NCBI RefSeq assembly: GCF_014699035.1 | Contig: NZ_JACXAA010000011.1 | Coordinates: forward strand, 124,001-188,000 | Direction of reading: 5' to 3' | Source of the DNA: Spirosoma validum | GTDB taxonomy: Bacteria; Bacteroidota; Bacteroidia; Cytophagales; Spirosomataceae | Length of the DNA stretch: 64,000 nucleotides | Part shown: piece after piece, positions 1-64,000 of the stretch | Numbering within the stretch: position 1 is the first letter of the stretch | Layout of the letters: every line of letters begins with the position of its first letter | Program-made: the position numbers and the translations under genes | The notes under the pieces: generated by a model | The model's database searches: none | The model's input: the letters and a program-made list of their open reading frames with translations, nothing else | Told to the model about the DNA's origin: nothing

Positions 1-1420
1 GAAGTACGAACAACGGGTTCGCAAAGCTCCAGGCCGAATGATACTTGCTCTGTGGCGACGTGAGGTAAGGAACCAGATTACCCGTGGCATCGTAGGGCGA
101 CAGAACCGGGTTGGCCCAGTTGGCTACCCCAATCACATCTTCGCGGCTAGTGTTAGTATTGGTACGGTTCTGGATAATGAACGTCGGCTGGAGCGAAGCC
201 CCTACTTTAATCGCCTTACCTAAATTCGATTCGAGGCCCAGGCGGGCGCTGTAGCGCTCCACGCCCGTATACTTCAATACGCCATCCTGTTTAAAATAGC
301 CCAGCCCGATACTCAACCGCGAATCCTCCGATCCTTTGTTGATGTTCACGTTGTAATCCTGAATGGGCGCAGCCTGCAGTAAGAGATCATACCAGTCGGT
401 GCCTTTGCCGACCAGTTGTTCAGGGTTGCGGTACTCGACTGGATAATCATTGATGGTCGGTTCGCGGTTTTCGGTCCGGCGAACGGCGATGTCGATGCGG
501 TTACGCTGAAAATCAATGTATTCCTGCTGGTTCATCAGTTTGGGGCGTCCTTTCATCGGGACCTGCTGCACACCTCGCATCACACTGGCCGTCACCTGCG
601 TTCTGTTATACTGGCCCTGTTTGGTCGTAATCATGACAACCCCGTTCGAGCCGCGCGACCCATAGATGGCTGTCGATGAGGCATCTTTCAGAATAGTAAT
701 AGACTCAATATCATTCGGATTGATAAGCAGCAGTGGGTTTAGACTTTGGTTCAGACCCGACGAATAGGGCATTCCATCTACTACGTAGAGGGGCTCATTT
801 CCCGCGCCAAGCGAACCACTTCCCCGAATCCGAACCGACGTACCAGCGCCCGGCGACCCAGACGGTTGTTGAATCTGCACCCCTGCCACCTGGCCAATCA
901 TTTTCTGGTCGAGAGTCGAAACCGGCAGGTCTTTAATGGCGGTTTGGTTAATGGAAGCAACGGAGCCTGTTACGTCACGCGCCCGTTGCGTACCGTAGCC
1001 AACCACCAAAACCTCTTTCAAGGCTTTAGTATCCGTGGTAAGCACCACCTGTAATGCAGTTCGGTTACCGACCACCTCTTCCTTCGACAGGTAGCCGACA
1101 AACGAAAATACCAACGTAGTGGCCCCGTCGGGAACCGTCAGCTTAAATGCCCCCGATGCATCGGTTGTGGTGCCCTGATTTGTGCCTTTAATCAATACGT
1201 TGACGCCCGGCAGGCCTTCACCCCGTTCGTCGGTCACCTTTCCGGTAACCACTTCGGTAGCAGGGATAATGGTGGATATCCTGTTTTGCAGGGGGCTGAT
1301 AGGGGTAGCTCTGGCCGTCAATACGTTGCCCGTGGAAATAAGCTGTGACCATCCAGAATACCCGCAGGCAAGCAGGCACAACAGAAGATTTGTTCGTAGA
1401 GGAGATAGATTTTTTTTCAT
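1..1420 (-). CDS. SusC/RagA-type TonB-dependent outer-membrane receptor, N-terminal part (C-terminus beyond left edge)
   Basis: The leftward frame starts at the ATG whose complement is at 1418-1420 and stays open to the window edge, so about 473 residues are visible. A signal peptide (about residues 1-26, ending GWSQ) is followed by a CarboxypepD_reg-like beta-sandwich (about 57-130, with GKVTDERGEGLPGVNV), the SusC-typical EVLVVGYGTQ stretch at 136-145, and the start of the plug domain (VRIRGSGS, LYVVDGMPY, then the SusC signature around IESITILKDASSTAIYG). By family, it forms the TonB-driven barrel that imports a substrate captured by a SusD lipoprotein. A SusD partner would lie outside the window to the left. 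An Rrf2 regulator lies upstream on the same strand, but 495 bp separate them. The substrate cannot be predicted. Confidence 0.93.
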   Translation of the reverse strand, partial: MKKNLSPLRTNLLLCLLACGYSGWSQLISTGNVLTARATPISPLQNRISTIIPATEVVTGKVTDERGEGLPGVNVLIKGTNQGTTTDASGAFKLTVPDGATTLVFSFVGYLSKEEVVGNRTALQVVLTTDTKALKEVLVVGYGTQRARDVTGSVASINQTAIKDLPVSTLDQKMIGQVAGVQIQQPSGSPGAGTSVRIRGSGSLGAGNEPLYVVDGMPYSSGLNQSLNPLLLINPNDIESITILKDASSTAIYGSRGSNGVVMITTKQGQYNRTQVTASVMRGVQQVPMKGRPKLMNQQEYIDFQRNRIDIAVRRTENREPTINDYPVEYRNPEQLVGKGTDWYDLLLQAAPIQDYNVNINKGSEDSRLSIGLGYFKQDGVLKYTGVERYSARLGLESNLGKAIKVGASLQPTFIIQNRTNTNTSREDVIGVANWANPVLSPYDATGNLVPYLTSPQSKYHSAWSFANPLFVL

Positions 1421-1915
1421 TGAGCGGTTAGGAAGATTTTGGTTATTCTTTTTCTTAGAAATCACGCTTATGATCTGTCGGACAAGGGATTGGCGGTCTT
1501 TAACGACTAGAGAGTTGCGCCCCACCCGTTGACAAATTCCAGAGTCATAATCAGTTCTGGTTTACCTATTCGGAACGCTTTTTTTTGTTTACGCTCATTA
1601 ATCGAAATAGTCCTGATATTAGATAGAGTATTAGTACTTATAATCTATTGATTTAGTATAATTTACAAAGAAAGAAGTGGATGGTACTCGCTTCCAAATT
1701 TTTCGGTAAAGTTTTCCGGATGGATTATATCCTCTAAACGAGCTTAATGCGCTTTTAGGACACTGAAGTAGTTAGCTCAGAACAACACGGTAAGTGGCCT
1801 CTGTCAATTAGCCGTAAGGAAATGTAAAATAACGAGGCTATGTAGCGATAATATTAATATCTGTCCACTGATCCACTACCGCGACTCAATTAGTAGTACA
1901 CATTTATAGCAATGT
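1421..1915. other. 495-bp intergenic region, likely leader of the leftward susC gene
   Basis: No convincing gene is seen. The region is AT-rich, especially around 1590-1680, and lies between the Rrf2 gene and the leftward susC start, so it probably holds the susC promoter. I did not find a complete TTTG/TAnnTTTG promoter on the minus strand. No strong hairpin or repeat was found. Confidence 0.4.
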
Positions 1916-2338
1916 CTACGTTCTAACTGAATCTACCAGCATTTGTAGAGTTGTTGTTTCATAAACTGACAGATTCGCATCGCGAACTTGTTGCATGATG
2001 GGTCGAATGGCGCAGGTTTCCTCATCCTTACAGTCGTCGCAGCGTACATAAAAATTTAAGGAAACACAGGGCGTAGGGGCAATAGGTCCATCAATGATGC
2101 GCACAACCTGTGCCAGATTGACCCGCTCCGGTCCAACCCGCAAGAGGTAACCTCCTCCCTTTCCTTTTTGACTTTGTAGAATACCGTGATTACGTAGTTC
2201 CAGTAAAATTGCTTCCAAGAATTTTTTGGGAATGTTTTCTCTGGCAGAAATCGTGGCAATCAGAACGGGTCCTTTTCGGTATTCCTCGGTAAGCACTTTA
2301 AGGGCTTTAATGGCATACTTTGCTTTCTTCGAAATCAT
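1916..2338 (-). CDS. Rrf2-family transcriptional regulator with a four-cysteine cluster
   Basis: 140 residues, normal for Rrf2 (IscR/CymR/NsrR-like) regulators. The N-terminal winged helix runs over about residues 1-75: KAKYAIKAL, the recognition region IPKKFLEAILLELRN, and the wing QKGKGGGYLL typical of the family. The C-terminal region carries Cys91, Cys100, Cys103 and Cys109; family members use three cysteines here to bind an Fe-S cluster that senses redox, NO or iron-sulfur status. The spacing (C-x8-C-x2-C-x5-C) differs from the IscR pattern, so cluster binding is inference. A minus-strand TAnnTTTG box lies 52-59 bp upstream of the start, and two TTCTAA repeats lie just beyond it. The target genes are unknown; a sulfite-dehydrogenase operon lies 7 kb away. 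Confidence 0.9.
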   Translation of the reverse strand: MISKKAKYAIKALKVLTEEYRKGPVLIATISARENIPKKFLEAILLELRNHGILQSQKGKGGGYLLRVGPERVNLAQVVRIIDGPIAPTPCVSLNFYVRCDDCKDEETCAIRPIMQQVRDANLSVYETTTLQMLVDSVRT

Positions 2339-2389
2339 TAGCTCGATGTGTTATAAATACGGCAAATGGTCGTAATGAGAGTTTCGCTC

Positions 2390-2423
2390 CAAATATAAAA
2401 TGGTTTATTCTAAATTCTTCTAA
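2390..2423 (-). promoter_or_regulatory. Probable promoter and candidate operator of the Rrf2 gene
   Basis: On the minus strand, 2397-2390 reads TATATTTG, an exact match to the Bacteroidota -7 box TAnnTTTG, 52-59 bp before the Rrf2 start codon. A good -33 TTTG is not visible. Just upstream of the box the plus strand carries TTCTAA twice (2408-2413 and 2418-2423), spaced by exactly one helical turn. This is a possible autoregulatory site, but it is inferred from position only. Confidence 0.4.
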
Positions 2424-3095
2424 TTCTATAGACAATGTATTTTCTACTTAAAATAGACTGGAAAGTGTTGCTAACCCGACGTGTCAGGCTAAATTGAATT
2501 GCCTATAGTAATTTAAGTGCCATTGAGGATAAAGATCTATTCTCCCTCCTACCACCTCGCTCTTTACCTCTGCATCTGTCTGTTTGTAAGCTACTCATTC
2601 TCCATGTATCATGGTGAGCTTTGAGCCGAGCACTAGATGGATTAAGCCACCAACCATAATTTTTCCTTTCTTTTCAATGAGTAGGTCTTCTACTCTCTGT
2701 AGCCACCTTCCTAAACTCTCAACTGGCTCACGCTCTAAATTTTAGCTTTCATTTCTTACATCCAAAGCTGAGTATTTTGACTTATTATCGTTCGATATAC
2801 TCCTAATTCTCGATAGACTATTAGCTAACTAATTGATTATCATTTTACTACCTTTTACTTGTAAATACAAATTTGACTATTCACCTTTGTCTATTCATTA
2901 AAGAGACTTGTCGATAATATGGTTCGTAATCACTGATTGATAAAGGGTATTTAGCCAACTATTGCTGGTATTAGCCAACCTCCCTGATCTTTAAAATGAA
3001 CAAGTAATCAATAAGCAAGTAAGTAATTTTAACCTACATAATCGATAGAATTCATAAGACATTGCTTCATCATTATTTCCCCATTCGGTTTAATC
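2424..3095. other. AT-rich intergenic region of about 670 bp without a recognisable gene
   Basis: This lies between the divergent Rrf2 and ACT-domain genes. It is strongly AT-rich and broken by stops in all frames. A short direct repeat TTAGCCAAC occurs near 2951 and 2972. No tRNA fold, terminator or strong inverted repeat was seen. The promoter of the ACT-domain gene must lie in its right part, but no clear TAnnTTTG box was identified. Confidence 0.4.
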
Positions 3096-3392
3096 ATGTC
3101 TTCAGTAAATCCAGGTTCACATCGAGCGAATTATGAGCAGACGGTGCGAGTGACCTACTATATCGCCGGTTTCGATCGGGTGAATTTTGTCAGTGACATC
3201 GCCAATACCGTTCCTCAAGACGAATCCTTCGCCATTCGTACCCTCTCCTTTGAGGCTGATGGTATACGAGCAAATGGTGTATTAACGATTCAAATCCGGC
3301 ACAGTATGATGCCTGTGTACAACTTAACGCAGCGACTCCGTTCGGTCCGTGGCATTGTGAGTCTGCAAGAATCTCATGAACAACTAACGTAA
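3096..3392 (+). CDS. Stand-alone ACT-domain protein (RelA/SpoT-type ACT)
   Basis: 98 residues. Residues about 15-93 form one ACT domain: a first strand (VRVTYYIAGFD), the DRVNFVSDIANTV helix, strands around IRTLSFEADG and GVLTIQIRH, and a final helix and strand (LTQRLRSVRGIVSLQ). The pattern resembles the C-terminal ACT domain of RelA/SpoT more than amino-acid-enzyme ACT domains. ACT domains usually bind small ligands and dimerise. No synthetase or hydrolase domain is attached, so this is a free ACT module of unknown role. It precedes the susC gene by 152 bp on the same strand, but the intervening repeat region makes co-transcription uncertain. The start is the ATG after CGGTTTAATC; no strong ribosome binding site is obvious, as is usual in Bacteroidota. 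Confidence 0.75.
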   Translation: MSSVNPGSHRANYEQTVRVTYYIAGFDRVNFVSDIANTVPQDESFAIRTLSFEADGIRANGVLTIQIRHSMMPVYNLTQRLRSVRGIVSLQESHEQLT

Positions 3393-3445
3393 CGTCTATG
3401 CATAGACCCTGGGCTTTGCATATATAAAAAAACCGAAACGGCGGC

Positions 3446-3514
3446 ACCAAAGCGTCGGACCGGCCGTTCCGGCTGGCTAACAATAAGGCTCTGGCAACCA
3501 AAGCGTCGGACCGG
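3446..3514. repeat. 18-bp direct repeat pair upstream of susC
   Basis: ACCAAAGCGTCGGACCGG occurs at 3446-3463 and again, identical, at 3497-3514 (51 bp apart). The flanks are also similar (GGC before the first copy, GGCA before the second, pyrimidine-rich after the second). Each copy contains the GTCGGACCGG core, and GGCCGTTCCGGCTGGC lies between them. The GC content contrasts with the AT-rich flanks. It sits in the 152-bp gap between the ACT gene and susC. It could be a dispersed genomic repeat or a regulator binding site. Confidence 0.7.
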
Positions 3515-3544
3515 TCTCTTTTTTCACATAACCAAAACAAAATA

Positions 3545-6544
3545 ATGCAAAAACTTTTATTTGCAGGCGTTATCTGGCTGCTTTCCTATGGAGGACTGCT
3601 GGCCCAATCAACTGCATCTCACGTGTCAGGCACGATCCGAACCAATACTGGCGAACCGTTGCCAGGTGCAAACGTAGTGCTGAAAAACCAAACGAAAGGA
3701 GCGACGACCGATGCAGAAGGTCATTTTACGCTGGAAGCGCGCGCCGGGGATGAGGTGGTTATTTCAGCGATTGGTTACCAGACGACTCCCGTAAAAATTG
3801 GCTCGACCTCTACGCTGACCGTTACCTTACAGGAATCAGCTTCCCAACTCAGCGAAGTGGTGGTGGTTGGTTACGGTACCCAGGACCGTAAAAACCTGGT
3901 TGGCTCGGTTAGTCAGGTCAATGCCGAGGAAATCAAAAATCGTCCGGTAGCCAGTTTCGATCAGCAATTGCAGGGGCGGGCCGCTGGTGTTCAGGTGGCG
4001 GCTAATACGGGCGTACCGGGTGACGGTATCTTCTTTCGCATTCGGGGAACAACCTCGATCAATGCCAGCAATGACCCACTTTACGTAGTGGATGGTGTAT
4101 TTGTTAATAACCTGTCATTACAAAAAATAACGACCCAGGGACAGTCCAACAATCCACTGGCGGATATCAACCCCGCCGATATTGAATCCATCTCGATTCT
4201 GAAAGATGCGGAAGCAACGGCTATTTATGGAGCCCGGGCGGCCAACGGCGTTGTGCTGATTACCACCAAACGAGGTAGCTATAACAGCAAGACGAAAGTG
4301 ACGCTGAATGCCTCAGTCGGACAAGCCTGGGCGCCCAAACTCTGGGATTTGGTAACCGGCCCTGAGCATGCGACGATCATCAATGAAGCCTGGGTTAATG
4401 ATGGTAAGCCAGCGGCAACGCGTCCATTCCGACCGGTTTCGGAGGGTGGCCGTGGACTACCCGAAGAACAACCCACCTATGATCGGTTAAGCGATATTTT
4501 CCGGACAGGCGCTTTGCAGAATTATGACGTAGCGGTGTCGGGCGGAACGAAGCAAACGCGCTTTTACCTGGGCGGTGGTTATACAAGTCAGCAGGCTACG
4601 CTACGGACGAACGACTTCTCACGAGCCAGCTTCAAACTAAACCTGGACCAGGACATTACGGATAAGATCCGGATCGGTACGAGTAACATCTTTTCGCAAT
4701 CGAATCGGACTAACGCCCGTGTCGGTGACGGACCACAGGGCGGTATTCTCCAGGCGGCACTTCATACACCAACCTATCTGCCCAAGTTCAATACGGATGG
4801 TACGTATGCCAAGTGGGCCGGGTTCGATAACCTCGACGTGCTGATCAACAACACGGATATGCACTCGACCAGTACGCGCTACATCGGCAATATCTACGGT
4901 GAGTATGATATTCTGAGCAACTTAAAATTCCGTAGTAGCTGGAGTATTGATTACAACGACTACAATGAATACGAATACTGGAACACGCTTACCAACCGAG
5001 GCAGTGCCAGTAAAGGGTTAGCCACATCAAGCGTTAGTAAAAATACGATCTGGATCAACGAACAGACGCTGTCCTATCGGCAAACGTTTGGTTCACTGCA
5101 TACTGTTGGTGTGCTGGCAGGTAACACGTTCCAGGGTAACGTATCGACCCAGACGCTGGCACAGGGAACGAATTTCCCGTCGGACGCTTTTAAACAGATC
5201 GCGTCGGCGTCAGTCACTACGTCATCGTCGAACCGGAACCAGTACAACCTGGCCTCTTTCTTTGGACGGATCGATTACAACTTCGCCCGGAAATACTTTT
5301 TTGAAGCCAGTCTGCGGGCCGATGCTTCATCAAAATTCGCTCAAGGTCATCGCTGGGGCTATTTTCCTTCCGCTGGTGTAGCCTGGCAATTGAAACAGGA
5401 GAATTTTCTGCGGGATGCTACGTTCCTGAGTGATCTAAAAATCCGGGCCAGCGTCGGTTGGACCGGCAATCAGAATGGCATCGACAACTACGCATCCCGC
5501 GGGCTCTGGGGCGGGGGCAATAACTACCAGGATAATCCCGGTACGGTACCCGTTCAACTGGCGAATCCGGAATTAAAATGGGAAACCACCCGACAAACGA
5601 ACGTGGGGTTGAACGTCGGCTTGTTCAACAACCGGATTGGGCTGGAAATCAATGCCTACTCGAAGTATACCTACGATTTATTGCTTCAGGTACCGCTGGC
5701 GCAGAGTTCGGGTTTTGCCAGCATCTACCGCAACGATGGCGAAATCAGCAACCGCGGTCTTGAGTTTGCGATCAACTCTCTGAACTTCAACAAAAGCGGT
5801 TTCCAGTGGAATACCAGTTTTAACATCGCCAGCAACGTAAACCGAATCGAGCGACTCTCGATTCCAGTGGATGCCAGCTACGCGACCGAGCGTATGGCGG
5901 AAGGCCAACCGTTTCACGCCTTTTTCGTCTACAAGCAACTGTATGTCGATCCGAAAACGGGCGATGCCGTATATGAAGACGTAAACAAAGATGGTCAGAT
6001 TACCGTAGCGGATAAGCAATTCTACGGCAGCGCTTTACCGAAACTTTTCGGCGGTCTGAACAATACGTTCTCCTACAAAGGGTTCGATCTGTCGGTTTTC
6101 TTCAATTTCAGTTCCGGCAATAAAGTCTTCAACAACAACCGGTTTTTTCATGAATCGGGCGGTACTCGAGACGACCGGCGGGCCATTAACAAAAACCAGT
6201 TGAATCGCTGGCAGAAAGAAGGCGACATTACGGATGTTCCGCGTGTAATGACCATCGGTAACAATTACAACCTAAGTCCCACCAGTCGCTTTGTGGAAGA
6301 CGGTTCGTTTATCCGGCTTAATTCAGTGGTATTTGGCTACACGATCCCCAAAGCGATCCTAAGCAAAGTTGGTATTTCTTCGGCGCGTGTCTATTACAAT
6401 GGCTCCAATCTGTGGCTTGTCAGTAAGTATCAGGGACCTGATCCTGAAGTAAACGTTACAGGGAATCCGACCACTCAGGGCTACGACTTAGGTACGCCCC
6501 CTCAACCCCGGACTGCTCAGTTCGGTCTTAATCTGACTCTCTAA
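3545..6544 (+). CDS. SusC/RagA-type TonB-dependent outer-membrane receptor
   Basis: 999 residues, full length for SusC. A signal peptide covers residues 1-21 (GGLLAQS), a CarboxypepD_reg-like domain about 25-100 (SGTIRTNTGEPLPGANVVL), the SusC linker EVVVVGYGTQ at 104-113, a plug domain about 115-240 (FFRIRGTTSINASNDPLYVVDG; SISILKDAEATAIYGARAANG), and then a 22-strand-type beta-barrel ending in FGLNLTL with the terminal-strand pattern of outer-membrane proteins. It should import a substrate across the outer membrane using TonB energy, with the SusD lipoprotein encoded 52 bp downstream acting as lid. A small hairpin lies between the two genes. The neighbouring cyanophycinase-like enzyme suggests a peptide-like substrate rather than a glycan, but this is inference. 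No sigma/anti-sigma or HTCS regulator is adjacent. Confidence 0.96.
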   Translation: MQKLLFAGVIWLLSYGGLLAQSTASHVSGTIRTNTGEPLPGANVVLKNQTKGATTDAEGHFTLEARAGDEVVISAIGYQTTPVKIGSTSTLTVTLQESASQLSEVVVVGYGTQDRKNLVGSVSQVNAEEIKNRPVASFDQQLQGRAAGVQVAANTGVPGDGIFFRIRGTTSINASNDPLYVVDGVFVNNLSLQKITTQGQSNNPLADINPADIESISILKDAEATAIYGARAANGVVLITTKRGSYNSKTKVTLNASVGQAWAPKLWDLVTGPEHATIINEAWVNDGKPAATRPFRPVSEGGRGLPEEQPTYDRLSDIFRTGALQNYDVAVSGGTKQTRFYLGGGYTSQQATLRTNDFSRASFKLNLDQDITDKIRIGTSNIFSQSNRTNARVGDGPQGGILQAALHTPTYLPKFNTDGTYAKWAGFDNLDVLINNTDMHSTSTRYIGNIYGEYDILSNLKFRSSWSIDYNDYNEYEYWNTLTNRGSASKGLATSSVSKNTIWINEQTLSYRQTFGSLHTVGVLAGNTFQGNVSTQTLAQGTNFPSDAFKQIASASVTTSSSNRNQYNLASFFGRIDYNFARKYFFEASLRADASSKFAQGHRWGYFPSAGVAWQLKQENFLRDATFLSDLKIRASVGWTGNQNGIDNYASRGLWGGGNNYQDNPGTVPVQLANPELKWETTRQTNVGLNVGLFNNRIGLEINAYSKYTYDLLLQVPLAQSSGFASIYRNDGEISNRGLEFAINSLNFNKSGFQWNTSFNIASNVNRIERLSIPVDASYATERMAEGQPFHAFFVYKQLYVDPKTGDAVYEDVNKDGQITVADKQFYGSALPKLFGGLNNTFSYKGFDLSVFFNFSSGNKVFNNNRFFHESGGTRDDRRAINKNQLNRWQKEGDITDVPRVMTIGNNYNLSPTSRFVEDGSFIRLNSVVFGYTIPKAILSKVGISSARVYYNGSNLWLVSKYQGPDPEVNVTGNPTTQGYDLGTPPQPRTAQFGLNLTL

Positions 6545-6554
6545 CATTTAGACT

Positions 6555-6586
6555 CGTGTCGGCTAGTATATAGCCAGGCCGACACG
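6555..6586 (+). promoter_or_regulatory. Intercistronic hairpin between susC and susD
   Basis: CGTGTCGGC at 6555-6563 pairs with GCCGACACG at 6578-6586 (9 bp), and GGCTA (6561-6565) can alternatively pair with TAGCC (6571-6575). The hairpin fills most of the 52-bp susC-susD gap and has no following T-run, so it is unlikely to be a full terminator. Such hairpins can stabilise the upstream mRNA or lower downstream expression; that role is inferred. Confidence 0.5.
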
Positions 6587-6596
6587 ATCAACTCCC

Positions 6597-7940
6597 ATGA
6601 GAAATACATTTAAACTGATTCCTTTTCTTCTTTTGTTTACGGGTTGCCAGAAGTTTTTAGATGTGCAGCCCGAATTGCAGGTCGATGAGTCGCAGGCAAT
6701 CACCAACGCCAGTACCGCCGAAGCTGCCGTCAATGGTCTTTACAACCGGTTAGGCAGCGATGGGTATTACGGCTCCAACTATCCGTCTCTGTCCTATCTA
6801 TCCGGTGGAGATATTCAATGGACGGGTTCCCAATCGGCTCCGCAGGAGATTACGTCCCGGAAATTAACGGCGGATAACGGCTACGTAGGTTCAGCCTGGC
6901 AGGCTATTTACCGGACGATCCTGCAGGCAAATTATCTGCTCGAAACAGTTCCGGCACTAACCGATCCACAGTTAACTGCGGATCGAAAGGCTCAGATTCA
7001 GGGCGAAGCCTACGCGCTACGGGCGTTGTCGTATTTCGATCTGGTTCGTGGCTGGGGCGGGGTTCAATTGATCCTAAAACCGACGTACACACCCTCCGAC
7101 AATACCGGTATAACCCGTAGTAGCGTCGATGATACGTATGCACAGGTGCTAAAGGATCTGACCGCGGCCGAACCGTTGCTGGGGACGACCACCAATCGCA
7201 ACAAAGTAACCCGGAAAACCGTCTGGGCGTTACGTTCGCGTTATCACCTATATCGGCAGGAATGGGAGCAGGCCGAAACCTATGCCAGTAAACTCATCGA
7301 CGATGCCACCAATTACAAACTGGCGAAACCCTACAATGCTTTCTTCGCCAACAACGCTGCCGCTACGTCCGAATCGATTTTCGAGATTGCCTACACGAAT
7401 TCGTTTAAGAATGGTCATTACAACTGGTGGTTACCGCCGGCCCTGAGCGGTCGACGCGAATGGGCACCAAACGCAAATCTGGTTACGTTGCTGAACAATC
7501 CGAACGTAGGTGGCAACCGCAAGGAGTTGATTGCCCAAACCGCTCCTCCCGGCAATCTATGGTACGGCAAACTCTATTACCGAACACCGCTTGGCACCGA
7601 TCCGGCGTATGTGATACGTATCGCCGAACTGTATCTGATACGTGCCGAAGCACGCGCGCAGCTGGGCAAAACAACGACTGCTCTCGCTGATCTGAATGCG
7701 GTTCGTGATCGGGCGGGCGTACCACTCGCTCAGGCTTCTACCAAAGACGCTCTCCTGCTGGCCATCGAAGCCGAACGGCAGGTTGAATTTCCCTTCGAGA
7801 CCGACCGCTGGTTCAATCTGGTACGAACGGGCCGGGTGGCGGCTGTGCTGGGTATCACGGATGCCAACAAATACGTATTACCCATTCCGAACAGCGAAAT
7901 ATTAGCCGATAAAGCTCTTACCCAGAATAAAGGATATTAA
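6597..7940 (+). CDS. SusD/RagB-family outer-membrane substrate-binding lipoprotein
   Basis: 447 residues, slightly short for SusD but complete. The signal peptide ends in a lipobox, LLFTGC, with Cys17 as lipidation site and QKFLDVQPE following, the usual SusD start. The N-terminal SusD-like domain contains NASTAEAAVNGLYNRL. TPR-like helices follow (GEAYALRALSYFDLVRGWGG), then the RagB C-terminal region (VIRIAELYLIRAEARAQLGK; LNAVRDRAG; IEAERQVEFPFETDRWFNLVRTGR), ending in PNSEILADKALTQNKGY, the common SusD C-terminus. It sits on the cell surface and captures substrate for the SusC partner immediately upstream. No glycoside hydrolase is nearby; the next gene encodes a secreted S51 peptidase. 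Confidence 0.95.
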   Translation: MRNTFKLIPFLLLFTGCQKFLDVQPELQVDESQAITNASTAEAAVNGLYNRLGSDGYYGSNYPSLSYLSGGDIQWTGSQSAPQEITSRKLTADNGYVGSAWQAIYRTILQANYLLETVPALTDPQLTADRKAQIQGEAYALRALSYFDLVRGWGGVQLILKPTYTPSDNTGITRSSVDDTYAQVLKDLTAAEPLLGTTTNRNKVTRKTVWALRSRYHLYRQEWEQAETYASKLIDDATNYKLAKPYNAFFANNAAATSESIFEIAYTNSFKNGHYNWWLPPALSGRREWAPNANLVTLLNNPNVGGNRKELIAQTAPPGNLWYGKLYYRTPLGTDPAYVIRIAELYLIRAEARAQLGKTTTALADLNAVRDRAGVPLAQASTKDALLLAIEAERQVEFPFETDRWFNLVRTGRVAAVLGITDANKYVLPIPNSEILADKALTQNKGY

Positions 7941-7993
7941 CTTTATACAGTCGAGTATTGATAAAACTACTGACTGATAACCAAAACATTGAG

Positions 7994-8881
7994 ATGAAAA
8001 AACAAGTCTTTTCTACGTTCCTTTTTTTAGGACTATTCGCTGGCTACGTTCATGCCCAGACTCCCCAAACGGTAGGTCCAGAAAAAGGATCGCTGGTAAT
8101 TGTCGGCGGGGGTACCATGGGACCCGAGATCTGGAACCGATTCTTGGAACTGGCTGGTGGTCCAGCCGCTGCCAACATCGTGATTATTCCAACGGCGGGC
8201 GAAGATTCGTCGGCAATGAGCGCTCCCCGCGAAAAGGAAAAGCTACTTAGTCTGGGTGTTAAAAACATTACCGTTTTGCACACCCGCGATCCCAAAGTGG
8301 CGAATCAGGAATCGTTTGTCGCGCCGGTCCGTAACGCAACGGGTATCTGGTTTGTAGGCGGTCGTCACTGGCGCCTGGCCGATTCATACTTGAATACGCT
8401 GGCTCACAAAGAATTCAAGGCGGTGCTGGAACGGGGCGGGGTTATTGGTGGTACGTCGGCGGGCGCAACAATTCTGGGCTCGTTTATGGTTCGGGGCGAT
8501 ACCAAAGGCAACTCGATCATGATCGGCGATCATACGCAGGGACTGGATTTTATTCACAATGTGACAATTGATCAGCACTTTTTGCGCCGGAACCGCCAGT
8601 TCGACCTGATTGACGTAATTAAAACTCGCCCCGAATTACTTGGTATTGCCATCGACGAAAGCACAGCGATTGTGGTGCAACAGAATTCATTCGATGTGAT
8701 TGGCAACTCATACGTCGGTATTTATGAAGCGAATCAGATTGCCAACAGTGCCAAATATCCATCGGGCCAAAACAGCACGGGTGGGCCGTTCTATTTTCTT
8801 GGTAAAGGGCAGAAGTTTGATCTGAAAGCACGTAAAGTGATCAACCAGCCGCCATCACGCCCGAACGAACCAGCTAAGTAA
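7994..8881 (+). CDS. Secreted cyanophycinase-like peptidase (S51 family)
   Basis: The ATG at 7994 is chosen because it starts a clean signal peptide (about residues 1-21, ending YVHAQ); an earlier in-frame ATG at 7958 would put hydrophilic residues in front. The product is 295 residues. The fold is the class-I-glutamine-amidotransferase-like S51 type: KGSLVIVGGG, VIIPTAGED, IWFVGGRHWRL and the nucleophile elbow GGTSAGA with Ser155. Cyanophycinases cut multi-L-arginyl-poly-aspartate to beta-Asp-Arg; peptidase E relatives cut N-terminal Asp. The HFLRRNRQFDL segment fits cyanophycinase more than dipeptidase E. It follows susD by 53 bp, so it probably belongs to the susCD operon, acting in the periplasm or outside. 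A strong hairpin closes the gene. The true substrate is not provable here. Confidence 0.82.
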   Translation: MKKQVFSTFLFLGLFAGYVHAQTPQTVGPEKGSLVIVGGGTMGPEIWNRFLELAGGPAAANIVIIPTAGEDSSAMSAPREKEKLLSLGVKNITVLHTRDPKVANQESFVAPVRNATGIWFVGGRHWRLADSYLNTLAHKEFKAVLERGGVIGGTSAGATILGSFMVRGDTKGNSIMIGDHTQGLDFIHNVTIDQHFLRRNRQFDLIDVIKTRPELLGIAIDESTAIVVQQNSFDVIGNSYVGIYEANQIANSAKYPSGQNSTGGPFYFLGKGQKFDLKARKVINQPPSRPNEPAK

Positions 8882-8888
8882 TGCCATC

Positions 8889-8918
8889 GTGGTGTCGGGT
8901 GTTCAAACCCGACACCAC
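8889..8918. terminator. Strong hairpin after the cyanophycinase-like gene
   Basis: A perfect 12-bp stem, GTGGTGTCGGGT (8889-8900) with ACCCGACACCAC (8907-8918), and a 6-nt GTTCAA loop, begins 7 bp after the stop codon. It lacks a downstream T-run. Its apex resembles the TTCTCAAA apexes of the three-hairpin repeats at 24.7 and 44.9 kb, so it may be a single-hairpin member of that family. A role in termination or mRNA protection is inferred. Confidence 0.6.
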
Positions 8919-8984
8919 AGCAAGAACGCCTACCCATATCTATAAAAATAGTAAATCTATAGACCTTGAGTTTAATAAATTATA

Positions 8985-10334
8985 ATGATGTCCGAAGCTA
9001 AATCTGCTACTTTCTCAACCTGGACGAGTGCCGAACGGATCGTTTTTCGCTTCGCTTTTCTTTATTTCATCCTTCAGGCGGTTCCACTCGATTGGCGGTT
9101 CTATTATGATCTGTTTACGATTGATTGGGGAAGATTTTACTACCGTGACCTGTTTAACCTATCGCGTTATGCTCCGCATTTTTTCGGTCCTACTGATACA
9201 TTTGCCAACTGGGCCATTGTCGCACTCATTGCGTTAGTGGGCACCATAGTCTGGTCATTCCGCGATCCACAACGTCAGCATTACACCGAACTCTATTATT
9301 GGTTACGGGTCATTCTTCGCTATCGACTGGCTATTGGTGTTTTGGCGTACGGGTTCCTGAAACTGTTTCCGATGCAGGCACCCCTGCCTTCCCTCAGCAA
9401 CCTCAACACCGCCTACGGCGATTTTACGGCCTGGAAATTATTTTCGATGAGTCTGGGAATTGTGCCTTCCTACGAGTCGTTTCTGGGGCTGATCGAAATT
9501 CTGGGCGGCTTACTCCTGCTGAACCGGAAAACGACGTCGATCGCTATGTTGATCATCATTCCGTTTCTGGGAAATATCTTCATGTCGAACCTGGCTTATG
9601 AAGGCGGTGAGCATATCTACAGTTTTCTGCTCATTACGTATGCCCTGTTTTTGTTTGCTTTCGACGCCGTTCGGCTGTTTCGACTGGTTTCGCTGGAGCA
9701 ACCGGCGGCACCTAACCGGTTTAAACCCGTACTAACAGAAGCCTGGCAACGTTACGGTCGTCTCGCGTTAAAAAGTGCGTTTATCGTTTTTGCCGTCGTC
9801 GTGTACGGCTACAAAACCTACGCGGCTTATCGGACGGGTCCGTACCAGTTTCCCCAAACGCCCGGTTTATCGGGCGCTACCGGTGTTTATGACGTGGCCA
9901 AATTTAAACTAGCTGGTCAGGCCCTCCCCTATTCGAAAACGGATTCGGTGCGCTGGCAGGACGTTGTCTTTGAAACCTGGAATACGATCAGCATCAAATC
10001 AAATCGGCCCGTTCTGCTCGACCGGGTGGAAACCGAACAGATTCACTCGGCAGACACGGACCGGACATACGAAGAAGCCGGGGCGGCAGGACGGCACTAT
10101 TATACCTATCAGGTTGATTCGGTTCAGCACGTACTGACGCTGAAAAACCGCAATCCAAATTATCCGAACGAAACCCTGACGCTACGCTATAACCAGGCCG
10201 GTAACAATGACTTCATCCTGTCGGGACTGAACGAAAACCGGGATTCGGTCTACGCCGTACTTCACAAACTGGATAAAAAATACTTGCTCCACGAGGCAGC
10301 TAAAGCAGGTCGGCGGGGTATACTCAAACTCTAA
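8985..10334 (+). CDS. DoxX-like polytopic membrane protein with C-terminal soluble domain (first of a tandem pair)
   Basis: 449 residues (ATG at 8985 or 8988). Hydrophobic segments include ERIVFRFAFLYFILQAVPLDW, ANWAIVALIALVGTIVWSF and several around 105-225. The core YWLRVILRYRLAIGVLAYGFLKLFPMQ, then GLIEILGGLLLLNRKTT and GGEHIYSFLL, is like DoxX/DoxD-type proteins, named after a thiosulfate:quinone oxidoreductase subunit. After the last membrane segment (about residue 270) about 170 residues form a soluble domain with SVRWQDVVFETWNT and DFILSGLNENRDSVYAVL. The next gene is a clear paralogue. It is the first gene of an operon continuing with cytochrome c and SoxC, so a role as membrane electron-transfer partner is plausible but inferred. 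It could instead be an uncharacterised stress or permease-like DoxX protein. Confidence 0.75.
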   Translation: MMSEAKSATFSTWTSAERIVFRFAFLYFILQAVPLDWRFYYDLFTIDWGRFYYRDLFNLSRYAPHFFGPTDTFANWAIVALIALVGTIVWSFRDPQRQHYTELYYWLRVILRYRLAIGVLAYGFLKLFPMQAPLPSLSNLNTAYGDFTAWKLFSMSLGIVPSYESFLGLIEILGGLLLLNRKTTSIAMLIIIPFLGNIFMSNLAYEGGEHIYSFLLITYALFLFAFDAVRLFRLVSLEQPAAPNRFKPVLTEAWQRYGRLALKSAFIVFAVVVYGYKTYAAYRTGPYQFPQTPGLSGATGVYDVAKFKLAGQALPYSKTDSVRWQDVVFETWNTISIKSNRPVLLDRVETEQIHSADTDRTYEEAGAAGRHYYTYQVDSVQHVLTLKNRNPNYPNETLTLRYNQAGNNDFILSGLNENRDSVYAVLHKLDKKYLLHEAAKAGRRGILKL

Positions 10335-10347
10335 CCATTACGTACCA

Positions 10348-12030
10348 ATGGCACTTCCGAATATCAATCCTGAACGGTCAGACTTAGGGCTGGTCTCGTC
10401 TGAAGAACTGGTCGCTATTTACGAACCTACCCAACAAGCTACTACAGCTGGTTCTTCGGCTGGATCACCCAAACGCTTTTACGACTGGACAAGCGGGCAG
10501 AAAATACTGTTCCGCATAGCTTTTATTTTCTTTATCGTCATGTCGATCCCAACCGGCGTGAATTGGTACAAAAACGTCACCTCGCTCGACTGGCTGCACC
10601 TGCATTATCGTGACCTGTACGACGTTGCGCGCTTTCAGCCGAACATGCTGGGTCGCGTAAACTGGTGGCCTGCCTGGATGGGCTACGGGGAATGGGTATT
10701 TATCCTGCTTGTCACTACGGTCCTCGGGCTGGTCTGGACGGCCATCGTTCGCCTTCGAAAAGCGGAACCACGTAATTACAATTTGCTCTATTACTGGCTT
10801 CGGGTCGTCGTTCGCTACCGCGCGGGCATCGGAATCATCGGCTTCGGTTTTACCAAACTAATGCCAACCCAACTACCCTATCCGTCATTGGGCTTGCTCA
10901 ACACCAACTTCGGCGATCTAACGGCGCAGAAAATTTACTGGCTATCCATCGGTATTGCACCCTGGTATGAGGTCTTCACCGGCGTTGTGGAAGTGCTGGC
11001 GGGTGCTCTGCTGTTCTTCCGGGCCACTACGTTCTGGGGTTCTGTGCTGCTCTTCGGTGCGCTGGCGGACATTGTTTACGTTAATCTCGCTTATGATGGA
11101 GGTGTTCATGGTTACAGTTCTTATTTCGTGCTGCTGGCCGGTTTCCTGCTGATATACTACGTTCGGGACCTGTATAATCTCCTGATTCGGGAGCAGTTCA
11201 CAATTCCCGTGCATTTCTATCCCCGCTTAAACCGGTGGCAGCAGGGAGTCCGCATTAGTTTGAAAACAGCCACCATTGGCATTTTCCTGGTTTTGTTAGG
11301 CTGGATTCAATACCTCAATTTCCGGTACGATCCGTACAAGCAGCCCGCTCAGAAAGGCATTCGGGAGCTTCGGGGTAACTACGCTATAACCGAGTTTCGA
11401 CTTAATAATCAGTCAATTCCTTATTCGCCAGTGGATTCGGTACGCTGGCAGGAAGCTACGTTTGAAAACTGGTCGACCCTAACGTATAAAGTGAATCGTG
11501 CCGTGCCGCTGGATTTGTCAAACGGCGGTGGCTCACCCATGCGGGACCTCAACCGAACCTTCGAGTTGACGGGCGTAGCGGGTGGTCAGCGGGTTTTTTA
11601 TTACGATGCTGACCCGATCAGTCACGTTTTGTATCTGCAGGATAAATACCGCCCGTTCGACGGACGCCGGGGTGAAGGCGATTCACCTTCCGGATCAGAT
11701 AACAAAAAGGGCAAATCGAATCGTAAAGCCAGATCTGAGAAATCAACCGATAACTGGATTCCGGCGACTGCGCTGGCTAGTATCGGACCAGAAGATTCGA
11801 AAATTGACGCCATTGCCCGCACCACCCGACGGACGAAAGGCATCAACTCCGAAGCCCGTATGGAAAATGGCAAACGCAAGCGGATGATTCTAAATTACCA
11901 GACCACCGACGGATCGCACGTTATTCTGACGGGTATTAACGAAAACAAGGATTCAATTTACGTCGTATTGGATCGGGTCGATCGGCCCTACGCCCTGTCG
12001 AAAAGTACACTGAATGCCGGTACGTATTAG
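10348..12030 (+). CDS. DoxX-like polytopic membrane protein with C-terminal soluble domain (second paralogue)
   Basis: 560 residues, 13 bp after its paralogue. It shares the same blocks: YYWLRVVVRYRAGIGIIGFGFTKLMPTQ, the NTNFGDLTAQKIYW segment, GVVEVLAGALLFFRATTFWG, VNLAYDGGVHGYSS, then the soluble region with SVRWQEATFENWST and VILTGINENKDSIYVVL. It differs by an extra N-terminal tail of about 50 residues and by a charged, low-complexity insertion (about residues 432-510, rich in K, R, S, G and D) inside the soluble domain. That insertion is absent from the first copy. The paired arrangement suggests a heterodimer made after tandem duplication. The downstream neighbours at 12047 (cytochrome c) and 12639 (SoxC-like) are packed with gaps of 16 and 1 bp. 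Function inferred from context only. Confidence 0.75.
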   Translation: MALPNINPERSDLGLVSSEELVAIYEPTQQATTAGSSAGSPKRFYDWTSGQKILFRIAFIFFIVMSIPTGVNWYKNVTSLDWLHLHYRDLYDVARFQPNMLGRVNWWPAWMGYGEWVFILLVTTVLGLVWTAIVRLRKAEPRNYNLLYYWLRVVVRYRAGIGIIGFGFTKLMPTQLPYPSLGLLNTNFGDLTAQKIYWLSIGIAPWYEVFTGVVEVLAGALLFFRATTFWGSVLLFGALADIVYVNLAYDGGVHGYSSYFVLLAGFLLIYYVRDLYNLLIREQFTIPVHFYPRLNRWQQGVRISLKTATIGIFLVLLGWIQYLNFRYDPYKQPAQKGIRELRGNYAITEFRLNNQSIPYSPVDSVRWQEATFENWSTLTYKVNRAVPLDLSNGGGSPMRDLNRTFELTGVAGGQRVFYYDADPISHVLYLQDKYRPFDGRRGEGDSPSGSDNKKGKSNRKARSEKSTDNWIPATALASIGPEDSKIDAIARTTRRTKGINSEARMENGKRKRMILNYQTTDGSHVILTGINENKDSIYVVLDRVDRPYALSKSTLNAGTY

Positions 12031-12046
12031 TCTTTGATTTTACAGC

Positions 12047-12637
12047 ATGAACTTATACAGTCTCTGGCTTCCGGGTGCCTTCTTGTTGGTGATGTTGACT
12101 AGCCGTTTTCAGACAATAGGTGAAGATAGACGGACTTCGCCTATAGCCAAAGTTGATACGTTGCCGACTCATTTTGGATTCGGGAGACCGGCTACAGCAG
12201 CCGAAATCGCCCGGCTCGATATTGACGTACGACCGGATGGAAAAGGCTTACCCGCTGGTGAGGGACAGGTTCTCACTGGCAAGCAGATTTTTGCGGCCAA
12301 ATGTGCGGCCTGTCACGGTACCGGGGGCGTAGATGGCCCGAACGGTTCACTGGTGACTACGACTAATCCGGGTAGAAAACGGCCCGAAAAAACCATTGGT
12401 AATTACTGGCCGTATGCCACCACCGTGTTCGATTATATTCGCCGGGCGATGCCGTTTAGCCAGCCGGGTTCACTCACCAATGACGAAGTCTATCACCTGA
12501 CGGCGTACTTGTTACAGGCGAATGGCATCATCGACGAAAAAACCGTCATCAATGCGCAGACGCTTCCCCGTGTGGTGATGCCTGCGCAGAAACTGTTCGT
12601 TCCGGACGATCGCAAAGGCGGCTCCGAAATCAAGTAA
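12047..12637 (+). CDS. c-type cytochrome, SoxD/SorB-like partner of the sulfite dehydrogenase
   Basis: 196 residues. The hydrophobic N-terminus (about 1-22) is a signal peptide or anchor, then one haem site, CAACH, at residues 86-90, with the probable axial Met135 in RRAMPF. The segment WPYATTVFDYIRRAMPF followed by LTNDEVYHLTAYLLQANGI and a conserved LPRVVMP is characteristic of the cytochrome that accompanies SoxC-type sulfite dehydrogenases. The classic SoxD is a longer diheme protein; this one has a single haem domain. It should take electrons from the molybdenum enzyme encoded 1 bp downstream and pass them to the respiratory chain in the periplasm. The downstream acceptor is unknown; the two DoxX-like membrane proteins upstream are candidates. 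Confidence 0.9.
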   Translation: MNLYSLWLPGAFLLVMLTSRFQTIGEDRRTSPIAKVDTLPTHFGFGRPATAAEIARLDIDVRPDGKGLPAGEGQVLTGKQIFAAKCAACHGTGGVDGPNGSLVTTTNPGRKRPEKTIGNYWPYATTVFDYIRRAMPFSQPGSLTNDEVYHLTAYLLQANGIIDEKTVINAQTLPRVVMPAQKLFVPDDRKGGSEIK

Positions 12638-12638
12638 A

Positions 12639-13913
12639 ATGACGAAAAAACGCATTCAACTGGAGCAGATTACAGGTCGCTTGTCCCGCCGGGCGATGCT
12701 TGGGGGCGCGGCCACAGCAGTTGTCGCGCTTGTTCAGACGGCATCGGGCAAAACGATTCAGCAAGGCGTATCGATCAGCGAACTACTCCCCGATGATCCA
12801 ACGAAACAAATCGGTACGTTGGCCGGTGAAGTTGGAACCCGCTCTGCGTTCGAAAAAGTGGTCAAAAAACCGTCCGATATTTCGTCACGGTCGCCGTTGC
12901 AGGATTTTTACGGGATCATTACGCCATCCGATCTGCATTTTGAACGCCACCACGCGGGCGTACCGGCCATTGATCCCGCCAAACACGAATTATTGATCCA
13001 CGGGCTGGTCGATAAGCCTCTGGTGTTTACCGTAGAGGACCTAAAACGTTTTCCATCGGTTTCGCGAATTGCTTTTCTGGAGTGCTCGGGTAATTTTCGT
13101 AGTGGCAAAGAAACCATGAGTCCCCAGGACATTTGTGGATTAACCAGCCAAAGCGAGTGGACGGGGGTCAAGCTCTCGACGCTTTTCCGGGAAGCAGGCG
13201 TTAAATCAAACGCTACGTGGTTTCTGGCCGAAGGGTCCGATGCGGCTGTTATGACCCGTAGCATTCCGGTAAAAAAAGGCTGGGACGATGCGATTGTAGC
13301 CTACGCCCAGAATGGTGAAGCGCTACGTCCTGAGCAAGGCTATCCGGTACGCTTGTTTCTGCCCGGCTGGGAGGGCAATACGTCTGTGAAATGGCTACGT
13401 CGAATCGAGCTGTCGGATCAGCCGTTTATGACCCGCGAAGAAACCTCAAAATATACCGAACCAATCAAAGGCGCCGAACCGGTGCGCCGGAGCGACGGCC
13501 CGGGCAAGTACCGACAATTCAGTTTCGATATCGATGCCCGGTCGATCATTACGTTCCCGGCTTATCCGAAAACGGTTGAAAAAGGCTGGATCGAAATTCG
13601 GGGGATTGCCTGGAGCGGTCGCGGTAAAGTAGCGCGGGTAGAGGTCAGCACGGATGCGGGGAAATCCTGGCAATTGGCTACGCTTCAGGAACCGATTCTG
13701 GATAAAGCCCACACGGCCTTCCGCTACGTATGGAATTGGAACGGAGTTGAAACGGAGATTCTGAGCCGCGTGACCGACGAGACGGGTTATCTTCAGCCTA
13801 CCCTGAATCAACTATTTGCGGCCCGTGGCGACACCATCAGCTATCATTTCAATCCGATCACGGCCTGGCGAATTAAGTCAGATGGTTCGGTGTTATTTAA
13901 ACCCGAACCCTGA
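12639..13913 (+). CDS. SoxC-like sulfite dehydrogenase, molybdopterin subunit
   Basis: 424 residues. A twin-arginine signal (RLSRRAMLGG, residues 14-23) predicts Tat export of the folded cofactor-loaded enzyme. The oxidoreductase molybdopterin domain (about 85-270) contains FERHHAGVP, the Mo-ligating cysteine in FLECSGNF (Cys149), and GYPVRLFLPGWEGNTSVKWLRRIEL. A C-terminal Mo-co dimerisation domain (about 285-395) contains KGWIEIRGIAWSGRGKVARVEVS. These are marks of SoxC rather than of the YedY/MsrP reductase. The expected reaction is oxidation of sulfite, or in full Sox systems of a SoxYZ-bound sulfane, with electrons to the adjacent cytochrome c. No soxXA, soxYZ or soxB is in the window, so free sulfite is the likelier substrate. 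Confidence 0.88.
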   Translation: MTKKRIQLEQITGRLSRRAMLGGAATAVVALVQTASGKTIQQGVSISELLPDDPTKQIGTLAGEVGTRSAFEKVVKKPSDISSRSPLQDFYGIITPSDLHFERHHAGVPAIDPAKHELLIHGLVDKPLVFTVEDLKRFPSVSRIAFLECSGNFRSGKETMSPQDICGLTSQSEWTGVKLSTLFREAGVKSNATWFLAEGSDAAVMTRSIPVKKGWDDAIVAYAQNGEALRPEQGYPVRLFLPGWEGNTSVKWLRRIELSDQPFMTREETSKYTEPIKGAEPVRRSDGPGKYRQFSFDIDARSIITFPAYPKTVEKGWIEIRGIAWSGRGKVARVEVSTDAGKSWQLATLQEPILDKAHTAFRYVWNWNGVETEILSRVTDETGYLQPTLNQLFAARGDTISYHFNPITAWRIKSDGSVLFKPEP

Positions 13914-13916
13914 GAC

Positions 13917-15386
13917 ATGGCGAAAACAGAATTTGATGCAGTAGTAGTTGGCTCAGGCCCGAACGGCTTGAGTGCCGCCATTACGCTTCAACAAGCCGGA
14001 TTATCCGTACTCGTACTGGAGGCTAAAGAAACCATTGGTGGAGGTTTACGGTCAGCGGAGTTGACGCTACCGGGTTTTACGCACGATGTTTGCTCGGCTA
14101 TCCATCCGATGGCTCTCGGTTCGCCTTTTTTTCAGACACTGCCTCTAGCCGAACATGGTCTGGAATACATTAACCCGCCGATCTTGTGCGCTCATCCATT
14201 CGATACGGGGAAGGCTGCTGCGTTAACATCCTCCCTAGCCGAAACGGCAGCGTCACTCGGGCTGGACAACCAGGCGTATCTGAACCTTTTTGAAGGGTTA
14301 GTGCAGCGCTGGCCGAACCTGGCACCTGACATATTGGGACCTCTGCGTTTTCCTAAACATCCGATCGATCTGGCTCGCTTTGGGTTGGATGCACTTTTGC
14401 CCATTACGCAACTGGTTAAACGCTTCCAGACTACCGAAGCCCGCGGCTTACTGGGAGGCATGGCTGCCCACGCTATTCAGCCATTAACCAATCTCACAAC
14501 GTCAGCTATTGCGCTGGTGCTCATGACGGCCGGTCATCGGTACGGCTGGCCAATCCCAAAGGGCGGCTCTCAGGCGATTGCGCAGGCGTTGACTTCCTAT
14601 TTCCGCTCGCTGGAGGGAATTGTCGAGACGAACCGACCGGTTCAATTACTTAAAGACATTCCTTCGTCGCGCGTTGTGCTGTTCGATCTTACACCGAAAC
14701 AATTGCTACGTATCGCTGGAGACCGCTTTTCAACGATTTATCGCACGCAGCTGGAACGGTATCGATATGGGATGGGCGTCTTTAAAATCGATTGGGCACT
14801 GGATGGCCCCATTCCGTTTACCGCCCCTGAATGTCGACAGGCGGGTACCGTGCATCTTGGTGGTACGTTCGAAGAGATGGTTCAGACGGAGCAAATGTCC
14901 TCATCCGGAAAACACCCCGACCGGCCCTTCGTTCTACTGGCGCAGCAGAGCTTATTCGACACTACCCGTGCCCCCGAAGGAAAACATACGGCCTGGGCGT
15001 ACTGCCACGTACCGAATGGGTCAACGCTGGACCGTACCGATGCGATTGAGCAGCAGGTTGAACGATTTGCACCGGGCTTCCGCGACCGTATTCTGGCCCG
15101 ACACACGTTGAATACGGTTCAATTGGAACACTATAATCCCAACTACGTTGGCGGTGATATCAATGGCGGTATCCTCGACATTACCCAACTTTACACTCGC
15201 CCGGTCATAACCCTGTCGCCGTACGAAACCTCAGCACCCGGAATTTTTATTTGCTCTTCCTCTACACCACCAGGCGGTGGGGTTCACGGCATGTGTGGTT
15301 ACCATGCGGCTCGCGTGGCTCTTCGCCAGGGATTCGGTATAGCAATTCCGGATCGGCCTGCTGCACACCTTAGCCAAACTAAATGA
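13917..15386 (+). CDS. Phytoene-desaturase/CrtI-like FAD-dependent oxidoreductase
   Basis: 489 residues. The N-terminal Rossmann fold has GSGPNG at residues 12-17 and the ribose-binding Glu at the end of strand 2 (VLVLEAKETIGGGLRS). It matches the CrtI/PYROXD2-like branch of the amine-oxidase superfamily: GFTHDVCSAIHPM near the N-terminus, and the C-terminal FAD motif PGIFICSSSTPPGGGVHGMCGYHAA. The start lies 3 bp after the SoxC stop, so it is the last gene of the five-gene operon. No carotenoid genes are nearby, which argues against a carotenoid role; these enzymes are often annotated only as NAD(P)/FAD-dependent oxidoreductases. Its reason for sitting with a sulfite dehydrogenase is unknown. 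The convergent SDR gene ends 5 bp downstream. Confidence 0.88.
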   Translation: MAKTEFDAVVVGSGPNGLSAAITLQQAGLSVLVLEAKETIGGGLRSAELTLPGFTHDVCSAIHPMALGSPFFQTLPLAEHGLEYINPPILCAHPFDTGKAAALTSSLAETAASLGLDNQAYLNLFEGLVQRWPNLAPDILGPLRFPKHPIDLARFGLDALLPITQLVKRFQTTEARGLLGGMAAHAIQPLTNLTTSAIALVLMTAGHRYGWPIPKGGSQAIAQALTSYFRSLEGIVETNRPVQLLKDIPSSRVVLFDLTPKQLLRIAGDRFSTIYRTQLERYRYGMGVFKIDWALDGPIPFTAPECRQAGTVHLGGTFEEMVQTEQMSSSGKHPDRPFVLLAQQSLFDTTRAPEGKHTAWAYCHVPNGSTLDRTDAIEQQVERFAPGFRDRILARHTLNTVQLEHYNPNYVGGDINGGILDITQLYTRPVITLSPYETSAPGIFICSSSTPPGGGVHGMCGYHAARVALRQGFGIAIPDRPAAHLSQTK

Positions 15387-15391
15387 CATAA

Positions 15392-16195
15392 CTACCTGGT
15401 CAGCAAGCCAGCATCCAGAACAAACTGCGATCCGGTGATGTAGCGAGCCTCGTCTGAAACCAAATAAAGCACCATTGCTGATACGTCCTCCGGCTCTACC
15501 CAGGGAACTGGAAGCAGATTGCCTGCCGACCGCTCGGCGATTTCCTGCGTGGTTGCACCTTCCAGTTCGGCCAGCCCGTCGTTCATCGGCGTGTTGACCC
15601 CGGTGGGGTGAATCGAGTTCACCCGAATGTTATGCGGAGCCAGCTCGATTGCCCAGGACTTGGTCAAGCCCACCAAACCCCATTTGGAGGCCGCATAATG
15701 GCTCAGTCGGTTCATTCCCCGAAGCCCCGCAATTGAAGAATTGTTAATAATAACGCCCCCATGTTGCCGGATCATCACTGGGATAATACGTCGGGCTATC
15801 AACCAGGGACCTTTCAGGTTGATGTCGATCATCGCATCCCACGCTTCTTCGGCAAGTTCATGTGCCAGTCCATAGGCACAAATACCCGCGTTGTTGAATA
15901 GAATATCGATACGGCCAAAGTTGCTGATTGCTCGTTCGACAGCGTAGCTGATATCCTGGTCATTTCGTACGTCTCCGGTTATGGTTAGACACCAGGCGTC
16001 GAGGGATTCAATCTCCTGCTGTAACGACGTAAGCTCAGATTCAGAACCGAGTGTATACCCCGGATAGCTCAGTGGTTTCGCTACGTCAAAGGCAACAATG
16101 CTGGCCCCCTCTTTTGCCAGAGCAAGTGCCACCGCCCGGCCTTGCCCGTGGGCAGCGCCCGTAATGAATGCGACTTTTCCGACTAGTTTAGGCAT
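15392..16195 (-). CDS. SDR-family oxidoreductase resembling mycofactocin-coupled dehydrogenases
   Basis: 267 residues. The Rossmann motif TGAAHGQGRA is at about residues 12-21, the NNAG motif in LFNNAGICAYG, catalytic Ser in NNSSIAG, and Tyr/Lys in YAASKWG. TGAAHGQG, the insertion after the second strand (about residues 40-66) and VNSIHPTGVNTPM are hallmarks of the carveol-dehydrogenase-like SDRs that in actinobacteria retain their nicotinamide and work with mycofactocin. No mycofactocin synthesis gene is visible, so the real electron acceptor here is unknown. The start overlaps the upstream CMD-like gene by 8 bp, so the two are translationally linked. The substrate is probably an alcohol; this is inferred from the family. 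Confidence 0.85.
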   Translation of the reverse strand: MPKLVGKVAFITGAAHGQGRAVALALAKEGASIVAFDVAKPLSYPGYTLGSESELTSLQQEIESLDAWCLTITGDVRNDQDISYAVERAISNFGRIDILFNNAGICAYGLAHELAEEAWDAMIDINLKGPWLIARRIIPVMIRQHGGVIINNSSIAGLRGMNRLSHYAASKWGLVGLTKSWAIELAPHNIRVNSIHPTGVNTPMNDGLAELEGATTQEIAERSAGNLLPVPWVEPEDVSAMVLYLVSDEARYITGSQFVLDAGLLTR

Positions 16196-16739
16196 GAGTT
16201 GCTGATTGGGTTAACGGTTTGTAAGGAGTCAGGTAATCATCAATCGTTACGTCCAGTACGTTATTAAACAGATTGGTCGCAATCATCTGTCCGGCAAACG
16301 CAACCAGCAGCACAATCTCATCGTCCGAATACACCTGATGAATGGGCTCGTACAGAGCATCGGACACCTCTCCCCGATTGCTGACTATAGCCGCTCCAAA
16401 CGCGAGCAGCTCTTGCTCAGCCTTTGTCAGATGTAAGTCCTCCGGTCGTTCCCCGTGCTCGATTATAATTTTTCGAAAAAAGGTCGTGCAGAGTGGGCAA
16501 TCACTCGCCTGAGAAATGGCATGCGCAAACAGATACGCTGTCCGTTCACCAACTATTTTTTTTACCTCCTCATACAGCGGATACCATTGCATATACACGT
16601 TGAACGCTAAGGGCGAGTGACTCAGCGTTGCTTTCATGTTGGTAATGCGCGAACCAGGGTACGTATCGATATGATGAGCCCAGGCCGCTTTCAGGTCGGC
16701 AGAATCCTTGGCCTCAATAAGTGGAGCTATCCGTGGCAT
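16188..16739 (-). CDS. Carboxymuconolactone-decarboxylase/AhpD-like protein
   Basis: 183 residues. The CMD/AhpD-like all-helical core includes MQWYPLYEEVKKIVGERTAYLFAHAIS and a redox-type CxxC in SDCPLCTTFFRKII, followed by LTKAEQELLAFGAAI. AhpD-type proteins reduce peroxiredoxins or act as thiol oxidoreductases through that CxxC; true decarboxylases lack it, so a redox role is more likely. A second conserved block (DDEIVLLVAFAGQMIATNLFNNVLDV) is in the C-terminal half. The gene overlaps the following SDR start by 8 bp, and a DUF4395 gene lies 73 bp upstream on the same strand. Substrate unknown. Confidence 0.8.
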   Translation of the reverse strand: MPRIAPLIEAKDSADLKAAWAHHIDTYPGSRITNMKATLSHSPLAFNVYMQWYPLYEEVKKIVGERTAYLFAHAISQASDCPLCTTFFRKIIIEHGERPEDLHLTKAEQELLAFGAAIVSNRGEVSDALYEPIHQVYSDDEIVLLVAFAGQMIATNLFNNVLDVTIDDYLTPYKPLTQSATHA

Positions 16740-16812
16740 TGTGTTGATTGATCAGTCAATGAATAATACGTTTGGGAACAGGGCATTTACACCGAGCCGG
16801 ACAACTCTCAAG

Positions 16813-17253
16813 TTAAGCCGCTCTGGAAAACAGGCGCACATAGAGAGTGTAGACATAGCAGCCCGCGCAAATCCCCACCAGAGATTCGAGGGCCGCGAAA
16901 CCGGCTAGAATAGCAGCCGGAAACAGAGTCGATACGTGAGCCAGATGAAGGCCTAAAATCAGCAGACTGAAGCACAAACCTATGCGGGCGGCAAATCGTT
17001 TCGGTGCCTGATCGGTCGCTTTATAGGGCAATCGAACTGTTTTTACGAGCCAGTCTGCTCCGTTCCCAAACGGACTGTACTTCCCCAGATTGAAACTCCG
17101 TAAGCTAAAATCAACCAGTAGCAGTATAGGCAGCAGGAGCCAGCCTGTCAGCAGAAACAGCAGGGTCGTAAGCAAGACAAATCCGGCAATCAGGCGCACT
17201 TTTACTTCATTAATCTGTACCCCATCAACGGGACATATGAGATTCGAATCCAT
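16813..17253 (-). CDS. DUF4395-family integral membrane protein
   Basis: 146 residues with about four membrane segments: KVRLIAGFVLLTTLLFLLTGWLLLPILLLVDF, a loop with RSFNLGKYSPFG, FAARIGLCFSLLILGLHLA, and FPAAILAGFAALESLVGICAGCYVYTLYV. The N-terminal CPVD motif with conserved Cys, and GICAGCYVY near the end, are typical of DUF4395 proteins, some of which occur with thioredoxin or thiosulfate-handling genes. It is first in a leftward group with the CMD-like and SDR genes. No experimental function is known to me for the family. The two conserved cysteine sites suggest a redox or sulfur link, which would fit the SoxC-like operon nearby; that link is inference. Confidence 0.8.
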   Translation of the reverse strand: MDSNLICPVDGVQINEVKVRLIAGFVLLTTLLFLLTGWLLLPILLLVDFSLRSFNLGKYSPFGNGADWLVKTVRLPYKATDQAPKRFAARIGLCFSLLILGLHLAHVSTLFPAAILAGFAALESLVGICAGCYVYTLYVRLFSRAA

Positions 17254-17950
17254 CGTTTTTTCGTTTGATTAAGTATGTACTTGCTCTGGCAAGCCGTTAA
17301 GAAGTTCATCTAACTGAGTAATCTCCGAAAAGTCAGGCGAAAAAAGGAGCCAGCTCGCCAGTTACAAAGGGCTGTAGAGCCCAACAGGTTGGTGGTCTTT
17401 AATAATTACTCTCCGAAATTCCCCTACTTCATTTACCATCTCTACTATCATTGTACAGTTGTTCAGAAAGTTCAACTAGAAAATGGCGTAAAAGCGCTTA
17501 GTAAGTAGTTGGCAAGCTAAACTGTTTGTAATTGACATGAGCCAGATAAATCATGTGCACCAATAAAAGGAAATGAAATCAGCCATATAACTATTTATAA
17601 TCTATCTACTAAATAGATTTATTTAGTAAAGAAATAAGCCAGCTAGCTGACTTTACTTGACGACCTTATTCCCTACAAGTGCTATAGAATTACAAAGATT
17701 ATTAGCAAATTTTAGTTCTCCAAGGAAAATGTCAGAAAATGACTATCAATCGTATACCTACTCTCCTATCGGGACATTGGACTATGCTACTGATCAATTG
17801 CTTCAGCTCCCATAAAATTCCATGATTACAGAGTGCGTCCCTACTCAACCAAACCTCTCTTTCTCGCACTCTTTCTGGTGGCGAAGACGTAAATCATCTA
17901 ACAGATGATCTGAGCATTCACCGCAGTTACCAGTAAATCTTCTGAAAAAA
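17254..17950. other. Intergenic region of about 700 bp between divergent DUF4395 and tetR genes
   Basis: No gene is supported. The left half is of mixed composition and contains a small hairpin, GGGCT-GTAG-AGCCC, at 17369-17382. The right half (about 17540-17800) is AT-rich, with AGCCAGCTAGCTGAC near 17638. It must carry the promoter for the leftward DUF4395 group. The tetR promoter and operator are listed separately. No repeat copy, tRNA or terminator with T-run was seen. Confidence 0.4.
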
Positions 17951-17993
17951 TAATGAACAACTATTGTTTACTAAACACTGTTCATTAAGTTTG
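17951..17993 (+). promoter_or_regulatory. tetR promoter with overlapping TetR operator
   Basis: TACTAAACACTGTTCATTAA at 17969-17988 recurs with one mismatch (C to G at the dyad centre) at 18645-18664, just upstream of the efflux operon. Its core, AACAcTGTT, is a perfect dyad, as expected for a TetR-type site. A wider inverted repeat, TAATGAACA (17951-17959) and TGTTCATTA (17979-17987), brackets the same place. A TAnnTTTG -7 box, TAAGTTTG, lies at 17986-17993 and overlaps the operator edge, so bound repressor would block the promoter. The start codon follows 20 bp later. Confidence 0.75.
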
Positions 17994-18012
17994 CATCGAT
18001 AACAAATAGGTG

Positions 18013-18630
18013 ATGGGAATCGTAGAGCGGAAAGAGCGGGAGCGGGAAGAAATGCGGAAGTTAATTCTTGACGCTGCCCGAAAGTTGTTTTTAGAGAATG
18101 GATTCGACAAGGTTAGCATCCGCAATATTGCCGATGAAATAGAATACAGCCCGGCCACAATCTATCTGTATTACAAGGACAAAAACGAGCTCTTTTTTGC
18201 TCTACACCAAACGGCGTTCACGAAGATGATTGAGGAGTTCGCTCCCATCGAACAAATTGAGCAGCCTATGGATAAACTCATTGAGATGGGACGGCTTTAC
18301 CTACGTTTCGCTTTTGAGAACCCTGAGCTATACGACCTGATGTTTATTATGACTGCCCCAATTGATGCGCTTGAGTGCCGTGAAGACATTTGGGATGATG
18401 GCGACCGCGCTTTCAGCATACTCCAACAGATTGTACAGGCATGCATTGATACAGGCACGATCAAACACCCTGACGCCGAGCAGGCCGCCCTAATGATATG
18501 GAGTTCAGTTCATGGCTTAGCTGCTTTGCATCTGCGTAGACGACTCAGCATGTTTGGCGAAGAACATGTTAAAACACTTGTGGATGAGACATTTAACTTA
18601 TTTCTAAATACGATAAAAAAGGGCTTGTAA
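18013..18630 (+). CDS. TetR/AcrR-family repressor of the downstream RND efflux operon
   Basis: 205 residues from the ATG at 18013; a GTG one codon earlier could also serve. The N-terminal helix-turn-helix (about residues 14-60) reads MRKLILDAARKLFLENGFDKVSIRNIADEIEYSPATIYLYYKDKNELFFAL, in full agreement with the TetR pattern. The C-terminal domain (about 70-200) is a helical ligand pocket with a TetR_C-type GRLYLRFAFENPELYDLMF region. An identical-type 20-bp operator lies on both sides of the gene: at its own promoter and 14 bp before the outer-membrane factor gene. The simplest reading is that it represses itself and the efflux operon until a toxic ligand binds. The ligand is unknown. Confidence 0.93.
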   Translation: MGIVERKEREREEMRKLILDAARKLFLENGFDKVSIRNIADEIEYSPATIYLYYKDKNELFFALHQTAFTKMIEEFAPIEQIEQPMDKLIEMGRLYLRFAFENPELYDLMFIMTAPIDALECREDIWDDGDRAFSILQQIVQACIDTGTIKHPDAEQAALMIWSSVHGLAALHLRRRLSMFGEEHVKTLVDETFNLFLNTIKKGL

Positions 18631-18644
18631 TTTTTTTATCCGTA

Positions 18645-18664
18645 TACTAAACAGTGTTCATTAA
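18645..18664 (+). promoter_or_regulatory. TetR operator before the RND efflux operon
   Basis: TACTAAACAGTGTTCATTAA matches the site upstream of tetR at 19 of 20 bases; the core AACAgTGTT is a perfect dyad. It ends 13 bp before the ATG of the outer-membrane factor, so bound TetR would obstruct transcription initiation or elongation. No clear TAnnTTTG box was found for this gene, so the operon may also be read from the tetR promoter. Confidence 0.75.
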
Positions 18665-18677
18665 CTAATACACGGTT

Positions 18678-20060
18678 ATGATACCTATAGCCAGATATTT
18701 TCTTTTACTACTAGTGGGATTGCCCTTATCCGCATGGGCACAACCATCGCCATCAGGTCCATCACTTATTCTGGAGAATTACATTCGCGAAGGGTTAGCC
18801 AGTAATCTTGCCCTACGACAGGAATCACTGGAAATTAGTCGGGTAAGTGAATCGGTCAATCAGGCGAAGTCGCTGTTTTATCCACGTATTGCTTTCAACC
18901 CGACTTATTCGCTGGCAGCAGGCGGGCGTCGGCTGGAATTTCCGGTGGGCGATTTACTCAATCCGGCGTATAGAACCCTTAATCAGATCATCGGTGCGGA
19001 ACGGTTTCCAACCAATATCCCTAACGTGAATGAGCTACTGGCTCCAAACAACTTTCACGACACAAAATTCACGGTTCAATACGCTTTATTCAACACAGAT
19101 ATTCAGTACAATTACCTTATTCAGAAACAATTACTCTCGGCCCAGGAAGCGCGTAGGCGTGTTGTCCAGAACGAACTTCGGTATACCATTTCAACGGCCT
19201 ATTACCAATATCTGCAAACGCTCGACGCGATTCGGATCTTCGAGAATTCACGTAACGTACTGAATCAGTTGACCCGCTTAAACGAAAAACTAGTCGCTAA
19301 CAATACAGCGACGAAAGAGGTCGTAACGTCTGCCCGATACGAAGTCAGCAAAGTAGATCAGCAGCTTGCCGTTGCAGAAAAAAATCGGGAAACGGCCCGC
19401 GCTTATTTCAATTTTCTCCTCAATCGCGAATTAACCGCGCCTGTCGAAGTCGATTCACTGCTTACAAAAATCCTGCCGGAATCGAAAGAAAGCCTCGCCG
19501 ATCTGCAACAGACCGCGTTACGTGGTCGGCAGGAGTTGGCTCAGTTGAATGGCTCGCTGGACGCTGCCCGAACGGCCGTGAAGCTGAACGAAGCCAATGC
19601 CAAAATCCCTAACGTTTATGTCGGCGCCAACACAGGCTTTCAGGGGTTCGGTTATACTTTTCAAAACCAGGCATACGTAGTAGGGCAGTTTGGTTTGCAG
19701 TGGGATTTGTTCCGGGGCTACGAAAAGCGCTCAAAGATCCAGCAGGCTAAAATTCAGACAGATGTGCTGCAAACAAGGCTTACCGAAGTGCAGCGGCAGA
19801 TTCAGCTACAGGTCTTGCAAGCGTATTATGATCTCGACGCAGCGACTGAAAGCTTGGCTGCGACGCAAAGTGGGGTCTTAAATGCAGACCAAACGTTCCG
19901 CGTCATCGATAGTAAATATCGTAATGGTCAATCCTTGCTGATCGAGTTTTTACGCTACCAGAACGACCGGTTAACAGCCCAAATCCAGCACTCGCTCGCC
20001 CGTATGGATATACTCGTAAAACGAGCTGCGCTGGATCGCGCCGTGGCAGTCAGTCAATGA
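18678..20060 (+). CDS. TolC-family outer-membrane efflux protein
   Basis: 460 residues, normal for TolC/OprM-type factors. The signal peptide ends at about residue 21 (LSAWAQ). Two OEP repeats follow: the first with YIREGLASNLALRQESLEISRVSESVNQAKSLFYPRI and the second with ALRGRQELAQLNGSLDAARTAVKLNEANAKIPNVYVGANTGF. Long alpha-helical segments rich in Q, A, L and R form the periplasmic tunnel (EVQRQIQLQVLQAYYDLDAATESL), and the typical SLLIEFLRYQNDRLTAQI lies near the end. It would form the outer-membrane channel of the tripartite pump encoded by the adaptor and RND genes downstream. It is the first gene after the TetR operator. Confidence 0.93.
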   Translation: MIPIARYFLLLLVGLPLSAWAQPSPSGPSLILENYIREGLASNLALRQESLEISRVSESVNQAKSLFYPRIAFNPTYSLAAGGRRLEFPVGDLLNPAYRTLNQIIGAERFPTNIPNVNELLAPNNFHDTKFTVQYALFNTDIQYNYLIQKQLLSAQEARRRVVQNELRYTISTAYYQYLQTLDAIRIFENSRNVLNQLTRLNEKLVANNTATKEVVTSARYEVSKVDQQLAVAEKNRETARAYFNFLLNRELTAPVEVDSLLTKILPESKESLADLQQTALRGRQELAQLNGSLDAARTAVKLNEANAKIPNVYVGANTGFQGFGYTFQNQAYVVGQFGLQWDLFRGYEKRSKIQQAKIQTDVLQTRLTEVQRQIQLQVLQAYYDLDAATESLAATQSGVLNADQTFRVIDSKYRNGQSLLIEFLRYQNDRLTAQIQHSLARMDILVKRAALDRAVAVSQ

Positions 20061-20070
20061 AGTATGTCCT

Positions 20071-20523
20071 ATGATAAATTATCCCACTGAGCTAATGATA
20101 CCGGCCTTTATTAACTCAATCATCTTGCTGTCAATCAGCGGTATCCATTTTTACTGGGGATTAGGTGGTCATTGGGGGCTCCAGGCTGCTTTACCCGAGC
20201 GCAATGGTACAAAAGCGTTTCAGCCAGGACGATTTGCTACGTTTAATGTGGCAATCATTTTTGCGGGTATGGCTCTATTTTATTTAGCTCGTATTGGTCG
20301 TTTTCCAATAGCCGATTCATGGATGCCTGACTGGTTAAATCACTACGGTCTTTGGCTGTTAACCGGCATTTTCCTCTTACGTGCTGTCGGCGACTTTTAC
20401 TACGTCGGTTTTTTTAAGCGAATACGCACCAGTCGGTTTGCCGAATTAGATACGAAATTTTATTCCCCGTTGTGTCTGCTACTTAGTTTCAACACCCTCC
20501 TGCTCATTTCTTTCCTGTCATAG
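20071..20523 (+). CDS. DUF3995-family small membrane protein within the efflux operon
   Basis: 150 residues with about four membrane segments: AFINSIILLSISGIHFYWGLGG, FATFNVAIIFAGMALFYLARIG, LNHYGLWLLTGIFLLRAVGDF and LCLLLSFNTLLLISFLS. The HFYWGLGGHWG motif and RAVGDFYYVGFFKR match the DUF3995 pattern. It starts 10 bp after the outer-membrane factor and ends 2 bp before the adaptor gene, so it is cotranscribed with the pump. RND tripartite pumps do not need such a subunit, so it may be an accessory protein or a passenger. An alternative ATG lies at 20095. Function unknown. Confidence 0.75.
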   Translation: MINYPTELMIPAFINSIILLSISGIHFYWGLGGHWGLQAALPERNGTKAFQPGRFATFNVAIIFAGMALFYLARIGRFPIADSWMPDWLNHYGLWLLTGIFLLRAVGDFYYVGFFKRIRTSRFAELDTKFYSPLCLLLSFNTLLLISFLS

Positions 20524-20525
20524 CC

Positions 20526-21581
20526 ATGAAAGCATTTTCTATTCTATTATCATTTTCACTGCTCATTACCGTATGGGCGTGCGGCAGCAAAGCCGAAAAA
20601 ACAACAGCGACAATTGAATCGGCCGATGAAACGATCGTACCTGTTAAACTGTCGCCCATTAGTACGGTCGTACGGGCAGAACCCGTCGTAGCCTCTGGGC
20701 TGGTTTCTTCAGCGCAGGAAGCAAGGCTGTCCTTCAAAGTTGGTGGCATTGTCGATCGCATGTTTGTCGAAGAAGGCCAGTCAGTTCGTAAAGGCCAGTT
20801 ATTGGCTACGCTCGACCTAACCGAAATCAATGCACAGGTAAGTCAGGCGCAACTGGCTAACGAGAAGGCGGACCGCGATCTGGGCCGCGTAAAAAGTCTC
20901 TACGCCGATACAGCGGCAACACTTGAGCAGCTCCAGAATGCAACTACCGGCACGAACGTAGCCAAGCAAAATCTGACCATCGCACAGTTCAACCGCAGTT
21001 ACGCCCAAATCCACTCGACCGTCGACGGTACCGTAACCCGTAAAGTTGCCAACGCGGGAGAATACATATCGCCGGGCGCTTCAGTTTACCAGATTTCGTC
21101 GAATCGGCGGAGCGACTGGGTCGTGCGGGTAGGCGTATCCGACAAAGACTGGGCGCGGCTGCGTCTGGGTAACCGCGCCAGCATTATGCTTGAAGCCTAC
21201 CCTGGCCAAACGTTTAATGGCACTATCAGCGAACTGGCCCAGGCTGCTGATCCTGTTAACAAGCTATACGAAGTAGAGGTCCGTATCAATCCAGGCTCAG
21301 CCAGGTTTGCGCCTGGCTTATTCGCCAAAGTAACGCTCGTTCCGACGCAGAGCCGAAGTTACACCCTTGTACCGGTAGAATCCATTGTTGAGGGAAATGG
21401 CAAAGAAGGCTTTGTCTACGTACTGGCCGAAGATCGGAAGCACGTCCGCAAACTGCCCGTTCAGATTGGCTTCCTGGATGGCGACAAGGTTTTGCTGGCC
21501 AATGGATTATCGGGTGTAAAAGACGTAGTGACGGCGGGGTCAGCTTTCCTCACGGAAGAAGCGCGTGTAGTTGTGAAATAA
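20526..21581 (+). CDS. RND efflux periplasmic adaptor (membrane fusion) lipoprotein
   Basis: 351 residues. The signal peptide ends in VWACGSK, with Cys19 as probable lipidation site. The adaptor has the AcrA/HlyD layout: first lipoyl half (RLSFKVGGIVDRMFVEEGQSVRKGQLLATLD), a short alpha-hairpin (about 95-150, EINAQVSQAQLANEKADRDLG), second lipoyl half (YAQIHSTVDGTVTRKVANAGEYISPG), a beta-barrel (VRVGVSDKDWARLRLGNRASIMLEAYPGQTFNGTI) and a membrane-proximal C-terminal part. It bridges the RND pump and the TolC-like channel. It follows the DUF3995 gene by 2 bp and precedes the pump gene by 63 bp. Confidence 0.93.
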   Translation: MKAFSILLSFSLLITVWACGSKAEKTTATIESADETIVPVKLSPISTVVRAEPVVASGLVSSAQEARLSFKVGGIVDRMFVEEGQSVRKGQLLATLDLTEINAQVSQAQLANEKADRDLGRVKSLYADTAATLEQLQNATTGTNVAKQNLTIAQFNRSYAQIHSTVDGTVTRKVANAGEYISPGASVYQISSNRRSDWVVRVGVSDKDWARLRLGNRASIMLEAYPGQTFNGTISELAQAADPVNKLYEVEVRINPGSARFAPGLFAKVTLVPTQSRSYTLVPVESIVEGNGKEGFVYVLAEDRKHVRKLPVQIGFLDGDKVLLANGLSGVKDVVTAGSAFLTEEARVVVK

Positions 21582-21644
21582 CCCTTTAAACACGGAGAAC
21601 GCAGAAGGCTCAACCTCTTTGTCATCTCTGTGAATAGAAAGCCT

Positions 21645-24600
21645 ATGAATTTATCCGAATTTTCCGTCAAAAACTGGCAGTTTATGCTGGTGCTGTTTCT
21701 GGGCGTAGCGGCCCTTGGCATCAACTCGCTCCTGAACATGCCTCGGAGCGAAGATCCTGAATTTACGGCACCCAGCTTTGCCGTAGCTGTCATTTATCCG
21801 GGCACCGATGCGCTCGACATGGAGAAGCTGGTTGTCGATCCGGGCGAAGCGCGCTTCAATGCCCTTGAAAACATGGGCCACGTCATTACAAACGTTGACG
21901 ATGGTCTGGCGGTGTTCCGGCTCGATTACGATTACGGCGTCGATCCTGATGAAAAATACCAGGAAGTCATTCGGGAAGTAAACGCGCTGAAAGCCGAACT
22001 CCCAACCGATATTTATCGAATCTCCATCAAGAAATTTTCGCCGACTGACGTAAATATTGTCCAGGTTGCCCTACTTTCCGAAGTCGCTTCGTCCAAAGAA
22101 TTGGGTGCGTATGCAGATAAACTAAAGAAGGAATTTGAGAAAATAAAAAGCCTGAAAAACGCTGAAAATTGGGGTTATCCGGCGTCGACGGTGCGAATCT
22201 CACTCAACATTGAGCGGATGGCTCAGAATGGGGTAGCTGTTAATCGACTAATTGGCGCATTACAGGCTGAGAATCTGAATATCCCCGGCGGAAGTATTCA
22301 GGCTGGAACACGGAAGTTTAACGTTAAAACGGCGGGTGATTACCAGTCCCTGGACGAGATACGTAACACCATTGTATCGACCAACGGGCAGAAGATCATT
22401 TACCTGCGCGACGTAGCGGATGTTGGTTTTAACTATGAAGATGAATCCCACATCACCCGCCTGAACGGGCATAGGGCGGTGCTCGTAACCGCTGGACAGA
22501 AAATCGGCGAAAACATTGCTAAGGTGGGCGAGCAGCTGAATCCGATCATTGATCGGTTTGCCAAAACATTACCGCCCCATATCTCGCTGGTTAAAAACTT
22601 TGACCAGACGGTTAGCGTCAATAAACGGCTCGATCATTTTCTACAGGATTTTGCGCTGGCCATTTTGCTCGTTTCACTCACGCTACTCCCGCTTGGTTTC
22701 CGGGCTGCGGTAGTCGTTATGATCTCGATTCCCTTATCCCTGGCAATTGGTCTGGCCGGGCTCGATTTTCTGGGCTTCAGTATCAATCAGTTAAGTATTG
22801 TCGGCCTGATTGTTGCCCTGGGGATTCTGGTAGATGACTCCATTGTGGTTGTCGAAAACATCGAGCGCTATCTCCGCGAAGGTTACTCAAAGCGCGAGGC
22901 TGCGATCAAAGCAACCAGTCAGATTACTCTGGCCGTTATTGGCTGTACCACTACGTTGATTTTGGCCTTTTTACCCCTTCTTTTCCTACCAGAAGCCTCC
23001 GGCGATTTTATCCGCTCACTACCGATGGCCGTTGTGACGACGATTCTGGCGTCGTTACTCGTCTCGCTGACGATTGTGCCCTTTCTCTCAAGCCGGATTC
23101 TGCGGGAAGAGCACAATCCCGAAGGCAATATTTTCATGCGCGCACTGAAGCGAATTATCAGTGGCTCTTACAGTCGCCTGCTGCACTGGGGACTCCGTCA
23201 TCCGGTCGTCACGTTGCTTTTCGCAGGTGTATTGTTTACAGGAGCATTATACATGTTTAAGATCGTTGGTTTTGCCTTGTTTCCATCGTCTGAAAAACCT
23301 CAGTTTCTAATTAACATCGAAACGCCCGATGGAACCAGTCTGTCCGAAACCGACCGTGTCGCTCGCTACGTTGAAGGTGCACTAAAACGGGAACCTGACG
23401 TCAAATACATCACCACGAACGTAGGTCGTGGACAGCCTCGGATTTACTACAACATCATCCAACGTAATGAATCGCCGAATTATGCCCAGTTTTATGTACA
23501 GTTGGTTGACATAGAACCGGCGGATAAACGAGTGCTGATTGACAAACTGCGCGAGCGATTTAAGTATTACCCGAACGCTAAAATTGAAGTAAAAGACTTT
23601 GAGCAAGGCCCCGACCAGGATGCGCCCGTAGCGGTTCGGGTATTCGGCGAAAACCTTGATACGTTAAAAGTGATGGCAGCTCGGGTAGAAACCGCTTTTA
23701 AACAAACACCCGGCCTGATTTACGTAAACAATCCACTCGCGAATCAGAAAACGGATCTGCGGGTCCGTATCAACAAGGAAAAAGCTGGGCTCTTAGGCAT
23801 TTCAGTCGCCGACGTAAACCGAACGATCCGACTGGCCATTGCGGGTCTGAACGTAGGAACGTTTAAAGAACCGAACGGCGATGATTACACCATTAACGTA
23901 ACCTTGCCAAAAGGAAAAACAGCTGACCAGCGTGTCCTTAGCGACCTCTACGTCAATACGTTAACTGGTTCAGCTGTACCCTTACGACAGATTGCAGATC
24001 TGGAATTTGAAAGCAACATGAATCAGATTCGCCACTACGACAAAGACCGGTACGTCATGATCACTGGTTTTGTGAAAACGGGGTATCTGGTCGATAATGT
24101 GTTCAACGACGTACTATCGAAGTTAGGCAGGATGAAATTTCCGAATGGATTCAGCTACAAAGCTGCAGGCGAATTGGAAAGCCGGGAGAAATCATTCGGT
24201 GGGTTGACTACGATTATTCTCGTTACCATTTTTGGATTCATAGCTGTGCTGGTTCTGGAATTCGGTACGTTCAAAAGTACGCTGATCGTGCTATCCGTCA
24301 TTCCGTTAGGTGTTATCGGGGCTGTACTGGCGCTGTATTTCACCGGAAATCCATTCTCTTTCGTAGCGGTGATTGGGTTGATTGCCCTGATTGGTATTGA
24401 AGTCAAAAACTCGATTCTGCTGGTGGATTTTACCAATCATTTACGTGAAGAGGGAATGTCGCTGATCGACGCCATTCAGGAAGCGGGCGAAATTCGATTT
24501 GTGCCGATTGTACTCACCTCACTAACGGCCATTGGCGGGCTGATTCCGCTAGCCATTGAAGGCAACCCACTCTACTCACCACTAGCCTGGGTACTTATCG

Positions 24601-24716
24601 GTGGGCTGATTTCCAGTACGTTGTTATCTCGTGTCGTTACACCCGTACTTTACAAATTACTCCCACCTCGCGTAGAGATAAAGGCTGTTCCAACAAGAGA
24701 GCCGGAACTTGCCTAG
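21645..24716 (+). CDS. RND-family multidrug efflux transporter, inner-membrane pump
   Basis: 1023 residues from the ATG at 21645; an upstream in-frame GTG at 21630 would add five residues and looks unlikely. The layout is the classic HAE-1/AcrB one: membrane helix 1 (NWQFMLVLFLGVAALGINSLL), a large periplasmic domain, helices 2-6, a second periplasmic domain and helices 7-12. The proton-relay aspartates are Asp397 and Asp398 in ALGILVDDSIVVVENIER, and GIEVKNSILLVDF lies in the second half. MNMPRSEDPEF-type sequences near residue 30 are common in Bacteroidota and proteobacterial relatives of the MexF/AcrB clade. It exports toxic compounds using the proton gradient. Substrate specificity cannot be told from sequence. 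The three-hairpin repeat begins just before its stop codon. Confidence 0.95.
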   Translation: MNLSEFSVKNWQFMLVLFLGVAALGINSLLNMPRSEDPEFTAPSFAVAVIYPGTDALDMEKLVVDPGEARFNALENMGHVITNVDDGLAVFRLDYDYGVDPDEKYQEVIREVNALKAELPTDIYRISIKKFSPTDVNIVQVALLSEVASSKELGAYADKLKKEFEKIKSLKNAENWGYPASTVRISLNIERMAQNGVAVNRLIGALQAENLNIPGGSIQAGTRKFNVKTAGDYQSLDEIRNTIVSTNGQKIIYLRDVADVGFNYEDESHITRLNGHRAVLVTAGQKIGENIAKVGEQLNPIIDRFAKTLPPHISLVKNFDQTVSVNKRLDHFLQDFALAILLVSLTLLPLGFRAAVVVMISIPLSLAIGLAGLDFLGFSINQLSIVGLIVALGILVDDSIVVVENIERYLREGYSKREAAIKATSQITLAVIGCTTTLILAFLPLLFLPEASGDFIRSLPMAVVTTILASLLVSLTIVPFLSSRILREEHNPEGNIFMRALKRIISGSYSRLLHWGLRHPVVTLLFAGVLFTGALYMFKIVGFALFPSSEKPQFLINIETPDGTSLSETDRVARYVEGALKREPDVKYITTNVGRGQPRIYYNIIQRNESPNYAQFYVQLVDIEPADKRVLIDKLRERFKYYPNAKIEVKDFEQGPDQDAPVAVRVFGENLDTLKVMAARVETAFKQTPGLIYVNNPLANQKTDLRVRINKEKAGLLGISVADVNRTIRLAIAGLNVGTFKEPNGDDYTINVTLPKGKTADQRVLSDLYVNTLTGSAVPLRQIADLEFESNMNQIRHYDKDRYVMITGFVKTGYLVDNVFNDVLSKLGRMKFPNGFSYKAAGELESREKSFGGLTTIILVTIFGFIAVLVLEFGTFKSTLIVLSVIPLGVIGAVLALYFTGNPFSFVAVIGLIALIGIEVKNSILLVDFTNHLREEGMSLIDAIQEAGEIRFVPIVLTSLTAIGGLIPLAIEGNPLYSPLAWVLIGGLISSTLLSRVVTPVLYKLLPPRVEIKAVPTREPELA

Positions 24717-24861
24717 AAGTTGTTTGATTTCGTGAGGGCAGGTTCTCAAACCTGCCCTGTGAGGACGGTTTGCCGTTGCGATTCATAAAACCGAATGGTT
24801 CTTGATGGTTCGGTTTTATGAAACCTCACCGAGTCAGATTGAAGAATCTGACTCCACGAAA
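24715..24861. repeat. Three-hairpin modular repeat element, copy 1
   Basis: AGAAGTTGTTT starts the element (24715-24725). Then come a first stem, AGGGCAGGTT (24735-24744) with AACCTGCCCT (24749-24758) and loop CTCA; a central stem of 14 perfect pairs (24782-24795 with 24809-24822, loop of 13); and a third stem, AGTCAGATT (24832-24840) with AATCTGACT (24845-24853) and loop GAAG. TTTCGTG (24728-24734) and CACGAAA (24855-24861) form an outer inverted repeat. The left arm of the central stem is interrupted by 17 bp (24765-24781). It lies at the end of the RND gene and may act in termination. See copy 2 at 44850-45021. Confidence 0.8.
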
Positions 24862-24945
24862 CGGACTGAATGACCTAGCTCAAACTCTTTTGTAAGAATA
24901 AAGCAGCATACAATCATTGATCAACAATTGCTGACTGTTTTATTC

Positions 24946-26226
24946 TCATCGAATCAGCACTTTAATCGTCTGTTTCTGACCATTCATTTGTACGTTGATC
25001 CAATATATTCCCGGAGTCAGGGGGTGGTTAAATAGTAGATCGGCCGAACCCGGCTGCCGTTCCAGACGCAGATTGACCGGCTGTCCCATTGCATCGAACA
25101 GTTGAATTACGGCGCTATCGGCATTCCAGAGCCGCAAATGAATTCGGTCAGGATTAGCTGGATTCGGGAATAGGGTTACAACGGGTTCATCAGCCTTTAG
25201 TATAGCCGAGATAGGTTTGTACTCGTGAACGGTTCCATCGAGATCAATTTGTTTCAGGCGATAATAGTTGACTCCCGGCTGAGGATTTAGATCCGTCAGG
25301 CCATAATTTTGCCGCTCATCGGTGGTGCCTTTGGCGATAACTTCACCTACTTCTACATACTCGCTTAAATCAGCACTACGTTCGATGACGAAACGATCGG
25401 CATTTCGTTCCATAGTTGTTGACCAGGCCAGTTGAACGCGGTCGCCTTCGGGTTTCGCGGTGAATGAAAGAAGCGTAACCGGTAGAACCCCGTTAATGTC
25501 CCTGATACGTATATCACCTATCTGCATCACACCCACACCATCGTTGATCCTGAATTTGAAGTTGTTGATCGTCTGGCCAGGTGTTAGGACGGATTGGTCA
25601 TTAGCAAACTTTATTGTACCAATCCATATATCATAGGTATCATCCGGTAAGGTTTCCATTGAGCCAGTAGGTGACACATAATTGAGTGTGGCACCCGAAT
25701 TGTTCATGGCAAATGTAATAGTCTGACGACCAGAAAAGGAAGCACTCGTAGTACCTCCCCCACCACTTGGGACCGTACGAACTTGAAATTGACCCGAACC
25801 GGCGGGTGATAAGGCGATACCAAGTCGGGCATACGTATCACCATTATTGGGATTTGTCGGACCAGAACTAAATCCACTGCCTACGTAAAACATGACGGCA
25901 CTTGTTGCAGTTACGGCTGGGTCGTTCGATATAGCTTCAAAGCTGAACTGTACATGCAGCGACGTAGGAGTACCGGAAAAATTTGAGGAACGGGATATAT
26001 ATCCTGTGCCGCTATCGGTTGGTCTTGTGAATTGAACAGCATTATTGGTAATCGTAGCGCTTAATCCGGCTAAGCCATTGACTTGATTGTTATTGGGCGT
26101 AGAACTAACGTAAGAAGAAGGCGTTCCACCTGCCGAAAAATTCTGTTCAAAATAAGTTGTTTGTCCGTTGACCTTGCCCACTGCACTTAAAAGCAACAGG
26201 GTGCAAATCTTGTAAACTTTCTCCAT
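24946..26226 (-). CDS. T9SS-exported surface protein with type A C-terminal sorting domain
   Basis: 426 residues. A signal peptide (about 1-21, SAVGKVNGQ) precedes a low-complexity Ser/Thr/Asn/Gly-rich beta region (about 25-240). The passage LPVTLLSFTAKPEGDRVQLAWSTTMERNADRFVIERS and NYYRLKQIDLDGTVHEY is a fibronectin-like linker very common before sorting domains in Cytophagales. The last about 75 residues (VVTLFPNPANPDRIHL, LFDAMGQPV, LTPGIYWINVQMNGQKQTIKVLIR) are the T9SS type A domain, cleaved when the protein is exported and attached to the surface. No catalytic motif is recognisable. Its neighbours on both sides are unrelated. The function of the N-terminal half is unknown. Confidence 0.88.
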   Translation of the reverse strand: MEKVYKICTLLLLSAVGKVNGQTTYFEQNFSAGGTPSSYVSSTPNNNQVNGLAGLSATITNNAVQFTRPTDSGTGYISRSSNFSGTPTSLHVQFSFEAISNDPAVTATSAVMFYVGSGFSSGPTNPNNGDTYARLGIALSPAGSGQFQVRTVPSGGGGTTSASFSGRQTITFAMNNSGATLNYVSPTGSMETLPDDTYDIWIGTIKFANDQSVLTPGQTINNFKFRINDGVGVMQIGDIRIRDINGVLPVTLLSFTAKPEGDRVQLAWSTTMERNADRFVIERSADLSEYVEVGEVIAKGTTDERQNYGLTDLNPQPGVNYYRLKQIDLDGTVHEYKPISAILKADEPVVTLFPNPANPDRIHLRLWNADSAVIQLFDAMGQPVNLRLERQPGSADLLFNHPLTPGIYWINVQMNGQKQTIKVLIR

Positions 26227-26291
26227 AAGAAGGTATCGTTAGGATGAATATCCTTTTCGACATCATTCTTTTCAGAAAGTCATTCAGTCGC

Positions 26292-27461
26292 TCAATAAAT
26301 AAAAGTACCCACTTCACTCTGAATAGTCACTCGTTTGCCTTCGTACGCTTCAACGTGTCCAATAATCTGGGCGTCGATACCGAACGAATTCGCGATGTCG
26401 ATTACGCGTTGGGCATGGCTTGCTGATAAATAAATTTCCAGCCGATGCCCCATGTTGAAGACTTTATACATCTCCTGCCAGCTCGTACCACTCTCCTGTT
26501 GGATCAACCGGAACAATGGCGGAATGGGGAACAGATGATCTTTGACAATGTGCAGGTTATCAACAAAATGAAGCACTTTCGTTTGTGCGCCACCGGAGCA
26601 GTGTACCATCCCGTGAATTTGTGCGTGCAGTTCATCTAACAATACCTTTGCGACAGGCGCATAGGTTCGCGTTGGTGAAAGAATCAGCTGACCGACCGTA
26701 GTATTATCAGGGATCGATGGTATGGTATCCGTCAATTGTTTTCCACCGCTATAAATAAGCGACTTATCAATAGCGGGATCGAAGCTCTCTGGATATTTGT
26801 CAGCTAAATAATGGGCTAATACGTCATGGCGAGCCGAAGTTAAGCCGTTACTGCCCATTCCTCCGTTGTAGGTTGTTTCGTAAGTTGACTGTCCAAACGA
26901 AGCTAACCCGACAATTACATCTCCCGACTGAATGCGATCGTTACTGATTACCTGATCGCGTCGCATTCGGGCAATAACTGTACTATCAACAATAACAGTA
27001 CGTACTAAATCGCCCACGTCGGCAGTTTCGCCACCTGTGCTGTAAATCTCGATGCCATGATCGCGTAGCATCTGCAACACCTCTTCTGTCCCATTGATGA
27101 TTTCTGCAATCACCTCGCCCGGAATCAGATTTTTATTACGTCCAATGGTAGATGACAGCAGCATCGGGCCAGTAGCGCCGACGCAAATTAGATCGTCAGT
27201 ATTCATCACAACAGCATCCTGGGCAATTCCCCGCCAGACACTCAGATCGCCCGTTTCGCGCCAATACAAATAGGCTAACGATGATTTTGTCCCGGCTCCA
27301 TCGGCATGCATGATGGTACAGAAATCTGGATCACCGGCTAACGTATCGGGAACAATTTTACAGAATGCTTTAGGAAAAAGGCCCTTATCGAGCTGGGCAA
27401 TGGCGTTGTGAACGTCCTCTTTACTGGCGGAAACTCCGCGCTGGGCATAACGGTCAGTCAT
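26292..27461 (-). CDS. purM: Phosphoribosylformylglycinamidine cyclo-ligase (AIR synthase), purine biosynthesis
   Basis: 389 residues from MTDRYAQRGVS, whose ATG complement is 27459-27461. The open frame extends further upstream, but that part lies in the polypurine inverted repeat and reads as low-complexity sequence, so the upstream start is rejected. PurM signatures are TIMHADGAGTKSSLAYLYW, AVVMNTDDLICVGATGPMLLSSTIGRNK, IYSTGGETADVGD and DVIVGLASFG, followed by the C-terminal half with HCSGGAQTKVLHFVDNLH and MGHRLEIYLS. The enzyme closes FGAM to aminoimidazole ribonucleotide using ATP. The sequence is of the longer Bacteroidota type. purE, the next step but one, is 3 kb away on the same strand, but the genes between show they are not one operon. 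Confidence 0.92.
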   Translation of the reverse strand: MTDRYAQRGVSASKEDVHNAIAQLDKGLFPKAFCKIVPDTLAGDPDFCTIMHADGAGTKSSLAYLYWRETGDLSVWRGIAQDAVVMNTDDLICVGATGPMLLSSTIGRNKNLIPGEVIAEIINGTEEVLQMLRDHGIEIYSTGGETADVGDLVRTVIVDSTVIARMRRDQVISNDRIQSGDVIVGLASFGQSTYETTYNGGMGSNGLTSARHDVLAHYLADKYPESFDPAIDKSLIYSGGKQLTDTIPSIPDNTTVGQLILSPTRTYAPVAKVLLDELHAQIHGMVHCSGGAQTKVLHFVDNLHIVKDHLFPIPPLFRLIQQESGTSWQEMYKVFNMGHRLEIYLSASHAQRVIDIANSFGIDAQIIGHVEAYEGKRVTIQSEVGTFIY

Positions 27462-27470
27462 ACGGCAAAG

Positions 27471-27574
27471 GTAAGGAGAAAAGGGAGGAAGGGGAAGAGA
27501 GGGAAGAAAGGGGAAAAGAAAAACGTATTCTACCATCCGTTTTCTCCTATCCTCCCTTTCTTCCCCTTCCTCCT
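27471..27574. terminator. Polypurine/polypyrimidine inverted repeat 1
   Basis: A nearly pure purine stretch (about 27471-27520, GGAGGAAGGGGAAGA core) is followed, after an AT-rich loop (CGTATTCTACC), by a pyrimidine stretch (about 27541-27574, CCTCCCTTTCTTCCCCTTCC) complementary to it with mismatches. The predicted hairpin spans about 100 bp between the Gfo/Idh gene (ending at 27575) and purM. Both genes are on the minus strand, so it separates them. It resembles the elements at 29499-29600 and 33305-33394. Confidence 0.7.
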
Positions 27575-28540
27575 TCAATACTCAATTCCCGCTTCGGCGC
27601 GAACGCCATCCAGCAACGCCATCAAATTCAAACTGTCGTCAAGCGACCAGAGAGGGCTTTCGTTACGTCCTTCGGCTAAGCATTGCATGACATGCTGCGC
27701 TTCATAATCATAGCCATGCGTCTGCCGGTCAAATGTAAACGTAGTGGCCTCCTGGTCCTCTGGCTGGAGCGTTACTGCCGTCGTTTCGTGAAAGCGACTG
27801 TGAATTCGAATTTGTCCGGTTTCGCCCTGAATGATGCCAATGCAATCGGTCTTCGCCAGTAACGTACTATCCAGAAACGCGAGCTGGCCATCGGCATACG
27901 TTAGCACCATACCACACTGCTCGTCGACACCCGTTTCCCCGAAAGTAGCTGATGCTTTAATTGACGTGGGTTTACCCAGAATCAGATACGATAAAAACAG
28001 GGGATAAATACCGATATCGAGCAATGATCCACCGCCTAAGTCTTTGTTGAATAACCGTTTATCGGGCAAAAAAGGGGCTCTAAAACCAAAGTCCGCTTTT
28101 ACGGATACGACCTTGCCGATAGCACCCGATTGTGTCAACTCCAATGCATGCTTAATCCCCGGCATGAATCGGCTCCATAAGGCTTCCATCAGAAAGACCT
28201 GCTTTGCTCGTGCCGTTTCTACCATCTCACGAACCTGCTCCCCATTCATCGCAAACGGTTTTTCTCCTAGAACGCCTATTCCACCGTTGAGCAGCATCAG
28301 TACGTTTTCATGGTGTTTTACATGGGGTGTAGCCACATACACGACGTCCAGATCGGGTAGGATTAGCAGGTCTTCGTAGGCTCCGAAAGCATGAGGAATA
28401 TTGTATTCCCGGGCGAATTCATCAGCGCGCTCCTGGCTGGACGAAGCCACAGCATAGAGCTGCGCATCCGGTAGTGTGAGCAGGTCCTGTACAAATTTGT
28501 GGGCAATACGGCCCGGTCCTAGAATTCCCCAGCGAGTCAT
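27575..28540 (-). CDS. Gfo/Idh/MocA-family NAD(P)-dependent oxidoreductase
   Basis: 321 residues. The N-terminal Rossmann domain has GILGPGRIAHKFVQDL at residues 5-20 and the cofactor-binding EKPFA at about 93-97. The C-terminal alpha/beta domain contains FRAPFLPDKRLFNKDLGGGSLLDIGIYPLFLS, whose GGGSLLDIG-Y-P signature marks the dimeric dihydrodiol-dehydrogenase-like branch. Members oxidise or reduce sugars, inositols or trans-diols. There is no sugar cluster nearby, so the substrate is undefined. The polypurine hairpin follows the stop directly. The gene is divergent from the DUF481 gene, with a TGACC-N4-GGTCA palindrome in the shared 95-bp promoter region. Confidence 0.9.
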   Translation of the reverse strand: MTRWGILGPGRIAHKFVQDLLTLPDAQLYAVASSSQERADEFAREYNIPHAFGAYEDLLILPDLDVVYVATPHVKHHENVLMLLNGGIGVLGEKPFAMNGEQVREMVETARAKQVFLMEALWSRFMPGIKHALELTQSGAIGKVVSVKADFGFRAPFLPDKRLFNKDLGGGSLLDIGIYPLFLSYLILGKPTSIKASATFGETGVDEQCGMVLTYADGQLAFLDSTLLAKTDCIGIIQGETGQIRIHSRFHETTAVTLQPEDQEATTFTFDRQTHGYDYEAQHVMQCLAEGRNESPLWSLDDSLNLMALLDGVRAEAGIEY

Positions 28541-28579
28541 GGTGAAGGATTAATGTGATTGAGAGGCTATTCGATAAAT

Positions 28580-28593
28580 TGACCGTTTGGTCA
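28580..28593. promoter_or_regulatory. TGACC-N4-GGTCA palindrome in a divergent promoter region
   Basis: TGACCGTTTGGTCA is a perfect 5+5 dyad with a 4-nt centre, located 40 bp upstream of the leftward Gfo/Idh start and 43 bp upstream of the rightward DUF481 start. Sites of the form GACC-N4-GGTC are bound by many TetR-family regulators, so this may be an operator. No cognate regulator is adjacent, and the palindrome could be chance. Confidence 0.35.
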
Positions 28594-28635
28594 GTCGTCA
28601 AATGTATCTTTTTTTTCTAAGTTGCGCCTTCATCA

Positions 28636-29499
28636 ATGCCTCTTTCTGTGAAATACGCTCAGTTATGTCTTCTCTTCATCTGTATTCTTATCGCCCATAC
28701 CGCTGTAGCTCAGATTGTTGAGCAGACAGACCCATTACGTCCTTCTTTACCAGATTCCGTAAAAACCAGCAAAACCGACTCAACAAAAACGGCGGCTGTT
28801 CAGCCTAAAATCGATACCATCAAACAAGTAAAGTCTGTAACCCGCATCGTTCGCTATCGCTTCACGGCCGATGGTACGTTTACAGCGGGCAACGTGAACC
28901 GCTCGCTTCTGCAATTGACAAGTGCCGTCGATTATCAACTGAGTAACTATTTTAAACTATCGAGCAATCCATCGTTTGTGTACGGTCGCCAAAGTGGTAT
29001 TCTGGCCGAACGCGAGTGGTTTGGCGATCTCCGAACGACGTATCGGTATGAGAAGCGTTTGTACTATCTGGCTTTTGGCTCATACGAACGTAGCAACCTA
29101 CGCCAGATCAACCACCGCTGGACGGCTGCTGCCGGTGCGGGCTACAAACTCCTGAATCAAAAACGAGCTTATATTTCGATTACCGACGTATTGATGCAGG
29201 AATATACGGATTTCCTTGAGCTAACGAACGACATCAATATTTTCCGAAACTCCGCCCGACTCTACGGTGAATATACGTTCGGTAAAGATCGGTTTACGGT
29301 CACGCACACGGCATTTTACCAACCGGCTCTAGGCCAGTATAATGTTCGGTGGAATGCTAGTGTGAGCCTTCAGGTAAAATTAACATCGGCTACGAGTTTA
29401 CGCTCAACCGTTGCCAACGCGTACGAGAGTCTGGTAGTGCCCGGTCGCCAAAACAATGATTTCCGGTTTACAATCGGATTGGTGTATGAGAAGAAATAA
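28636..29499 (+). CDS. DUF481-family outer-membrane beta-barrel protein
   Basis: 287 residues. The signal peptide (about 1-26) ends AHTAVAQ. A Ser/Thr/Lys-rich spacer (about 30-68) precedes a beta-strand-rich region of alternating hydrophobic and polar residues: VRYRFTADGTFTAGNVNRSLLQLTSAVDYQLSNYFKLSSNPSFVYG, FGDLRTTYRYEKRLYYLAFGSYERSN and the final strand FRFTIGLVYEKK. This fits DUF481, a family of salt-stress-associated outer-membrane barrel proteins. It is convergent with the LysM gene, and a long polypurine hairpin starts at its stop codon. A structural or porin-like role is possible; no substrate or partner can be named. Confidence 0.8.
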   Translation: MPLSVKYAQLCLLFICILIAHTAVAQIVEQTDPLRPSLPDSVKTSKTDSTKTAAVQPKIDTIKQVKSVTRIVRYRFTADGTFTAGNVNRSLLQLTSAVDYQLSNYFKLSSNPSFVYGRQSGILAEREWFGDLRTTYRYEKRLYYLAFGSYERSNLRQINHRWTAAAGAGYKLLNQKRAYISITDVLMQEYTDFLELTNDINIFRNSARLYGEYTFGKDRFTVTHTAFYQPALGQYNVRWNASVSLQVKLTSATSLRSTVANAYESLVVPGRQNNDFRFTIGLVYEKK

Positions 29500-29600
29500 G
29501 GAGGAGAGGGAGTAGAAGGACGAAAGGGAGAAAAGGACTAAGGGTAATTTAAGCCTCATTCCTTTCTCCCTTTCGTCCCTTTACTCCCTCTCCTCTTCCT
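29499..29600. terminator. Polypurine/polypyrimidine inverted repeat 2 (bidirectional terminator)
   Basis: Purine arm at about 29499-29537 (GGAGAGGGAGTAGAAGGACG core) and pyrimidine arm at about 29560-29600 (CGTCCCTTTACTCCCTCTCC core) pair along nearly their whole length, including the GACGAAAGGGAG/CTCCCTTTCGTC block; the loop is AT-rich. It lies precisely between the convergent DUF481 and LysM genes and reaches into both stop codons. It would form a stem of about 38 bp in either transcript. This is the best-paired of three such elements. Confidence 0.8.
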
Positions 29601-30444
29601 ATTGTCTATTGGGATAAGGAATGATCAGTTTTTCCCCTCGATTAGCGATGTCTTTGCTTTTTTTGTTGGCGCGCATGATCGCTTCTTTACTCACGCCATA
29701 TTTCTGAGCCACCACCCGTAATACGTCACCTGGCCCAACCGTATGCACAGCCATCGCTTTCACCTTGAGTTGTGATCCTGCCTTTACGTTACTTTCGGCT
29801 ACGTCTGGGTTGAGGGCTTTCAACGTACTTAGTTTCATATTATACCGATTCGCTACGCTGTAGAAGGTTTCTCCGGTTCCGACCGTATACGTACTGCCAA
29901 CGCCCCCAGGCTTAATCTTTGGCCGGGTCATGTCTGGCTTTACAGCCGCTACCTCCGTCTTCGGCTTTTCCTCTTTCGGTTTCTCTACCTTCTTTTCTTC
30001 CTTTGGTTTTTCTACTTTCTTTTCCTCGACCTTTGGCTTTTCCTCGGCTTTCGGTTTCACAACAGCTGGCTTTTCAGTCGGGGCAGGTTTACCGTCGGTT
30101 GTTTCGCGGTTATCTTCAGCCACTTCTTCGGCTTGCGCATTCGCTTCAGGGGCATCAGCGGGCGGTGTCGCCTGAGAAAGGTCGACGGGAGCAGGCTGCG
30201 ACGACGTATCGGCCTCCTGCGGAGCCATCAGCATCTCGGGCTCATTCTGCACAATCGGTTGTTGTGAAGTTGTGTCAAGGGATACGTTCGTCAGTTCATC
30301 CGAGCCGTCGGTATCATCGGTAACATAGCTGTAGCCAATGTAAAGCAAAGCGACAATCAGACCTACCAACGCAACCAGCGTAATGGCTGGCAAACTGGAA
30401 TTTCCGGTCTGTCGGGAATTGGTGGGTTGGTTATCTGTTTCCAT
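29599..30444 (-). CDS. Membrane-anchored double-LysM protein
   Basis: 281 residues. A single membrane segment (about 19-40, PAITLVALVGLIVALLYIGYSYV) suggests anchoring with the C-terminus outside the cytoplasm. Residues about 50-175 are low complexity, rich in A, P and E, then in KPKxEEKK-type repeats. Two LysM domains follow: about 186-230 (YTVGTGETFYSVANRYNMKLSTLKALNPDV) and about 234-278 (HTVGPGDVLRVVAQKYGVSKEAIMRAN). LysM binds N-acetylglucosamine of peptidoglycan. The repeats probably work as a periplasmic spacer to hold the LysM pair at the wall. No hydrolase domain is attached. The repeat DNA makes an apparent reading frame on the other strand, which is a shadow. Confidence 0.88.
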   Translation of the reverse strand: METDNQPTNSRQTGNSSLPAITLVALVGLIVALLYIGYSYVTDDTDGSDELTNVSLDTTSQQPIVQNEPEMLMAPQEADTSSQPAPVDLSQATPPADAPEANAQAEEVAEDNRETTDGKPAPTEKPAVVKPKAEEKPKVEEKKVEKPKEEKKVEKPKEEKPKTEVAAVKPDMTRPKIKPGGVGSTYTVGTGETFYSVANRYNMKLSTLKALNPDVAESNVKAGSQLKVKAMAVHTVGPGDVLRVVAQKYGVSKEAIMRANKKSKDIANRGEKLIIPYPNRQ

Positions 30445-30520
30445 TTTTTAATGATCAATAACTGGTGGATGCTAAAGGACAGGCAGGGTAACAAGGGTAT
30501 TTTACTACGTAGCGGTCCAA

Positions 30521-31006
30521 TTACTCATTATCCATCAACTGGCGGCTCATATCGGCTACTTTCTCCTTTAAATTTTCTTTAAACTGCGCCAGTTGACGAG
30601 CAACTTCGGCGTCAGACGTACCAACGATCTGCGCGGCTAAAATTCCGGCGTTACGTGCTCCATCGAGCGCCATGGTCGCCACCGGTACGCCAGCAGGCAT
30701 TTGCAGAATCGATAAGACAGAATCCCAGCCGTCCATTGAATTACTGGATTTAACCGGGACACCGATGACGGGCAGCGTTGTTAGTGAGGCTACCATACCT
30801 GGCAGATGAGCGGCTCCACCAGCACCGGCGATAATGACTCGCAACCCACGATTGCGGGCCGTTTTTGCATAGTCGACCATCTTTTCGGGGGTACGGTGAG
30901 CTGACACAATATCCATCTCCCACGCTACCCCTAGTTCGGTCAGAATGTCGGCGGCCTCCTGCATCACCTTTCGGTCGGAGAGGCTACCCATAATAATACC
31001 TACCAT
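30521..31006 (-). CDS. purE: N5-carboxyaminoimidazole ribonucleotide mutase
   Basis: 161 residues, full length for class I PurE. The family signature is obvious: VGIIMGSLSDRKVMQEAADILTELGV at the start, then SAHRTPEKMVDYA with the catalytic His, IIAGAGGAAHLPGMVASLT, PVIGVPVKSSNSMDGWDSVLSILQMPAGVPVATMAL and NAGILAAQI. It moves the carboxylate of N5-CAIR to make CAIR in purine synthesis, normally with PurK, which is not in the window. It is monocistronic as far as can be seen: a LysM gene follows after 76 bp and a divergent Rpn-like gene lies beyond the start. Confidence 0.96.
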   Translation of the reverse strand: MVGIIMGSLSDRKVMQEAADILTELGVAWEMDIVSAHRTPEKMVDYAKTARNRGLRVIIAGAGGAAHLPGMVASLTTLPVIGVPVKSSNSMDGWDSVLSILQMPAGVPVATMALDGARNAGILAAQIVGTSDAEVARQLAQFKENLKEKVADMSRQLMDNE

Positions 31007-31154
31007 TCGGCGGAATATAAATTGACTTCTCTGCGAAATAACGGAGAATCAGGGACAATCACGCACCGTTGTGGCGAAATTTTATTCGTGCATAACAAGC
31101 CTGTTGATACCAAAATCAGATTGCGTAGTCTTAATCAGGCGTATTCATCGATCT

Positions 31155-32081
31155 ATGCCACTGGAGAAGCCTCACGACAAATTTTTCAAAGAAACGTTTT
31201 CTCGTTTTGATGTTTTGACCGACTTTATTCAGGTATTTCTGCCATCAGAAATCGTTCAGAAATTTCATTTTGATTCACTAGTCCGTGAGTCAGATTCGTA
31301 TCTTGATTCACAACTGAGCGAATACTTCGTTGATTTATTATTCTCGATCAACTACGGTTCCCAACAGATTCAGATTGCCCTGCTGCTGGAACACAAAAGT
31401 TATATCGAGGACTTCCCGCATTTTCAACTCAATCAGTATCTGCTAAACTACTGGACTACTCAGATCAAAGCGAAGCATCCACTAATACCGGTTATCCCAA
31501 TTATAGTTTATCATGGAGAGCGCCGTTGGAAGAAACAACCCGTCATCAATTATTTCGGCAAGTTGGACAATACATTGGCTGCATTTGTTCCATCCTTCGA
31601 TTACGTTCTCATCGATCTCAACACCATAAATGATCAACGATTATCGGCTTTCAAAACCGATTATGCTCGCCTGACAGCTCTACTCCTTCAAAATAGCCGC
31701 CATCAGCAACGCCTTTTACGGATTTTTAAGCGATTTAACCAGGTCTTCGATCACCTCACTCAGGACTCCGTTGGACGAGCTTTTATCGAAACCACCTTTA
31801 TCTACGTTTACTGGACGACAAACTTGACAAAGGATCAGGTAGTGACTATTTTTCGTAAAATTTCAATCCAAACTGGTGCCGTAGCCATGACAACCGCAGA
31901 ACGTTTAATCAACGAGGGGCTAGAAAAGGGAATTGAACAGGGTGTTGAACTAGCAACAGTTAGAGCGATAAAAAGCATGTTAAAACTGAACATGGACGCT
32001 AAAACTATTGCAGCAGCCCTGGATATTCCGTTGACCAACGTAAATGATCTGATTCAAAAGATTAAATCAGGTCTCGTTTAG
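31155..32081 (+). CDS. Rpn-family recombination-promoting nuclease/putative transposase-like protein (PD-(D/E)XK)
   Basis: 308 residues from the ATG at 31155 (MPLEKPHDKFFKETF); an earlier frame extension from 31071 is not family-like. The start PHDKFFKETFSRFDVLTDFIQVFLP, the YVDLLFSI region and IQIALLLEHKSYIEDFPHFQLNQYLLNYWTT match the Rpn/PF04754 family, whose catalytic core is PD-(D/E)XK: the Asp near SEYFVDLLFS and the E-x-K of LLEHKS are present, so the active site looks intact. The C-terminal GLEKGIEQGVELATVRAIKSML and AAALDIPLTNVNDLIQKIK helix is also typical. Such genes spread in multiple copies and promote RecA-independent recombination in E. coli. It ends 3 bp before the convergent DUF1501 stop. 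No terminal repeats mark it as mobile. Confidence 0.85.
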   Translation: MPLEKPHDKFFKETFSRFDVLTDFIQVFLPSEIVQKFHFDSLVRESDSYLDSQLSEYFVDLLFSINYGSQQIQIALLLEHKSYIEDFPHFQLNQYLLNYWTTQIKAKHPLIPVIPIIVYHGERRWKKQPVINYFGKLDNTLAAFVPSFDYVLIDLNTINDQRLSAFKTDYARLTALLLQNSRHQQRLLRIFKRFNQVFDHLTQDSVGRAFIETTFIYVYWTTNLTKDQVVTIFRKISIQTGAVAMTTAERLINEGLEKGIEQGVELATVRAIKSMLKLNMDAKTIAAALDIPLTNVNDLIQKIKSGLV

Positions 32082-32084
32082 CCA

Positions 32085-33296
32085 TCACACAATCTTCACG
32101 CCGTCGAATTTCCGGCCTAGAATCGCTACGTCATCAGCACCCAGGTAATCGTGCAGGAGTGTCGCGTAGATTTGTCGAAAATCTACGGAGTATGTAAGAT
32201 CTCCATCCGTTAAGTTAGTCAGGTTTGGAGCCTCGTTCAGCACTCGTTTGGATGGTAATCCTCCCCCAATCAGGAACACGTTGTTAGCTGTGCCGTGGTC
32301 GGTACCGTTACTGGCATTCTGCTTTACGCGCCGACCAAATTCTGAGAATGTCATGAGCAGTACGTCATTCTGACGCCCAGCGGCTTTCAAATCAGTCATG
32401 AACGCGCCAACGGCTTCGGCATATTGCCCCAATAATCGTTCCTGCTGGCCTGGTTGATTGATATGCGTATCGAAACCACTAATGGATACGTAGTAAACAC
32501 TGGTGCCAACCCCTGACTGAATCAGTTGCGAGACGATTTTCAGCCGATTTCCCAGTTCATGACCCGGATAGGTCGTAGATGTACTGGCTACTTTCGCTTT
32601 ATCGAATACGTATTCCGCCGACGATACGGTTTCCGCCAATGTTTTGTACAGATACGCTACAGACTCCGGCTCATGATGATCCGTGCTGTGTTCTCTGCTT
32701 AAACCCGTTACCAAACCACTGCGTGTTTGATTATACAATTTCCTGGGATCCAGTACAGCTAGTCCATTCAGATTATTCCCTTTCATAGCCAGGCTCAACG
32801 TATCGTCCACTTCAATCGTACGAAACGGTTGTTGAGACTTACCCGAACAGGCAGCATCCAGATAGCGCCCTACCCAACCCGTATTGAGGTAGTTGTCCGA
32901 ATCGCTGGCAGTTTGCCAAATGTCCATGGAACGGAAGTGCGAGCGGTCAGGATTGGGGTAACCTACGTTATTGATAACCGTAACCAGCCCGTCGTCATAC
33001 AGCGCTTTTAAGGGCTGCATCGATGGGTGCAACCCAATTTCGTCAGTTAACGACAGGACTTTTTCGGGACGGATGGCAATAGTTGGCCGCTCGCGGTAGT
33101 AGATATCGTTCCGATATGGGATAACCGTATTCAGGCCGTCGTTCCCGCCCGATAGCTGTACAATGACCAGAATTTTGCCAGTTGGGGCTACTCCCTGTCC
33201 CAACGTTTGCCGTTCATAGGCTTTCAGAAAATGCGGAATCAGCATCGTTCCCGCCGTTGTCAAAGCCGATTGTTTGAGGAAGTCTCTACGGTTCAT
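32085..33296 (-). CDS. DUF1501-family Tat-exported protein
   Basis: 403 residues from MNRRDFLKQS; the open frame reaches eight codons further, but that part lies in a purine-rich hairpin. NRRDFLKQSALTTAG is a Tat signal. The body has KILVIVQLSGGNDGLNTVIPY at about 44-64, GLHPSMQPLKALYDDG, and HFRSMDIWQTAS, GFDTHINQPGQQERLLGQYAEAVGAFMTDLKAAG, VLLMTFSEFGRRVKQNASNGTDHGTANNVFLIGG, all DUF1501 hallmarks and reminiscent of alkaline-phosphatase-like sulfatase folds. DUF1501 genes nearly always sit beside DUF1800 genes, as here (98 bp upstream on the same strand). The biochemical role of the pair is not established. The His, Asp and Thr of GTDHGTAN suggest a metal site. Confidence 0.92.
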   Translation of the reverse strand: MNRRDFLKQSALTTAGTMLIPHFLKAYERQTLGQGVAPTGKILVIVQLSGGNDGLNTVIPYRNDIYYRERPTIAIRPEKVLSLTDEIGLHPSMQPLKALYDDGLVTVINNVGYPNPDRSHFRSMDIWQTASDSDNYLNTGWVGRYLDAACSGKSQQPFRTIEVDDTLSLAMKGNNLNGLAVLDPRKLYNQTRSGLVTGLSREHSTDHHEPESVAYLYKTLAETVSSAEYVFDKAKVASTSTTYPGHELGNRLKIVSQLIQSGVGTSVYYVSISGFDTHINQPGQQERLLGQYAEAVGAFMTDLKAAGRQNDVLLMTFSEFGRRVKQNASNGTDHGTANNVFLIGGGLPSKRVLNEAPNLTNLTDGDLTYSVDFRQIYATLLHDYLGADDVAILGRKFDGVKIV

Positions 33297-33304
33297 AATA
33301 AAAA

Positions 33305-33394
33305 TGGGAAAGGAAGACAAGGCAAGAGGAGGAAAAGGAGTGGTAATCCAGTTAGTATATTCATGCTCCCTTTCTTCCCTTCTCCTTTTCCTTC
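33305..33394. terminator. Polypurine/polypyrimidine inverted repeat 3
   Basis: A purine-rich arm (about 33305-33341, with GAGGAGGAAAAGGAG) and a pyrimidine-rich arm (about 33365-33394, TCCCTTTCTTCCC and CTCCTTTTCC) flank an AT-rich loop containing TTAGTATAT. The pairing is less perfect than in the other two. It fills the 98-bp gap between the DUF1800 stop (33395) and the DUF1501 start (33296), so it sits inside an apparent two-gene operon and may lower read-through from the first to the second gene. Confidence 0.6.
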
Positions 33395-34858
33395 TTAGGT
33401 TAATTGATACTCGGGCAGACTCATCATAGCTGCCGTTAAAGTCTGGATGCGTTCGGAACGAGTCTGTCCTGGCTTAGTTTGTTTTTTAAGCAAGGTTCGT
33501 TGATCCGCACGTAGCGGAAAAGGCAGCAACGTAACGGCAATCGCGTCGGTTAATTCAGCGTCGGATGTTTTCGTGAACGCTGCTTCAAAACTGGTCCAAT
33601 CGACGGTCGTTCGGAATTTATTGTTTCCCTTTCTGGCCAGAAGTTGTGTGTTCACGTCGCCCTCATCTTTGGGCCTTACGGTCACGTCGGCAGCTTTTAA
33701 TACGTAGTTAGGTAATTGCATCCGAAACAACAGACTCGACGAGTCGATCCAGTTTTTGCCGCCTGGCCAGCCCGCTACGTTTGGTGGGTAGAAAAGCAGT
33801 TGCCCTAACGTTCGCTGCACGAAAATTTGTGGCTGTGGCTGGTCGAACTGAACACCGAGCGTATGGCGTAGATTCGCCAGCAATTCTACGGGGGATTTGA
33901 TATGCGCTCCCCTGTTTTTTGGATCGTAGAACCAATCAGCCGTAAAGATAGTCTCCATCAAATCAGTGATATCGTAACTGCTTTTATAAAACTGCTCGGC
34001 TAGATCATCAACCCGTTTTTTGTCCTCTGTTTCATTGACTGGGCCGTCCGCGACGAAGAAGCGGTAGATTTTTGACGTAATAAAGTGGGCCGTCTGTTTC
34101 TTTTCGAGAAGCATGGCGATGACGTCCTCACCTTTGAAAGCCCCCGTTTTACCGAAAATAGTTTTCTCGACCTCATCGTGAACCCGCTCCCGGAAGATAA
34201 ACTGACCTTCGGGGGTGAATTGCCATCCCGTAAAAGCCCGGGCTGCTTCCTTAATATCGTGTTCAGAGTAGTTGCCGCGCCCCAACGTGAACAACTCCAT
34301 CACCTCGCGGGCAAAATTTTCGTTCGGCGCATTTTTCCGGTTCTGCTGATTGTTCAGAAATTGAAGCATTGCTGGTTCTTTCGATACCGCCATCAGCAGA
34401 TCACCGAAGCGTCCCAGGGCGTTCTGCCGGAGCGTATTCGCGTATTGCTGGGTAAATAAAGGATTACGGCCCTGAGTTCGACAAGCAAAATGACCGTGCC
34501 AGAACAACGCCATTTTTTCGCGCAGAGCCGCCTTACCCGTAGCCATTCGATCGAGCCATTGCAGATTGAGGTCGCGCACTCGTTCGGCATTTTCACGAAT
34601 ACGCTCCTTGAGCATCTCCCGATCGAGCTGCCCGTCACGCACGAGACCTTTTAATTGCTTTTTCGACTTATTTTCGTCGGGTTCAACTACGTTCAGATCA
34701 ACCATTGTATCACTTTCCCTGACGAGTTGACGCACCACTTTTCGCAAGGGTTTGCGAGCCATTTCTTCCAGTTCGGCTGGTGTAGCACCGAAAGCAGCTC
34801 GACTATACAGATATCGTAAGCGGTCAATATCAGCCGCTTGCTTCAGGAAACTATCCAT
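33395..34858 (-). CDS. DUF1800-family protein
   Basis: 487 residues. DUF1800 hallmarks appear along the chain: IDRLRYLYSRAAFGATPAELEEMARKPLRKVVRQLV at the N-terminus, KMALFWHGHFACRTQ with the conserved W-HGHF block, NTLRQNALGRFGDLLMAVSKEPAMLQFLNNQQN, NENFAREVMELFTLGRGNYSEHDIKEAARAFTGW, FYDPKNRGAHIKSPVELLANLRHTL and LGQLLFYPPNVAGWPGGKNWIDSSSLLFR. There is no obvious signal peptide. It is paired with the DUF1501 gene downstream. DUF1800 proteins of Bacteroidota, Planctomycetes and Myxobacteria are abundant but of unknown function. The gene is transcribed away from the subtilase at 35040; the 130-bp divergent region contains TAAGTTTA on the minus strand, one base off a -7 box. Confidence 0.92.
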   Translation of the reverse strand: MDSFLKQAADIDRLRYLYSRAAFGATPAELEEMARKPLRKVVRQLVRESDTMVDLNVVEPDENKSKKQLKGLVRDGQLDREMLKERIRENAERVRDLNLQWLDRMATGKAALREKMALFWHGHFACRTQGRNPLFTQQYANTLRQNALGRFGDLLMAVSKEPAMLQFLNNQQNRKNAPNENFAREVMELFTLGRGNYSEHDIKEAARAFTGWQFTPEGQFIFRERVHDEVEKTIFGKTGAFKGEDVIAMLLEKKQTAHFITSKIYRFFVADGPVNETEDKKRVDDLAEQFYKSSYDITDLMETIFTADWFYDPKNRGAHIKSPVELLANLRHTLGVQFDQPQPQIFVQRTLGQLLFYPPNVAGWPGGKNWIDSSSLLFRMQLPNYVLKAADVTVRPKDEGDVNTQLLARKGNNKFRTTVDWTSFEAAFTKTSDAELTDAIAVTLLPFPLRADQRTLLKKQTKPGQTRSERIQTLTAAMMSLPEYQLT

Positions 34859-35039
34859 ACGTGAAAGAGAATCTATAGACTAGTGGGATTATTTCTGAAA
34901 CAGAAGGTTTAATAACTCACTGTTAAAAAACAGATTAAACTTATTTAACGTCGATTGGCAACGCAACAGTGACCACCGCTTTTTCGTATTGACTATATAC
35001 TTTCATTTATGGGCCTGTTACGGTCTGGTTTTATTGATT

Positions 35040-38000
35040 ATGCTACAACGTTTATGGTCTTTTAAATACTGGTTGTTCTGTGGGCTTTTTTTACTGGTTG
35101 GTATCCCGATGGTAAAGGCACAACCGCTCCCCTACTCTGCCCTGCAACGCCAGCAACTTGAGCAACTCCGGCAAACCATCCAGAAAACATACGAAGCAGA
35201 TTATAGTCGGGCACTTTCACTGGCCAAAATACTGGGTAGACCACTCCGGGAAGTTCGCTCAGACGGGAAGGTTGTTGAACTGGCAGGCGTTGATGAAATC
35301 GGTAATCTGCTTTATTACACAACGTATGTCGGCAATGCCCAAATAGCTGTTTCAACCGGAACAGCCTCGTTATATACCGGAGGCAGTCTGGGGCTAAATT
35401 TATCAGGAAGCAGTGCCTCCGTACAGAATAAACTGGGAATCTGGGATGGAGGAGCCGTACGAGCTACTCACGTCGAGTTGACCGGGCGCATTACGCAGGT
35501 GGATAGAGCTTCAACAACCGTTGTCGATGAAGAACACCCAACCCACGTAGCAACGACCATGATTGGCGCGGGGGTTAATGCACAGGCACGAGGCATGGCG
35601 TATGGCGCAAAACTACAGGCCTGGGATTTCAACAGCGATGTATCGGAAATGACATCAGCCGCGCCAAATCTACTTGTTTCCAACCACTCGTACGGTACAA
35701 ATGCCGGGTTTCAATACAATCCTGACCGGACGGGTACTACGCAATGGGAATGGTACGGTGATACAACCATTAGCCGAACGTACGATTACAAATTTGGTCT
35801 ATACAACAGCCAGGCGCGAAGCTGGGACCTGATTGCGAACAATGCGCCTTATTACCTGATGGTCAAAGCCGCTGGTAACGATCATGGCAGCTATCCGGGT
35901 GACGGACAACCGTACATACTGGTCAATCATGGGAACCGAGTTAGTACGGTTGCTCGTGACAACCAGTCGGGTTACGACCAAATCAGTACGTCGAGTACGG
36001 CTAAAAACGTTCTGATCGTCGGGGCTATTAGTAATCCAGCCAATGGCTACAATTATCCCGGCGATGTAAAACTGGCAGACTTCGGCAGTTGGGGGCCGAC
36101 TGATGATGGACGTATCAAACCTGATATTGTTGGTATTGGCGTCAGTGTGCTGTCGGGTACTTCATCCAGCGATAACGCGTACGAGAGCTTGAGTGGTACA
36201 TCCATGGCTACGCCGAATGTATCCGGATCGGTATTGCTTCTTCAGGAATATTACGAGCAGCTCAACACGGGCAAATACATGCGCTCTTCCACACTGCGGG
36301 GTTTGGTTATTCATACAGCCAATGAAGCGGGCTCCACGCCCGGCCCGGATTATCGATTTGGTTGGGGAATGCTCAATACCGAGCGGGCCGCCCGTGTGAT
36401 TGGCAATGTGGATAAAAGCCACCTGCTTAGTGAGCGAACCCTTGCACAGGGCCAGCGGGATACGCTTCAAATAGTTGCCTCAGGACGCGGTGCGTTAGTC
36501 GTGAGCATTGCCTGGAACGACCCGGCCGGAACGGCTACCACTGCCGTCAATGACCGAACTCCCCGATTGGTCAATGACTTGGACGTTCGTGTAAGTGCCG
36601 GCCAGACGACAAGCCTCCCCTGGACGCTCGATCCGAATAATCCGGCAAATCCCGCTGCGTCAGGCGACAACATTCGCGACAATATCGAGCAGATCCGGAT
36701 TGAGAATGCCGTGCCGGGCCAGACCTACACCATTGCCGTAACACACAAAGGAACGCTAAGTGGCAGCAGGCAAGATTACGCTTTGATTGTTAGTGGCATA
36801 GGTGGTGCAGCTTATTGTACATCGTCGCCAACGTCAACGGCCGATACAAAAATCAGCCGGGTTCAGTTTGGTAGCATTAATCAGGCGGGGGCAGATGGTT
36901 GTACAGCCTATACAGATTTCACAAAAACAACGACGACTGTTCAGGCTGGTCAACTGATTCCGTTGACCGTATCACTGGGTACGTGTGGTGCCCAGAAAAA
37001 CGTGATCGTAAAAGCGTTTGCCGACTGGAATGCCAACGGTACGTTTACGGATGCAGGCGAAACCATTGCTACGTCAGGATCTCTATCCAATACCGGTCAG
37101 TTCACATCTAACGTAACGATTCCGGCAAGCGTAACTGTCAATCAATTAATTCGGATGCGACTGGTGGTTGCCGAAACTACGGATGCCAATGCTGTTAATC
37201 CATGTGGTACGTACGGCAACGGTGAAACGCAGGATTATGTCCTGAACGTCGTGCAAACCAGTAACGACATTGGCGTAGTCGCCCTTGTTTCACCCGAAGC
37301 TAATTTCTGTGGACAAACCAATACCGAAGCCAACGTAGCGGTGCGAGTTCGTAATTATGGCACAGTAGCGCAGACGAACGTACCCGTTACAGTCAACATT
37401 ACCGATGTTACTAACGCCAACGTAACGACTTTAACCGGCAGTATTCCAACTATAGCCCCTTTCAGCGATGCATTGCTGACTCTGAAGTCGGCAACGGGCA
37501 TTACGTTAGCCGCCGGGCAAACGTACCAATTTGTGATCACGACAAGCCTCAGTACTGATCAAAATACCGCTAATAATACGATTACCGAAACCCGGACAAC
37601 GGCAGTTGCGCCAGTCGGGCGTTACACGGCTACGCGATGCGGCAGCGATACACTTATTTCGTTGCGGAACATAGGCGATGGAACGGCGTTTTGGTATGAC
37701 GCGCCAACAGGCGGCAACCTATTGGCAACTGGCAATCAGATTTCGATCAAATCAGTACCCGCTACAGGCCAGTTCTATGCTTCGCTGAATGATTTATCAG
37801 CTATCATTGGACCCGTCGATAAAAAAGCCTTCGGTGGTGGAACATACAGTGGTAATTTCGGCCCGGCTCCGTTGATTTCAACAGCTGTACCGCTGACGAT
37901 TGAAAGCGCACGACTGTACATTGGTACTGCGGGGCAGTTAACGTTTACTGTACGGAAATATGACAACACGGCCATTTCGAGCGTGACGCTGGACGTTACA

Positions 38001-39089
38001 CCTACGCGCGATCAGAGCCTGACCGCTACCGTCAATAGCCAGTTGGTCGACGATCCGAATGATCAGGGCGCGATTTATCCGCTGAATCTACGAATTCCGG
38101 CAGCCGGCGATTATAAAATTACCATCGAGTACGCCAATGGCGCGTCCATTTTTCGCAGTAATACTGGCGTGAGCGGATTTCCGTATCAATTGAGAACACA
38201 GACTGGTACGCCGGTCGTAAAGATCAAAGGTTCGTTGTATGCACGTACGTCAACAGTGAACGATACGCTTACGGATGCCTGGTATTATCTCTACAATATA
38301 AAAGTTCGCTCACTAGACTGTCCGAATGCGCAGCGTACGACCATCGCACTCGAAACCGGAACGGGTGCAACGGCAACCATCACGCCCGGTGGCGCAACGA
38401 GTATTTGTCAGGGTGCAAACATTACACTTCAGGCCAATACAGGAACCGGACTCTCTTATCAGTGGTACCTTAATAATCAGGCGATAACAGGTGCCACCAG
38501 TAGTACACTCCAGGCCGCTACGGCGGGTCGTTATGTTGTGCAGGTTGCCAATAGCTGTTTACCCGTTAATTCATCGGCGGTAACGGTAAGTGTACAGACT
38601 GCTCAAACGCCAACGATTACCGTTAACAGTTATATTCTGTCAACAAATGCTACTGGTAACGTTCAGTGGCTGCTCGACGGTATCACGATTTCGGGGGCGT
38701 TGTCAACCAGCTATAGTGCATCAAGAACCGGCCGGTATTCGGTCAGAGGAAGCGTAAATGGTTGTGGAGAAGCGATTTCGAATGAGGTATACGTAACGAT
38801 TCTAGCTACTGAACCCATTTTGAGCGACAGTATAGTACATGTTTATCCTAACCCAGCGACCCGACAGGTAACCGTTTCTTTACCGGCCGTATCGTCCATA
38901 CAGGGAACACCTACCCTTCGACTACTGGACCTGCGCGGATTGACAATACGAACGGCTACCTTACAGCGTGATGGGCAAACGTATTCAGCCATTCTGGACG
39001 TAGCGGATTTACCTGGTGGGGCCTTCCTTGTCGTCATCGAAGATGGTAAGGCGCAACGTATCGGCGTCAAAAGGCTTCGAAAACAATAA
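35040..39089 (+). CDS. T9SS-exported subtilisin-like serine peptidase (S8) with C-terminal sorting domain
   Basis: 1349 residues from the ATG at 35040; the earlier TTG at 34989 gives a less likely start. The signal peptide ends about residue 28 (GIPMVKAQ). The peptidase domain (about 100-460) has Asp136 in GIWDGG, His166 in EEHPTHV, oxyanion Asn280 in KAAGNDHG and Ser388 in LSGTSMATPNVSG, so the catalytic set is intact. Then come a P-domain-like/proprotein-type beta region, a GEVED-type module (FADWNANGTFTDAGE), CARDB- and Ig-like repeats, and a T9SS type A domain (HVYPNPATRQVTVSL, DLPGGAFLVVIEDGKAQRIGVKRLRKQ). It is a secreted or surface protease for extracellular protein use. A good terminator follows at 39121. 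Confidence 0.92.
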   Translation: MLQRLWSFKYWLFCGLFLLVGIPMVKAQPLPYSALQRQQLEQLRQTIQKTYEADYSRALSLAKILGRPLREVRSDGKVVELAGVDEIGNLLYYTTYVGNAQIAVSTGTASLYTGGSLGLNLSGSSASVQNKLGIWDGGAVRATHVELTGRITQVDRASTTVVDEEHPTHVATTMIGAGVNAQARGMAYGAKLQAWDFNSDVSEMTSAAPNLLVSNHSYGTNAGFQYNPDRTGTTQWEWYGDTTISRTYDYKFGLYNSQARSWDLIANNAPYYLMVKAAGNDHGSYPGDGQPYILVNHGNRVSTVARDNQSGYDQISTSSTAKNVLIVGAISNPANGYNYPGDVKLADFGSWGPTDDGRIKPDIVGIGVSVLSGTSSSDNAYESLSGTSMATPNVSGSVLLLQEYYEQLNTGKYMRSSTLRGLVIHTANEAGSTPGPDYRFGWGMLNTERAARVIGNVDKSHLLSERTLAQGQRDTLQIVASGRGALVVSIAWNDPAGTATTAVNDRTPRLVNDLDVRVSAGQTTSLPWTLDPNNPANPAASGDNIRDNIEQIRIENAVPGQTYTIAVTHKGTLSGSRQDYALIVSGIGGAAYCTSSPTSTADTKISRVQFGSINQAGADGCTAYTDFTKTTTTVQAGQLIPLTVSLGTCGAQKNVIVKAFADWNANGTFTDAGETIATSGSLSNTGQFTSNVTIPASVTVNQLIRMRLVVAETTDANAVNPCGTYGNGETQDYVLNVVQTSNDIGVVALVSPEANFCGQTNTEANVAVRVRNYGTVAQTNVPVTVNITDVTNANVTTLTGSIPTIAPFSDALLTLKSATGITLAAGQTYQFVITTSLSTDQNTANNTITETRTTAVAPVGRYTATRCGSDTLISLRNIGDGTAFWYDAPTGGNLLATGNQISIKSVPATGQFYASLNDLSAIIGPVDKKAFGGGTYSGNFGPAPLISTAVPLTIESARLYIGTAGQLTFTVRKYDNTAISSVTLDVTPTRDQSLTATVNSQLVDDPNDQGAIYPLNLRIPAAGDYKITIEYANGASIFRSNTGVSGFPYQLRTQTGTPVVKIKGSLYARTSTVNDTLTDAWYYLYNIKVRSLDCPNAQRTTIALETGTGATATITPGGATSICQGANITLQANTGTGLSYQWYLNNQAITGATSSTLQAATAGRYVVQVANSCLPVNSSAVTVSVQTAQTPTITVNSYILSTNATGNVQWLLDGITISGALSTSYSASRTGRYSVRGSVNGCGEAISNEVYVTILATEPILSDSIVHVYPNPATRQVTVSLPAVSSIQGTPTLRLLDLRGLTIRTATLQRDGQTYSAILDVADLPGGAFLVVIEDGKAQRIGVKRLRKQ

Positions 39090-39120
39090 CGGTCTCTCTT
39101 TGCTTAACTCGATTTATTTT

Positions 39121-39170
39121 TTCCATTGGCTGACTCCTCTTCGGAAAACAGCCAATGGAATTTATTTTTT
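39121..39170 (+). terminator. Rho-independent terminator of the S8 peptidase gene
   Basis: TTCCATTGGCTG (39121-39132) pairs perfectly with CAGCCAATGGAA (39149-39160) across a 16-nt loop, and TTTATTTTTT follows at 39161-39170. It lies 31 bp after the subtilase stop codon. This is a textbook factor-independent terminator for the plus strand. Confidence 0.9.
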
Positions 39171-39237
39171 GATTCAGATAGAGTCAGCTATATGTCAAAG
39201 TCAAAACAAACACCTCTAGTAGTTAACTGCCCATCCC

Positions 39238-39264
39238 AAAAAAAAGCCCGGCAAAGAGCCGGGC
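39238..39264 (-). terminator. Rho-independent terminator reading leftward
   Basis: GCCCGGC (39246-39252) pairs with GCCGGGC (39258-39264) with a 5-nt loop AAAGA, preceded on the plus strand by a run of eight A at 39238-39245. On the minus strand this is a 7-bp GC-rich stem followed by eight U. It is oriented to end a leftward transcript coming from 39265 or beyond. The nearest leftward gene ends at 39645, about 380 bp away, so the transcript has either a long 3' untranslated region or another unit in between. Confidence 0.8.
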
Positions 39265-39644
39265 CAAAATCTTAGAACGTTGAGTATATTAATCTATCTA
39301 TATAACAAGCTACCTAACGTAGCGATCAACTGATATTAGAGGCTCTCACCTAAAAAGAGATTATCGAAACTTATGCCATTTGTCGCAAAAAGCACATAAC
39401 AATTGACTTTCAGTCAGTTAATTATAATTTACATCATCTATTGCTGTAGACTAGTGTAGTTATTTTTCCCATTATTGTGGCGCCTGCGACACACTTTGGC
39501 CAATACATGCGATCACTACGATACAATGAGTCAATACTTGATTATCCAGCCATTTTTGTCTGCCTCTTTATGGTTGCTGTACTATAAGGCTGTTTTCGAT
39601 AAACACTCTCGAAGCTATGATCGGCAAGAAAATCCCGACAAAAA
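39265..39644. other. 380-bp gap between a leftward terminator and the CarboxypepD_reg gene
   Basis: No coding gene is supported; one possible tiny rightward frame (about 26 codons) near 39508 has no supporting features. The sequence is of mixed AT content. It is bounded on the left by a minus-strand terminator, so it may be the 3' untranslated region of the gene at 39645-40658 or hold a small RNA. Nothing repeat-like or tRNA-like was seen. Confidence 0.4.
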
Positions 39645-40658
39645 CTAACCATTGGAGGCAAACAAACGAGCTGTCAGTATAAACGAAGAACGTATCCAGG
39701 CCCCCTGGCTATTGGTTCGGTAGAAGCACTGGTAATTTTTGAGCGAATAGGGTAAGGTCGATACCCGGAATGATGTACCGACTGAGATACCTCGCCAATT
39801 TACGTGAGGTATCTTTTTGCCCTCAACCACAATCGTATCAATTTTCACCCTTTGAGGATTAGCTATGGCAAACTCTTTATACTGATTCAAGACCCATCGC
39901 CGATCATTATCGTCAAGTATCCACTCAAATGCCAGAAAGAAGCGTGGCTGGTCGATGCGAATGCCATAGTTAGACAAATCAATATCGATCCAGCCTTCCC
40001 GCTGAAGTCGGGACGTAATGATTATATTTTTATCGAACAAATCCTGCCCTGGGAGCCCGGTCAGCGAATCATACTCCAACAGGCGTAAGCGAAGTTTAAA
40101 TTCCGATAACGTATTGGTACCAATTAGTATAGCCGCTTTTTGCAGCAAGTAGGGTGTCGTTAACTTCCGATGAAAGTGCGGGAATTTATTGTCAATTAAC
40201 AGCGCCATGGCCGCTCCCGCACTGGCCGAGTCTGAACATGTAAACGAGTTGTCGGACAGCTTATTCCCTAAGTCATAAACCTTCACGTTTTTGTCAGCAA
40301 CCACCCTGACTTCCTGTAATTGGATGGCCCGTTGCTGAAGAAAAATAAGTGAGTTTTCGGTGAGCGATCGAATGGAAATCTTCTGAGGAGAATAACCCAG
40401 ACTGGTAAAAAGAAGCGAATCGCTCTGATAAGAAACTGGGATTGACAAAGAGAACGTACCGTCTGCGTTCGAGAGTGTACCGACGGGCTGATCGATAATC
40501 CCAATATTGACATACGGTAATGGAAGCTTTGATTTAGCATCCATTACCTTTCCCGTACGTATGGATTGCGCGTTTATAGTGTATGTGACGAGTACATTTA
40601 TGCACACCAACCCAAGGTAACGGCAAAGGCCTCCAATTCGTTTACTGCCAAAATTCAT
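39645..40658 (-). CDS. CarboxypepD_reg-like domain protein of unknown function
   Basis: 337 residues. A hydrophobic signal (about residues 10-31, ending TYTINAQ) is followed by a CarboxypepD_reg-like beta-sandwich at about 33-110 (TGKVMDAKSKLPLPYVNIGIIDQPVGTLSNADGTFSLSI, with the usual LLFTSLGYSPQKISI). The remainder (about 115-337) has no recognisable family; it contains LLQKAAILIGTNTLSEFKLRLRLLEYDSLTGLPGQDLFDKNI, which reads like a beta-rich surface domain. There is no barrel, plug or sorting domain, so it is not a TonB receptor. Proteins with this head are usually periplasmic or surface accessory proteins. It lies downstream of no clear operon partner; a terminator separates it from the S8 gene to the right. 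Confidence 0.8.
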   Translation of the reverse strand: MNFGSKRIGGLCRYLGLVCINVLVTYTINAQSIRTGKVMDAKSKLPLPYVNIGIIDQPVGTLSNADGTFSLSIPVSYQSDSLLFTSLGYSPQKISIRSLTENSLIFLQQRAIQLQEVRVVADKNVKVYDLGNKLSDNSFTCSDSASAGAAMALLIDNKFPHFHRKLTTPYLLQKAAILIGTNTLSEFKLRLRLLEYDSLTGLPGQDLFDKNIIITSRLQREGWIDIDLSNYGIRIDQPRFFLAFEWILDDNDRRWVLNQYKEFAIANPQRVKIDTIVVEGKKIPHVNWRGISVGTSFRVSTLPYSLKNYQCFYRTNSQGAWIRSSFILTARLFASNG

Positions 40659-40697
40659 ACGTTACTTGTCTTTTCAAGCTGCTACTAGCCCAATAAG

Positions 40698-40747
40698 AAA
40701 CTGGGGCAGCCACAACAAAATTGCCGTGATTGCCCCAGTTTTATTTT
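40698..40747. terminator. Hairpin terminator between the CarboxypepD_reg and S8 genes
   Basis: AAACTGGGGCA (40698-40708) pairs perfectly with TGCCCCAGTTT (40731-40741); TATTTTT follows on the plus side. It lies between the leftward S8 gene (stop at 40760) and the leftward gene starting at 40658. On the minus strand the stem is followed by TTTCTTATTG, so it can terminate the S8 transcript. Confidence 0.8.
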
Positions 40748-40759
40748 TGTATTCTATGC

Positions 40760-42364
40760 TTATTTCGCTTTACCAGAAGCGGTTTCCTGCGCCAGCGCCA
40801 GCTTAACAGCTTCGTAGAGATTAACAACGCCACCTGTTTTTGACAATGACGCAAAATCTACCTGTACGTCTGATTCCGGACGTAGTACCTTCACCGAATA
40901 GGGTGTTACTGACTGGAGAATAATCCGCTTAATATCGGCATACGTCAACTTCGGGAAGTAGGACTTCAGAACAGCAGCAACTCCCGTTACGACGGGCGAG
41001 GCCATGCTGGTACCGCTGTTGTTCTCATATTTACTACCCGGTACGGTCGAATAAATATCCCGACCTGGAGCAAATACGTCTACCGTTTTCTTACCGTAAT
41101 TTGAGAAACTAGCCACCAGATCCGCATTGTTTCGACGAGCGCTAGCGCCTACTGTAATCACGTTCGGAATGCTCGCACCATCTATATACCGGGGCGATGG
41201 ATAGTTCGCGGCCGTGTCGATGTCGCTGCCATCGTTGCCAGCGGCCTGTACCAATAAAACGCCTTTAGACAGGGCGTAGCGTTCGGCTTCCTCAACCGCT
41301 TTCCGCTGGGGCGAGTAGCCCTTACCAAAACTCATGTTGATGATCTGCGCACCATTGTCAACAGCGTAGCGGATTGCGTTGGCAACGTCTTTATCGCGTT
41401 CGTCGCCATCGGGAACAGCCCGCACGCCCATAATCTGAACGGCATCCGATACGCCCATAACCCCGAGGTTATTCGTCCGGTCGGCGCCAATGATTCCGGA
41501 TACGTGCGTGCCATGATCCGGGCGTTCGCCAGCGATGTCGGCGTTGCCATAATCGCGCTGATTCACATCATTGGGATTATCACCTACAATAGACCGGCTA
41601 TCGAATTCGGGGTTGTAGCTGTACTCGGCCCGCGATTTGAGCTGTTCATTCGCTTTTTCAAGTTCGCTCATCACAGCATCCGTATCGGGAGCGCCTTGCT
41701 GACGTAACAGCCGCAGGATTCCCGCTATCGGACGCTTCAGGCTGGCATCCGACAACGTATCGGCGGCTTTGCGAAGCGTCAGTGTATCAAGCTTGGTGAC
41801 GTTCAGCGTTTTTTTCAGGTTATCGACCGCCGTAGAAAACTGGGTATAAAACTGACTGATTCCCTGATACTGGGCTTTATACTGAGTCTGATTTTTCAGT
41901 ACGTCTGCCTTCACTTTCTGATACAGGTCATACTCTTTCTGCTGCTCAGGTTTCAATGCTTTCCGGTCTTTGCCTTCGTATTTTGGTTTTAAATCAACGT
42001 AGATACGGGTGGCTTCGGAGGATTCATGGGTTACGTTACGCCCGTCTTTACCACCAATAAAATTCCAGCCGTGAATATCGTCCACGTACCCATTCTTATC
42101 GTCGTCTTTTCCATTTCCGGCAATCTCTTTTGGATTGACCCAAAGAACCCGACGAAGGTCTTCGTGCGTCGTATCGATGCCGCCGTCAATGACAGCCACA
42201 ACAACGGGGGTAGGTTTACGATCTTTGAGGAGTTCGCGATAGGTGCGCTCCACGCTGATTCCAGCGGTGCTATCGGTTTTATCGAGCAGATGCCACTGTG
42301 TAGTTTGCGCCTGTGCGGTCACTGAAAACAGACAAACCGATGCGCTTATGAGGAGTTTCTTCAT
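40760..42364 (-). CDS. Secreted subtilisin-like S8 serine peptidase with large interdomain insertion
   Basis: 534 residues. The signal peptide ends about residue 20 (SVTAQAQ). The catalytic set is complete: Asp60 in VAVIDGGIDTTH, His284 in DHGTHVSGIIG, Asn377 in QAAGNDG and Ser453 in NSGTSMASPVVTG. Between Asp and His lies an unusual insertion of about 190 residues (about 90-280) rich in Lys, Gln, Asp and Leu, predicted helical, with YQKVKADVLKNQTQYKAQYQGISQFYTQFSTAVDNLKKTL. Subtilases normally have about 30-40 residues there. There is no T9SS sorting domain, so it is probably periplasmic or released by another route. Such insert-bearing subtilases are seen in Bacteroidota, though their targets are unknown. 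Confidence 0.9.
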   Translation of the reverse strand: MKKLLISASVCLFSVTAQAQTTQWHLLDKTDSTAGISVERTYRELLKDRKPTPVVVAVIDGGIDTTHEDLRRVLWVNPKEIAGNGKDDDKNGYVDDIHGWNFIGGKDGRNVTHESSEATRIYVDLKPKYEGKDRKALKPEQQKEYDLYQKVKADVLKNQTQYKAQYQGISQFYTQFSTAVDNLKKTLNVTKLDTLTLRKAADTLSDASLKRPIAGILRLLRQQGAPDTDAVMSELEKANEQLKSRAEYSYNPEFDSRSIVGDNPNDVNQRDYGNADIAGERPDHGTHVSGIIGADRTNNLGVMGVSDAVQIMGVRAVPDGDERDKDVANAIRYAVDNGAQIINMSFGKGYSPQRKAVEEAERYALSKGVLLVQAAGNDGSDIDTAANYPSPRYIDGASIPNVITVGASARRNNADLVASFSNYGKKTVDVFAPGRDIYSTVPGSKYENNSGTSMASPVVTGVAAVLKSYFPKLTYADIKRIILQSVTPYSVKVLRPESDVQVDFASLSKTGGVVNLYEAVKLALAQETASGKAK

Positions 42365-42448
42365 GAATTAAGAACAAAAAATCCCCACAAATTACGGCAA
42401 ACTCGTCTTATTTTCAGCTTAAAAAATGTTAAACGGTAAACGAATGGC

Positions 42449-43561
42449 TCAGGGTTTGTTATGCGTAGTATTCTGATAATGTGCGCGCAATAAATCTTCG
42501 CCCCAGTCATTGGTTAAATCCCGCACGACGGTGTGAATATGATTGGCATTTGTCTGCGTATTATCGTATTCAATCAGAATCGTGGGGCCATGAATTCGAT
42601 AATACCAGCCTTTCCCTTCACCAAGCTCTGGCGTTAGATCGCCCGCCCAGGCAAACCGCAAACTATCCAATCCCGCCTTTTCTAACTTCACCATCTGCTG
42701 TTTAGCCAACGTGATGCGGTAGTTTGTTAGATAGGATTGCAGCAGATCCAGAAACAACTTTCGCTGATCGGCTTTCATCTCGGATAGCATTAGTCCATCC
42801 ATTCGCTCCAGAGAGGCAGTACGTTTATTGCTGGTAAGAATTTCGGGATACGCTACAGGAGCGATGATTGCCTTTTTCCGCTGATCCGCATCGAGCGTTT
42901 TCAGCAATGCAAAAGCTCGCTCGGTTTCCTGTTTCAGGATTTGCCGACCTTTCTGCGGAAGATCGTTGACCCGTGCGTCACCCATGCGTTTATCAGCCAT
43001 CTTCGTATCATATTCGAGTATTCCCGGATTACTGCCGAAAAAGGTTGGCGTCTGCGCCAGCACCTGGCCCGTCAATGATAAGAACTGAAGGGATAAATGA
43101 TGGCCCTCAATACGCCAGCTCCACGGTTTTTTATCGTCCGGACTACCAAATACGGTGAACGAATAATTTTCGGGATCCCGATACGTATCGTTTGGTGGAC
43201 GATTATCAATCACGCGCAGCACGTTTTCCATATCGATAATGGACGTCGCTTTCTCATAGCCCTGGTCACTCAGTCCTGTTTTGAGCATCGCCATCGCAGC
43301 CCGGCGCTGATCAGGCGTCATCTGTTTCAGCGGTAAGCCTTTACGTTCCCTCGGCACGAAATGCCAGTTAAACCGTTCGGTATCCTCAAATGGGTAAGTG
43401 GCTTTCTGACGCTGTTCAGGGGTAAGGGTTCCTAAAAATTCAGTGACGGCATTCAGCATTTCGTCTTTGATACGTTGCTGAGCCGCTGGTGCTTTAGGTG
43501 GTGAAACAACCTGAGCCAGGGCCTGCCCGGCCAGGAGCCAGAAGAAAAGAAACTGCTTCAT
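42449..43561 (-). CDS. DUF3500-family secreted protein
   Basis: 370 residues from MKQFLFFWLLAGQALAQ, chosen because it begins a clean signal peptide; the open frame extends 25 residues upstream without family features. The body matches DUF3500: FLGTLTPEQRQKATYPFEDTERFNWHFVPRERKGLPLKQMTPDQRRAAMAMLKTGLSDQGYEKA, PWSWRIEGHHLSLQFLSL, and GLDSLRFAWAGDLTPELGEGKGWYYRIHGPTILIEYDNTQTNANHIHTVVRDLTNDWGEDLLRAHY. It is extracytoplasmic. The conserved His and Trp residues (WRIEGHHL, NHIHTV) suggest a metal-binding or redox site. No experimental function is known to me. It stands alone, between the S8 gene and a divergent membrane-protein gene. Confidence 0.85.
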   Translation of the reverse strand: MKQFLFFWLLAGQALAQVVSPPKAPAAQQRIKDEMLNAVTEFLGTLTPEQRQKATYPFEDTERFNWHFVPRERKGLPLKQMTPDQRRAAMAMLKTGLSDQGYEKATSIIDMENVLRVIDNRPPNDTYRDPENYSFTVFGSPDDKKPWSWRIEGHHLSLQFLSLTGQVLAQTPTFFGSNPGILEYDTKMADKRMGDARVNDLPQKGRQILKQETERAFALLKTLDADQRKKAIIAPVAYPEILTSNKRTASLERMDGLMLSEMKADQRKLFLDLLQSYLTNYRITLAKQQMVKLEKAGLDSLRFAWAGDLTPELGEGKGWYYRIHGPTILIEYDNTQTNANHIHTVVRDLTNDWGEDLLRAHYQNTTHNKP

Positions 43562-43689
43562 GATGAATGCTTTAATTCGCATGAAAGAAAGTGCCCAGAC
43601 TTCTGAATTTACCCTACCATCCAAGATTATATACAATTGATCCTAACAACCACAGACGTTTGGCAGTTTAAGTAAACAGCTGCACTGTA

Positions 43690-44811
43690 ATGTACTACGA
43701 TATGTCAACTCGCCCACCGAACGATAGTATGGGGCCGCTCGATCACTTAGCATTACGTTACCTGCGACAGGCACTCGATTCAACTCACCCTGCCGACGAG
43801 CCATACGTTTTAAATCCTGTTGAAAGTCGGGTAATTCGCCGGACAAAAATCATAACCTTACTCATGGCGTCTCTGCTGGGTATAGCAGGCGTCCTATTTC
43901 TTTATTGGCCCCAATACCTGTGGCCAGATTTGTTTGCCAGTAACACAATTGACCTGTTTGGCGAGTCGTACGAACTACCGATCGTTACAACTTTATACGG
44001 AATTCTGTTGGTTTACGCAGAAGTGAACTTACTGCTCGCCCTAAACCTACGGGGTGTGAAAGCGATCATGCAGGTATGCCAGTTTCCGCGCGCTCATGAC
44101 GCTCAGTACGATCGACATTTACAGGCATTAGCCGACGCAGCGCTCGAAAAAACGAATCGGGGTATTTTGCGCTTCGGTATCGATCCGTATCTAAATATGC
44201 CCCGTTGGGGATTAAGTTTATTCTTTCTGATTAATATTGGGAAAGCTGTCTTCAGCAACCTAGTACTAAAGTTCTTCCTGAAGCGATTCATTGGCCGGTA
44301 TGCCCTACGTCAGATGACTGATCTGGCCGGTATGCCAATTTTTGCCGTCTGGAATGCGTGGGCATCGTGGCAGGTACTTCACGAAGCGCAGGTTCGGGTG
44401 ATGGCGCCGACCACCATTCGCGAGTTTGTGCATGAACTACACGATGAGTGGGGTAAAAACGACGAATTTCGTCCACTGATTCTCGAAGCACTTCAATACG
44501 TAGCAATTCTGAAGCGCCAATATAATTACGCCCATTTCCTGCTCACCGAAACGCTAATGGATCGTTTCGGATTACGAATTGATTCACCACTGACGGGAAA
44601 TTTTCCGGAACATGTGCTTCAGGCGCCACCTGCTGTGCGTAGAAGTCTGGAACGTCTGATTGTGTTTGGGGTGTTGGTCGATGGCAAGCTTTCCTGGCTT
44701 GAAAAACGTCGTCTTCGGGAATTACGTAATAAAGGTTTTCTGACGTATTCGGCCAGTGAAATTCAACGGTTAGGCAACGATTATAATCAAGGTCGTGGTC
44801 TTTGGGTATAA
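43690..44811 (+). CDS. Conserved membrane protein of unknown function (LBF_2804-like)
   Basis: 373 residues. Membrane segments: about 54-77 (IITLLMASLLGIAGVLFLYWPQYL), 96-119 (LPIVTTLYGILLVYAEVNLLL), 176-198 (LSLFFLINIGKAVFSNLVLKFFL) and possibly 214-232 (MPIFAVWNAWASWQVL). The N-terminal region GPLDHLALRYLRQALD and the C-terminal helical region with VRRSLERLIVFGVLVDGKLSWLEKRRLRELR are soluble. The arrangement resembles proteins named LBF_2804 family in databases, but I recognise it only weakly. No catalytic motif is visible. Start is ATG at 43690, with another at 43702. Its end lies 38 bp before the second three-hairpin repeat. Confidence 0.6.
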   Translation: MYYDMSTRPPNDSMGPLDHLALRYLRQALDSTHPADEPYVLNPVESRVIRRTKIITLLMASLLGIAGVLFLYWPQYLWPDLFASNTIDLFGESYELPIVTTLYGILLVYAEVNLLLALNLRGVKAIMQVCQFPRAHDAQYDRHLQALADAALEKTNRGILRFGIDPYLNMPRWGLSLFFLINIGKAVFSNLVLKFFLKRFIGRYALRQMTDLAGMPIFAVWNAWASWQVLHEAQVRVMAPTTIREFVHELHDEWGKNDEFRPLILEALQYVAILKRQYNYAHFLLTETLMDRFGLRIDSPLTGNFPEHVLQAPPAVRRSLERLIVFGVLVDGKLSWLEKRRLRELRNKGFLTYSASEIQRLGNDYNQGRGLWV

Positions 44812-44849
44812 TACAAGTTACTCCTTCTCATTTCCTTCCCAGTTTTCTT

Positions 44850-45021
44850 AGAAGCTGTTTGACTTAGCAATTCCCAGATTTAGGCTACGTCTTGGTGGGG
44901 TCAGATTCTCAAATCTGACCCTAATGCGGTTTCTCAAAACCGAACGGTTCATCCAATTCGGTTTTGAGAAACCGCATTAGGCAGGTTTAAGAACCTGCCT
45001 CCACTACGCTAAACAGCTTCT
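44850..45021. repeat. Three-hairpin modular repeat element, copy 2, with terminal inverted repeats
   Basis: AGAAGCTGTTT (44850-44860) and AAACAGCTTCT (45011-45021) form perfect 11-bp terminal inverted repeats. Inside: stem 1, GGGTCAGATT (44898-44907) with AATCTGACCC (44912-44921) and loop CTCA; stem 2, a perfect 24-bp inverted repeat (44921-44944 with 44957-44980, 12-nt loop); stem 3, AGGCAGGTT (44979-44987) with AACCTGCCT (44992-45000) and loop TAAG. Compared with copy 1 (24715-24861), the sequences of stems 1 and 3 are exchanged between GGCAGGTT and GTCAGATT types. It lies in the 3' flank of the gene ending at 44811. Confidence 0.85.
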
Positions 45022-45289
45022 TCAAAGGACTAAAGTCTTTTATTGGTATCTAAGAAGCCTTAATCTGACTTGGAATGGATATCCTGCGCCGGGGGGATCG
45101 ATATACCTAATTCAACTGTGGCCCTATAAGCACACACGTAATCCTTAACTGTTGAGTTGCATTTTATACACAATTAATATAAAGGAAAAATTAACTTACA
45201 AATAGTTTAAATTTTTTAGATAAATTAACCTTATATTTATCTTTATATAGTTTTAGTAACTAACACACCCCTAATAGCTTCTCTTTGTT
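45022..45289 (+). other. AT-rich promoter region of the gliding-type T9SS protein gene
   Basis: Together with the repeat this is the right half of a gap of about 480 bp. It is AT-rich from 45160, with TAGTTTTA near 45249, one base off the TAnnTTTG -7 box, about 40 bp before the start codon. No other gene is seen. Confidence 0.35.
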
Positions 45290-47674
45290 ATGCCGTACGC
45301 AAACCAATTCGCGAGGTGGCAGCTATACCTGTGTGTCTTTTTGGGGTGTTTGCCCCTGCTAGCCAGCGCCACACATATTGTTGGTGGGCATCTTGAAATG
45401 AAAGCTCTGGGCGATAAGCCAGGTCATTTCAGGATTTCACTGGTCTATTGCTTTGATGAATTGCAGGCCTGGCCAGCGGCAGCCAATGCGCTCATTGTTA
45501 TTTACCGAAAACAGGATAATCAACTTATTGATTCGCTACGTATTGATAATCAAACTATCAATGGTCGTCCGCCTGTCATTTTCGCGAATGAAGCTTGTGC
45601 CACTCAGGCAAAAATGAAAATAAGTCTGGTACGTTACGAAGGCGATGTACAGCTAAATCCGAATACATACACTGATCCTTCGGGTTATTATCTGGCTTAT
45701 CAAACCTGTTGCCGCAATGGTGGCATTACGAACATTCAGCGACCAAACCGGGCTGGGTATGTTTACTATCTGGAATTTCCGCCGTTGATTAAAGATGGAA
45801 AAGCGGTTACTAACTCATCCCCTGCTTTCGGTACGCTTGATGGTGAATACATCTGCATTAACAAACCCTTTCGTTTTAATTTCAATGCTTCTGACACCGA
45901 CGGCGATCAGCTCCGTTATTCAATAACGACTCCGCTTTATGGATTTCAGGATGCCAACGGAAATCCATACATACGTGCAGCGCCCTACCCGGAAGTGCAA
46001 TGGATAGCTGGCTACGGTCCAGATAATACAATCCCAGGTAATCCCCCCCTTTCCATCAATCCTCAAACGGGTGAGCTTTCCGTAACAGCGACGAAACTCG
46101 GACTTTTCGTTTTTGCAATACGAGTTGAGGAGTTTCGGAACGGCGAAAAAATTGGCGAAATCCGGCGTGATTATCAATTTTTAGTGACCGACTGTCCAAC
46201 AGCCATTCCACCTACGGCTTCCATCGCTATTCAGAACCAGCCAACTGGCGCAACGGAGGCTAACTTATGCGAAGGAAAATCAGCTGAATTACAGGCAACA
46301 GTTAACAAAGACTGGCACTACCAATGGAAGATCAACGGTAGCAACATTACGGGAGCTACAAGCCCAACAATAACCGTTACGGAGCCGGGTGAGTACTCGC
46401 TCGAGACGTCGTTAAAAAATCAATGCAGCCAATCACAACGATCGACAAAAGTTACGATCAAGCGTAATACGTCTGTTCTCAAGCTTGCCGTTGAGGGGAA
46501 GTTGTGCAGTCCAACGGATAAAGTGACCTTAAAAGCACCCGCTGGTACGTCTTATTCTTACATCTGGTATTTGGACAAGCAGGAACAAACCAACCAGACA
46601 ACGGCCCTTTTTACGACGAGTCAGCCTGGGCATTACACCGCCCTGGTTAAAGATCCAGCCGGGTGCGTTTCGCATACCGACACGGTTACGTTATCAATCC
46701 GTATACCGCCACAGGCAACTATAACATCATCAGCGAGTGCGCTTTGTCAGGGCGATTCAGTAGCGTTGCAAGGGGGCGGGGGTATTACCTACGTCTGGAA
46801 TCTGAACAACCAGGTGATTCCGAATGCCCTGAAAGCGACTTTTTACGCCCGTCAGCCCGGTACGTACAGTGTCAGTGTAAGTGACTCAGCAGGATGTTCA
46901 GCTACGTCCCAGCCTATCAGCTTATCTGTGGTCACTAAAATCAATGTTACGCTTGATTCATTAAAGGCGATTTGCGGAACAAATGGTTCGCCGATTTCCC
47001 TGAACGGTTATCCAGCAGGTGGCGTCTTCGCTGGTATCGGTACGGCAGATTCCCACTTCGATCCGTCAAAGGCAGGCGTCGGACAGCACCTGATAACTTA
47101 TACCGTGAAAGGTGTTTCAGCCTGTCAGAGCGGTAGTGCCAGTCGATACGTAGCAGTCAACGCAGTACCGAGCGTTACGTTACCCCCTGAACTCAGCACA
47201 TCGAAAGGCGGAACCGTTGACCTGCGTCCTGTACTAACGAGTCAGCCCGTACACAGTCAATGGCAACCAACGACTTATCTCACTGATCCTACCCAACCCA
47301 TCACGCAGGCGACTGGCGTGGATAACGATATCAGCTATACGCTACAAATCGAAGATGCCGAAGGATGTCGCGCAGAAGCAACAGTACACGTAGTAGTGAG
47401 ACAGCGAATCGGAATACCCGATGCGTTTACGCCCAACGGTGATGGTGTTAACGAAGTTTGGGAGCTAAAAGGAATTGACGCTTATCCTGAAGCAGAATTA
47501 ACCATTTATAATCGGTGGGGTCAAATTATTTTTTACACAAATGGCGGATATAGTCAGCCCTTTAACGGCATTTTCAACGGTCAAAAATTACCCGATGGCG
47601 CTTACACCTATACGCTGAAACCAACACCAAAACAAGCACAGAATATAAACGGAGTTGTCTTATTGATACGTTAA
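45290..47674 (+). CDS. T9SS type B (gliding motility-associated C-terminal domain) surface protein
   Basis: 794 residues. A signal peptide (about 1-27, LPLLASA) is followed by THIVGGHLEMKALGD, a start shared by large Bacteroidota surface proteins, then an N-terminal beta domain with paired cysteines (FANEACATQAKM; YQTCCRNGG) to about residue 310. Several Ig-like modules of about 80 residues follow (CEGKSAELQATVNKDWHYQWKINGSNITGATS; CSPTDKVTLKAPAGTSYSYIWYLD; CQGDSVALQGGGGITYVWNLN). The C-terminus (IGIPDAFTPNGDGVNEVWELKG, ELTIYNRWGQIIFYTNGGY, LPDGAYTYTLK, NGVVLLIR) is the gliding motility-associated type B sorting domain. Likely an adhesin-like surface protein. A PKD lipoprotein gene follows after 28 bp and may be cotranscribed. 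Confidence 0.9.
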   Translation: MPYANQFARWQLYLCVFLGCLPLLASATHIVGGHLEMKALGDKPGHFRISLVYCFDELQAWPAAANALIVIYRKQDNQLIDSLRIDNQTINGRPPVIFANEACATQAKMKISLVRYEGDVQLNPNTYTDPSGYYLAYQTCCRNGGITNIQRPNRAGYVYYLEFPPLIKDGKAVTNSSPAFGTLDGEYICINKPFRFNFNASDTDGDQLRYSITTPLYGFQDANGNPYIRAAPYPEVQWIAGYGPDNTIPGNPPLSINPQTGELSVTATKLGLFVFAIRVEEFRNGEKIGEIRRDYQFLVTDCPTAIPPTASIAIQNQPTGATEANLCEGKSAELQATVNKDWHYQWKINGSNITGATSPTITVTEPGEYSLETSLKNQCSQSQRSTKVTIKRNTSVLKLAVEGKLCSPTDKVTLKAPAGTSYSYIWYLDKQEQTNQTTALFTTSQPGHYTALVKDPAGCVSHTDTVTLSIRIPPQATITSSASALCQGDSVALQGGGGITYVWNLNNQVIPNALKATFYARQPGTYSVSVSDSAGCSATSQPISLSVVTKINVTLDSLKAICGTNGSPISLNGYPAGGVFAGIGTADSHFDPSKAGVGQHLITYTVKGVSACQSGSASRYVAVNAVPSVTLPPELSTSKGGTVDLRPVLTSQPVHSQWQPTTYLTDPTQPITQATGVDNDISYTLQIEDAEGCRAEATVHVVVRQRIGIPDAFTPNGDGVNEVWELKGIDAYPEAELTIYNRWGQIIFYTNGGYSQPFNGIFNGQKLPDGAYTYTLKPTPKQAQNINGVVLLIR

Positions 47675-47702
47675 GCAGGTTTTATTTTTCAATCTGAAAT
47701 TC

Positions 47703-48500
47703 ATGAAAAAACAGTTTTATTTACTCTTTTTCTGCTCAATAATCCTTGGTTGTCAGCCTAAAATAACGCCTAAACCAACGGCTGATTTTGATTTTACTGT
47801 TGACACAGGTGGGCGGGTTCAGTTCACCAATAAATCTCAGGATGCAGATCGCTACCAGTGGATATTTACGGATGGACAAGCCAGTACCGATCCAAATCCA
47901 CTTATAACGTTTAAAAGTAATGGAATTTATTCAGCACAGTTAATAGCTAAAGGGAGGGCAGGTACCGATGATATTACCAGAAGTGTGGAAATAACGACCG
48001 TGGCTGTTCAGGCCAGACCCGTTGCCAATTTCGACTATACAATTGGCGCAGGTGGACGTGTTCAGTTTACCAACAAATCAACAAATGCGGATCGGTATCA
48101 GTGGATATTTAACGATGGCCAAGCCTCCACTGATCCAAGTCCAGTCATCACATTTAAAAGCAATGGGACTCATTCCGTGCAGCTATATGCCAAAAATATT
48201 ATTGGCATCGATGACATCACAAAAAGTATAGAAATAACAGATGTTGTCACTACAGGTACGGCCCTGTTCTGGGTAAATTCGAGTGTTGCTACCGATATAG
48301 AAATTTACGTCGATAACGGTCTTCGGGGAATCATTACCCGGTCACAATCGGCTGCGCCTGCGTGCGGAGCAGAAGGATACGTAACGCTAACCTATCCAGC
48401 CGGAACGTACAGCTATTACGCTAAATCAAAAACGCAGAGTTGGTCAGGCACTTTTACCGTAAAAAATGGAACCTGTACTACAAAAATGCTGGGTGAATAG
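47703..48500 (+). CDS. PKD-domain lipoprotein with two near-identical repeats
   Basis: 265 residues. The signal peptide ends in a lipobox (SIILGC; Cys17). Two PKD modules follow at about 26-100 and 109-180, almost identical: GGRVQFTNKS, ADRYQWIF, DGQASTDP and ITFKSNG recur in both. The DNA is also similar (around 47810 and 48050), pointing to a recent internal duplication. The last about 80 residues (TGTALFWVNSSVATDIEIYVDNGLRGII, SYYAKSKTQSWSGTF) form another beta domain with two cysteines. PKD domains mediate extracellular binding. It probably lies on the outer membrane surface and is likely cotranscribed with the T9SS type B protein upstream. Confidence 0.85.
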   Translation: MKKQFYLLFFCSIILGCQPKITPKPTADFDFTVDTGGRVQFTNKSQDADRYQWIFTDGQASTDPNPLITFKSNGIYSAQLIAKGRAGTDDITRSVEITTVAVQARPVANFDYTIGAGGRVQFTNKSTNADRYQWIFNDGQASTDPSPVITFKSNGTHSVQLYAKNIIGIDDITKSIEITDVVTTGTALFWVNSSVATDIEIYVDNGLRGIITRSQSAAPACGAEGYVTLTYPAGTYSYYAKSKTQSWSGTFTVKNGTCTTKMLGE

Positions 48501-48747
48501 CGGTAAGTATAACTCATTTAACTCGCACTAATCTTTTGACAATCAGATCCTAATAATCTAATCGTAACCTTAAATTCATCTAGATCAACGTGATTAAATT
48601 AAGCTTTTTCTCAACCTAGCAATTTGTAGTTTGATCAGACTGTAATCACTGATTTGACGGTACAATCGTTGGTATTGTCTTACAAATTTTATGCTGTAAA
48701 TAAGTCTACAGCCTGTTTCTATAATCACCTAATTAACCGCTTTCACA

Positions 48748-49518
48748 ATGAGTTCCGAAAAAGAATACAGCAACTACACGACGTATCAGGATGCTGAAGA
48801 TTTTAAGCGACTTGATTTTATCGTCAACTCAATTAAGGACTTAAAGAAAAAGGATGCATATATCCTGGACATTGGGTGCGGAAATGGTAATATTTCTTTA
48901 GCCCTGGGCGCTTTAGGTTACAAGGTACTGGGAATTGATATTGATCCGGTATCTATAAAAAATGCGACAGAATTAAATACGTTTGACAATGTTCGTTTTG
49001 ACGTATCAGATGCCAATTCATTTTCGATCAATGATAATTTCGATGCTGTCGTTTGTAGCGAAGTGCTTGAGCATTTAGATCATCCCTGGGAACTGGTCAA
49101 ATCGATTTATCGAATATTAAAACCAGGTGGTATTCTGGTAGCAACTGTCCCAAATGGTCAGGGTCCCCGTGAGGTACTTGTCACACGACCAATGTTGTGG
49201 CTTCATTCTAAAAATTTAGGCAGACCTGTCGAAGCATTTAAACGATTGCTGGGCTATAAAAACACTACGTTGCAAAGCTCGAATGAAGACTTAACGCATA
49301 CGCAATTTTTCTCAGTAAATAGTTTTCGAAAATTAATTGAAAATGCAGGTTTTGTTCAACGACGCTGGGGAAGCTCCAATTTCATTAGTCGTATTTTCCC
49401 ATATTCAATTCTCACAAGAAAAAGCTATATCCTGCAAAAATTAGATTGCCACGTAGCGGATTATATCCCGAAACAATTGGCGAGTGGTTTTTTTACCTCC
49501 TGGAAAAAGCCTGCTTAA
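48748..49518 (+). CDS. Class I SAM-dependent methyltransferase
   Basis: 256 residues. Motif I is ILDIGCGNGNISLALGALGYKVLGIDID (about residues 35-62), with the acidic residue after it; motif II is FDAVVCSEVLEHLDHPWELVKSIYRILKPGGILVATVPNG. This is a methyltransferase_11/23-type fold. The C-terminal third (about 145-256) has no clear function. It is the first gene of the polysaccharide locus on this side and precedes a glycosyltransferase by 48 bp on the same strand. It may O-methylate a sugar or lipid intermediate; acceptor unknown. The 247 bp before it are AT-rich and hold nothing else that I can see. Confidence 0.9.
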   Translation: MSSEKEYSNYTTYQDAEDFKRLDFIVNSIKDLKKKDAYILDIGCGNGNISLALGALGYKVLGIDIDPVSIKNATELNTFDNVRFDVSDANSFSINDNFDAVVCSEVLEHLDHPWELVKSIYRILKPGGILVATVPNGQGPREVLVTRPMLWLHSKNLGRPVEAFKRLLGYKNTTLQSSNEDLTHTQFFSVNSFRKLIENAGFVQRRWGSSNFISRIFPYSILTRKSYILQKLDCHVADYIPKQLASGFFTSWKKPA

Positions 49519-49566
49519 TTTATTTTTTCAAAAATCGTGTAATCTGACCAGTAATCTACGCTAATC

Positions 49567-50703
49567 ATGAGCGGTAAAATCAGAGTACTTCAGGCCATTC
49601 GTCAAGGGAAGATTGGTGGTGGAGAAAGTCATGTTTTGAACCTGGTGAACTTTCTGGATAAGGAACAATTTGAGCCTATTGTTCTCTCGTTTACGCCCGG
49701 TCCCATGGTCGATAAACTTCGGGCCAGTGGTATCACGACGCACGTCATTCCTGGAAAAAGTCCGATAAATGTTCAGATGTGGCGGCAGGTCAAATCCTTA
49801 CTGGAAGAAGAGCAAATCGACCTGATTCACGTACACGGTACCCGGGCAAACATGAACATTGTCTGGGCAGCCAAGCAGTGTAAAATTCCGATTGTCTATA
49901 CCGTGCATGGCTGGTCATTTCACCCCGATCAATCGTTTCTGATACGTAACGCCCGCATTACAGCCGAACGAATGCTGACCCGCTGGGCCGATCTGACGAT
50001 TACCGTATCGAACTCAAATCATAAGACTGGACAGCAACTCATCAAAGGGTTTCAATCGAAGATTATTTTTTATGGAATAGACACGCAACGCTTCCAGCGG
50101 GAGCAGGATTTTACCGACGTTCGTACGCCTTATGGTATCCCTGCCGATCATACACTGGTTCTTTTTCTAGCGCGTATGACGTTGCAGAAAGACCCCATTA
50201 CAATGATTCAGGCCTTTAAAGTAATAGCCGATCGTCACAAGGACATTACCTTGCTCCTGATTGGTCAGGGTGAATTGGATCAGGACGTAGCGGCAGCCAT
50301 TGAACAGAATGGGCTACAGGATCGGGTAGTACGCGATGGTTTTCGGCTCGACGTTCCTGATGTGCTCAACGCCAGCGATATTTACTGTTTACCTTCACTA
50401 TGGGAAGGCCAGCCAATTGGCTTAATCGAGGCTATGGCTATTGGCAAAGCCGTTATTGCTACGCACGTAGATGGTTCTAAAGAATTGGTTAAAGACGGCG
50501 TTAACGGGTTGTTGATCGATCCACAACAACCGCAACAGTTAGCCGAAGCTATTGAACGATTACACGTAAATAGCAAACTCCGGAAAAAGCTGGCGGATCA
50601 GGCGTATTTAACGATCAAAGAGCGTTATGATGGTGCATCAATGGCCCGGCAGATCGAAGATGCTTACCTGAGCATACTTAAGCGCGAATACAGCTATTCA
50701 TGA
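49567..50703 (+). CDS. GT4-family glycosyltransferase
   Basis: 378 residues. GT-B fold with the GT4 pattern: N-terminal GKIGGGESHVLNLVNFLD and HVHGTRANMNIVWAAK, then the C-terminal sugar-nucleotide domain with LVLFLARMTLQKDPITMIQAF, LLIGQGELDQD, DIYCLPSLWEGQPIGLIEAMAIGKAVIATHVDGSKELV, in which the E-x7-E pair (WEGQPIGLIEA) is intact. It would add a sugar to a lipid-linked or exopolysaccharide intermediate. It overlaps the convergent GT2 gene by 10 bp at 50694-50703. Donor and acceptor are unknown. Confidence 0.93.
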   Translation: MSGKIRVLQAIRQGKIGGGESHVLNLVNFLDKEQFEPIVLSFTPGPMVDKLRASGITTHVIPGKSPINVQMWRQVKSLLEEEQIDLIHVHGTRANMNIVWAAKQCKIPIVYTVHGWSFHPDQSFLIRNARITAERMLTRWADLTITVSNSNHKTGQQLIKGFQSKIIFYGIDTQRFQREQDFTDVRTPYGIPADHTLVLFLARMTLQKDPITMIQAFKVIADRHKDITLLLIGQGELDQDVAAAIEQNGLQDRVVRDGFRLDVPDVLNASDIYCLPSLWEGQPIGLIEAMAIGKAVIATHVDGSKELVKDGVNGLLIDPQQPQQLAEAIERLHVNSKLRKKLADQAYLTIKERYDGASMARQIEDAYLSILKREYSYS

Positions 50704-51965
50704 TTGTTAAGCGATAACTTAGGATCGACTGTTATCGGGGGAATGGATGAAGGAGCCGCAGGATCAGACAGGTCCTGCGGTTTTGTTTGAATACCGTGGG
50801 GCGTGTGCAGAAATCGGTTCCGGGCTTTGCGAAAATTCAATGTCGAACGGGTAAAACGCAGGAAGAGCATCGGGAGCGTAACAAGTTCTTTTATGCTGAT
50901 CAGTTTAATGAGGTAACCAGGAATCGAAAGGATCAACACAAAACAGAGAACGGCTAACTGAATCCCCATCGCCTGAAAAAGCCAGGAAATATCGAAAAGG
51001 AAGCTGACGCCTACTCCGATCGACAAAATGCCCAGCAATAAAATTCTTGGCAGAATGAAAAGTTGAAAGGCTTTATCAGCGTAGTCGAATCGACCTGTAA
51101 AAAAGGCAGCTATTCCTTTGAAAAAATACTTTTCGAGATAAAACAGATGCGCTTCAATCCAGCGGGTGCGCTGATGCTCAAAGACAACGCCAGTCTGCAC
51201 TTTTTCGTCGTAGATCAGTGCATTCTCCAGATAAGCAATTTTTATATCATGCTCCCGGACATACATATCCAAGCCTTTGTCGTAGCCGCCGATATCGTTG
51301 GTTTGGGTAATATACTGCTCCATTAAGCCATATTCCAGCGCCATACCCGATCCAATGAAGGACGGAGAAATACCTAACGCCCGATGGCCTTTTCTGAAAA
51401 TATGGTTATTAATTTCTTCACTGATGGCATCCAGAACGGCTACCGTTGTGTTTTTATTTTTAGCAACCCGATGCCCCTGCACTGCCCGCCAACCTTCGTC
51501 GAACGCCATGTTGACCCGATCCAGAAAATCGGGCGCCATATGATTATCAGCATCTGCCACAACGATCACGTCATAGCCATCAGCGCTCAGCTTCTGCATA
51601 CCTGCCCGTAAAGCTTTCGCCACAGTGGATACGTCAAATGATACTTCAATAACCCGAATGGGTAGTTTAGCTAACTCTTTCAACGTAGCAGGCTGAAACG
51701 AGTCAGCAATAACAATCAGATCGTAGGCACTACGTGGATATGTCTGTACCAGATTAGCCAGAACAGACTCCACAATAACGCTATCCTCCCGATAAGCTGG
51801 CACCATCACAGCCATGCGTCGGAACGTAGTAACGGGTAAAAGTTCGGCAGGTTCTTTCGACGGAACGATACGACCCGCAATGGCAAACAAAGCCAGATAT
51901 AGGGTATTGATGGCCGTGTAACTGCAAATCAGGAAAGCAAGAAAGTAGATAGAAGTTAGGATCAT
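50694..51965 (-). CDS. GT2-family membrane glycosyltransferase
   Basis: 423 residues. One N-terminal membrane segment (about 3-30, IYFLAFLICSYTAINTLYLALFAIAG), a cytoplasmic GT-A domain (about 45-260) with VVADADNHMAPDF (D-x-D) and the RW motif HQRTRWIEAHLFYLEKYFF, then two or three C-terminal membrane segments (ILLLGILSIGVGVSFLFD; IQLAVLCFVLILSIPGYLIKLI). This is the layout of processive or membrane-anchored GT2 enzymes related to cellulose/hyaluronan synthases. It is the last gene of the leftward export group, 160 bp after the polymerase. It overlaps the convergent GT4 by 10 bp. The sugar is unknown. Confidence 0.9.
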   Translation of the reverse strand: MILTSIYFLAFLICSYTAINTLYLALFAIAGRIVPSKEPAELLPVTTFRRMAVMVPAYREDSVIVESVLANLVQTYPRSAYDLIVIADSFQPATLKELAKLPIRVIEVSFDVSTVAKALRAGMQKLSADGYDVIVVADADNHMAPDFLDRVNMAFDEGWRAVQGHRVAKNKNTTVAVLDAISEEINNHIFRKGHRALGISPSFIGSGMALEYGLMEQYITQTNDIGGYDKGLDMYVREHDIKIAYLENALIYDEKVQTGVVFEHQRTRWIEAHLFYLEKYFFKGIAAFFTGRFDYADKAFQLFILPRILLLGILSIGVGVSFLFDISWLFQAMGIQLAVLCFVLILSIPGYLIKLISIKELVTLPMLFLRFTRSTLNFRKARNRFLHTPHGIQTKPQDLSDPAAPSSIPPITVDPKLSLNNHE

Positions 51966-52125
51966 AGCTATCCCGATACAGACAATGAAGCGTTATTTTA
52001 ATACTGATTTACTCAGCAGACCGGGAGCAAGCTTTGCTGAATAAATCAGTACTAACTACTACAATAATAATGAAATATACCTAATTAATAATAACCCCTA
52101 ATTAATAAAATTACTTATCGGTAAA

Positions 52126-53565
52126 CTAAATTGAAGTATTTCTTTCAAATCTTACGCATGTTGTAAATACGGCTATACTGATATACATAATCGAATTCGT
52201 TGGGAATTGGCCAAAAATCGGGTTTCCGTAGCTGGCCACGCAAATACCAAGAAATCCTGCCAGGAACGAAGCCATTGCAATCTTCATCTGACGATCTTTC
52301 AGTTGCAAAATCTGTCGATAACCCACAACGAAGGCACTTAGAATAATCAAGATAAAGTAGGCTAGCCCAACGATTCCTGTCTCGATCCATATTTTCACCA
52401 GCCAGCTGTCGGGTGGGGTTTCCGCCAGAAATGAACCCGGCGCAAAACGACGGCCCCAGTCGCCGGAGGTACCGATCCCTACGCCGAAGGGTTTGTCATT
52501 CATATACTCATCTAATTTCCGCTGGTTTTCCAACCGCACCTGAAACGATTCGTCTTCAGGGTCCAGGGCCGTTCGCATGCGGTGAATCTGATAGTTACCT
52601 CCACCGATACTCGTATACTTAAGAATACCGAAGAGCGATCCAGCCAGGAATACCCCCGCAACAAGCAGCCAGATATTCCCTCGTAAAACAGCATACAAGG
52701 GTAACCCCACCAGCAGCACCGAAAGAGCCCCCCGAGTTCCCGAAACGGCATACCCCCAGAACAACGTAGCGGCTAACACGGCGTAAATCAGTTTGGTCCA
52801 AAAACCTTTTTCTTCCAGAAGCCGAATCGTTGCCAGCAACGTAGCGTACGCCATCTCGGCTCCGAACTGACCAGCATCCGAATAGAACGAGAAGCTCCGC
52901 AAATGCCCAAACAGCATGTGTGTCTTGGCTGCCCCCGAATTCAGCCACTGTACTTCGCCCGGCGTAAGGCCGATGTATTGCTGTTTAAACGCCCACAGAG
53001 CTGCTAATACGGACCAGAGTAACCACAATCGAATCAATAGCTCAATGTCTTGACGACTCTTGATGAGCAGTAAGCTTAACATCGTTACCTGGACCCAATA
53101 GAGCGAAATAGCGCGGACAGCGAATATCCAGGCGGGTGTGTACGGGGATAGCGGGTTGAAAATAAGCAGGCATGTGTATACAAACCAACCCAGGATCAGA
53201 TAGAATATCGGTGATTTCAACTGCTTCCAATCCATTTTCCTGGCGTTTATCATAACCCCCAACAAGCTTAACACCAAGAGCGCATCGGCTAACATGCCAT
53301 AGGGTAGCGTTATCGGCAAAATCCGAAATAAGCCATTGACAATGAAGCAAATCTGGAGATAGATAAACAAACCGATACGTGGCTGCATCAACGCGGCAAC
53401 GATAAACGCGACTGCAATTGGGGCTAGTATCAGGCCAGCCATGCCCATTATCCCAAATTGGGCAATAACGAACCCAGCGATCAGCGCCAGCACGGTTCCG
53501 ACAACGGTGTATACCCATAGCCGCGCATCAAAAGAAAGTCGTAGTTGTTGTATTGCTTCGGTCAT
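52126..53565 (-). CDS. Wzy/O-antigen ligase-family polysaccharide polymerase
   Basis: 479 residues from MTEAIQQLRLSFDARLW; the open frame reaches 39 residues upstream, but the chosen ATG overlaps the flippase stop by 4 bp (ATGA), typical of translational coupling. It has about 10-11 membrane segments (LWVYTVVGTVLALIAGFVIAQFG; FIYLQICFIVNGLF; LLIRLWLLWSVLAALW; and others). The Wzy_C-type periplasmic loop is GVGIGTSGDWGRRFAPGSFLAETPPDSWLVKIWIETGIVGLAYFI. It would join lipid-linked repeat units into a long polymer or ligate them. Neighbours are the flippase and the Wzc-like co-polymerase, so this is a Wzx/Wzy-type capsule or exopolysaccharide system. Confidence 0.9.
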   Translation of the reverse strand: MTEAIQQLRLSFDARLWVYTVVGTVLALIAGFVIAQFGIMGMAGLILAPIAVAFIVAALMQPRIGLFIYLQICFIVNGLFRILPITLPYGMLADALLVLSLLGVMINARKMDWKQLKSPIFYLILGWFVYTCLLIFNPLSPYTPAWIFAVRAISLYWVQVTMLSLLLIKSRQDIELLIRLWLLWSVLAALWAFKQQYIGLTPGEVQWLNSGAAKTHMLFGHLRSFSFYSDAGQFGAEMAYATLLATIRLLEEKGFWTKLIYAVLAATLFWGYAVSGTRGALSVLLVGLPLYAVLRGNIWLLVAGVFLAGSLFGILKYTSIGGGNYQIHRMRTALDPEDESFQVRLENQRKLDEYMNDKPFGVGIGTSGDWGRRFAPGSFLAETPPDSWLVKIWIETGIVGLAYFILIILSAFVVGYRQILQLKDRQMKIAMASFLAGFLGICVASYGNPIFGQFPTNSIMYISIAVFTTCVRFERNTSI

Positions 53566-54899
53566 GAGGTAATTCGGTTTAAACGGCCCGACAAATCTTT
53601 CCAGCCCGACTGGATGGTTCCAATTAACGTAACGGATACGTATCGGCCCATGAACCAGAACCCGGAAAACAGACCAGCACAAAAGGTTAGGATCGAAATA
53701 AAGGCAACGGCCGCCACCGACTGAAACAGATAAAGCGCCAGGAGATCGCCACTAATGGTTACAACCAACATGATCAGCACTTTCGCCAGATTAGCCTGGG
53801 GTTGACCAACGGCATCCAGGCCAATGCCGGAATAACGTTCGAGCGGAATCAAAGCCCCCTGAATCATAAACAGCCGCAGAATCAGGGCACCATCCCGGTA
53901 TTGTGTACCGCCGAGCAGTGTAACCAGTGGTTCCGCCAGCACGAATCCGGCCAATGAAACGGGTAACAACAGCATCCATAATCGACCCGCGCTTCGCTGA
54001 AAATGCTCGACGAATAACGAAAGCTGATGCCGCTGGTGTAATTCCGCTAACCGCGGAATATCAGTCACGACAATACTGCGAACGGGCGTATCCAGCAGTT
54101 GGATAAATCGCTGTGGAATGGCATAAAACGCAACGGCTGCTGGTCCTAAGAAAGCGCTGAGCAGAAAGATATCAGCGCTACGTAACAAATTGGCTATCAG
54201 CAACGTACCGATACTGTATTTACCAAACGCAATCAACTGCCGCCGGTGTTCTTTCAGGCCAAACCGAATCTCCTCCCAGCGACTCCACCCCGCCAGGAGT
54301 ACGAGCACACTAACGCTTCCGTTGGCAATGAAGTAATTTCGAAATAAGCCATTGTAGGTAAATGAGCCGTTGAACCAATCCCAGCTAAATAACAGGAGAA
54401 ATACCAGGGGCACGGCAATACGGATCACCTGCAGTGGTAAAAACCGGGATCTGGCGTGCAGAAACCAGGTCGACATATTAGCGGGTAACGTAATGATGGC
54501 CACCGCAACGAACCATAGCACCGTTTCGGGATCGCTGATTTGCCTACCTAAAACCGGGAAACCGAAAACGAGTCCAATCAATAACAGACTCGTTAGGGCG
54601 GTGAAAACAATACCCACCTGCCACGTAGCACCTACCCACCGACGGAACTCCTCCTCAGAAACCATGCCGGCCGTGTATCGAATGAGCGCATTTAGCAATA
54701 GCCCCATCCGCACCGTTTCGAATAGTGTATACGTAGTCAGGAAGACCGTCCACCTGCCAAATTCTTCTTTCGGAAGCCAGCGGGCCAGTAAGGCCAGAGT
54801 AATCAACCCCAGAAAAGCGCCGGTTCCGTTACCCAGGAGCGATACGACAGCGTTTTTGCGTAATAGTCCGACGATACGTTCAACGCGGATTCGTTTCAT
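53562..54899 (-). CDS. Wzx-type polysaccharide flippase (MOP superfamily)
   Basis: 445 residues with about 12 membrane segments. The N-terminus (NAVVSLLGNGTGAFLGLITLALLARWLPKEEFGRWTVFLTTYTLFE) follows the polysaccharide biosynthesis/export flippase pattern, and the chain continues with GKYSIGTLLIANLLRSADIFLLSAFLGPAAVAFYAIPQRFIQLLDTPV. The family moves undecaprenyl-linked repeat units across the inner membrane. The stop codon overlaps the polymerase start by 4 bp and its start is 4 bp after the Wzc-like stop, so the genes form one operon. Confidence 0.92.
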   Translation of the reverse strand: MKRIRVERIVGLLRKNAVVSLLGNGTGAFLGLITLALLARWLPKEEFGRWTVFLTTYTLFETVRMGLLLNALIRYTAGMVSEEEFRRWVGATWQVGIVFTALTSLLLIGLVFGFPVLGRQISDPETVLWFVAVAIITLPANMSTWFLHARSRFLPLQVIRIAVPLVFLLLFSWDWFNGSFTYNGLFRNYFIANGSVSVLVLLAGWSRWEEIRFGLKEHRRQLIAFGKYSIGTLLIANLLRSADIFLLSAFLGPAAVAFYAIPQRFIQLLDTPVRSIVVTDIPRLAELHQRHQLSLFVEHFQRSAGRLWMLLLPVSLAGFVLAEPLVTLLGGTQYRDGALILRLFMIQGALIPLERYSGIGLDAVGQPQANLAKVLIMLVVTISGDLLALYLFQSVAAVAFISILTFCAGLFSGFWFMGRYVSVTLIGTIQSGWKDLSGRLNRITS

Positions 54900-54903
54900 C
54901 GGG

Positions 54904-57090
54904 TCAGGCAGTTTTCACAGGTTCGGGCAACGGCATTACCTTCGGTTGAGGGGCCGAACTAGCCGGGGAAAATGCGCGCTCCAACACCGGTGGTACAGCA
55001 ACCATACTCAGATCGACCTGATTTAAAACAGCAATGACCGAATGCGTTGCAGCTCTTTTGTAAAGCGCTGTCAGTTGCGCATCTTCTCTTGTCCAGACTG
55101 CTTTGGCGTTAACTACAAACACCGATACGTTCGTCTGACCAACAAGATGAGTGGGTATAGCGTGATTAATTAAACTCGGCAATTCCAGCAGGATAAGATC
55201 ATACGGAGCGGCATCAACGTTCGCATTTCGCTTCATTAACGTATCAACATCAGGCACGTCGATAAAGTCGGAACCAACCGCGTAAGAGATGAACGTAACG
55301 TTAGGGACTTCAGCCGGTTGATCCTTAGCCAGTTGCGGATACAGATACGCCACCGTATGACCAGCCTGAGCGTATTGCTCGGCAAGCCGCATACTAATCC
55401 ATGATTTTCCTTGTTTCGGGCGATTACTTACCAACGTAACAACCGTGTAAGGAAGTTTAAGCGTTTGGGCTTTTAGCTCAATAGCGATGGTTGAGCGTAG
55501 TTGTTCAAGCATAGCCTGCGCTGTCCGCAACGCTTTGGCAGAACGCTTACCAACCACTGGAAAGGACGCTACCATTAAAAAACCAGTTTGCGTTTCTGCA
55601 TGCTGGGGAGATGTAACGCGGTTATCCAGCATGTATCGGACCAGCATCAGCAGCAGGGCAAGCACCAGACCCGTTGCTAACCCAGCGCCAACCAGCATTT
55701 TTCGTTTTGATGCCAGGGGTGCCATTGGAAAATCCGGCTCGTCTAACACAGATAGAGGCCCTTCCATCTCTGCGTTTTTCTGCCGAACGCGGGCTTTATT
55801 CAGTTCCGCTAAATTTTCCATATACTCTTTTTCCGCTACGTCTACGTCGCGATTGAGTTGCTTGAGCGTCGAGCCTAACGGTGCGAGCTGATTGGTTGTA
55901 TTGTCCAACTCCTTGATCTGCTTTTCGTAGACACCTAGTCTGGCTGCCGACTCTTCATACGTCATCACTTTTTTAAGCCATTCATCCACCAGCGTTCGCT
56001 GGGCAACCGATTCGGTGGTGTTGCCGAACTCATAATGTTGCAGGGCCACAGATTTCATGTCGCTCGTTAACCGATTCAGTTTCGTTTCCAGATCGGCAAT
56101 AACGCTTTTCGGCTGACCATACGACCGGGCATTGGCCAGTTGCGTCTGTACTTTGACAATTTCTTCCCGTTTATTGATGAAGGCTTCATTGTTAGCAATC
56201 GCCGATGACCGGTCCGACACTCGCTTTCCCAGCGTAGCCATGGCTGCTTTAGCCGCCTGGTACTGCATCATTTCCTGATTATAGTCGTTCGTCAGTGCGG
56301 CTTTGGAGGTGGCCGCTGTAATCGTCTGCTGTCCGTAATCAACAATTTTATTGGTGACACCAAACGATTTCAATTTTGTCTCAGCCTGTTGCAGTGAATT
56401 TTGCGTATTACGTGTCCGATCGGTATAATACTTGACTACCGAGTTAGCCTCCGACGATTTGAAATTGGCATAACGCTCCCGAAACACTTCGATCAGCAAG
56501 GCCAGCGTTGCCTGCGTAATGGCTGGATCGTCGGACTCGTATTCCATCAGCAGCATATCGCTACCGCTTTTACGAACAGTCTTTACATTCTTGATTCTGC
56601 CGACCGAATAGTACGTTCCGCCTTGCAGGAGCAGCGTTTTCACAGGGTTTATTCCTTTGGCATGTGCCAGACCATCCAGTCGCAGATACGTAGCGGTCTC
56701 GTCTTCACCGTTCACGACGTACTTACTTATTTTTGCTTTAATCTGCTCCAGTTGCCGATAGCCTTGACGGCCCAGGATGAGTGAATCATAATTTTTCAGT
56801 TGCAGATGACGCGAAAGCAGACGCGTACCTACCCGCATCATCGTTTCCTGCGAGTTGATGGTGGTAAACAGGTTGTCGAACTCATTATTAACCACTTCTG
56901 GGCTAACCCAGCTGTTCTGTTCGTCGGATAGAATGGAGTATCCAGAAGCTAATCCCGTGTAAATCGTGGCTGTCGAGCGATAAACTTTTGGCAAGTTCCG
57001 GGTAAAATAATAAACGGTAGCGGCAGTCAGGGCAGGCAATAAGAGCAGCCACAGAACATTACGTTTGAGTAGACGAAGTAGTAGCATCAA
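54904..57090 (-). CDS. Wzz/GNVR polysaccharide co-polymerase with a degenerate BY-kinase-like domain
   Basis: 728 residues. Membrane helix 1 (about 13-30) and helix 2 (about 473-492, VGAGLATGLVLALLLMLVRYML) bracket a large periplasmic coiled-coil domain with Wzz and GNVR features (VAEKEYMENLAELNKARV). The cytoplasmic part (about 500-728) resembles tyrosine kinases such as Wzc, but is degraded: Walker A is SNRPKQGKSW (Lys562 kept), Walker A' is replaced by LYPQLAKDQP, Walker B is LILLELPSL without the usual Asp, and no C-terminal tyrosine cluster is present (tail ends PLPEPVKTA). It may still regulate chain length and export, but kinase activity is doubtful. It is followed by flippase and polymerase and preceded by a TolC-like gene. 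Confidence 0.88.
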   Translation of the reverse strand: MMLLLRLLKRNVLWLLLLPALTAATVYYFTRNLPKVYRSTATIYTGLASGYSILSDEQNSWVSPEVVNNEFDNLFTTINSQETMMRVGTRLLSRHLQLKNYDSLILGRQGYRQLEQIKAKISKYVVNGEDETATYLRLDGLAHAKGINPVKTLLLQGGTYYSVGRIKNVKTVRKSGSDMLLMEYESDDPAITQATLALLIEVFRERYANFKSSEANSVVKYYTDRTRNTQNSLQQAETKLKSFGVTNKIVDYGQQTITAATSKAALTNDYNQEMMQYQAAKAAMATLGKRVSDRSSAIANNEAFINKREEIVKVQTQLANARSYGQPKSVIADLETKLNRLTSDMKSVALQHYEFGNTTESVAQRTLVDEWLKKVMTYEESAARLGVYEKQIKELDNTTNQLAPLGSTLKQLNRDVDVAEKEYMENLAELNKARVRQKNAEMEGPLSVLDEPDFPMAPLASKRKMLVGAGLATGLVLALLLMLVRYMLDNRVTSPQHAETQTGFLMVASFPVVGKRSAKALRTAQAMLEQLRSTIAIELKAQTLKLPYTVVTLVSNRPKQGKSWISMRLAEQYAQAGHTVAYLYPQLAKDQPAEVPNVTFISYAVGSDFIDVPDVDTLMKRNANVDAAPYDLILLELPSLINHAIPTHLVGQTNVSVFVVNAKAVWTREDAQLTALYKRAATHSVIAVLNQVDLSMVAVPPVLERAFSPASSAPQPKVMPLPEPVKTA

Positions 57091-57184
57091 AGTAGTCGAT
57101 TAAAGCTGGTTCAATACCCACGTACGGCATTTATAAGCTCGTCGGGGGTTAATTTGGATAAAGCGTAAAGCTGAATAACGATCG

Positions 57185-58147
57185 TTACGGCTTCTTTTTG
57201 GATTCGGACTTCTTCAATTCAGGTTTAGATGAAGACGGCAGTACGTTTACGGGCATCTGTTCCGATTGGGGCAAAATAGGAACTACCTTAGTCGACATTT
57301 GCAGGTATTGAATCGGTACGCCGATCAGTGCCTGCAAATCATAAAAGTGCTTGAGAAATTCGCCCGATTGGTACTCGGTTGCGCTTTTGGCCTGGGCGTA
57401 GAAGTTACTGATCTGTGCTAACTCCCGAGGCTCAATTTTTCCCTGTTTGAGTTCGACTTCAGCGACCTGAAAAGCCATCCCCGACGTTTGCTCATCTCGG
57501 TAGCGAACTCTGAGAATCCGCTGAGACGTCAGCATGTCCTGATAGACTTTGATCATCTCCCGCTTAAGATTCAACTCTTCTATTTCGCGTCTGGCGACCA
57601 CGGCCCGATACGTAGCGGCTGCCTGCCGCATCTTGCTTTTTCGGCCAATAAGTTCGTCGAAAGGAATCTGTACGTTTATGCCGTAGCGGTATCCGTTTAT
57701 GATCTGGGAGAGATCGCTGACAAGCGTACCGTTAGACGCCAGACTCTGCGTGCCATTTGAATAGTTAAGGAACGGATAGACATTCTTAAGAACAACAATC
57801 TTGGAAAAATTATAATTTGCCTTTTCGGCTTCTCCATTAGCCCGTTCAAACTTCAGTACTGGCGAATTCTTGACGGCCAGTTGGTAAAGACTATCGAAAG
57901 GCAGGATCTGGTCGACAATATCTTTATTGAAATCGAGCAGAAACGTATCGGACGGCGTCTCAACAATTGAATTGGTAGCGGGAAGTGACGCCTTTGCACC
58001 TGATTGCAGGACTCCCTGACCATTCCCCGAAGAAATTATTCCAGGGGCCATTAATAAAGCTGTAGATAAGAACGTAGCAGAGAAAAGATGAGTCAACAAA
58101 CGGGTTCGCTGAATAATTATACACCGTAACAACATAGTATAATTCAA
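57185..58147 (-). CDS. Half-length TolC-like outer-membrane protein of the polysaccharide locus
   Basis: 320 residues (ATG at 58147; another at 58135). The signal region is about 15-44, then a spacer to about residue 78. One OEP-type repeat follows (LPFDSLYQLAVKNSPVLKFERANGEAEKANYNFSK; FDELIGRKSKMRQAAATYRAVVARREIEELNLKREMIKVYQDMLTSQ), with helix-rich composition; usual TolC proteins have two repeats and about 430-480 residues. The C-terminal 40 residues are Lys/Ser/Pro-rich. It heads a leftward operon with the Wzc-like, flippase and polymerase genes. No Wza-type SLBB export protein is in the window, so this may be the outer-membrane or periplasmic part of the export route. A truncated or divergent TolC cannot be excluded. 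Confidence 0.78.
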   Translation of the reverse strand: MNYTMLLRCIIIQRTRLLTHLFSATFLSTALLMAPGIISSGNGQGVLQSGAKASLPATNSIVETPSDTFLLDFNKDIVDQILPFDSLYQLAVKNSPVLKFERANGEAEKANYNFSKIVVLKNVYPFLNYSNGTQSLASNGTLVSDLSQIINGYRYGINVQIPFDELIGRKSKMRQAAATYRAVVARREIEELNLKREMIKVYQDMLTSQRILRVRYRDEQTSGMAFQVAEVELKQGKIEPRELAQISNFYAQAKSATEYQSGEFLKHFYDLQALIGVPIQYLQMSTKVVPILPQSEQMPVNVLPSSSKPELKKSESKKKP

Positions 58148-58378
58148 TAGGGAGTTCGTGTATAAAATGTAATCATGTATAGGTACTGCTCTGCATAATT
58201 ACGAAAAACTATTTATATTTGATCACATCAAGTATCATTATTATTAACAATATCCAAATAAAATAAACTTTTAATACGTACTTAGAAACAAATTACCGGA
58301 ATAAGTTATTTAATAAATTCTACTCATTAATTCATGGTAATGTACAATTTTCGGTGAAACCGTGATTAGCCATAAGGT
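58148..58378. promoter_or_regulatory. Divergent promoter region of the export operon and glycosyltransferase
   Basis: 231 bp, very AT-rich, separates the leftward TolC-like operon from a rightward glycosyltransferase. TATATTTG at 58214-58221 is an exact TAnnTTTG -7 box on the plus strand, but its -33 TTTG is absent and it lies about 160 bp before the plus-strand gene. The promoters are therefore only located to the region. Confidence 0.3.
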
Positions 58379-59584
58379 ATGTATTATAAAGACCATATGC
58401 CCGACCAATACGACTTTGTTATTATGTCCCTGCAAGCCTGGGATAAACCAATTGGCTCCAATGCCAGGGATATTGCTTTATCATTGGCGCAAACTCATCG
58501 GGTCTTATTCATTAGTCCTCCCTTGGATTGGGCAACAAAATTCCGTCAGCGGAAACAGCGTACCCATTCCGCACGCACAGCCGGACTGGTACAGGTTCAG
58601 TCTACGCTCTGGGTCTATTATCCTTCAGCTACCTTATCGTCTATCAACTGGCTGCCCGATGGAAAAATCTACGATTTTTTCAATTGGCGGAACAACCGGC
58701 TTCTTGCCAGTGAAGTGCAGGAATGCATCGATCAGCTCGACTTTAATCAGGTTGCCTTTATTAACGATAGCGACATGTTCCGGGGATTCTATCTAAAGGA
58801 ACTACTGAAGCCAGCGATATACGTTTATTATACCAGAGACAATCTGCTGGCTGTACCCTTCTGGAAACGGCACGGGCTCCGGCTCGAACCAGAATTGATG
58901 CACAAGGCTGATCTGGTAGTCGGTAATTCTACGTACCTGACCGGTTTAGCATCGACCTATAATACAAATGCCGTTTACGTAGGCCAGGGCTGTGAGTTAA
59001 GCCAGTTCGACGCCAACGTGCTTCACCCGCTCCCGGACGATCTGGCGGCTATTCCTTCCCCCCGGATTGGTTATACGGGTGCGCTGACATCCCTGCGGCT
59101 AGATCTTGCCCTGCTTGAAAAAGTGGCTCGCAGTTGTCCCTACTGGCAGCTCGTCCTGATCGGACCAGAAGATGAAGCCTTCAGGACCAGTCCGCTCCAC
59201 GATTTATCGAATGTCTATTTTCTGGGCTTGAAAAGTCCCGCCGAACTCCCGGCTTATCTTCATCATCTGGACGTACTGATCAATCCCCAGTTGATCAACG
59301 ACGTAACGATCGGAAACTATCCTCGTAAGATCGACGAATACTTAGCCATGGGCAAACCAGTCGTAGCGGTTCGAACAGACGCCATGGGAATTTTCAAAGA
59401 ACATGTATTGCTGGCCAGTACAGCTGATGAGTTTATCGATCAGCTTGGGCGGGCGCTTCTTAAAAATAATCTGTCGACGTCGGCAGAACGGGTGGCGTTT
59501 GCCAAAGGACATTCCTGGGAAAACTCTGTCGCTCTCATGCTCTCCGCCATTCAGGAAACTATGGCGATAACGTACCAGGACTAA
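58379..59584 (+). CDS. GT-B glycosyltransferase (TuaH-like)
   Basis: 401 residues (another ATG at 58397). N-terminal region: FVIMSLQAWDKPIGSNARDIALSLAQTHRVLFISPPLDW; the C-terminal nucleotide-sugar domain has RIGYTGALTSLRLDLALLEKVARSCPYWQLVLIGPEDEAF, VYFLGLKSPAELPAYLHHLDVLINPQLIND and KIDEYLAMGKPVVAVRTDAM. The pattern (no EX7E motif, but an N-terminal W-x3-RH-like start and a Y-G-x12 pocket) matches the TuaH-like GTs of polysaccharide and teichuronic-acid clusters. It is closely similar in layout to the gene at 61252-62469. It starts a rightward group with two acyltransferases: the LbH gene is 14 bp downstream and the second follows 18 bp after that. Donor and acceptor unknown. Confidence 0.85.
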   Translation: MYYKDHMPDQYDFVIMSLQAWDKPIGSNARDIALSLAQTHRVLFISPPLDWATKFRQRKQRTHSARTAGLVQVQSTLWVYYPSATLSSINWLPDGKIYDFFNWRNNRLLASEVQECIDQLDFNQVAFINDSDMFRGFYLKELLKPAIYVYYTRDNLLAVPFWKRHGLRLEPELMHKADLVVGNSTYLTGLASTYNTNAVYVGQGCELSQFDANVLHPLPDDLAAIPSPRIGYTGALTSLRLDLALLEKVARSCPYWQLVLIGPEDEAFRTSPLHDLSNVYFLGLKSPAELPAYLHHLDVLINPQLINDVTIGNYPRKIDEYLAMGKPVVAVRTDAMGIFKEHVLLASTADEFIDQLGRALLKNNLSTSAERVAFAKGHSWENSVALMLSAIQETMAITYQD

Positions 59585-59598
59585 TTTCAGACTCTCGC

Positions 59599-60213
59599 AT
59601 GACAATTGATACCTATTTAAAGGATAAACCGGCACTCAAACGCTGGCTACTCTGGCTGCTTATGCCTGCCGGCCAGGCTCGTCCGAGATTATGGGTCCAT
59701 TATTTCGTGAATCCCTGGGTCCATCAGCGCCATCGTCGTTCGGTCATTTGTTCGTCTGCGCGGATGGACGTATTGCCGTTCCGGCCGTTTACGCTGGGGG
59801 ATCGCTCAACCATCGAAGACTACGCGGTTGTCAACAATGGTGTTGGCCCCGTAACGATCGGGCATGACGTACGCGTTGGCATCGGTTCGGTTGTCATTGG
59901 CCCGGTGGAGATCGGTAATCATGTGATCATTGCGCAACACGTAGTGATGTCGGGCTTAAATCATAGTTACGAAGCCATTGATGTACCGATTAATCTCCAG
60001 CCGGTGTCGACCCGTCCGATTATCATCGAAGACGAGTGCTGGATTGGCGCGAACGTAGTGATTACAGCCGGTGTACGCATCGGAAAGCATTCGGTGGTGG
60101 GGGGAGGCAGCGTCGTTACAAAAGACGTACCGCCTTATTCAGTCGTCGTTGGCAATCCAGCCCGGGTCATCCGACAGTATGACGTAGCATCTGCCACCTG
60201 GAAATCTGTATAG
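59599..60213 (+). CDS. Left-handed beta-helix (hexapeptide) acyltransferase
   Basis: 204 residues. N-terminal helices (about 1-45) lead to hexapeptide repeats from about residue 65: DRSTIEDYAVVNNGVGPVTIGHDVRVGIGSVVIGPVEIGNHVIIAQHVVMSG, an insertion with LNHSYEAIDVPIN (the conserved His is a likely catalytic residue), then DECWIGANVVITAGVRIGKHSVVGGGSVVTKDVPPYSVVVGNPARVIRQY. This is a CoA-dependent sugar O- or N-acetyltransferase of the LbH/WcaF-like type. It lies 14 bp after a GT and 18 bp before an acyltransferase-3 gene; all three are likely one operon decorating the polysaccharide. Confidence 0.92.
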   Translation: MTIDTYLKDKPALKRWLLWLLMPAGQARPRLWVHYFVNPWVHQRHRRSVICSSARMDVLPFRPFTLGDRSTIEDYAVVNNGVGPVTIGHDVRVGIGSVVIGPVEIGNHVIIAQHVVMSGLNHSYEAIDVPINLQPVSTRPIIIEDECWIGANVVITAGVRIGKHSVVGGGSVVTKDVPPYSVVVGNPARVIRQYDVASATWKSV

Positions 60214-60231
60214 TTATCTACTCCCTAGCCT

Positions 60232-61269
60232 ATGGTTTCTTATACCACTACGCCTACCGTACCACCTACTATCCAACGAGATCGATTTATTCAATTCGCC
60301 CGTGGCTTTTCGATCCTGACAATTGTTCTCTTTCATTACTTCAGGCTGGCTCCCCTCCCCTTTTTTGTTTCTAAAGCCGTACAGTTGGGCGGCACGGGCG
60401 TACACGTCTTCCTGTTTTTATCGGGTTATGGCCTGAGTTTATCTCGCTACAGGGATTGGGGCTCGTTTTTTAAACGACGGTTTGTGAAAGTGCTGGTGCC
60501 TTATTACGTAGGCATCGTTCTCATCTTCGGCCTGAATCTATGGCTTCACATTTACCCTGACGGAATCAACGAGTTACTAAGCCATTTGCTACTCTACAAA
60601 ATGTTCATCGAACCCTACACACGCAGTTTCGGTGGCCATTTCTGGTTTATTTCTACCATCATCCAGTTTTATTTGCTTTTCCCCGTACTTATTCGGCTTG
60701 TTGAACGGCTTGGTTCGGTCCGATCGATGCTGTTCGCTATCGCTATATCACTGGCTTACAGCTTGTTCATTACGTACTTGGGAAAGGCAGGTGTACGGGT
60801 ATGGAACAGCTTTTTTTTGCAGTACCTGTGGGAGTTTACCCTGGGGATCATCGTAGCCCGAAACCAGTTGTTACCTGCGTTGCTGAAACGCCCGTGGTAC
60901 GTCTACCTGGTCCTGGCGATGCTGGGTATTAGCATTACGGCCGGTCTGGTTCTGAAAGGTGGGCAAACCGGCCAGATCTTCAATGATTACTTCGCGTTTG
61001 TCGGCTACGTATGCGCCTGTGTTGTCCTGTATCGTATGGGCAACGTAGTAACTGGAATCAATACGTTCGTGCTCTGGGTAGAATCTTTTTCCTATTCGCT
61101 GTATATCATGCACATGGTTCCCCTCAGCATCTATCTGACATTTTATCCACAGCAGCGGCTGACTATAGCTATCATTGCGCTCATTTTTGTTGCGGCTCTG
61201 GGGCTATCGCTCCTGTTCAATCAAGGAATCAAGCGATTGCTGAACACGAGTTTATTCAAGACTAGCTAA
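60232..61269 (+). CDS. Acyltransferase family 3 (membrane acetyltransferase)
   Basis: 345 residues with about ten membrane segments. The N-terminus (FIQFARGFSILTIVLFHYFRLAPLP, with the conserved H of FHY, then GVHVFLFLSGYGLSLSRYRDWGSFFKRRFVKVLVPYYVG) is the acyltransferase_3 signature. A third block is GGHFWFISTIIQFYLLFPVLIRLVERLG. Such enzymes O-acetylate exopolysaccharide or O-antigen sugars in the inner membrane. It follows the LbH acyltransferase by 18 bp. Its C-terminal codons overlap the convergent glycosyltransferase by 18 bp (61252-61269), which is a tight but normal arrangement. Confidence 0.9.
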   Translation: MVSYTTTPTVPPTIQRDRFIQFARGFSILTIVLFHYFRLAPLPFFVSKAVQLGGTGVHVFLFLSGYGLSLSRYRDWGSFFKRRFVKVLVPYYVGIVLIFGLNLWLHIYPDGINELLSHLLLYKMFIEPYTRSFGGHFWFISTIIQFYLLFPVLIRLVERLGSVRSMLFAIAISLAYSLFITYLGKAGVRVWNSFFLQYLWEFTLGIIVARNQLLPALLKRPWYVYLVLAMLGISITAGLVLKGGQTGQIFNDYFAFVGYVCACVVLYRMGNVVTGINTFVLWVESFSYSLYIMHMVPLSIYLTFYPQQRLTIAIIALIFVAALGLSLLFNQGIKRLLNTSLFKTS

Positions 61270-62469
61270 AGCTTCCTGCCCTACGCGCCGGTTAAGCGTT
61301 TTCTTTATAACCTGCTCAAACTCCTGCGCCCGGTGCGCCCATGAATTGGCTTCTGCCATATCGATTCGGCGTTTTGTCAGATCTGGATCATTTTCGTTCA
61401 AAGCAGCTTGCAAACCTTCAGCAAACTGCTCAGGCGTATTGGCTAACCGAACAACACCCGTGAAATCGTCCAGCATTGAAAACTCAGTCGAAACAACCGG
61501 CATACCAGCCGCCAGATATTCGTTGATTTTCAGCGGATAAATCGTGTACGTATGCTCGTTCCGCACGAACGGAATCATCCCTACGTGCATGCGCGCCAGA
61601 TAGTCGGGCAATTCGTGAGGTTCTTTCGGACTAATGAATTCAACGTTTAGGTACTGCCCAAGTCGCGGTACAAGACTTGGGTGATTCACTGGGCCCAAAA
61701 ACTGAAAACGAACCTCGGGCATCCGTTGAACGCAATGCTCAATCAAATCCAGGTCGAGTCGATTATCGGCGGTACCGAGATAGCCTACGGTTTTATGGGT
61801 TACATCCCGGCTTTTGCGGAGTTCGTACGTCTGTCGGAACAGGTCGAAATTAGCGCCGTTCTTCACCGTATAGCTGTTGGGCTGCAATCTACTTTTAGCG
61901 ATACGTAACGTTTCGGACGTAGTGACCACCGCATCGACCCGCCGAAGGTACTCGGGTTCGTATCGGGTACCATGCCGGGCCATCCAGGGTTCGGCCGTAA
62001 TTTCATCAAAGCAGTAATAAATGTTTGCCCCTTCGCCGAGTTTTCCAATGAGTGCTAGGCCATACACGGGGTGGAAGGCATTGATTACAATAGGATTCTG
62101 AATACCTAACTGCTGCATAACGGGTAACAAGCCCTTGAGCAGACGCTGGATATTCACAGTCAAAAATGTATCATGCAAGCCTTCGGGCATTGAGTTAACC
62201 GGCATCATAACGGGAGGAGTCCAGATATGAATCTCCTCGCCATTAGCTAACCTAAGGGACTCCAAATCCCCCGACGTCCGCAGTATTTTCTGCATGGGCA
62301 CCTTCTTGCCACCCAAAAAATGCATAGCAGCATCTTTGGCCGTGTATTGATAATCAACGTAGAGTACGTTGTAGTGCAACGCTAATTCGGTAAGAAGCTG
62401 AACCGCTGGCCGCTGAAAATCGCCTTTCCAGGGCGTTTGGCCGATGCATAGGATACTTTCTGCTTTCAT
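61252..62469 (-). CDS. GT-B glycosyltransferase (TuaH-like), paralogue-like to the gene at 58379
   Basis: 405 residues. N-terminus: ILCIGQTPWKGDFQRPAVQLLTELALHYNVLYVDYQYT, then IYYCFDEITAEPWMARHGTRYEPEYLRRVDAVVTTSETL and TVGYLGTADNRLDLDLIEHCVQRMPEVRFQFLGPVNHPS, with KINEYLAAGMPVVSTEFSML near the end. The order of blocks and motifs matches the rightward GT at 58379-59584, so the two are probably homologous and act on related steps. It is followed downstream on the minus strand by nothing in this window and preceded, 11 bp upstream, by the beta-helix T9SS protein. Donor and acceptor unknown. Confidence 0.85.
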   Translation of the reverse strand: MKAESILCIGQTPWKGDFQRPAVQLLTELALHYNVLYVDYQYTAKDAAMHFLGGKKVPMQKILRTSGDLESLRLANGEEIHIWTPPVMMPVNSMPEGLHDTFLTVNIQRLLKGLLPVMQQLGIQNPIVINAFHPVYGLALIGKLGEGANIYYCFDEITAEPWMARHGTRYEPEYLRRVDAVVTTSETLRIAKSRLQPNSYTVKNGANFDLFRQTYELRKSRDVTHKTVGYLGTADNRLDLDLIEHCVQRMPEVRFQFLGPVNHPSLVPRLGQYLNVEFISPKEPHELPDYLARMHVGMIPFVRNEHTYTIYPLKINEYLAAGMPVVSTEFSMLDDFTGVVRLANTPEQFAEGLQAALNENDPDLTKRRIDMAEANSWAHRAQEFEQVIKKTLNRRVGQEALASLE

Positions 62470-62480
62470 AAAAGCCTGTA

Positions 62481-64000
62481 TTACTGCTTAACAAACTTAG
62501 TACTGATAAGCTGATCATCAGAGTCGGTAACGCGAACCAAATACATACCTCCAGTTAATGAACTCACTGACAACTCAACTATAGATGCTGGTTTTTCGGG
62601 TGTTACCTGCATCACGGCTTCGGAATTTAACGCATATACGTCAATTTTTTTAATTAATTGTTTACTTTTTAACTGAATTGTTAATTTATTGACACAGGGC
62701 GAAGGATACGCTGTCAATGCAACAGTAGGTTCCACGTAATCTTCATAGGCCATCCGGGCGTTTGCTGTCGAACCATATTCATAAGCGCCAATGTCATACT
62801 TATTATTAGCGGGTCGCCGATTATCGTCTAAATCGAACGTAACACCATATCCACCAACATCTCTGCCTGCATCGACCAGGGGCGATCCAGCACGGGGATG
62901 GTAATCGCCCGCACCAATATTTGCAAACGTATTGTTGTTGTAATCAGTTGACTTAAAGTTGTTCTGATCGGCGTATGGTACGCCCTCATTTGCATAAATG
63001 TAAAATCCAGAACCGGGGAACATGATTACGTTATTAACTACAGTTGTGTAGTTAATCTCGTTGAAGAGCGCAATTCCATCCAAACGTGTTCGGATAATGG
63101 TGTTATTCGCTATGATAACCGGTGTATTTGGAATAGAGCCCGTCCGATCGTCGCAAAATATCCCGTACTCATCGGAGTCGGTAATCAAATTATTAAAGAT
63201 TTTATTATTGCCTAAGTGCCCAATAACAACAATCCCATCCGCTTTCGAATTTCTGATTATATTATTATACAATCGGCCACCAGCACCACCACCAATCTGA
63301 ATACCATTACTTTGATACAGAGCAAACGGCGAAAGGCCCGTATCGATCACCGTATTATGATGCACTTCGGCGTCGGAAGAACACGCATACTGAATACCTT
63401 CTGCGCCAGTCCGCTCGGTTCTGTTTTGATAAACCTGTAAACCAACAATATCGTGGGGATATAAAGTCACGCTCTGTCCATCGCAAGTACGGGTTATGCC
63501 CTGGCTGTAGAACGTGTTGCCGATATACAGGCCCTCTCCTTTCACGTCATGAATGTAATTGTGATGGACCTTTACATTGTGCATGGTGAAATTCTGACGC
63601 CACGTAGCAGGATCGCAGGTAGGGTCCGTTTTAATCATGATGCCTGCAAAGTCAGCTCCGGCTATCTCTACCCGTTCTACTTCAACGTAATCACTTAGGC
63701 TGGCAATGGTAATCCCCGAAACGCCAGCGCCTGTTTGCTGCACTTTGATTCCATACGGATACTGCGGATCACCACTCCCTGTCAATTTGAAATATTTGCA
63801 GTTGTTCAACGCCAGACCCGTAGGATTGGACGTACCATCAAACGTTACCAAACCATCTATGTTAACAACCGTGACCGGATTGGCTGCCGTGCCTGTAATA
63901 TTAGCAATGGCGATCCGATTGTACGTACCGGCCTGGATGCATATTTTCTCGCCCGGATTAACCCCCAGCTGAGCGGCATTGTAATTACCATTTTGTGAGA
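62481..64000 (-). CDS. Parallel beta-helix surface protein with T9SS type A sorting domain (N-terminus beyond right edge)
   Basis: The frame stays open to the window edge, so the visible 506 codons lack the N-terminus; an apparent start at 63851 is a TTG inside a continuous reading frame that runs on upstream (GNYNAAQLGVNPGEKICIQAGTYN). Repeats of a right-handed parallel beta-helix with buried Asn ladders occur along it: HHNYIHDVKGEGLYIGNTFY, VYQNRTERTGAEGIQYACSSDAEVHHNTVIDTG, LYNNIIRNSKADGIVVIGHLGNNKIFNNLITDSDEYGIF and IANNTIIRTRLDGIALFNEINYTTVVNNVIMF. This fold is shared by polysaccharide lyases and hydrolases. The C-terminus (ALTAYPSPCVNKLTIQL, GGMYLVRVTDSDDQLISTKFVKQ) is a T9SS type A domain. 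A secreted polysaccharide-binding or degrading role is inferred; no catalytic residue is named. Confidence 0.88.
   Translation of the reverse strand, partial: SQNGNYNAAQLGVNPGEKICIQAGTYNRIAIANITGTAANPVTVVNIDGLVTFDGTSNPTGLALNNCKYFKLTGSGDPQYPYGIKVQQTGAGVSGITIASLSDYVEVERVEIAGADFAGIMIKTDPTCDPATWRQNFTMHNVKVHHNYIHDVKGEGLYIGNTFYSQGITRTCDGQSVTLYPHDIVGLQVYQNRTERTGAEGIQYACSSDAEVHHNTVIDTGLSPFALYQSNGIQIGGGAGGRLYNNIIRNSKADGIVVIGHLGNNKIFNNLITDSDEYGIFCDDRTGSIPNTPVIIANNTIIRTRLDGIALFNEINYTTVVNNVIMFPGSGFYIYANEGVPYADQNNFKSTDYNNNTFANIGAGDYHPRAGSPLVDAGRDVGGYGVTFDLDDNRRPANNKYDIGAYEYGSTANARMAYEDYVEPTVALTAYPSPCVNKLTIQLKSKQLIKKIDVYALNSEAVMQVTPEKPASIVELSVSSLTGGMYLVRVTDSDDQLISTKFVKQ

Follow-up and report, generated by a model that had tools for sequence, protein, structure and literature searches.

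What does a SoxC-family sulfite dehydrogenase do beside a tandem pair of membrane proteins, and what supplies its substrate? The question is raised by a locus in the window analysed here, a stretch of 64,000 nucleotides from Spirosoma validum. A sequence-only reading of this DNA had described a five-gene operon, in which two DoxX-like proteins could carry electrons from the cytochrome partner of SoxC into the membrane or quinone pool. Organic sulfur is a large share of soil sulfur, and SusC/SusD importers have been studied mainly for glycans. The reading that we prefer, an uptake locus for a sulfur-bearing organic nutrient coupled to periplasmic sulfite disposal, stands in our judgement at an even balance between right and wrong. 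If it is true, a conserved importer and sulfite oxidase locus would assign the Bacteroidota a definite part in the turnover of organosulfur compounds, and a recurring membrane-protein pair that passes no Pfam cut-off would gain a testable function.

Extent and conservation of the locus

The five genes already delimited were re-found as open reading frames, all on the plus strand and with intergenic gaps of 13, 16, 1 and 3 bp. The unit is, however, larger than these five genes, and begins upstream on the same strand with three genes that had been missed: a SusC-type TonB-dependent outer-membrane transporter (999 aa, 3545..6544), a SusD-type lipoprotein (447 aa, 6597..7940) and an S51 cyanophycinase-like hydrolase with a signal-peptide-like start (7994..8881, taken from the ATG at 7994; the open reading frame as listed opens with TTG at 7958). 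SusC passed on its Pfam Plug, regulatory (CarbopepD_reg_2) and TonB barrel domains and SusD on SusD_RagB and SusD-like_3, all over cut-off, while the hydrolase scores 63.6 bits against PF03575 (cut-off 23.9) and 140 bits against TIGR02069 (cut-off 126.6). Scans for promoters and terminators gave counts at or under the shuffle expectation (14 against 14.6 and 12 against 17.2). With a SusC/SusD importer in the cluster, the substrate is more likely to be organic than to be inorganic sulfite or thiosulfate. The locus shares the SusC and SusD head of the gene run with known SusC/SusD nutrient-uptake loci, but differs from the usual ones in that no glycan-active enzyme was found among its eight genes by Pfam and NCBIfam profile matches, and in that its downstream genes are of redox and sulfur type.

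Conservation was assessed in a named set of Bacteroidota loci, the best 80 of 146 matches to an alignment of proteins from the window's family (66 more distant matches were left out), of which the 72 with both 10-kb flanks complete were counted and eight dropped. Among these 72 loci DoxX-like B was present in 72, SusC and SusD in 71 each, the cytochrome-SoxC cassette in 52, the CrtI-type gene in 44, a YeiH-like protein in 35 and the S51 hydrolase in 21; gene calls in the neighbourhood maps are longest open reading frames and are error-prone in GC-rich DNA. SusD lay upstream of the DoxX-like pair in 71 of the 72, and where a locus had more than one SusD copy the closer relative was the pair-adjacent copy (15 of 15). 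The cytochrome-SoxC cassette may be downstream, upstream of SusC or divergent, and remains with the cluster. Some loci hold the pair without SoxC and cytochrome; seven of the 20 loci lacking SoxC within 10 kb (L114, L115, L124, L127, L130, L132 and L145) appear to match stretches with SoxC further along.

An even sample of 150 genomes from the window's family had the pair in 50 and SoxC in 46 (matches above 600 bits, with the split gene in genome G072 also counted): both in 44, the pair only in 6, SoxC only in 2 and neither in 98 (Fisher 8e-29, kinship uncorrected). The linkage of the pair with SoxC is far beyond chance; the two samples are not independent, since the named loci are partly on the same contigs as the 150 genomes. 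Linkage of the pair to SoxC was largely borne out in the named loci and within the family (44 of 50 genomes with the pair), but not in a small phylum sample, where SoxC was present in two and absent in three of the five genomes with the pair. The pair is missing from G043 and G108, which do have SoxC; in G143, a Spirosoma oryzicola genome, SoxC is unlinked to the pair and belongs to another module, on a plasmid and away from it. This last case is what would be expected if the SusC/SusD-DoxX locus and the cytochrome-SoxC cassette were unrelated chance neighbours sharing genomic islands. We regard such coincidence as very improbable, because SoxC is linked at least once in 20 of 27 genus-level labels as well as in the 52 named loci, the cassette can precede or follow SusC, and only 3 of 395 phylum genomes score over the cut-off of TIGR04555, the SoxC family.

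The SoxC enzyme and its cytochrome

SoxC (424 aa, 12639..13913, plus strand) passes NCBIfam TIGR04555 at 475.3 bits (cut-off 420) and resembles the SoxCD sulfane dehydrogenase, matching PDB 2xts_A with an E of 5.6e-84. Its molybdenum ligand Cys149 sits in FLECSGNFR and is followed by Arg154, and twin arginines at 17-18 precede a hydrophobic stretch, a putative Tat leader read by eye. The preceding gene (12047..12637, plus strand) encodes a SoxD-like cytochrome c of 196 aa with a signal-like start and exactly one CxxCH, whose closest match in the PDB is the SoxCD cytochrome chain (2xts_B, E 8.7e-35), and which lies no more than 600 bp from SoxC in 52 of 52 complete-flank loci having SoxC. The earlier description of a SoxC-type enzyme with a cytochrome partner, a Mo-ligating cysteine and one haem motif therefore stands. 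To judge from its sequences, this pair looks built for sulfite oxidation.

Several features separate the pair from the thiosulfate-oxidising Sox pathway. The window's cytochrome has a single haem motif and no di-haem SoxD partner was found for the window's SoxC, in contrast to the partners in the two true sox clusters counted (L256 and L257), which have two CxxCH each. SoxY had no match in the whole genome of the window (Paracoccus control record, 109.5 bits), and the best SoxB match was a distant one of 80.9 bits against a cut-off of 550 (control, 861.1); the SoxZ profile likewise gave no match, its positive control being equally silent. With SoxY unmatched and SoxB under its cut-off, a complete Sox pathway is ruled out, in agreement with the proposal of a sulfite enzyme working without the Sox carrier.

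The SorAB sulfite dehydrogenase has a related Mo domain (SorA 2blf, E 4.4e-32) and shares an arginine at Cys+5, but the window's SoxC is far under the cut-off of the SorA family NF052245 (142.6 bits against 600). All 44 named Bacteroidota SoxC in the comparison (de-duplicated proteins with phmmer scores above 550, from loci L113-L192) have this arginine, and the 12 other SoxC all lack it, three of them showing a gap in that alignment column. Those lacking it include the nine stand-alone SoxC from outside the Bacteroidota, so that the arginine alone is no marker of sulfite as substrate. A SoxC tree was set aside, the Bacteroidota clade having a support of 0.08 and the outgroup being non-monophyletic.

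Stand-alone SoxC-cytochrome c pairs in Proteobacteria (Paracoccus, Methylobacterium, Paraburkholderia and others) likewise have a mono-haem partner and lie outside a sox cluster. Some adjoin possible sulfite-releasing oxygenases, either LLM monooxygenases or TauD/TfdA dioxygenases, and one LLM-adjacent pair also has an aliphatic sulfonate-binding protein. In contrast to the Bacteroidota locus, neither SusC/SusD nor a DoxX-like pair is annotated in the stretches viewed, and the arginine at Cys+5 is absent.

The DoxX-like membrane proteins

DoxX-like A (449 aa, 8985..10334) and DoxX-like B (560 aa, 10348..12030), both on the plus strand, are tandem paralogues, as had been claimed, with 39% identity over residues 8-389 of A, and in 80 of 80 named loci B is 3' of A on the same strand. 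Their proposed architecture of a membrane core with an added domain is supported by prediction: the membrane domain of A would have about seven helices, and predicted structure and fold search suggest that both proteins end in a lipocalin-like barrel. The model of B (pLDDT 78.1) has an inserted segment of low confidence. The name DoxX-like was justified only in part. Neither window protein has a Pfam family over cut-off or a match to DoxX (PF07681), which among 62 relatives gave a best E of 0.15, in four of them, and the DoxD and DoxA families are absent from the listings at E up to 1 for all 62. By hhalign the DoxX profile reaches a probability of 63.8% over 98 columns only, against 0.34% for a YeiH-like control. 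The label appears valid only as remote profile similarity, to a DoxX-like helical core; with none of DoxX, DoxD or DoxA over cut-off, a strict DoxDA homologue is ruled out.

This bears on the electron-transfer role first proposed, in which the pair would be a quinone reductase feeding the membrane pool, with the SoxC cytochrome or thiosulfate as electron donor. The profile similarity and the tight linkage to SoxC are consistent with such a role, DoxX/DoxDA being a thiosulfate:quinone oxidoreductase, but the window proteins differ from that system in their added barrel and contain no cysteine, and no histidine is invariant in the alignment of A (His371 is kept in at least 90%), although B keeps His254 in 30 of 30 aligned. 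DoxDA itself is not known to contain haem or metal, so the missing cofactor residues are not decisive. That the pair can do without SoxC and cytochrome, and is accompanied by SusC/SusD in 71 of 72 loci, argues further against a quinone reductase, and we consider it quite improbable.

In a bolder version, the SusC/SusD-DoxX-DoxX core would be a dedicated Bacteroidota machine for the uptake and processing of an amphipathic organosulfur compound, such as a sulfonolipid or an N-acylated aminosulfonate; the barrels of the two membrane proteins would face the periplasm and hold the ligand, and SoxC would clear the sulfite. The cluster would then be to sulfur compounds what polysaccharide utilisation loci are to glycans, an unlikely extension of the uptake-locus reading.

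A PDB sequence search with the DoxX-like profile gave only nitrophorins, which aligned to the barrel end with an E of about 0.7, and viral contigs searched with DoxX-like A contained no relatives. No match to the helical domain surfaced in the fold search, the results of which were filled by the barrel, and as such this silence is not evidence of a new fold. Labelled cluster genes are near few of 18 more distant single DoxX-like genes. Some neighbours of these single genes are common to several Spirosoma loci.

Sulfur-related neighbours and a possible route for the substrate

An SsuD-like flavin monooxygenase, scoring under the SsuD equivalog cut-off, is part of the gene run in 6 of the 61 stretches mapped, and is found within 10 kb in none of the 72 named loci; the conserved core is without any desulfonating enzyme. 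The same runs contain an O-acetylhomoserine sulfhydrylase over its subfamily cut-off, and a methionine aminotransferase subfamily member and a DASS anion symporter, also over cut-off. One of the six SsuD-like stretches, the L055 contig of Spirosoma oryzicola, holds a single run of SusC, SusD, amidohydrolase, LLM oxidoreductase, amino acid permease, cytochrome and soxC. The YeiH-like protein tested is over the PF03601 cut-off and under that of TIGR00698 (93.7 against 232.6); in the window's genome the best PF03601 score, 23.6, falls short of the cut-off of 24.5. PMC11582611 argues that YeiH/SuyZ exports sulfite into the periplasm for oxidation.

Some of these neighbours also suit a SusC/SusD locus for a peptide or amino-acid-like nutrient that is not sulfur-based as such, with sulfite oxidation as a detoxifying add-on for sulfite from cysteine or methionine breakdown. 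Consistent with such a nutrient are the S51 hydrolase, the presence in some loci of an M19 dipeptidase, of amino acid permeases and of methionine aminotransferase, and the part of the loci without SoxC. SoxC and the pair are, however, mostly present or absent together within the family, and the YeiH-like exporter and sulfonate-type neighbours recur, which makes a nutrient of this kind rather unlikely.

For the sulfur-bearing nutrient that we prefer, SusC and SusD would, by family, carry an organosulfur compound across the outer membrane, and the S51 hydrolase, the DoxX-lipocalin pair and the CrtI-type FAD enzyme may bind, move or process it. Sulfite would be released somewhere in the breakdown of the compound, as the SsuD-like gene near SoxC in some relatives suggests, and would reach the periplasm, perhaps through the cluster-encoded YeiH-like exporter in many relatives. 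There SoxC would oxidise it to sulfate, and electrons would probably flow by way of the mono-haem cytochrome to terminal oxidases, as family and gene order suggest. No published description of the locus was found in the titles and abstract openings of the open-access literature, a scope that leaves out most subscription papers; in the portion of PMC3797975 covered, Spirosoma appears only in the reference list.

The CrtI-type enzyme (489 aa, 13917..15386, plus strand), in which no signal sequence was seen, is a CrtI/amine-oxidase-type FAD protein, as had been recognised, and scores too low for any of the named carotenoid families by their curated cut-offs (phytoene desaturase TIGR02734, 55.2 bits against 238.1). 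A CrtI-like gene is present in all family genomes with the pair (50 of 50) or SoxC (46 of 46) and also in 27 without the pair; because CrtI is a very large family, this presence is weakly informative. In 20 loci away from the pair its contexts were mixed, with S51 and sulfhydrylase genes in some and sulfatase and GH130 genes in others.

Three minus-strand genes follow, which may be linked to the cluster: an SDR dehydrogenase (15392..16195; TIGR03971, 310.5 bits, cut-off 300), a CMD/YciW-like protein (16188..16739; a weak CMD match under cut-off) and a DUF4395 membrane protein (16813..17253; PF14340, 100.3 bits). The suspected SDR/CMD link was absent from all 72 named loci, but has some support from a few other genomes, where relatives share gene runs with CrtI (SDR in L066, L104, L105 and L221; CMD/YciW-like in L104, L105, L106 and L221). 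Five of the 72 loci have a relative of the DUF4395 protein within 10 kb of the pair.

The importer-DoxX core and its SoxC partner

Five ORFs at 8985-15386 (+), encoding DoxX-like A and B, a mono-haem cytochrome c, SoxC and a CrtI-type FAD enzyme, were borne out by ORF calls on the window, as were the gaps of 13, 16, 1 and 3 bp that the sequence-only reading had placed between them. Upstream on the same strand lie SusC (3545-6544), SusD (6597-7940) and, at 7994-8881, an S51 cyanophycinase-like hydrolase whose start resembles a signal peptide. The genome holding the window is 8.2 Mb, and named Spirosoma proteins share 82-86% identity with its DoxX-like A. When named genomes were scanned with an alignment of DoxX-like A, the best 80 of 146 relatives were kept, and 72 loci among these had complete flanks. 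In these 72 loci DoxX-like B was always present, SusC and SusD were each found in 71, cytochrome matches in 57 and SoxC in 52, and the cytochrome lay at most 600 bp from SoxC in all 52. The same loci held CrtI (44), YeiH-like (35), S51 (21), DUF4395 (5) and sulfhydrylase (4) genes, and SsuD-like, SDR and CMD genes were each found in 0 of the 72. They span 27 genus-level labels, unclassified bins among them, and SoxC occurred in at least one locus for 20. The cytochrome-SoxC cassette is downstream in many loci; in four from Chitinophaga (L166, L179, L181, L189) it lies upstream of SusC, and in three from Pedobacter (L153, L158, L186) it is divergent. Across 395 phylum genomes, drawn evenly, the DoxX-like pair was present in five (G000, the window's genome, and G004, G240, G416 and G447); TIGR04555, whose cut-off of 420 is exceeded by the window SoxC (475.3), scored over cut-off in three (G000, G401, G447), and the two coincided in G000 and G447. 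From these counts in loci and phylum genomes, therefore, what stays constant is the importer-DoxX core, which SoxC joins often but not universally.

Among 150 genomes of the window's family, the pair was present in 50, window-type SoxC in 46 and both in 44 (Fisher 8e-29, kinship ignored); the pair stood without SoxC in G004, G018, G044, G069, G097 and G131, and SoxC without the pair in G043 and G108. SoxC lay less than 10 kb from the pair in 39 of the 44 genomes with both (less than 2 kb in 30) and at 18-31 kb in three; it was unlinked in G143 (Spirosoma oryzicola), and the contigs of G138 were too short to judge. CrtI accompanied all 50 pair genomes and all 46 SoxC genomes, and also occurred in 27 genomes without the pair. 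Within genera, pair and SoxC were patchy and mostly coincident (for example 4 and 4 of 11 genomes listed, 9 and 9 of 13, 5 and 5 of 16), a pattern which speaks for joint gain and loss rather than descent alone; one genus departs from it, with the pair in two, SoxC in four and both in two of nine genomes. On whether the pair always occurs with SoxC, a question raised by the sequence-only reading, SoxC accompanies it in 44 of the 50 family genomes with the pair and in 52 of 72 loci, but in only two of the five phylum genomes with the pair.

Probable SoxC substrate and predicted fold of the DoxX-like pair

The window SoxC scored below the SorA cut-off (142.6 vs 600), and its nearest solved structure is that of SoxCD (2xts_A, E 5.6e-84); the cytochrome, with one CxxCH motif, has the SoxCD cytochrome chain as its best solved relative (2xts_B, E 8.7e-35). 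Sulfite is the likelier predicted substrate of SoxC than carrier-bound sulfane, since a search of the window's genome gave no SoxY match. Arginine at Cys+5 (Arg154), which corresponds to Arg190 of chicken sulfite oxidase, was shared by all 44 named Bacteroidota SoxC in the comparison and absent from all 12 others, three from true Sox clusters and nine stand-alone. SorA (2blf) also has arginine here, whereas SoxC of 2xts has glycine. This residue is a supporting sign for sulfite, short of proof because stand-alone SoxC elsewhere also lack it.

Neither window DoxX-like protein matched a Pfam family over cut-off, and relatives gave only weak matches, to MauE at E 0.0069 at best and to DoxX at 0.15. 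Compared by profile against six DoxX proteins that the same genome encodes, the pair reached a probability of 63.8% over 98 columns; a YeiH-like control reached 0.34%. By sequence, the pair appears remotely DoxX-like, rather than belonging to DoxX. The model of DoxX-like A (pLDDT 88.7, pTM 0.84) predicts about seven membrane helices and, after the last, an eight-stranded barrel (residues 295-430), inferred to be periplasmic, which in fold comparison resembles designed barrels and lipocalins (Z to 10.6); Foldseek found no match to the model at E <= 0.001. DoxX-like B is predicted to have the same order of elements plus a low-confidence insert. Neither window protein contains cysteine, and an alignment of 17 DoxX-like A proteins shows no His or Cys at an invariant position, although at least 90% of them keep His371; in DoxX-like B, His254 is kept in 30 of 30 aligned proteins and His86 in at least 90%. 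The earlier proposal that the pair transfers electrons is possible, and found no support.

Proposed organosulfur uptake and sulfite oxidation

The best reading is organosulfur uptake, processing and periplasmic sulfite oxidation: SusC/SusD would take up a sulfur-bearing organic compound, the DoxX-lipocalin pair and CrtI would be involved in processing it, and SoxC with its cytochrome would oxidise the released sulfite in the periplasm. Gene runs of relatives include YeiH-like exporters, which exceed the PF03601 cut-off but not that of TIGR00698, as well as O-acetylhomoserine sulfhydrylase, a methionine aminotransferase and a DASS anion symporter. Work on SoxT proteins (PMC11582611) argues that YeiH/SuyZ exports sulfite to the periplasm, where periplasmic sulfite dehydrogenases oxidise it. 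SsuD-like flavin monooxygenases, scoring under the SsuD equivalog cut-off, occur in 6 of 61 mapped stretches of relatives; the window's genome encodes one on another contig, which shares 83% identity with one protein of this group and is adjoined by a permease-like gene. A plasmid of S. oryzicola carries a SusC-SusD-amidohydrolase-LLM oxidoreductase-amino acid permease-cytochrome-soxC run (contig of locus L055). Some stand-alone soxC-cytochrome pairs of Proteobacteria adjoin LLM monooxygenases, in one case together with an aliphatic sulfonate-binding protein, or TauD/TfdA dioxygenases, and one has a PhnD/SsuA-type binding protein close by; others have no oxygenase or sulfonate-binding neighbour within the stretch viewed. 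Against the best reading, the conserved core contains no desulfonating enzyme, the window's genome has no PF03601 match over cut-off, and some loci lack SoxC.

Related clusters and neighbouring genes

The CrtI-type protein matches FAD families and reached no curated carotenoid cut-off in family profile searches; its family is very large (7998 of 7998 scored candidates at E < 1e-60). This flavoenzyme family has a different setting in four relatives' loci (L227, L229, L230, L233): the CrtI relative has a sulfatase on one side and, on the other, a protein with a sulfatase-modifying-factor-like domain, and a GH130 beta-1,2-mannosidase family gene is close by (annotation made for L227 only). In long composite clusters of several relatives (L057, L059, L069, L079, L083, L086, L088), a second SusC-SusD set followed by TPR and DUF1684 proteins separates the DoxX pair from the cytochrome-SoxC cassette. 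A metagenome bin titled Williamsia, an actinobacterial name, carries a SusC-SusD-DoxX-DoxX-cytochrome-SoxC-YeiH cluster (L160, JADCRZ010000009.1) and is most likely mislabelled or mixed.

Adjacent SDR, CMD/YciW-like and DUF4395 genes occupy 15392-17253 (-). The SDR exceeds the cut-off of TIGR03971, a mycofactocin-coupled subfamily (310.5 vs 300), although mycofactocin is not known from Bacteroidota. In another genome, G114, the order is CrtI-methionine aminotransferase-CMD-SDR-amino acid permease (L221). An ordinary efflux operon lies at 18010-24716 (+), in which a TetR-type regulator comes first, then a TolC-like outer membrane protein, two ORFs (150 and 351 aa) and an AcrB-type RND pump. Domain searches also identified a large subtilase with GEVED and Ig-like domains (34989-39089, +) and a large PKD protein with a CHU_C type IX secretion signal (45290-47674, +).
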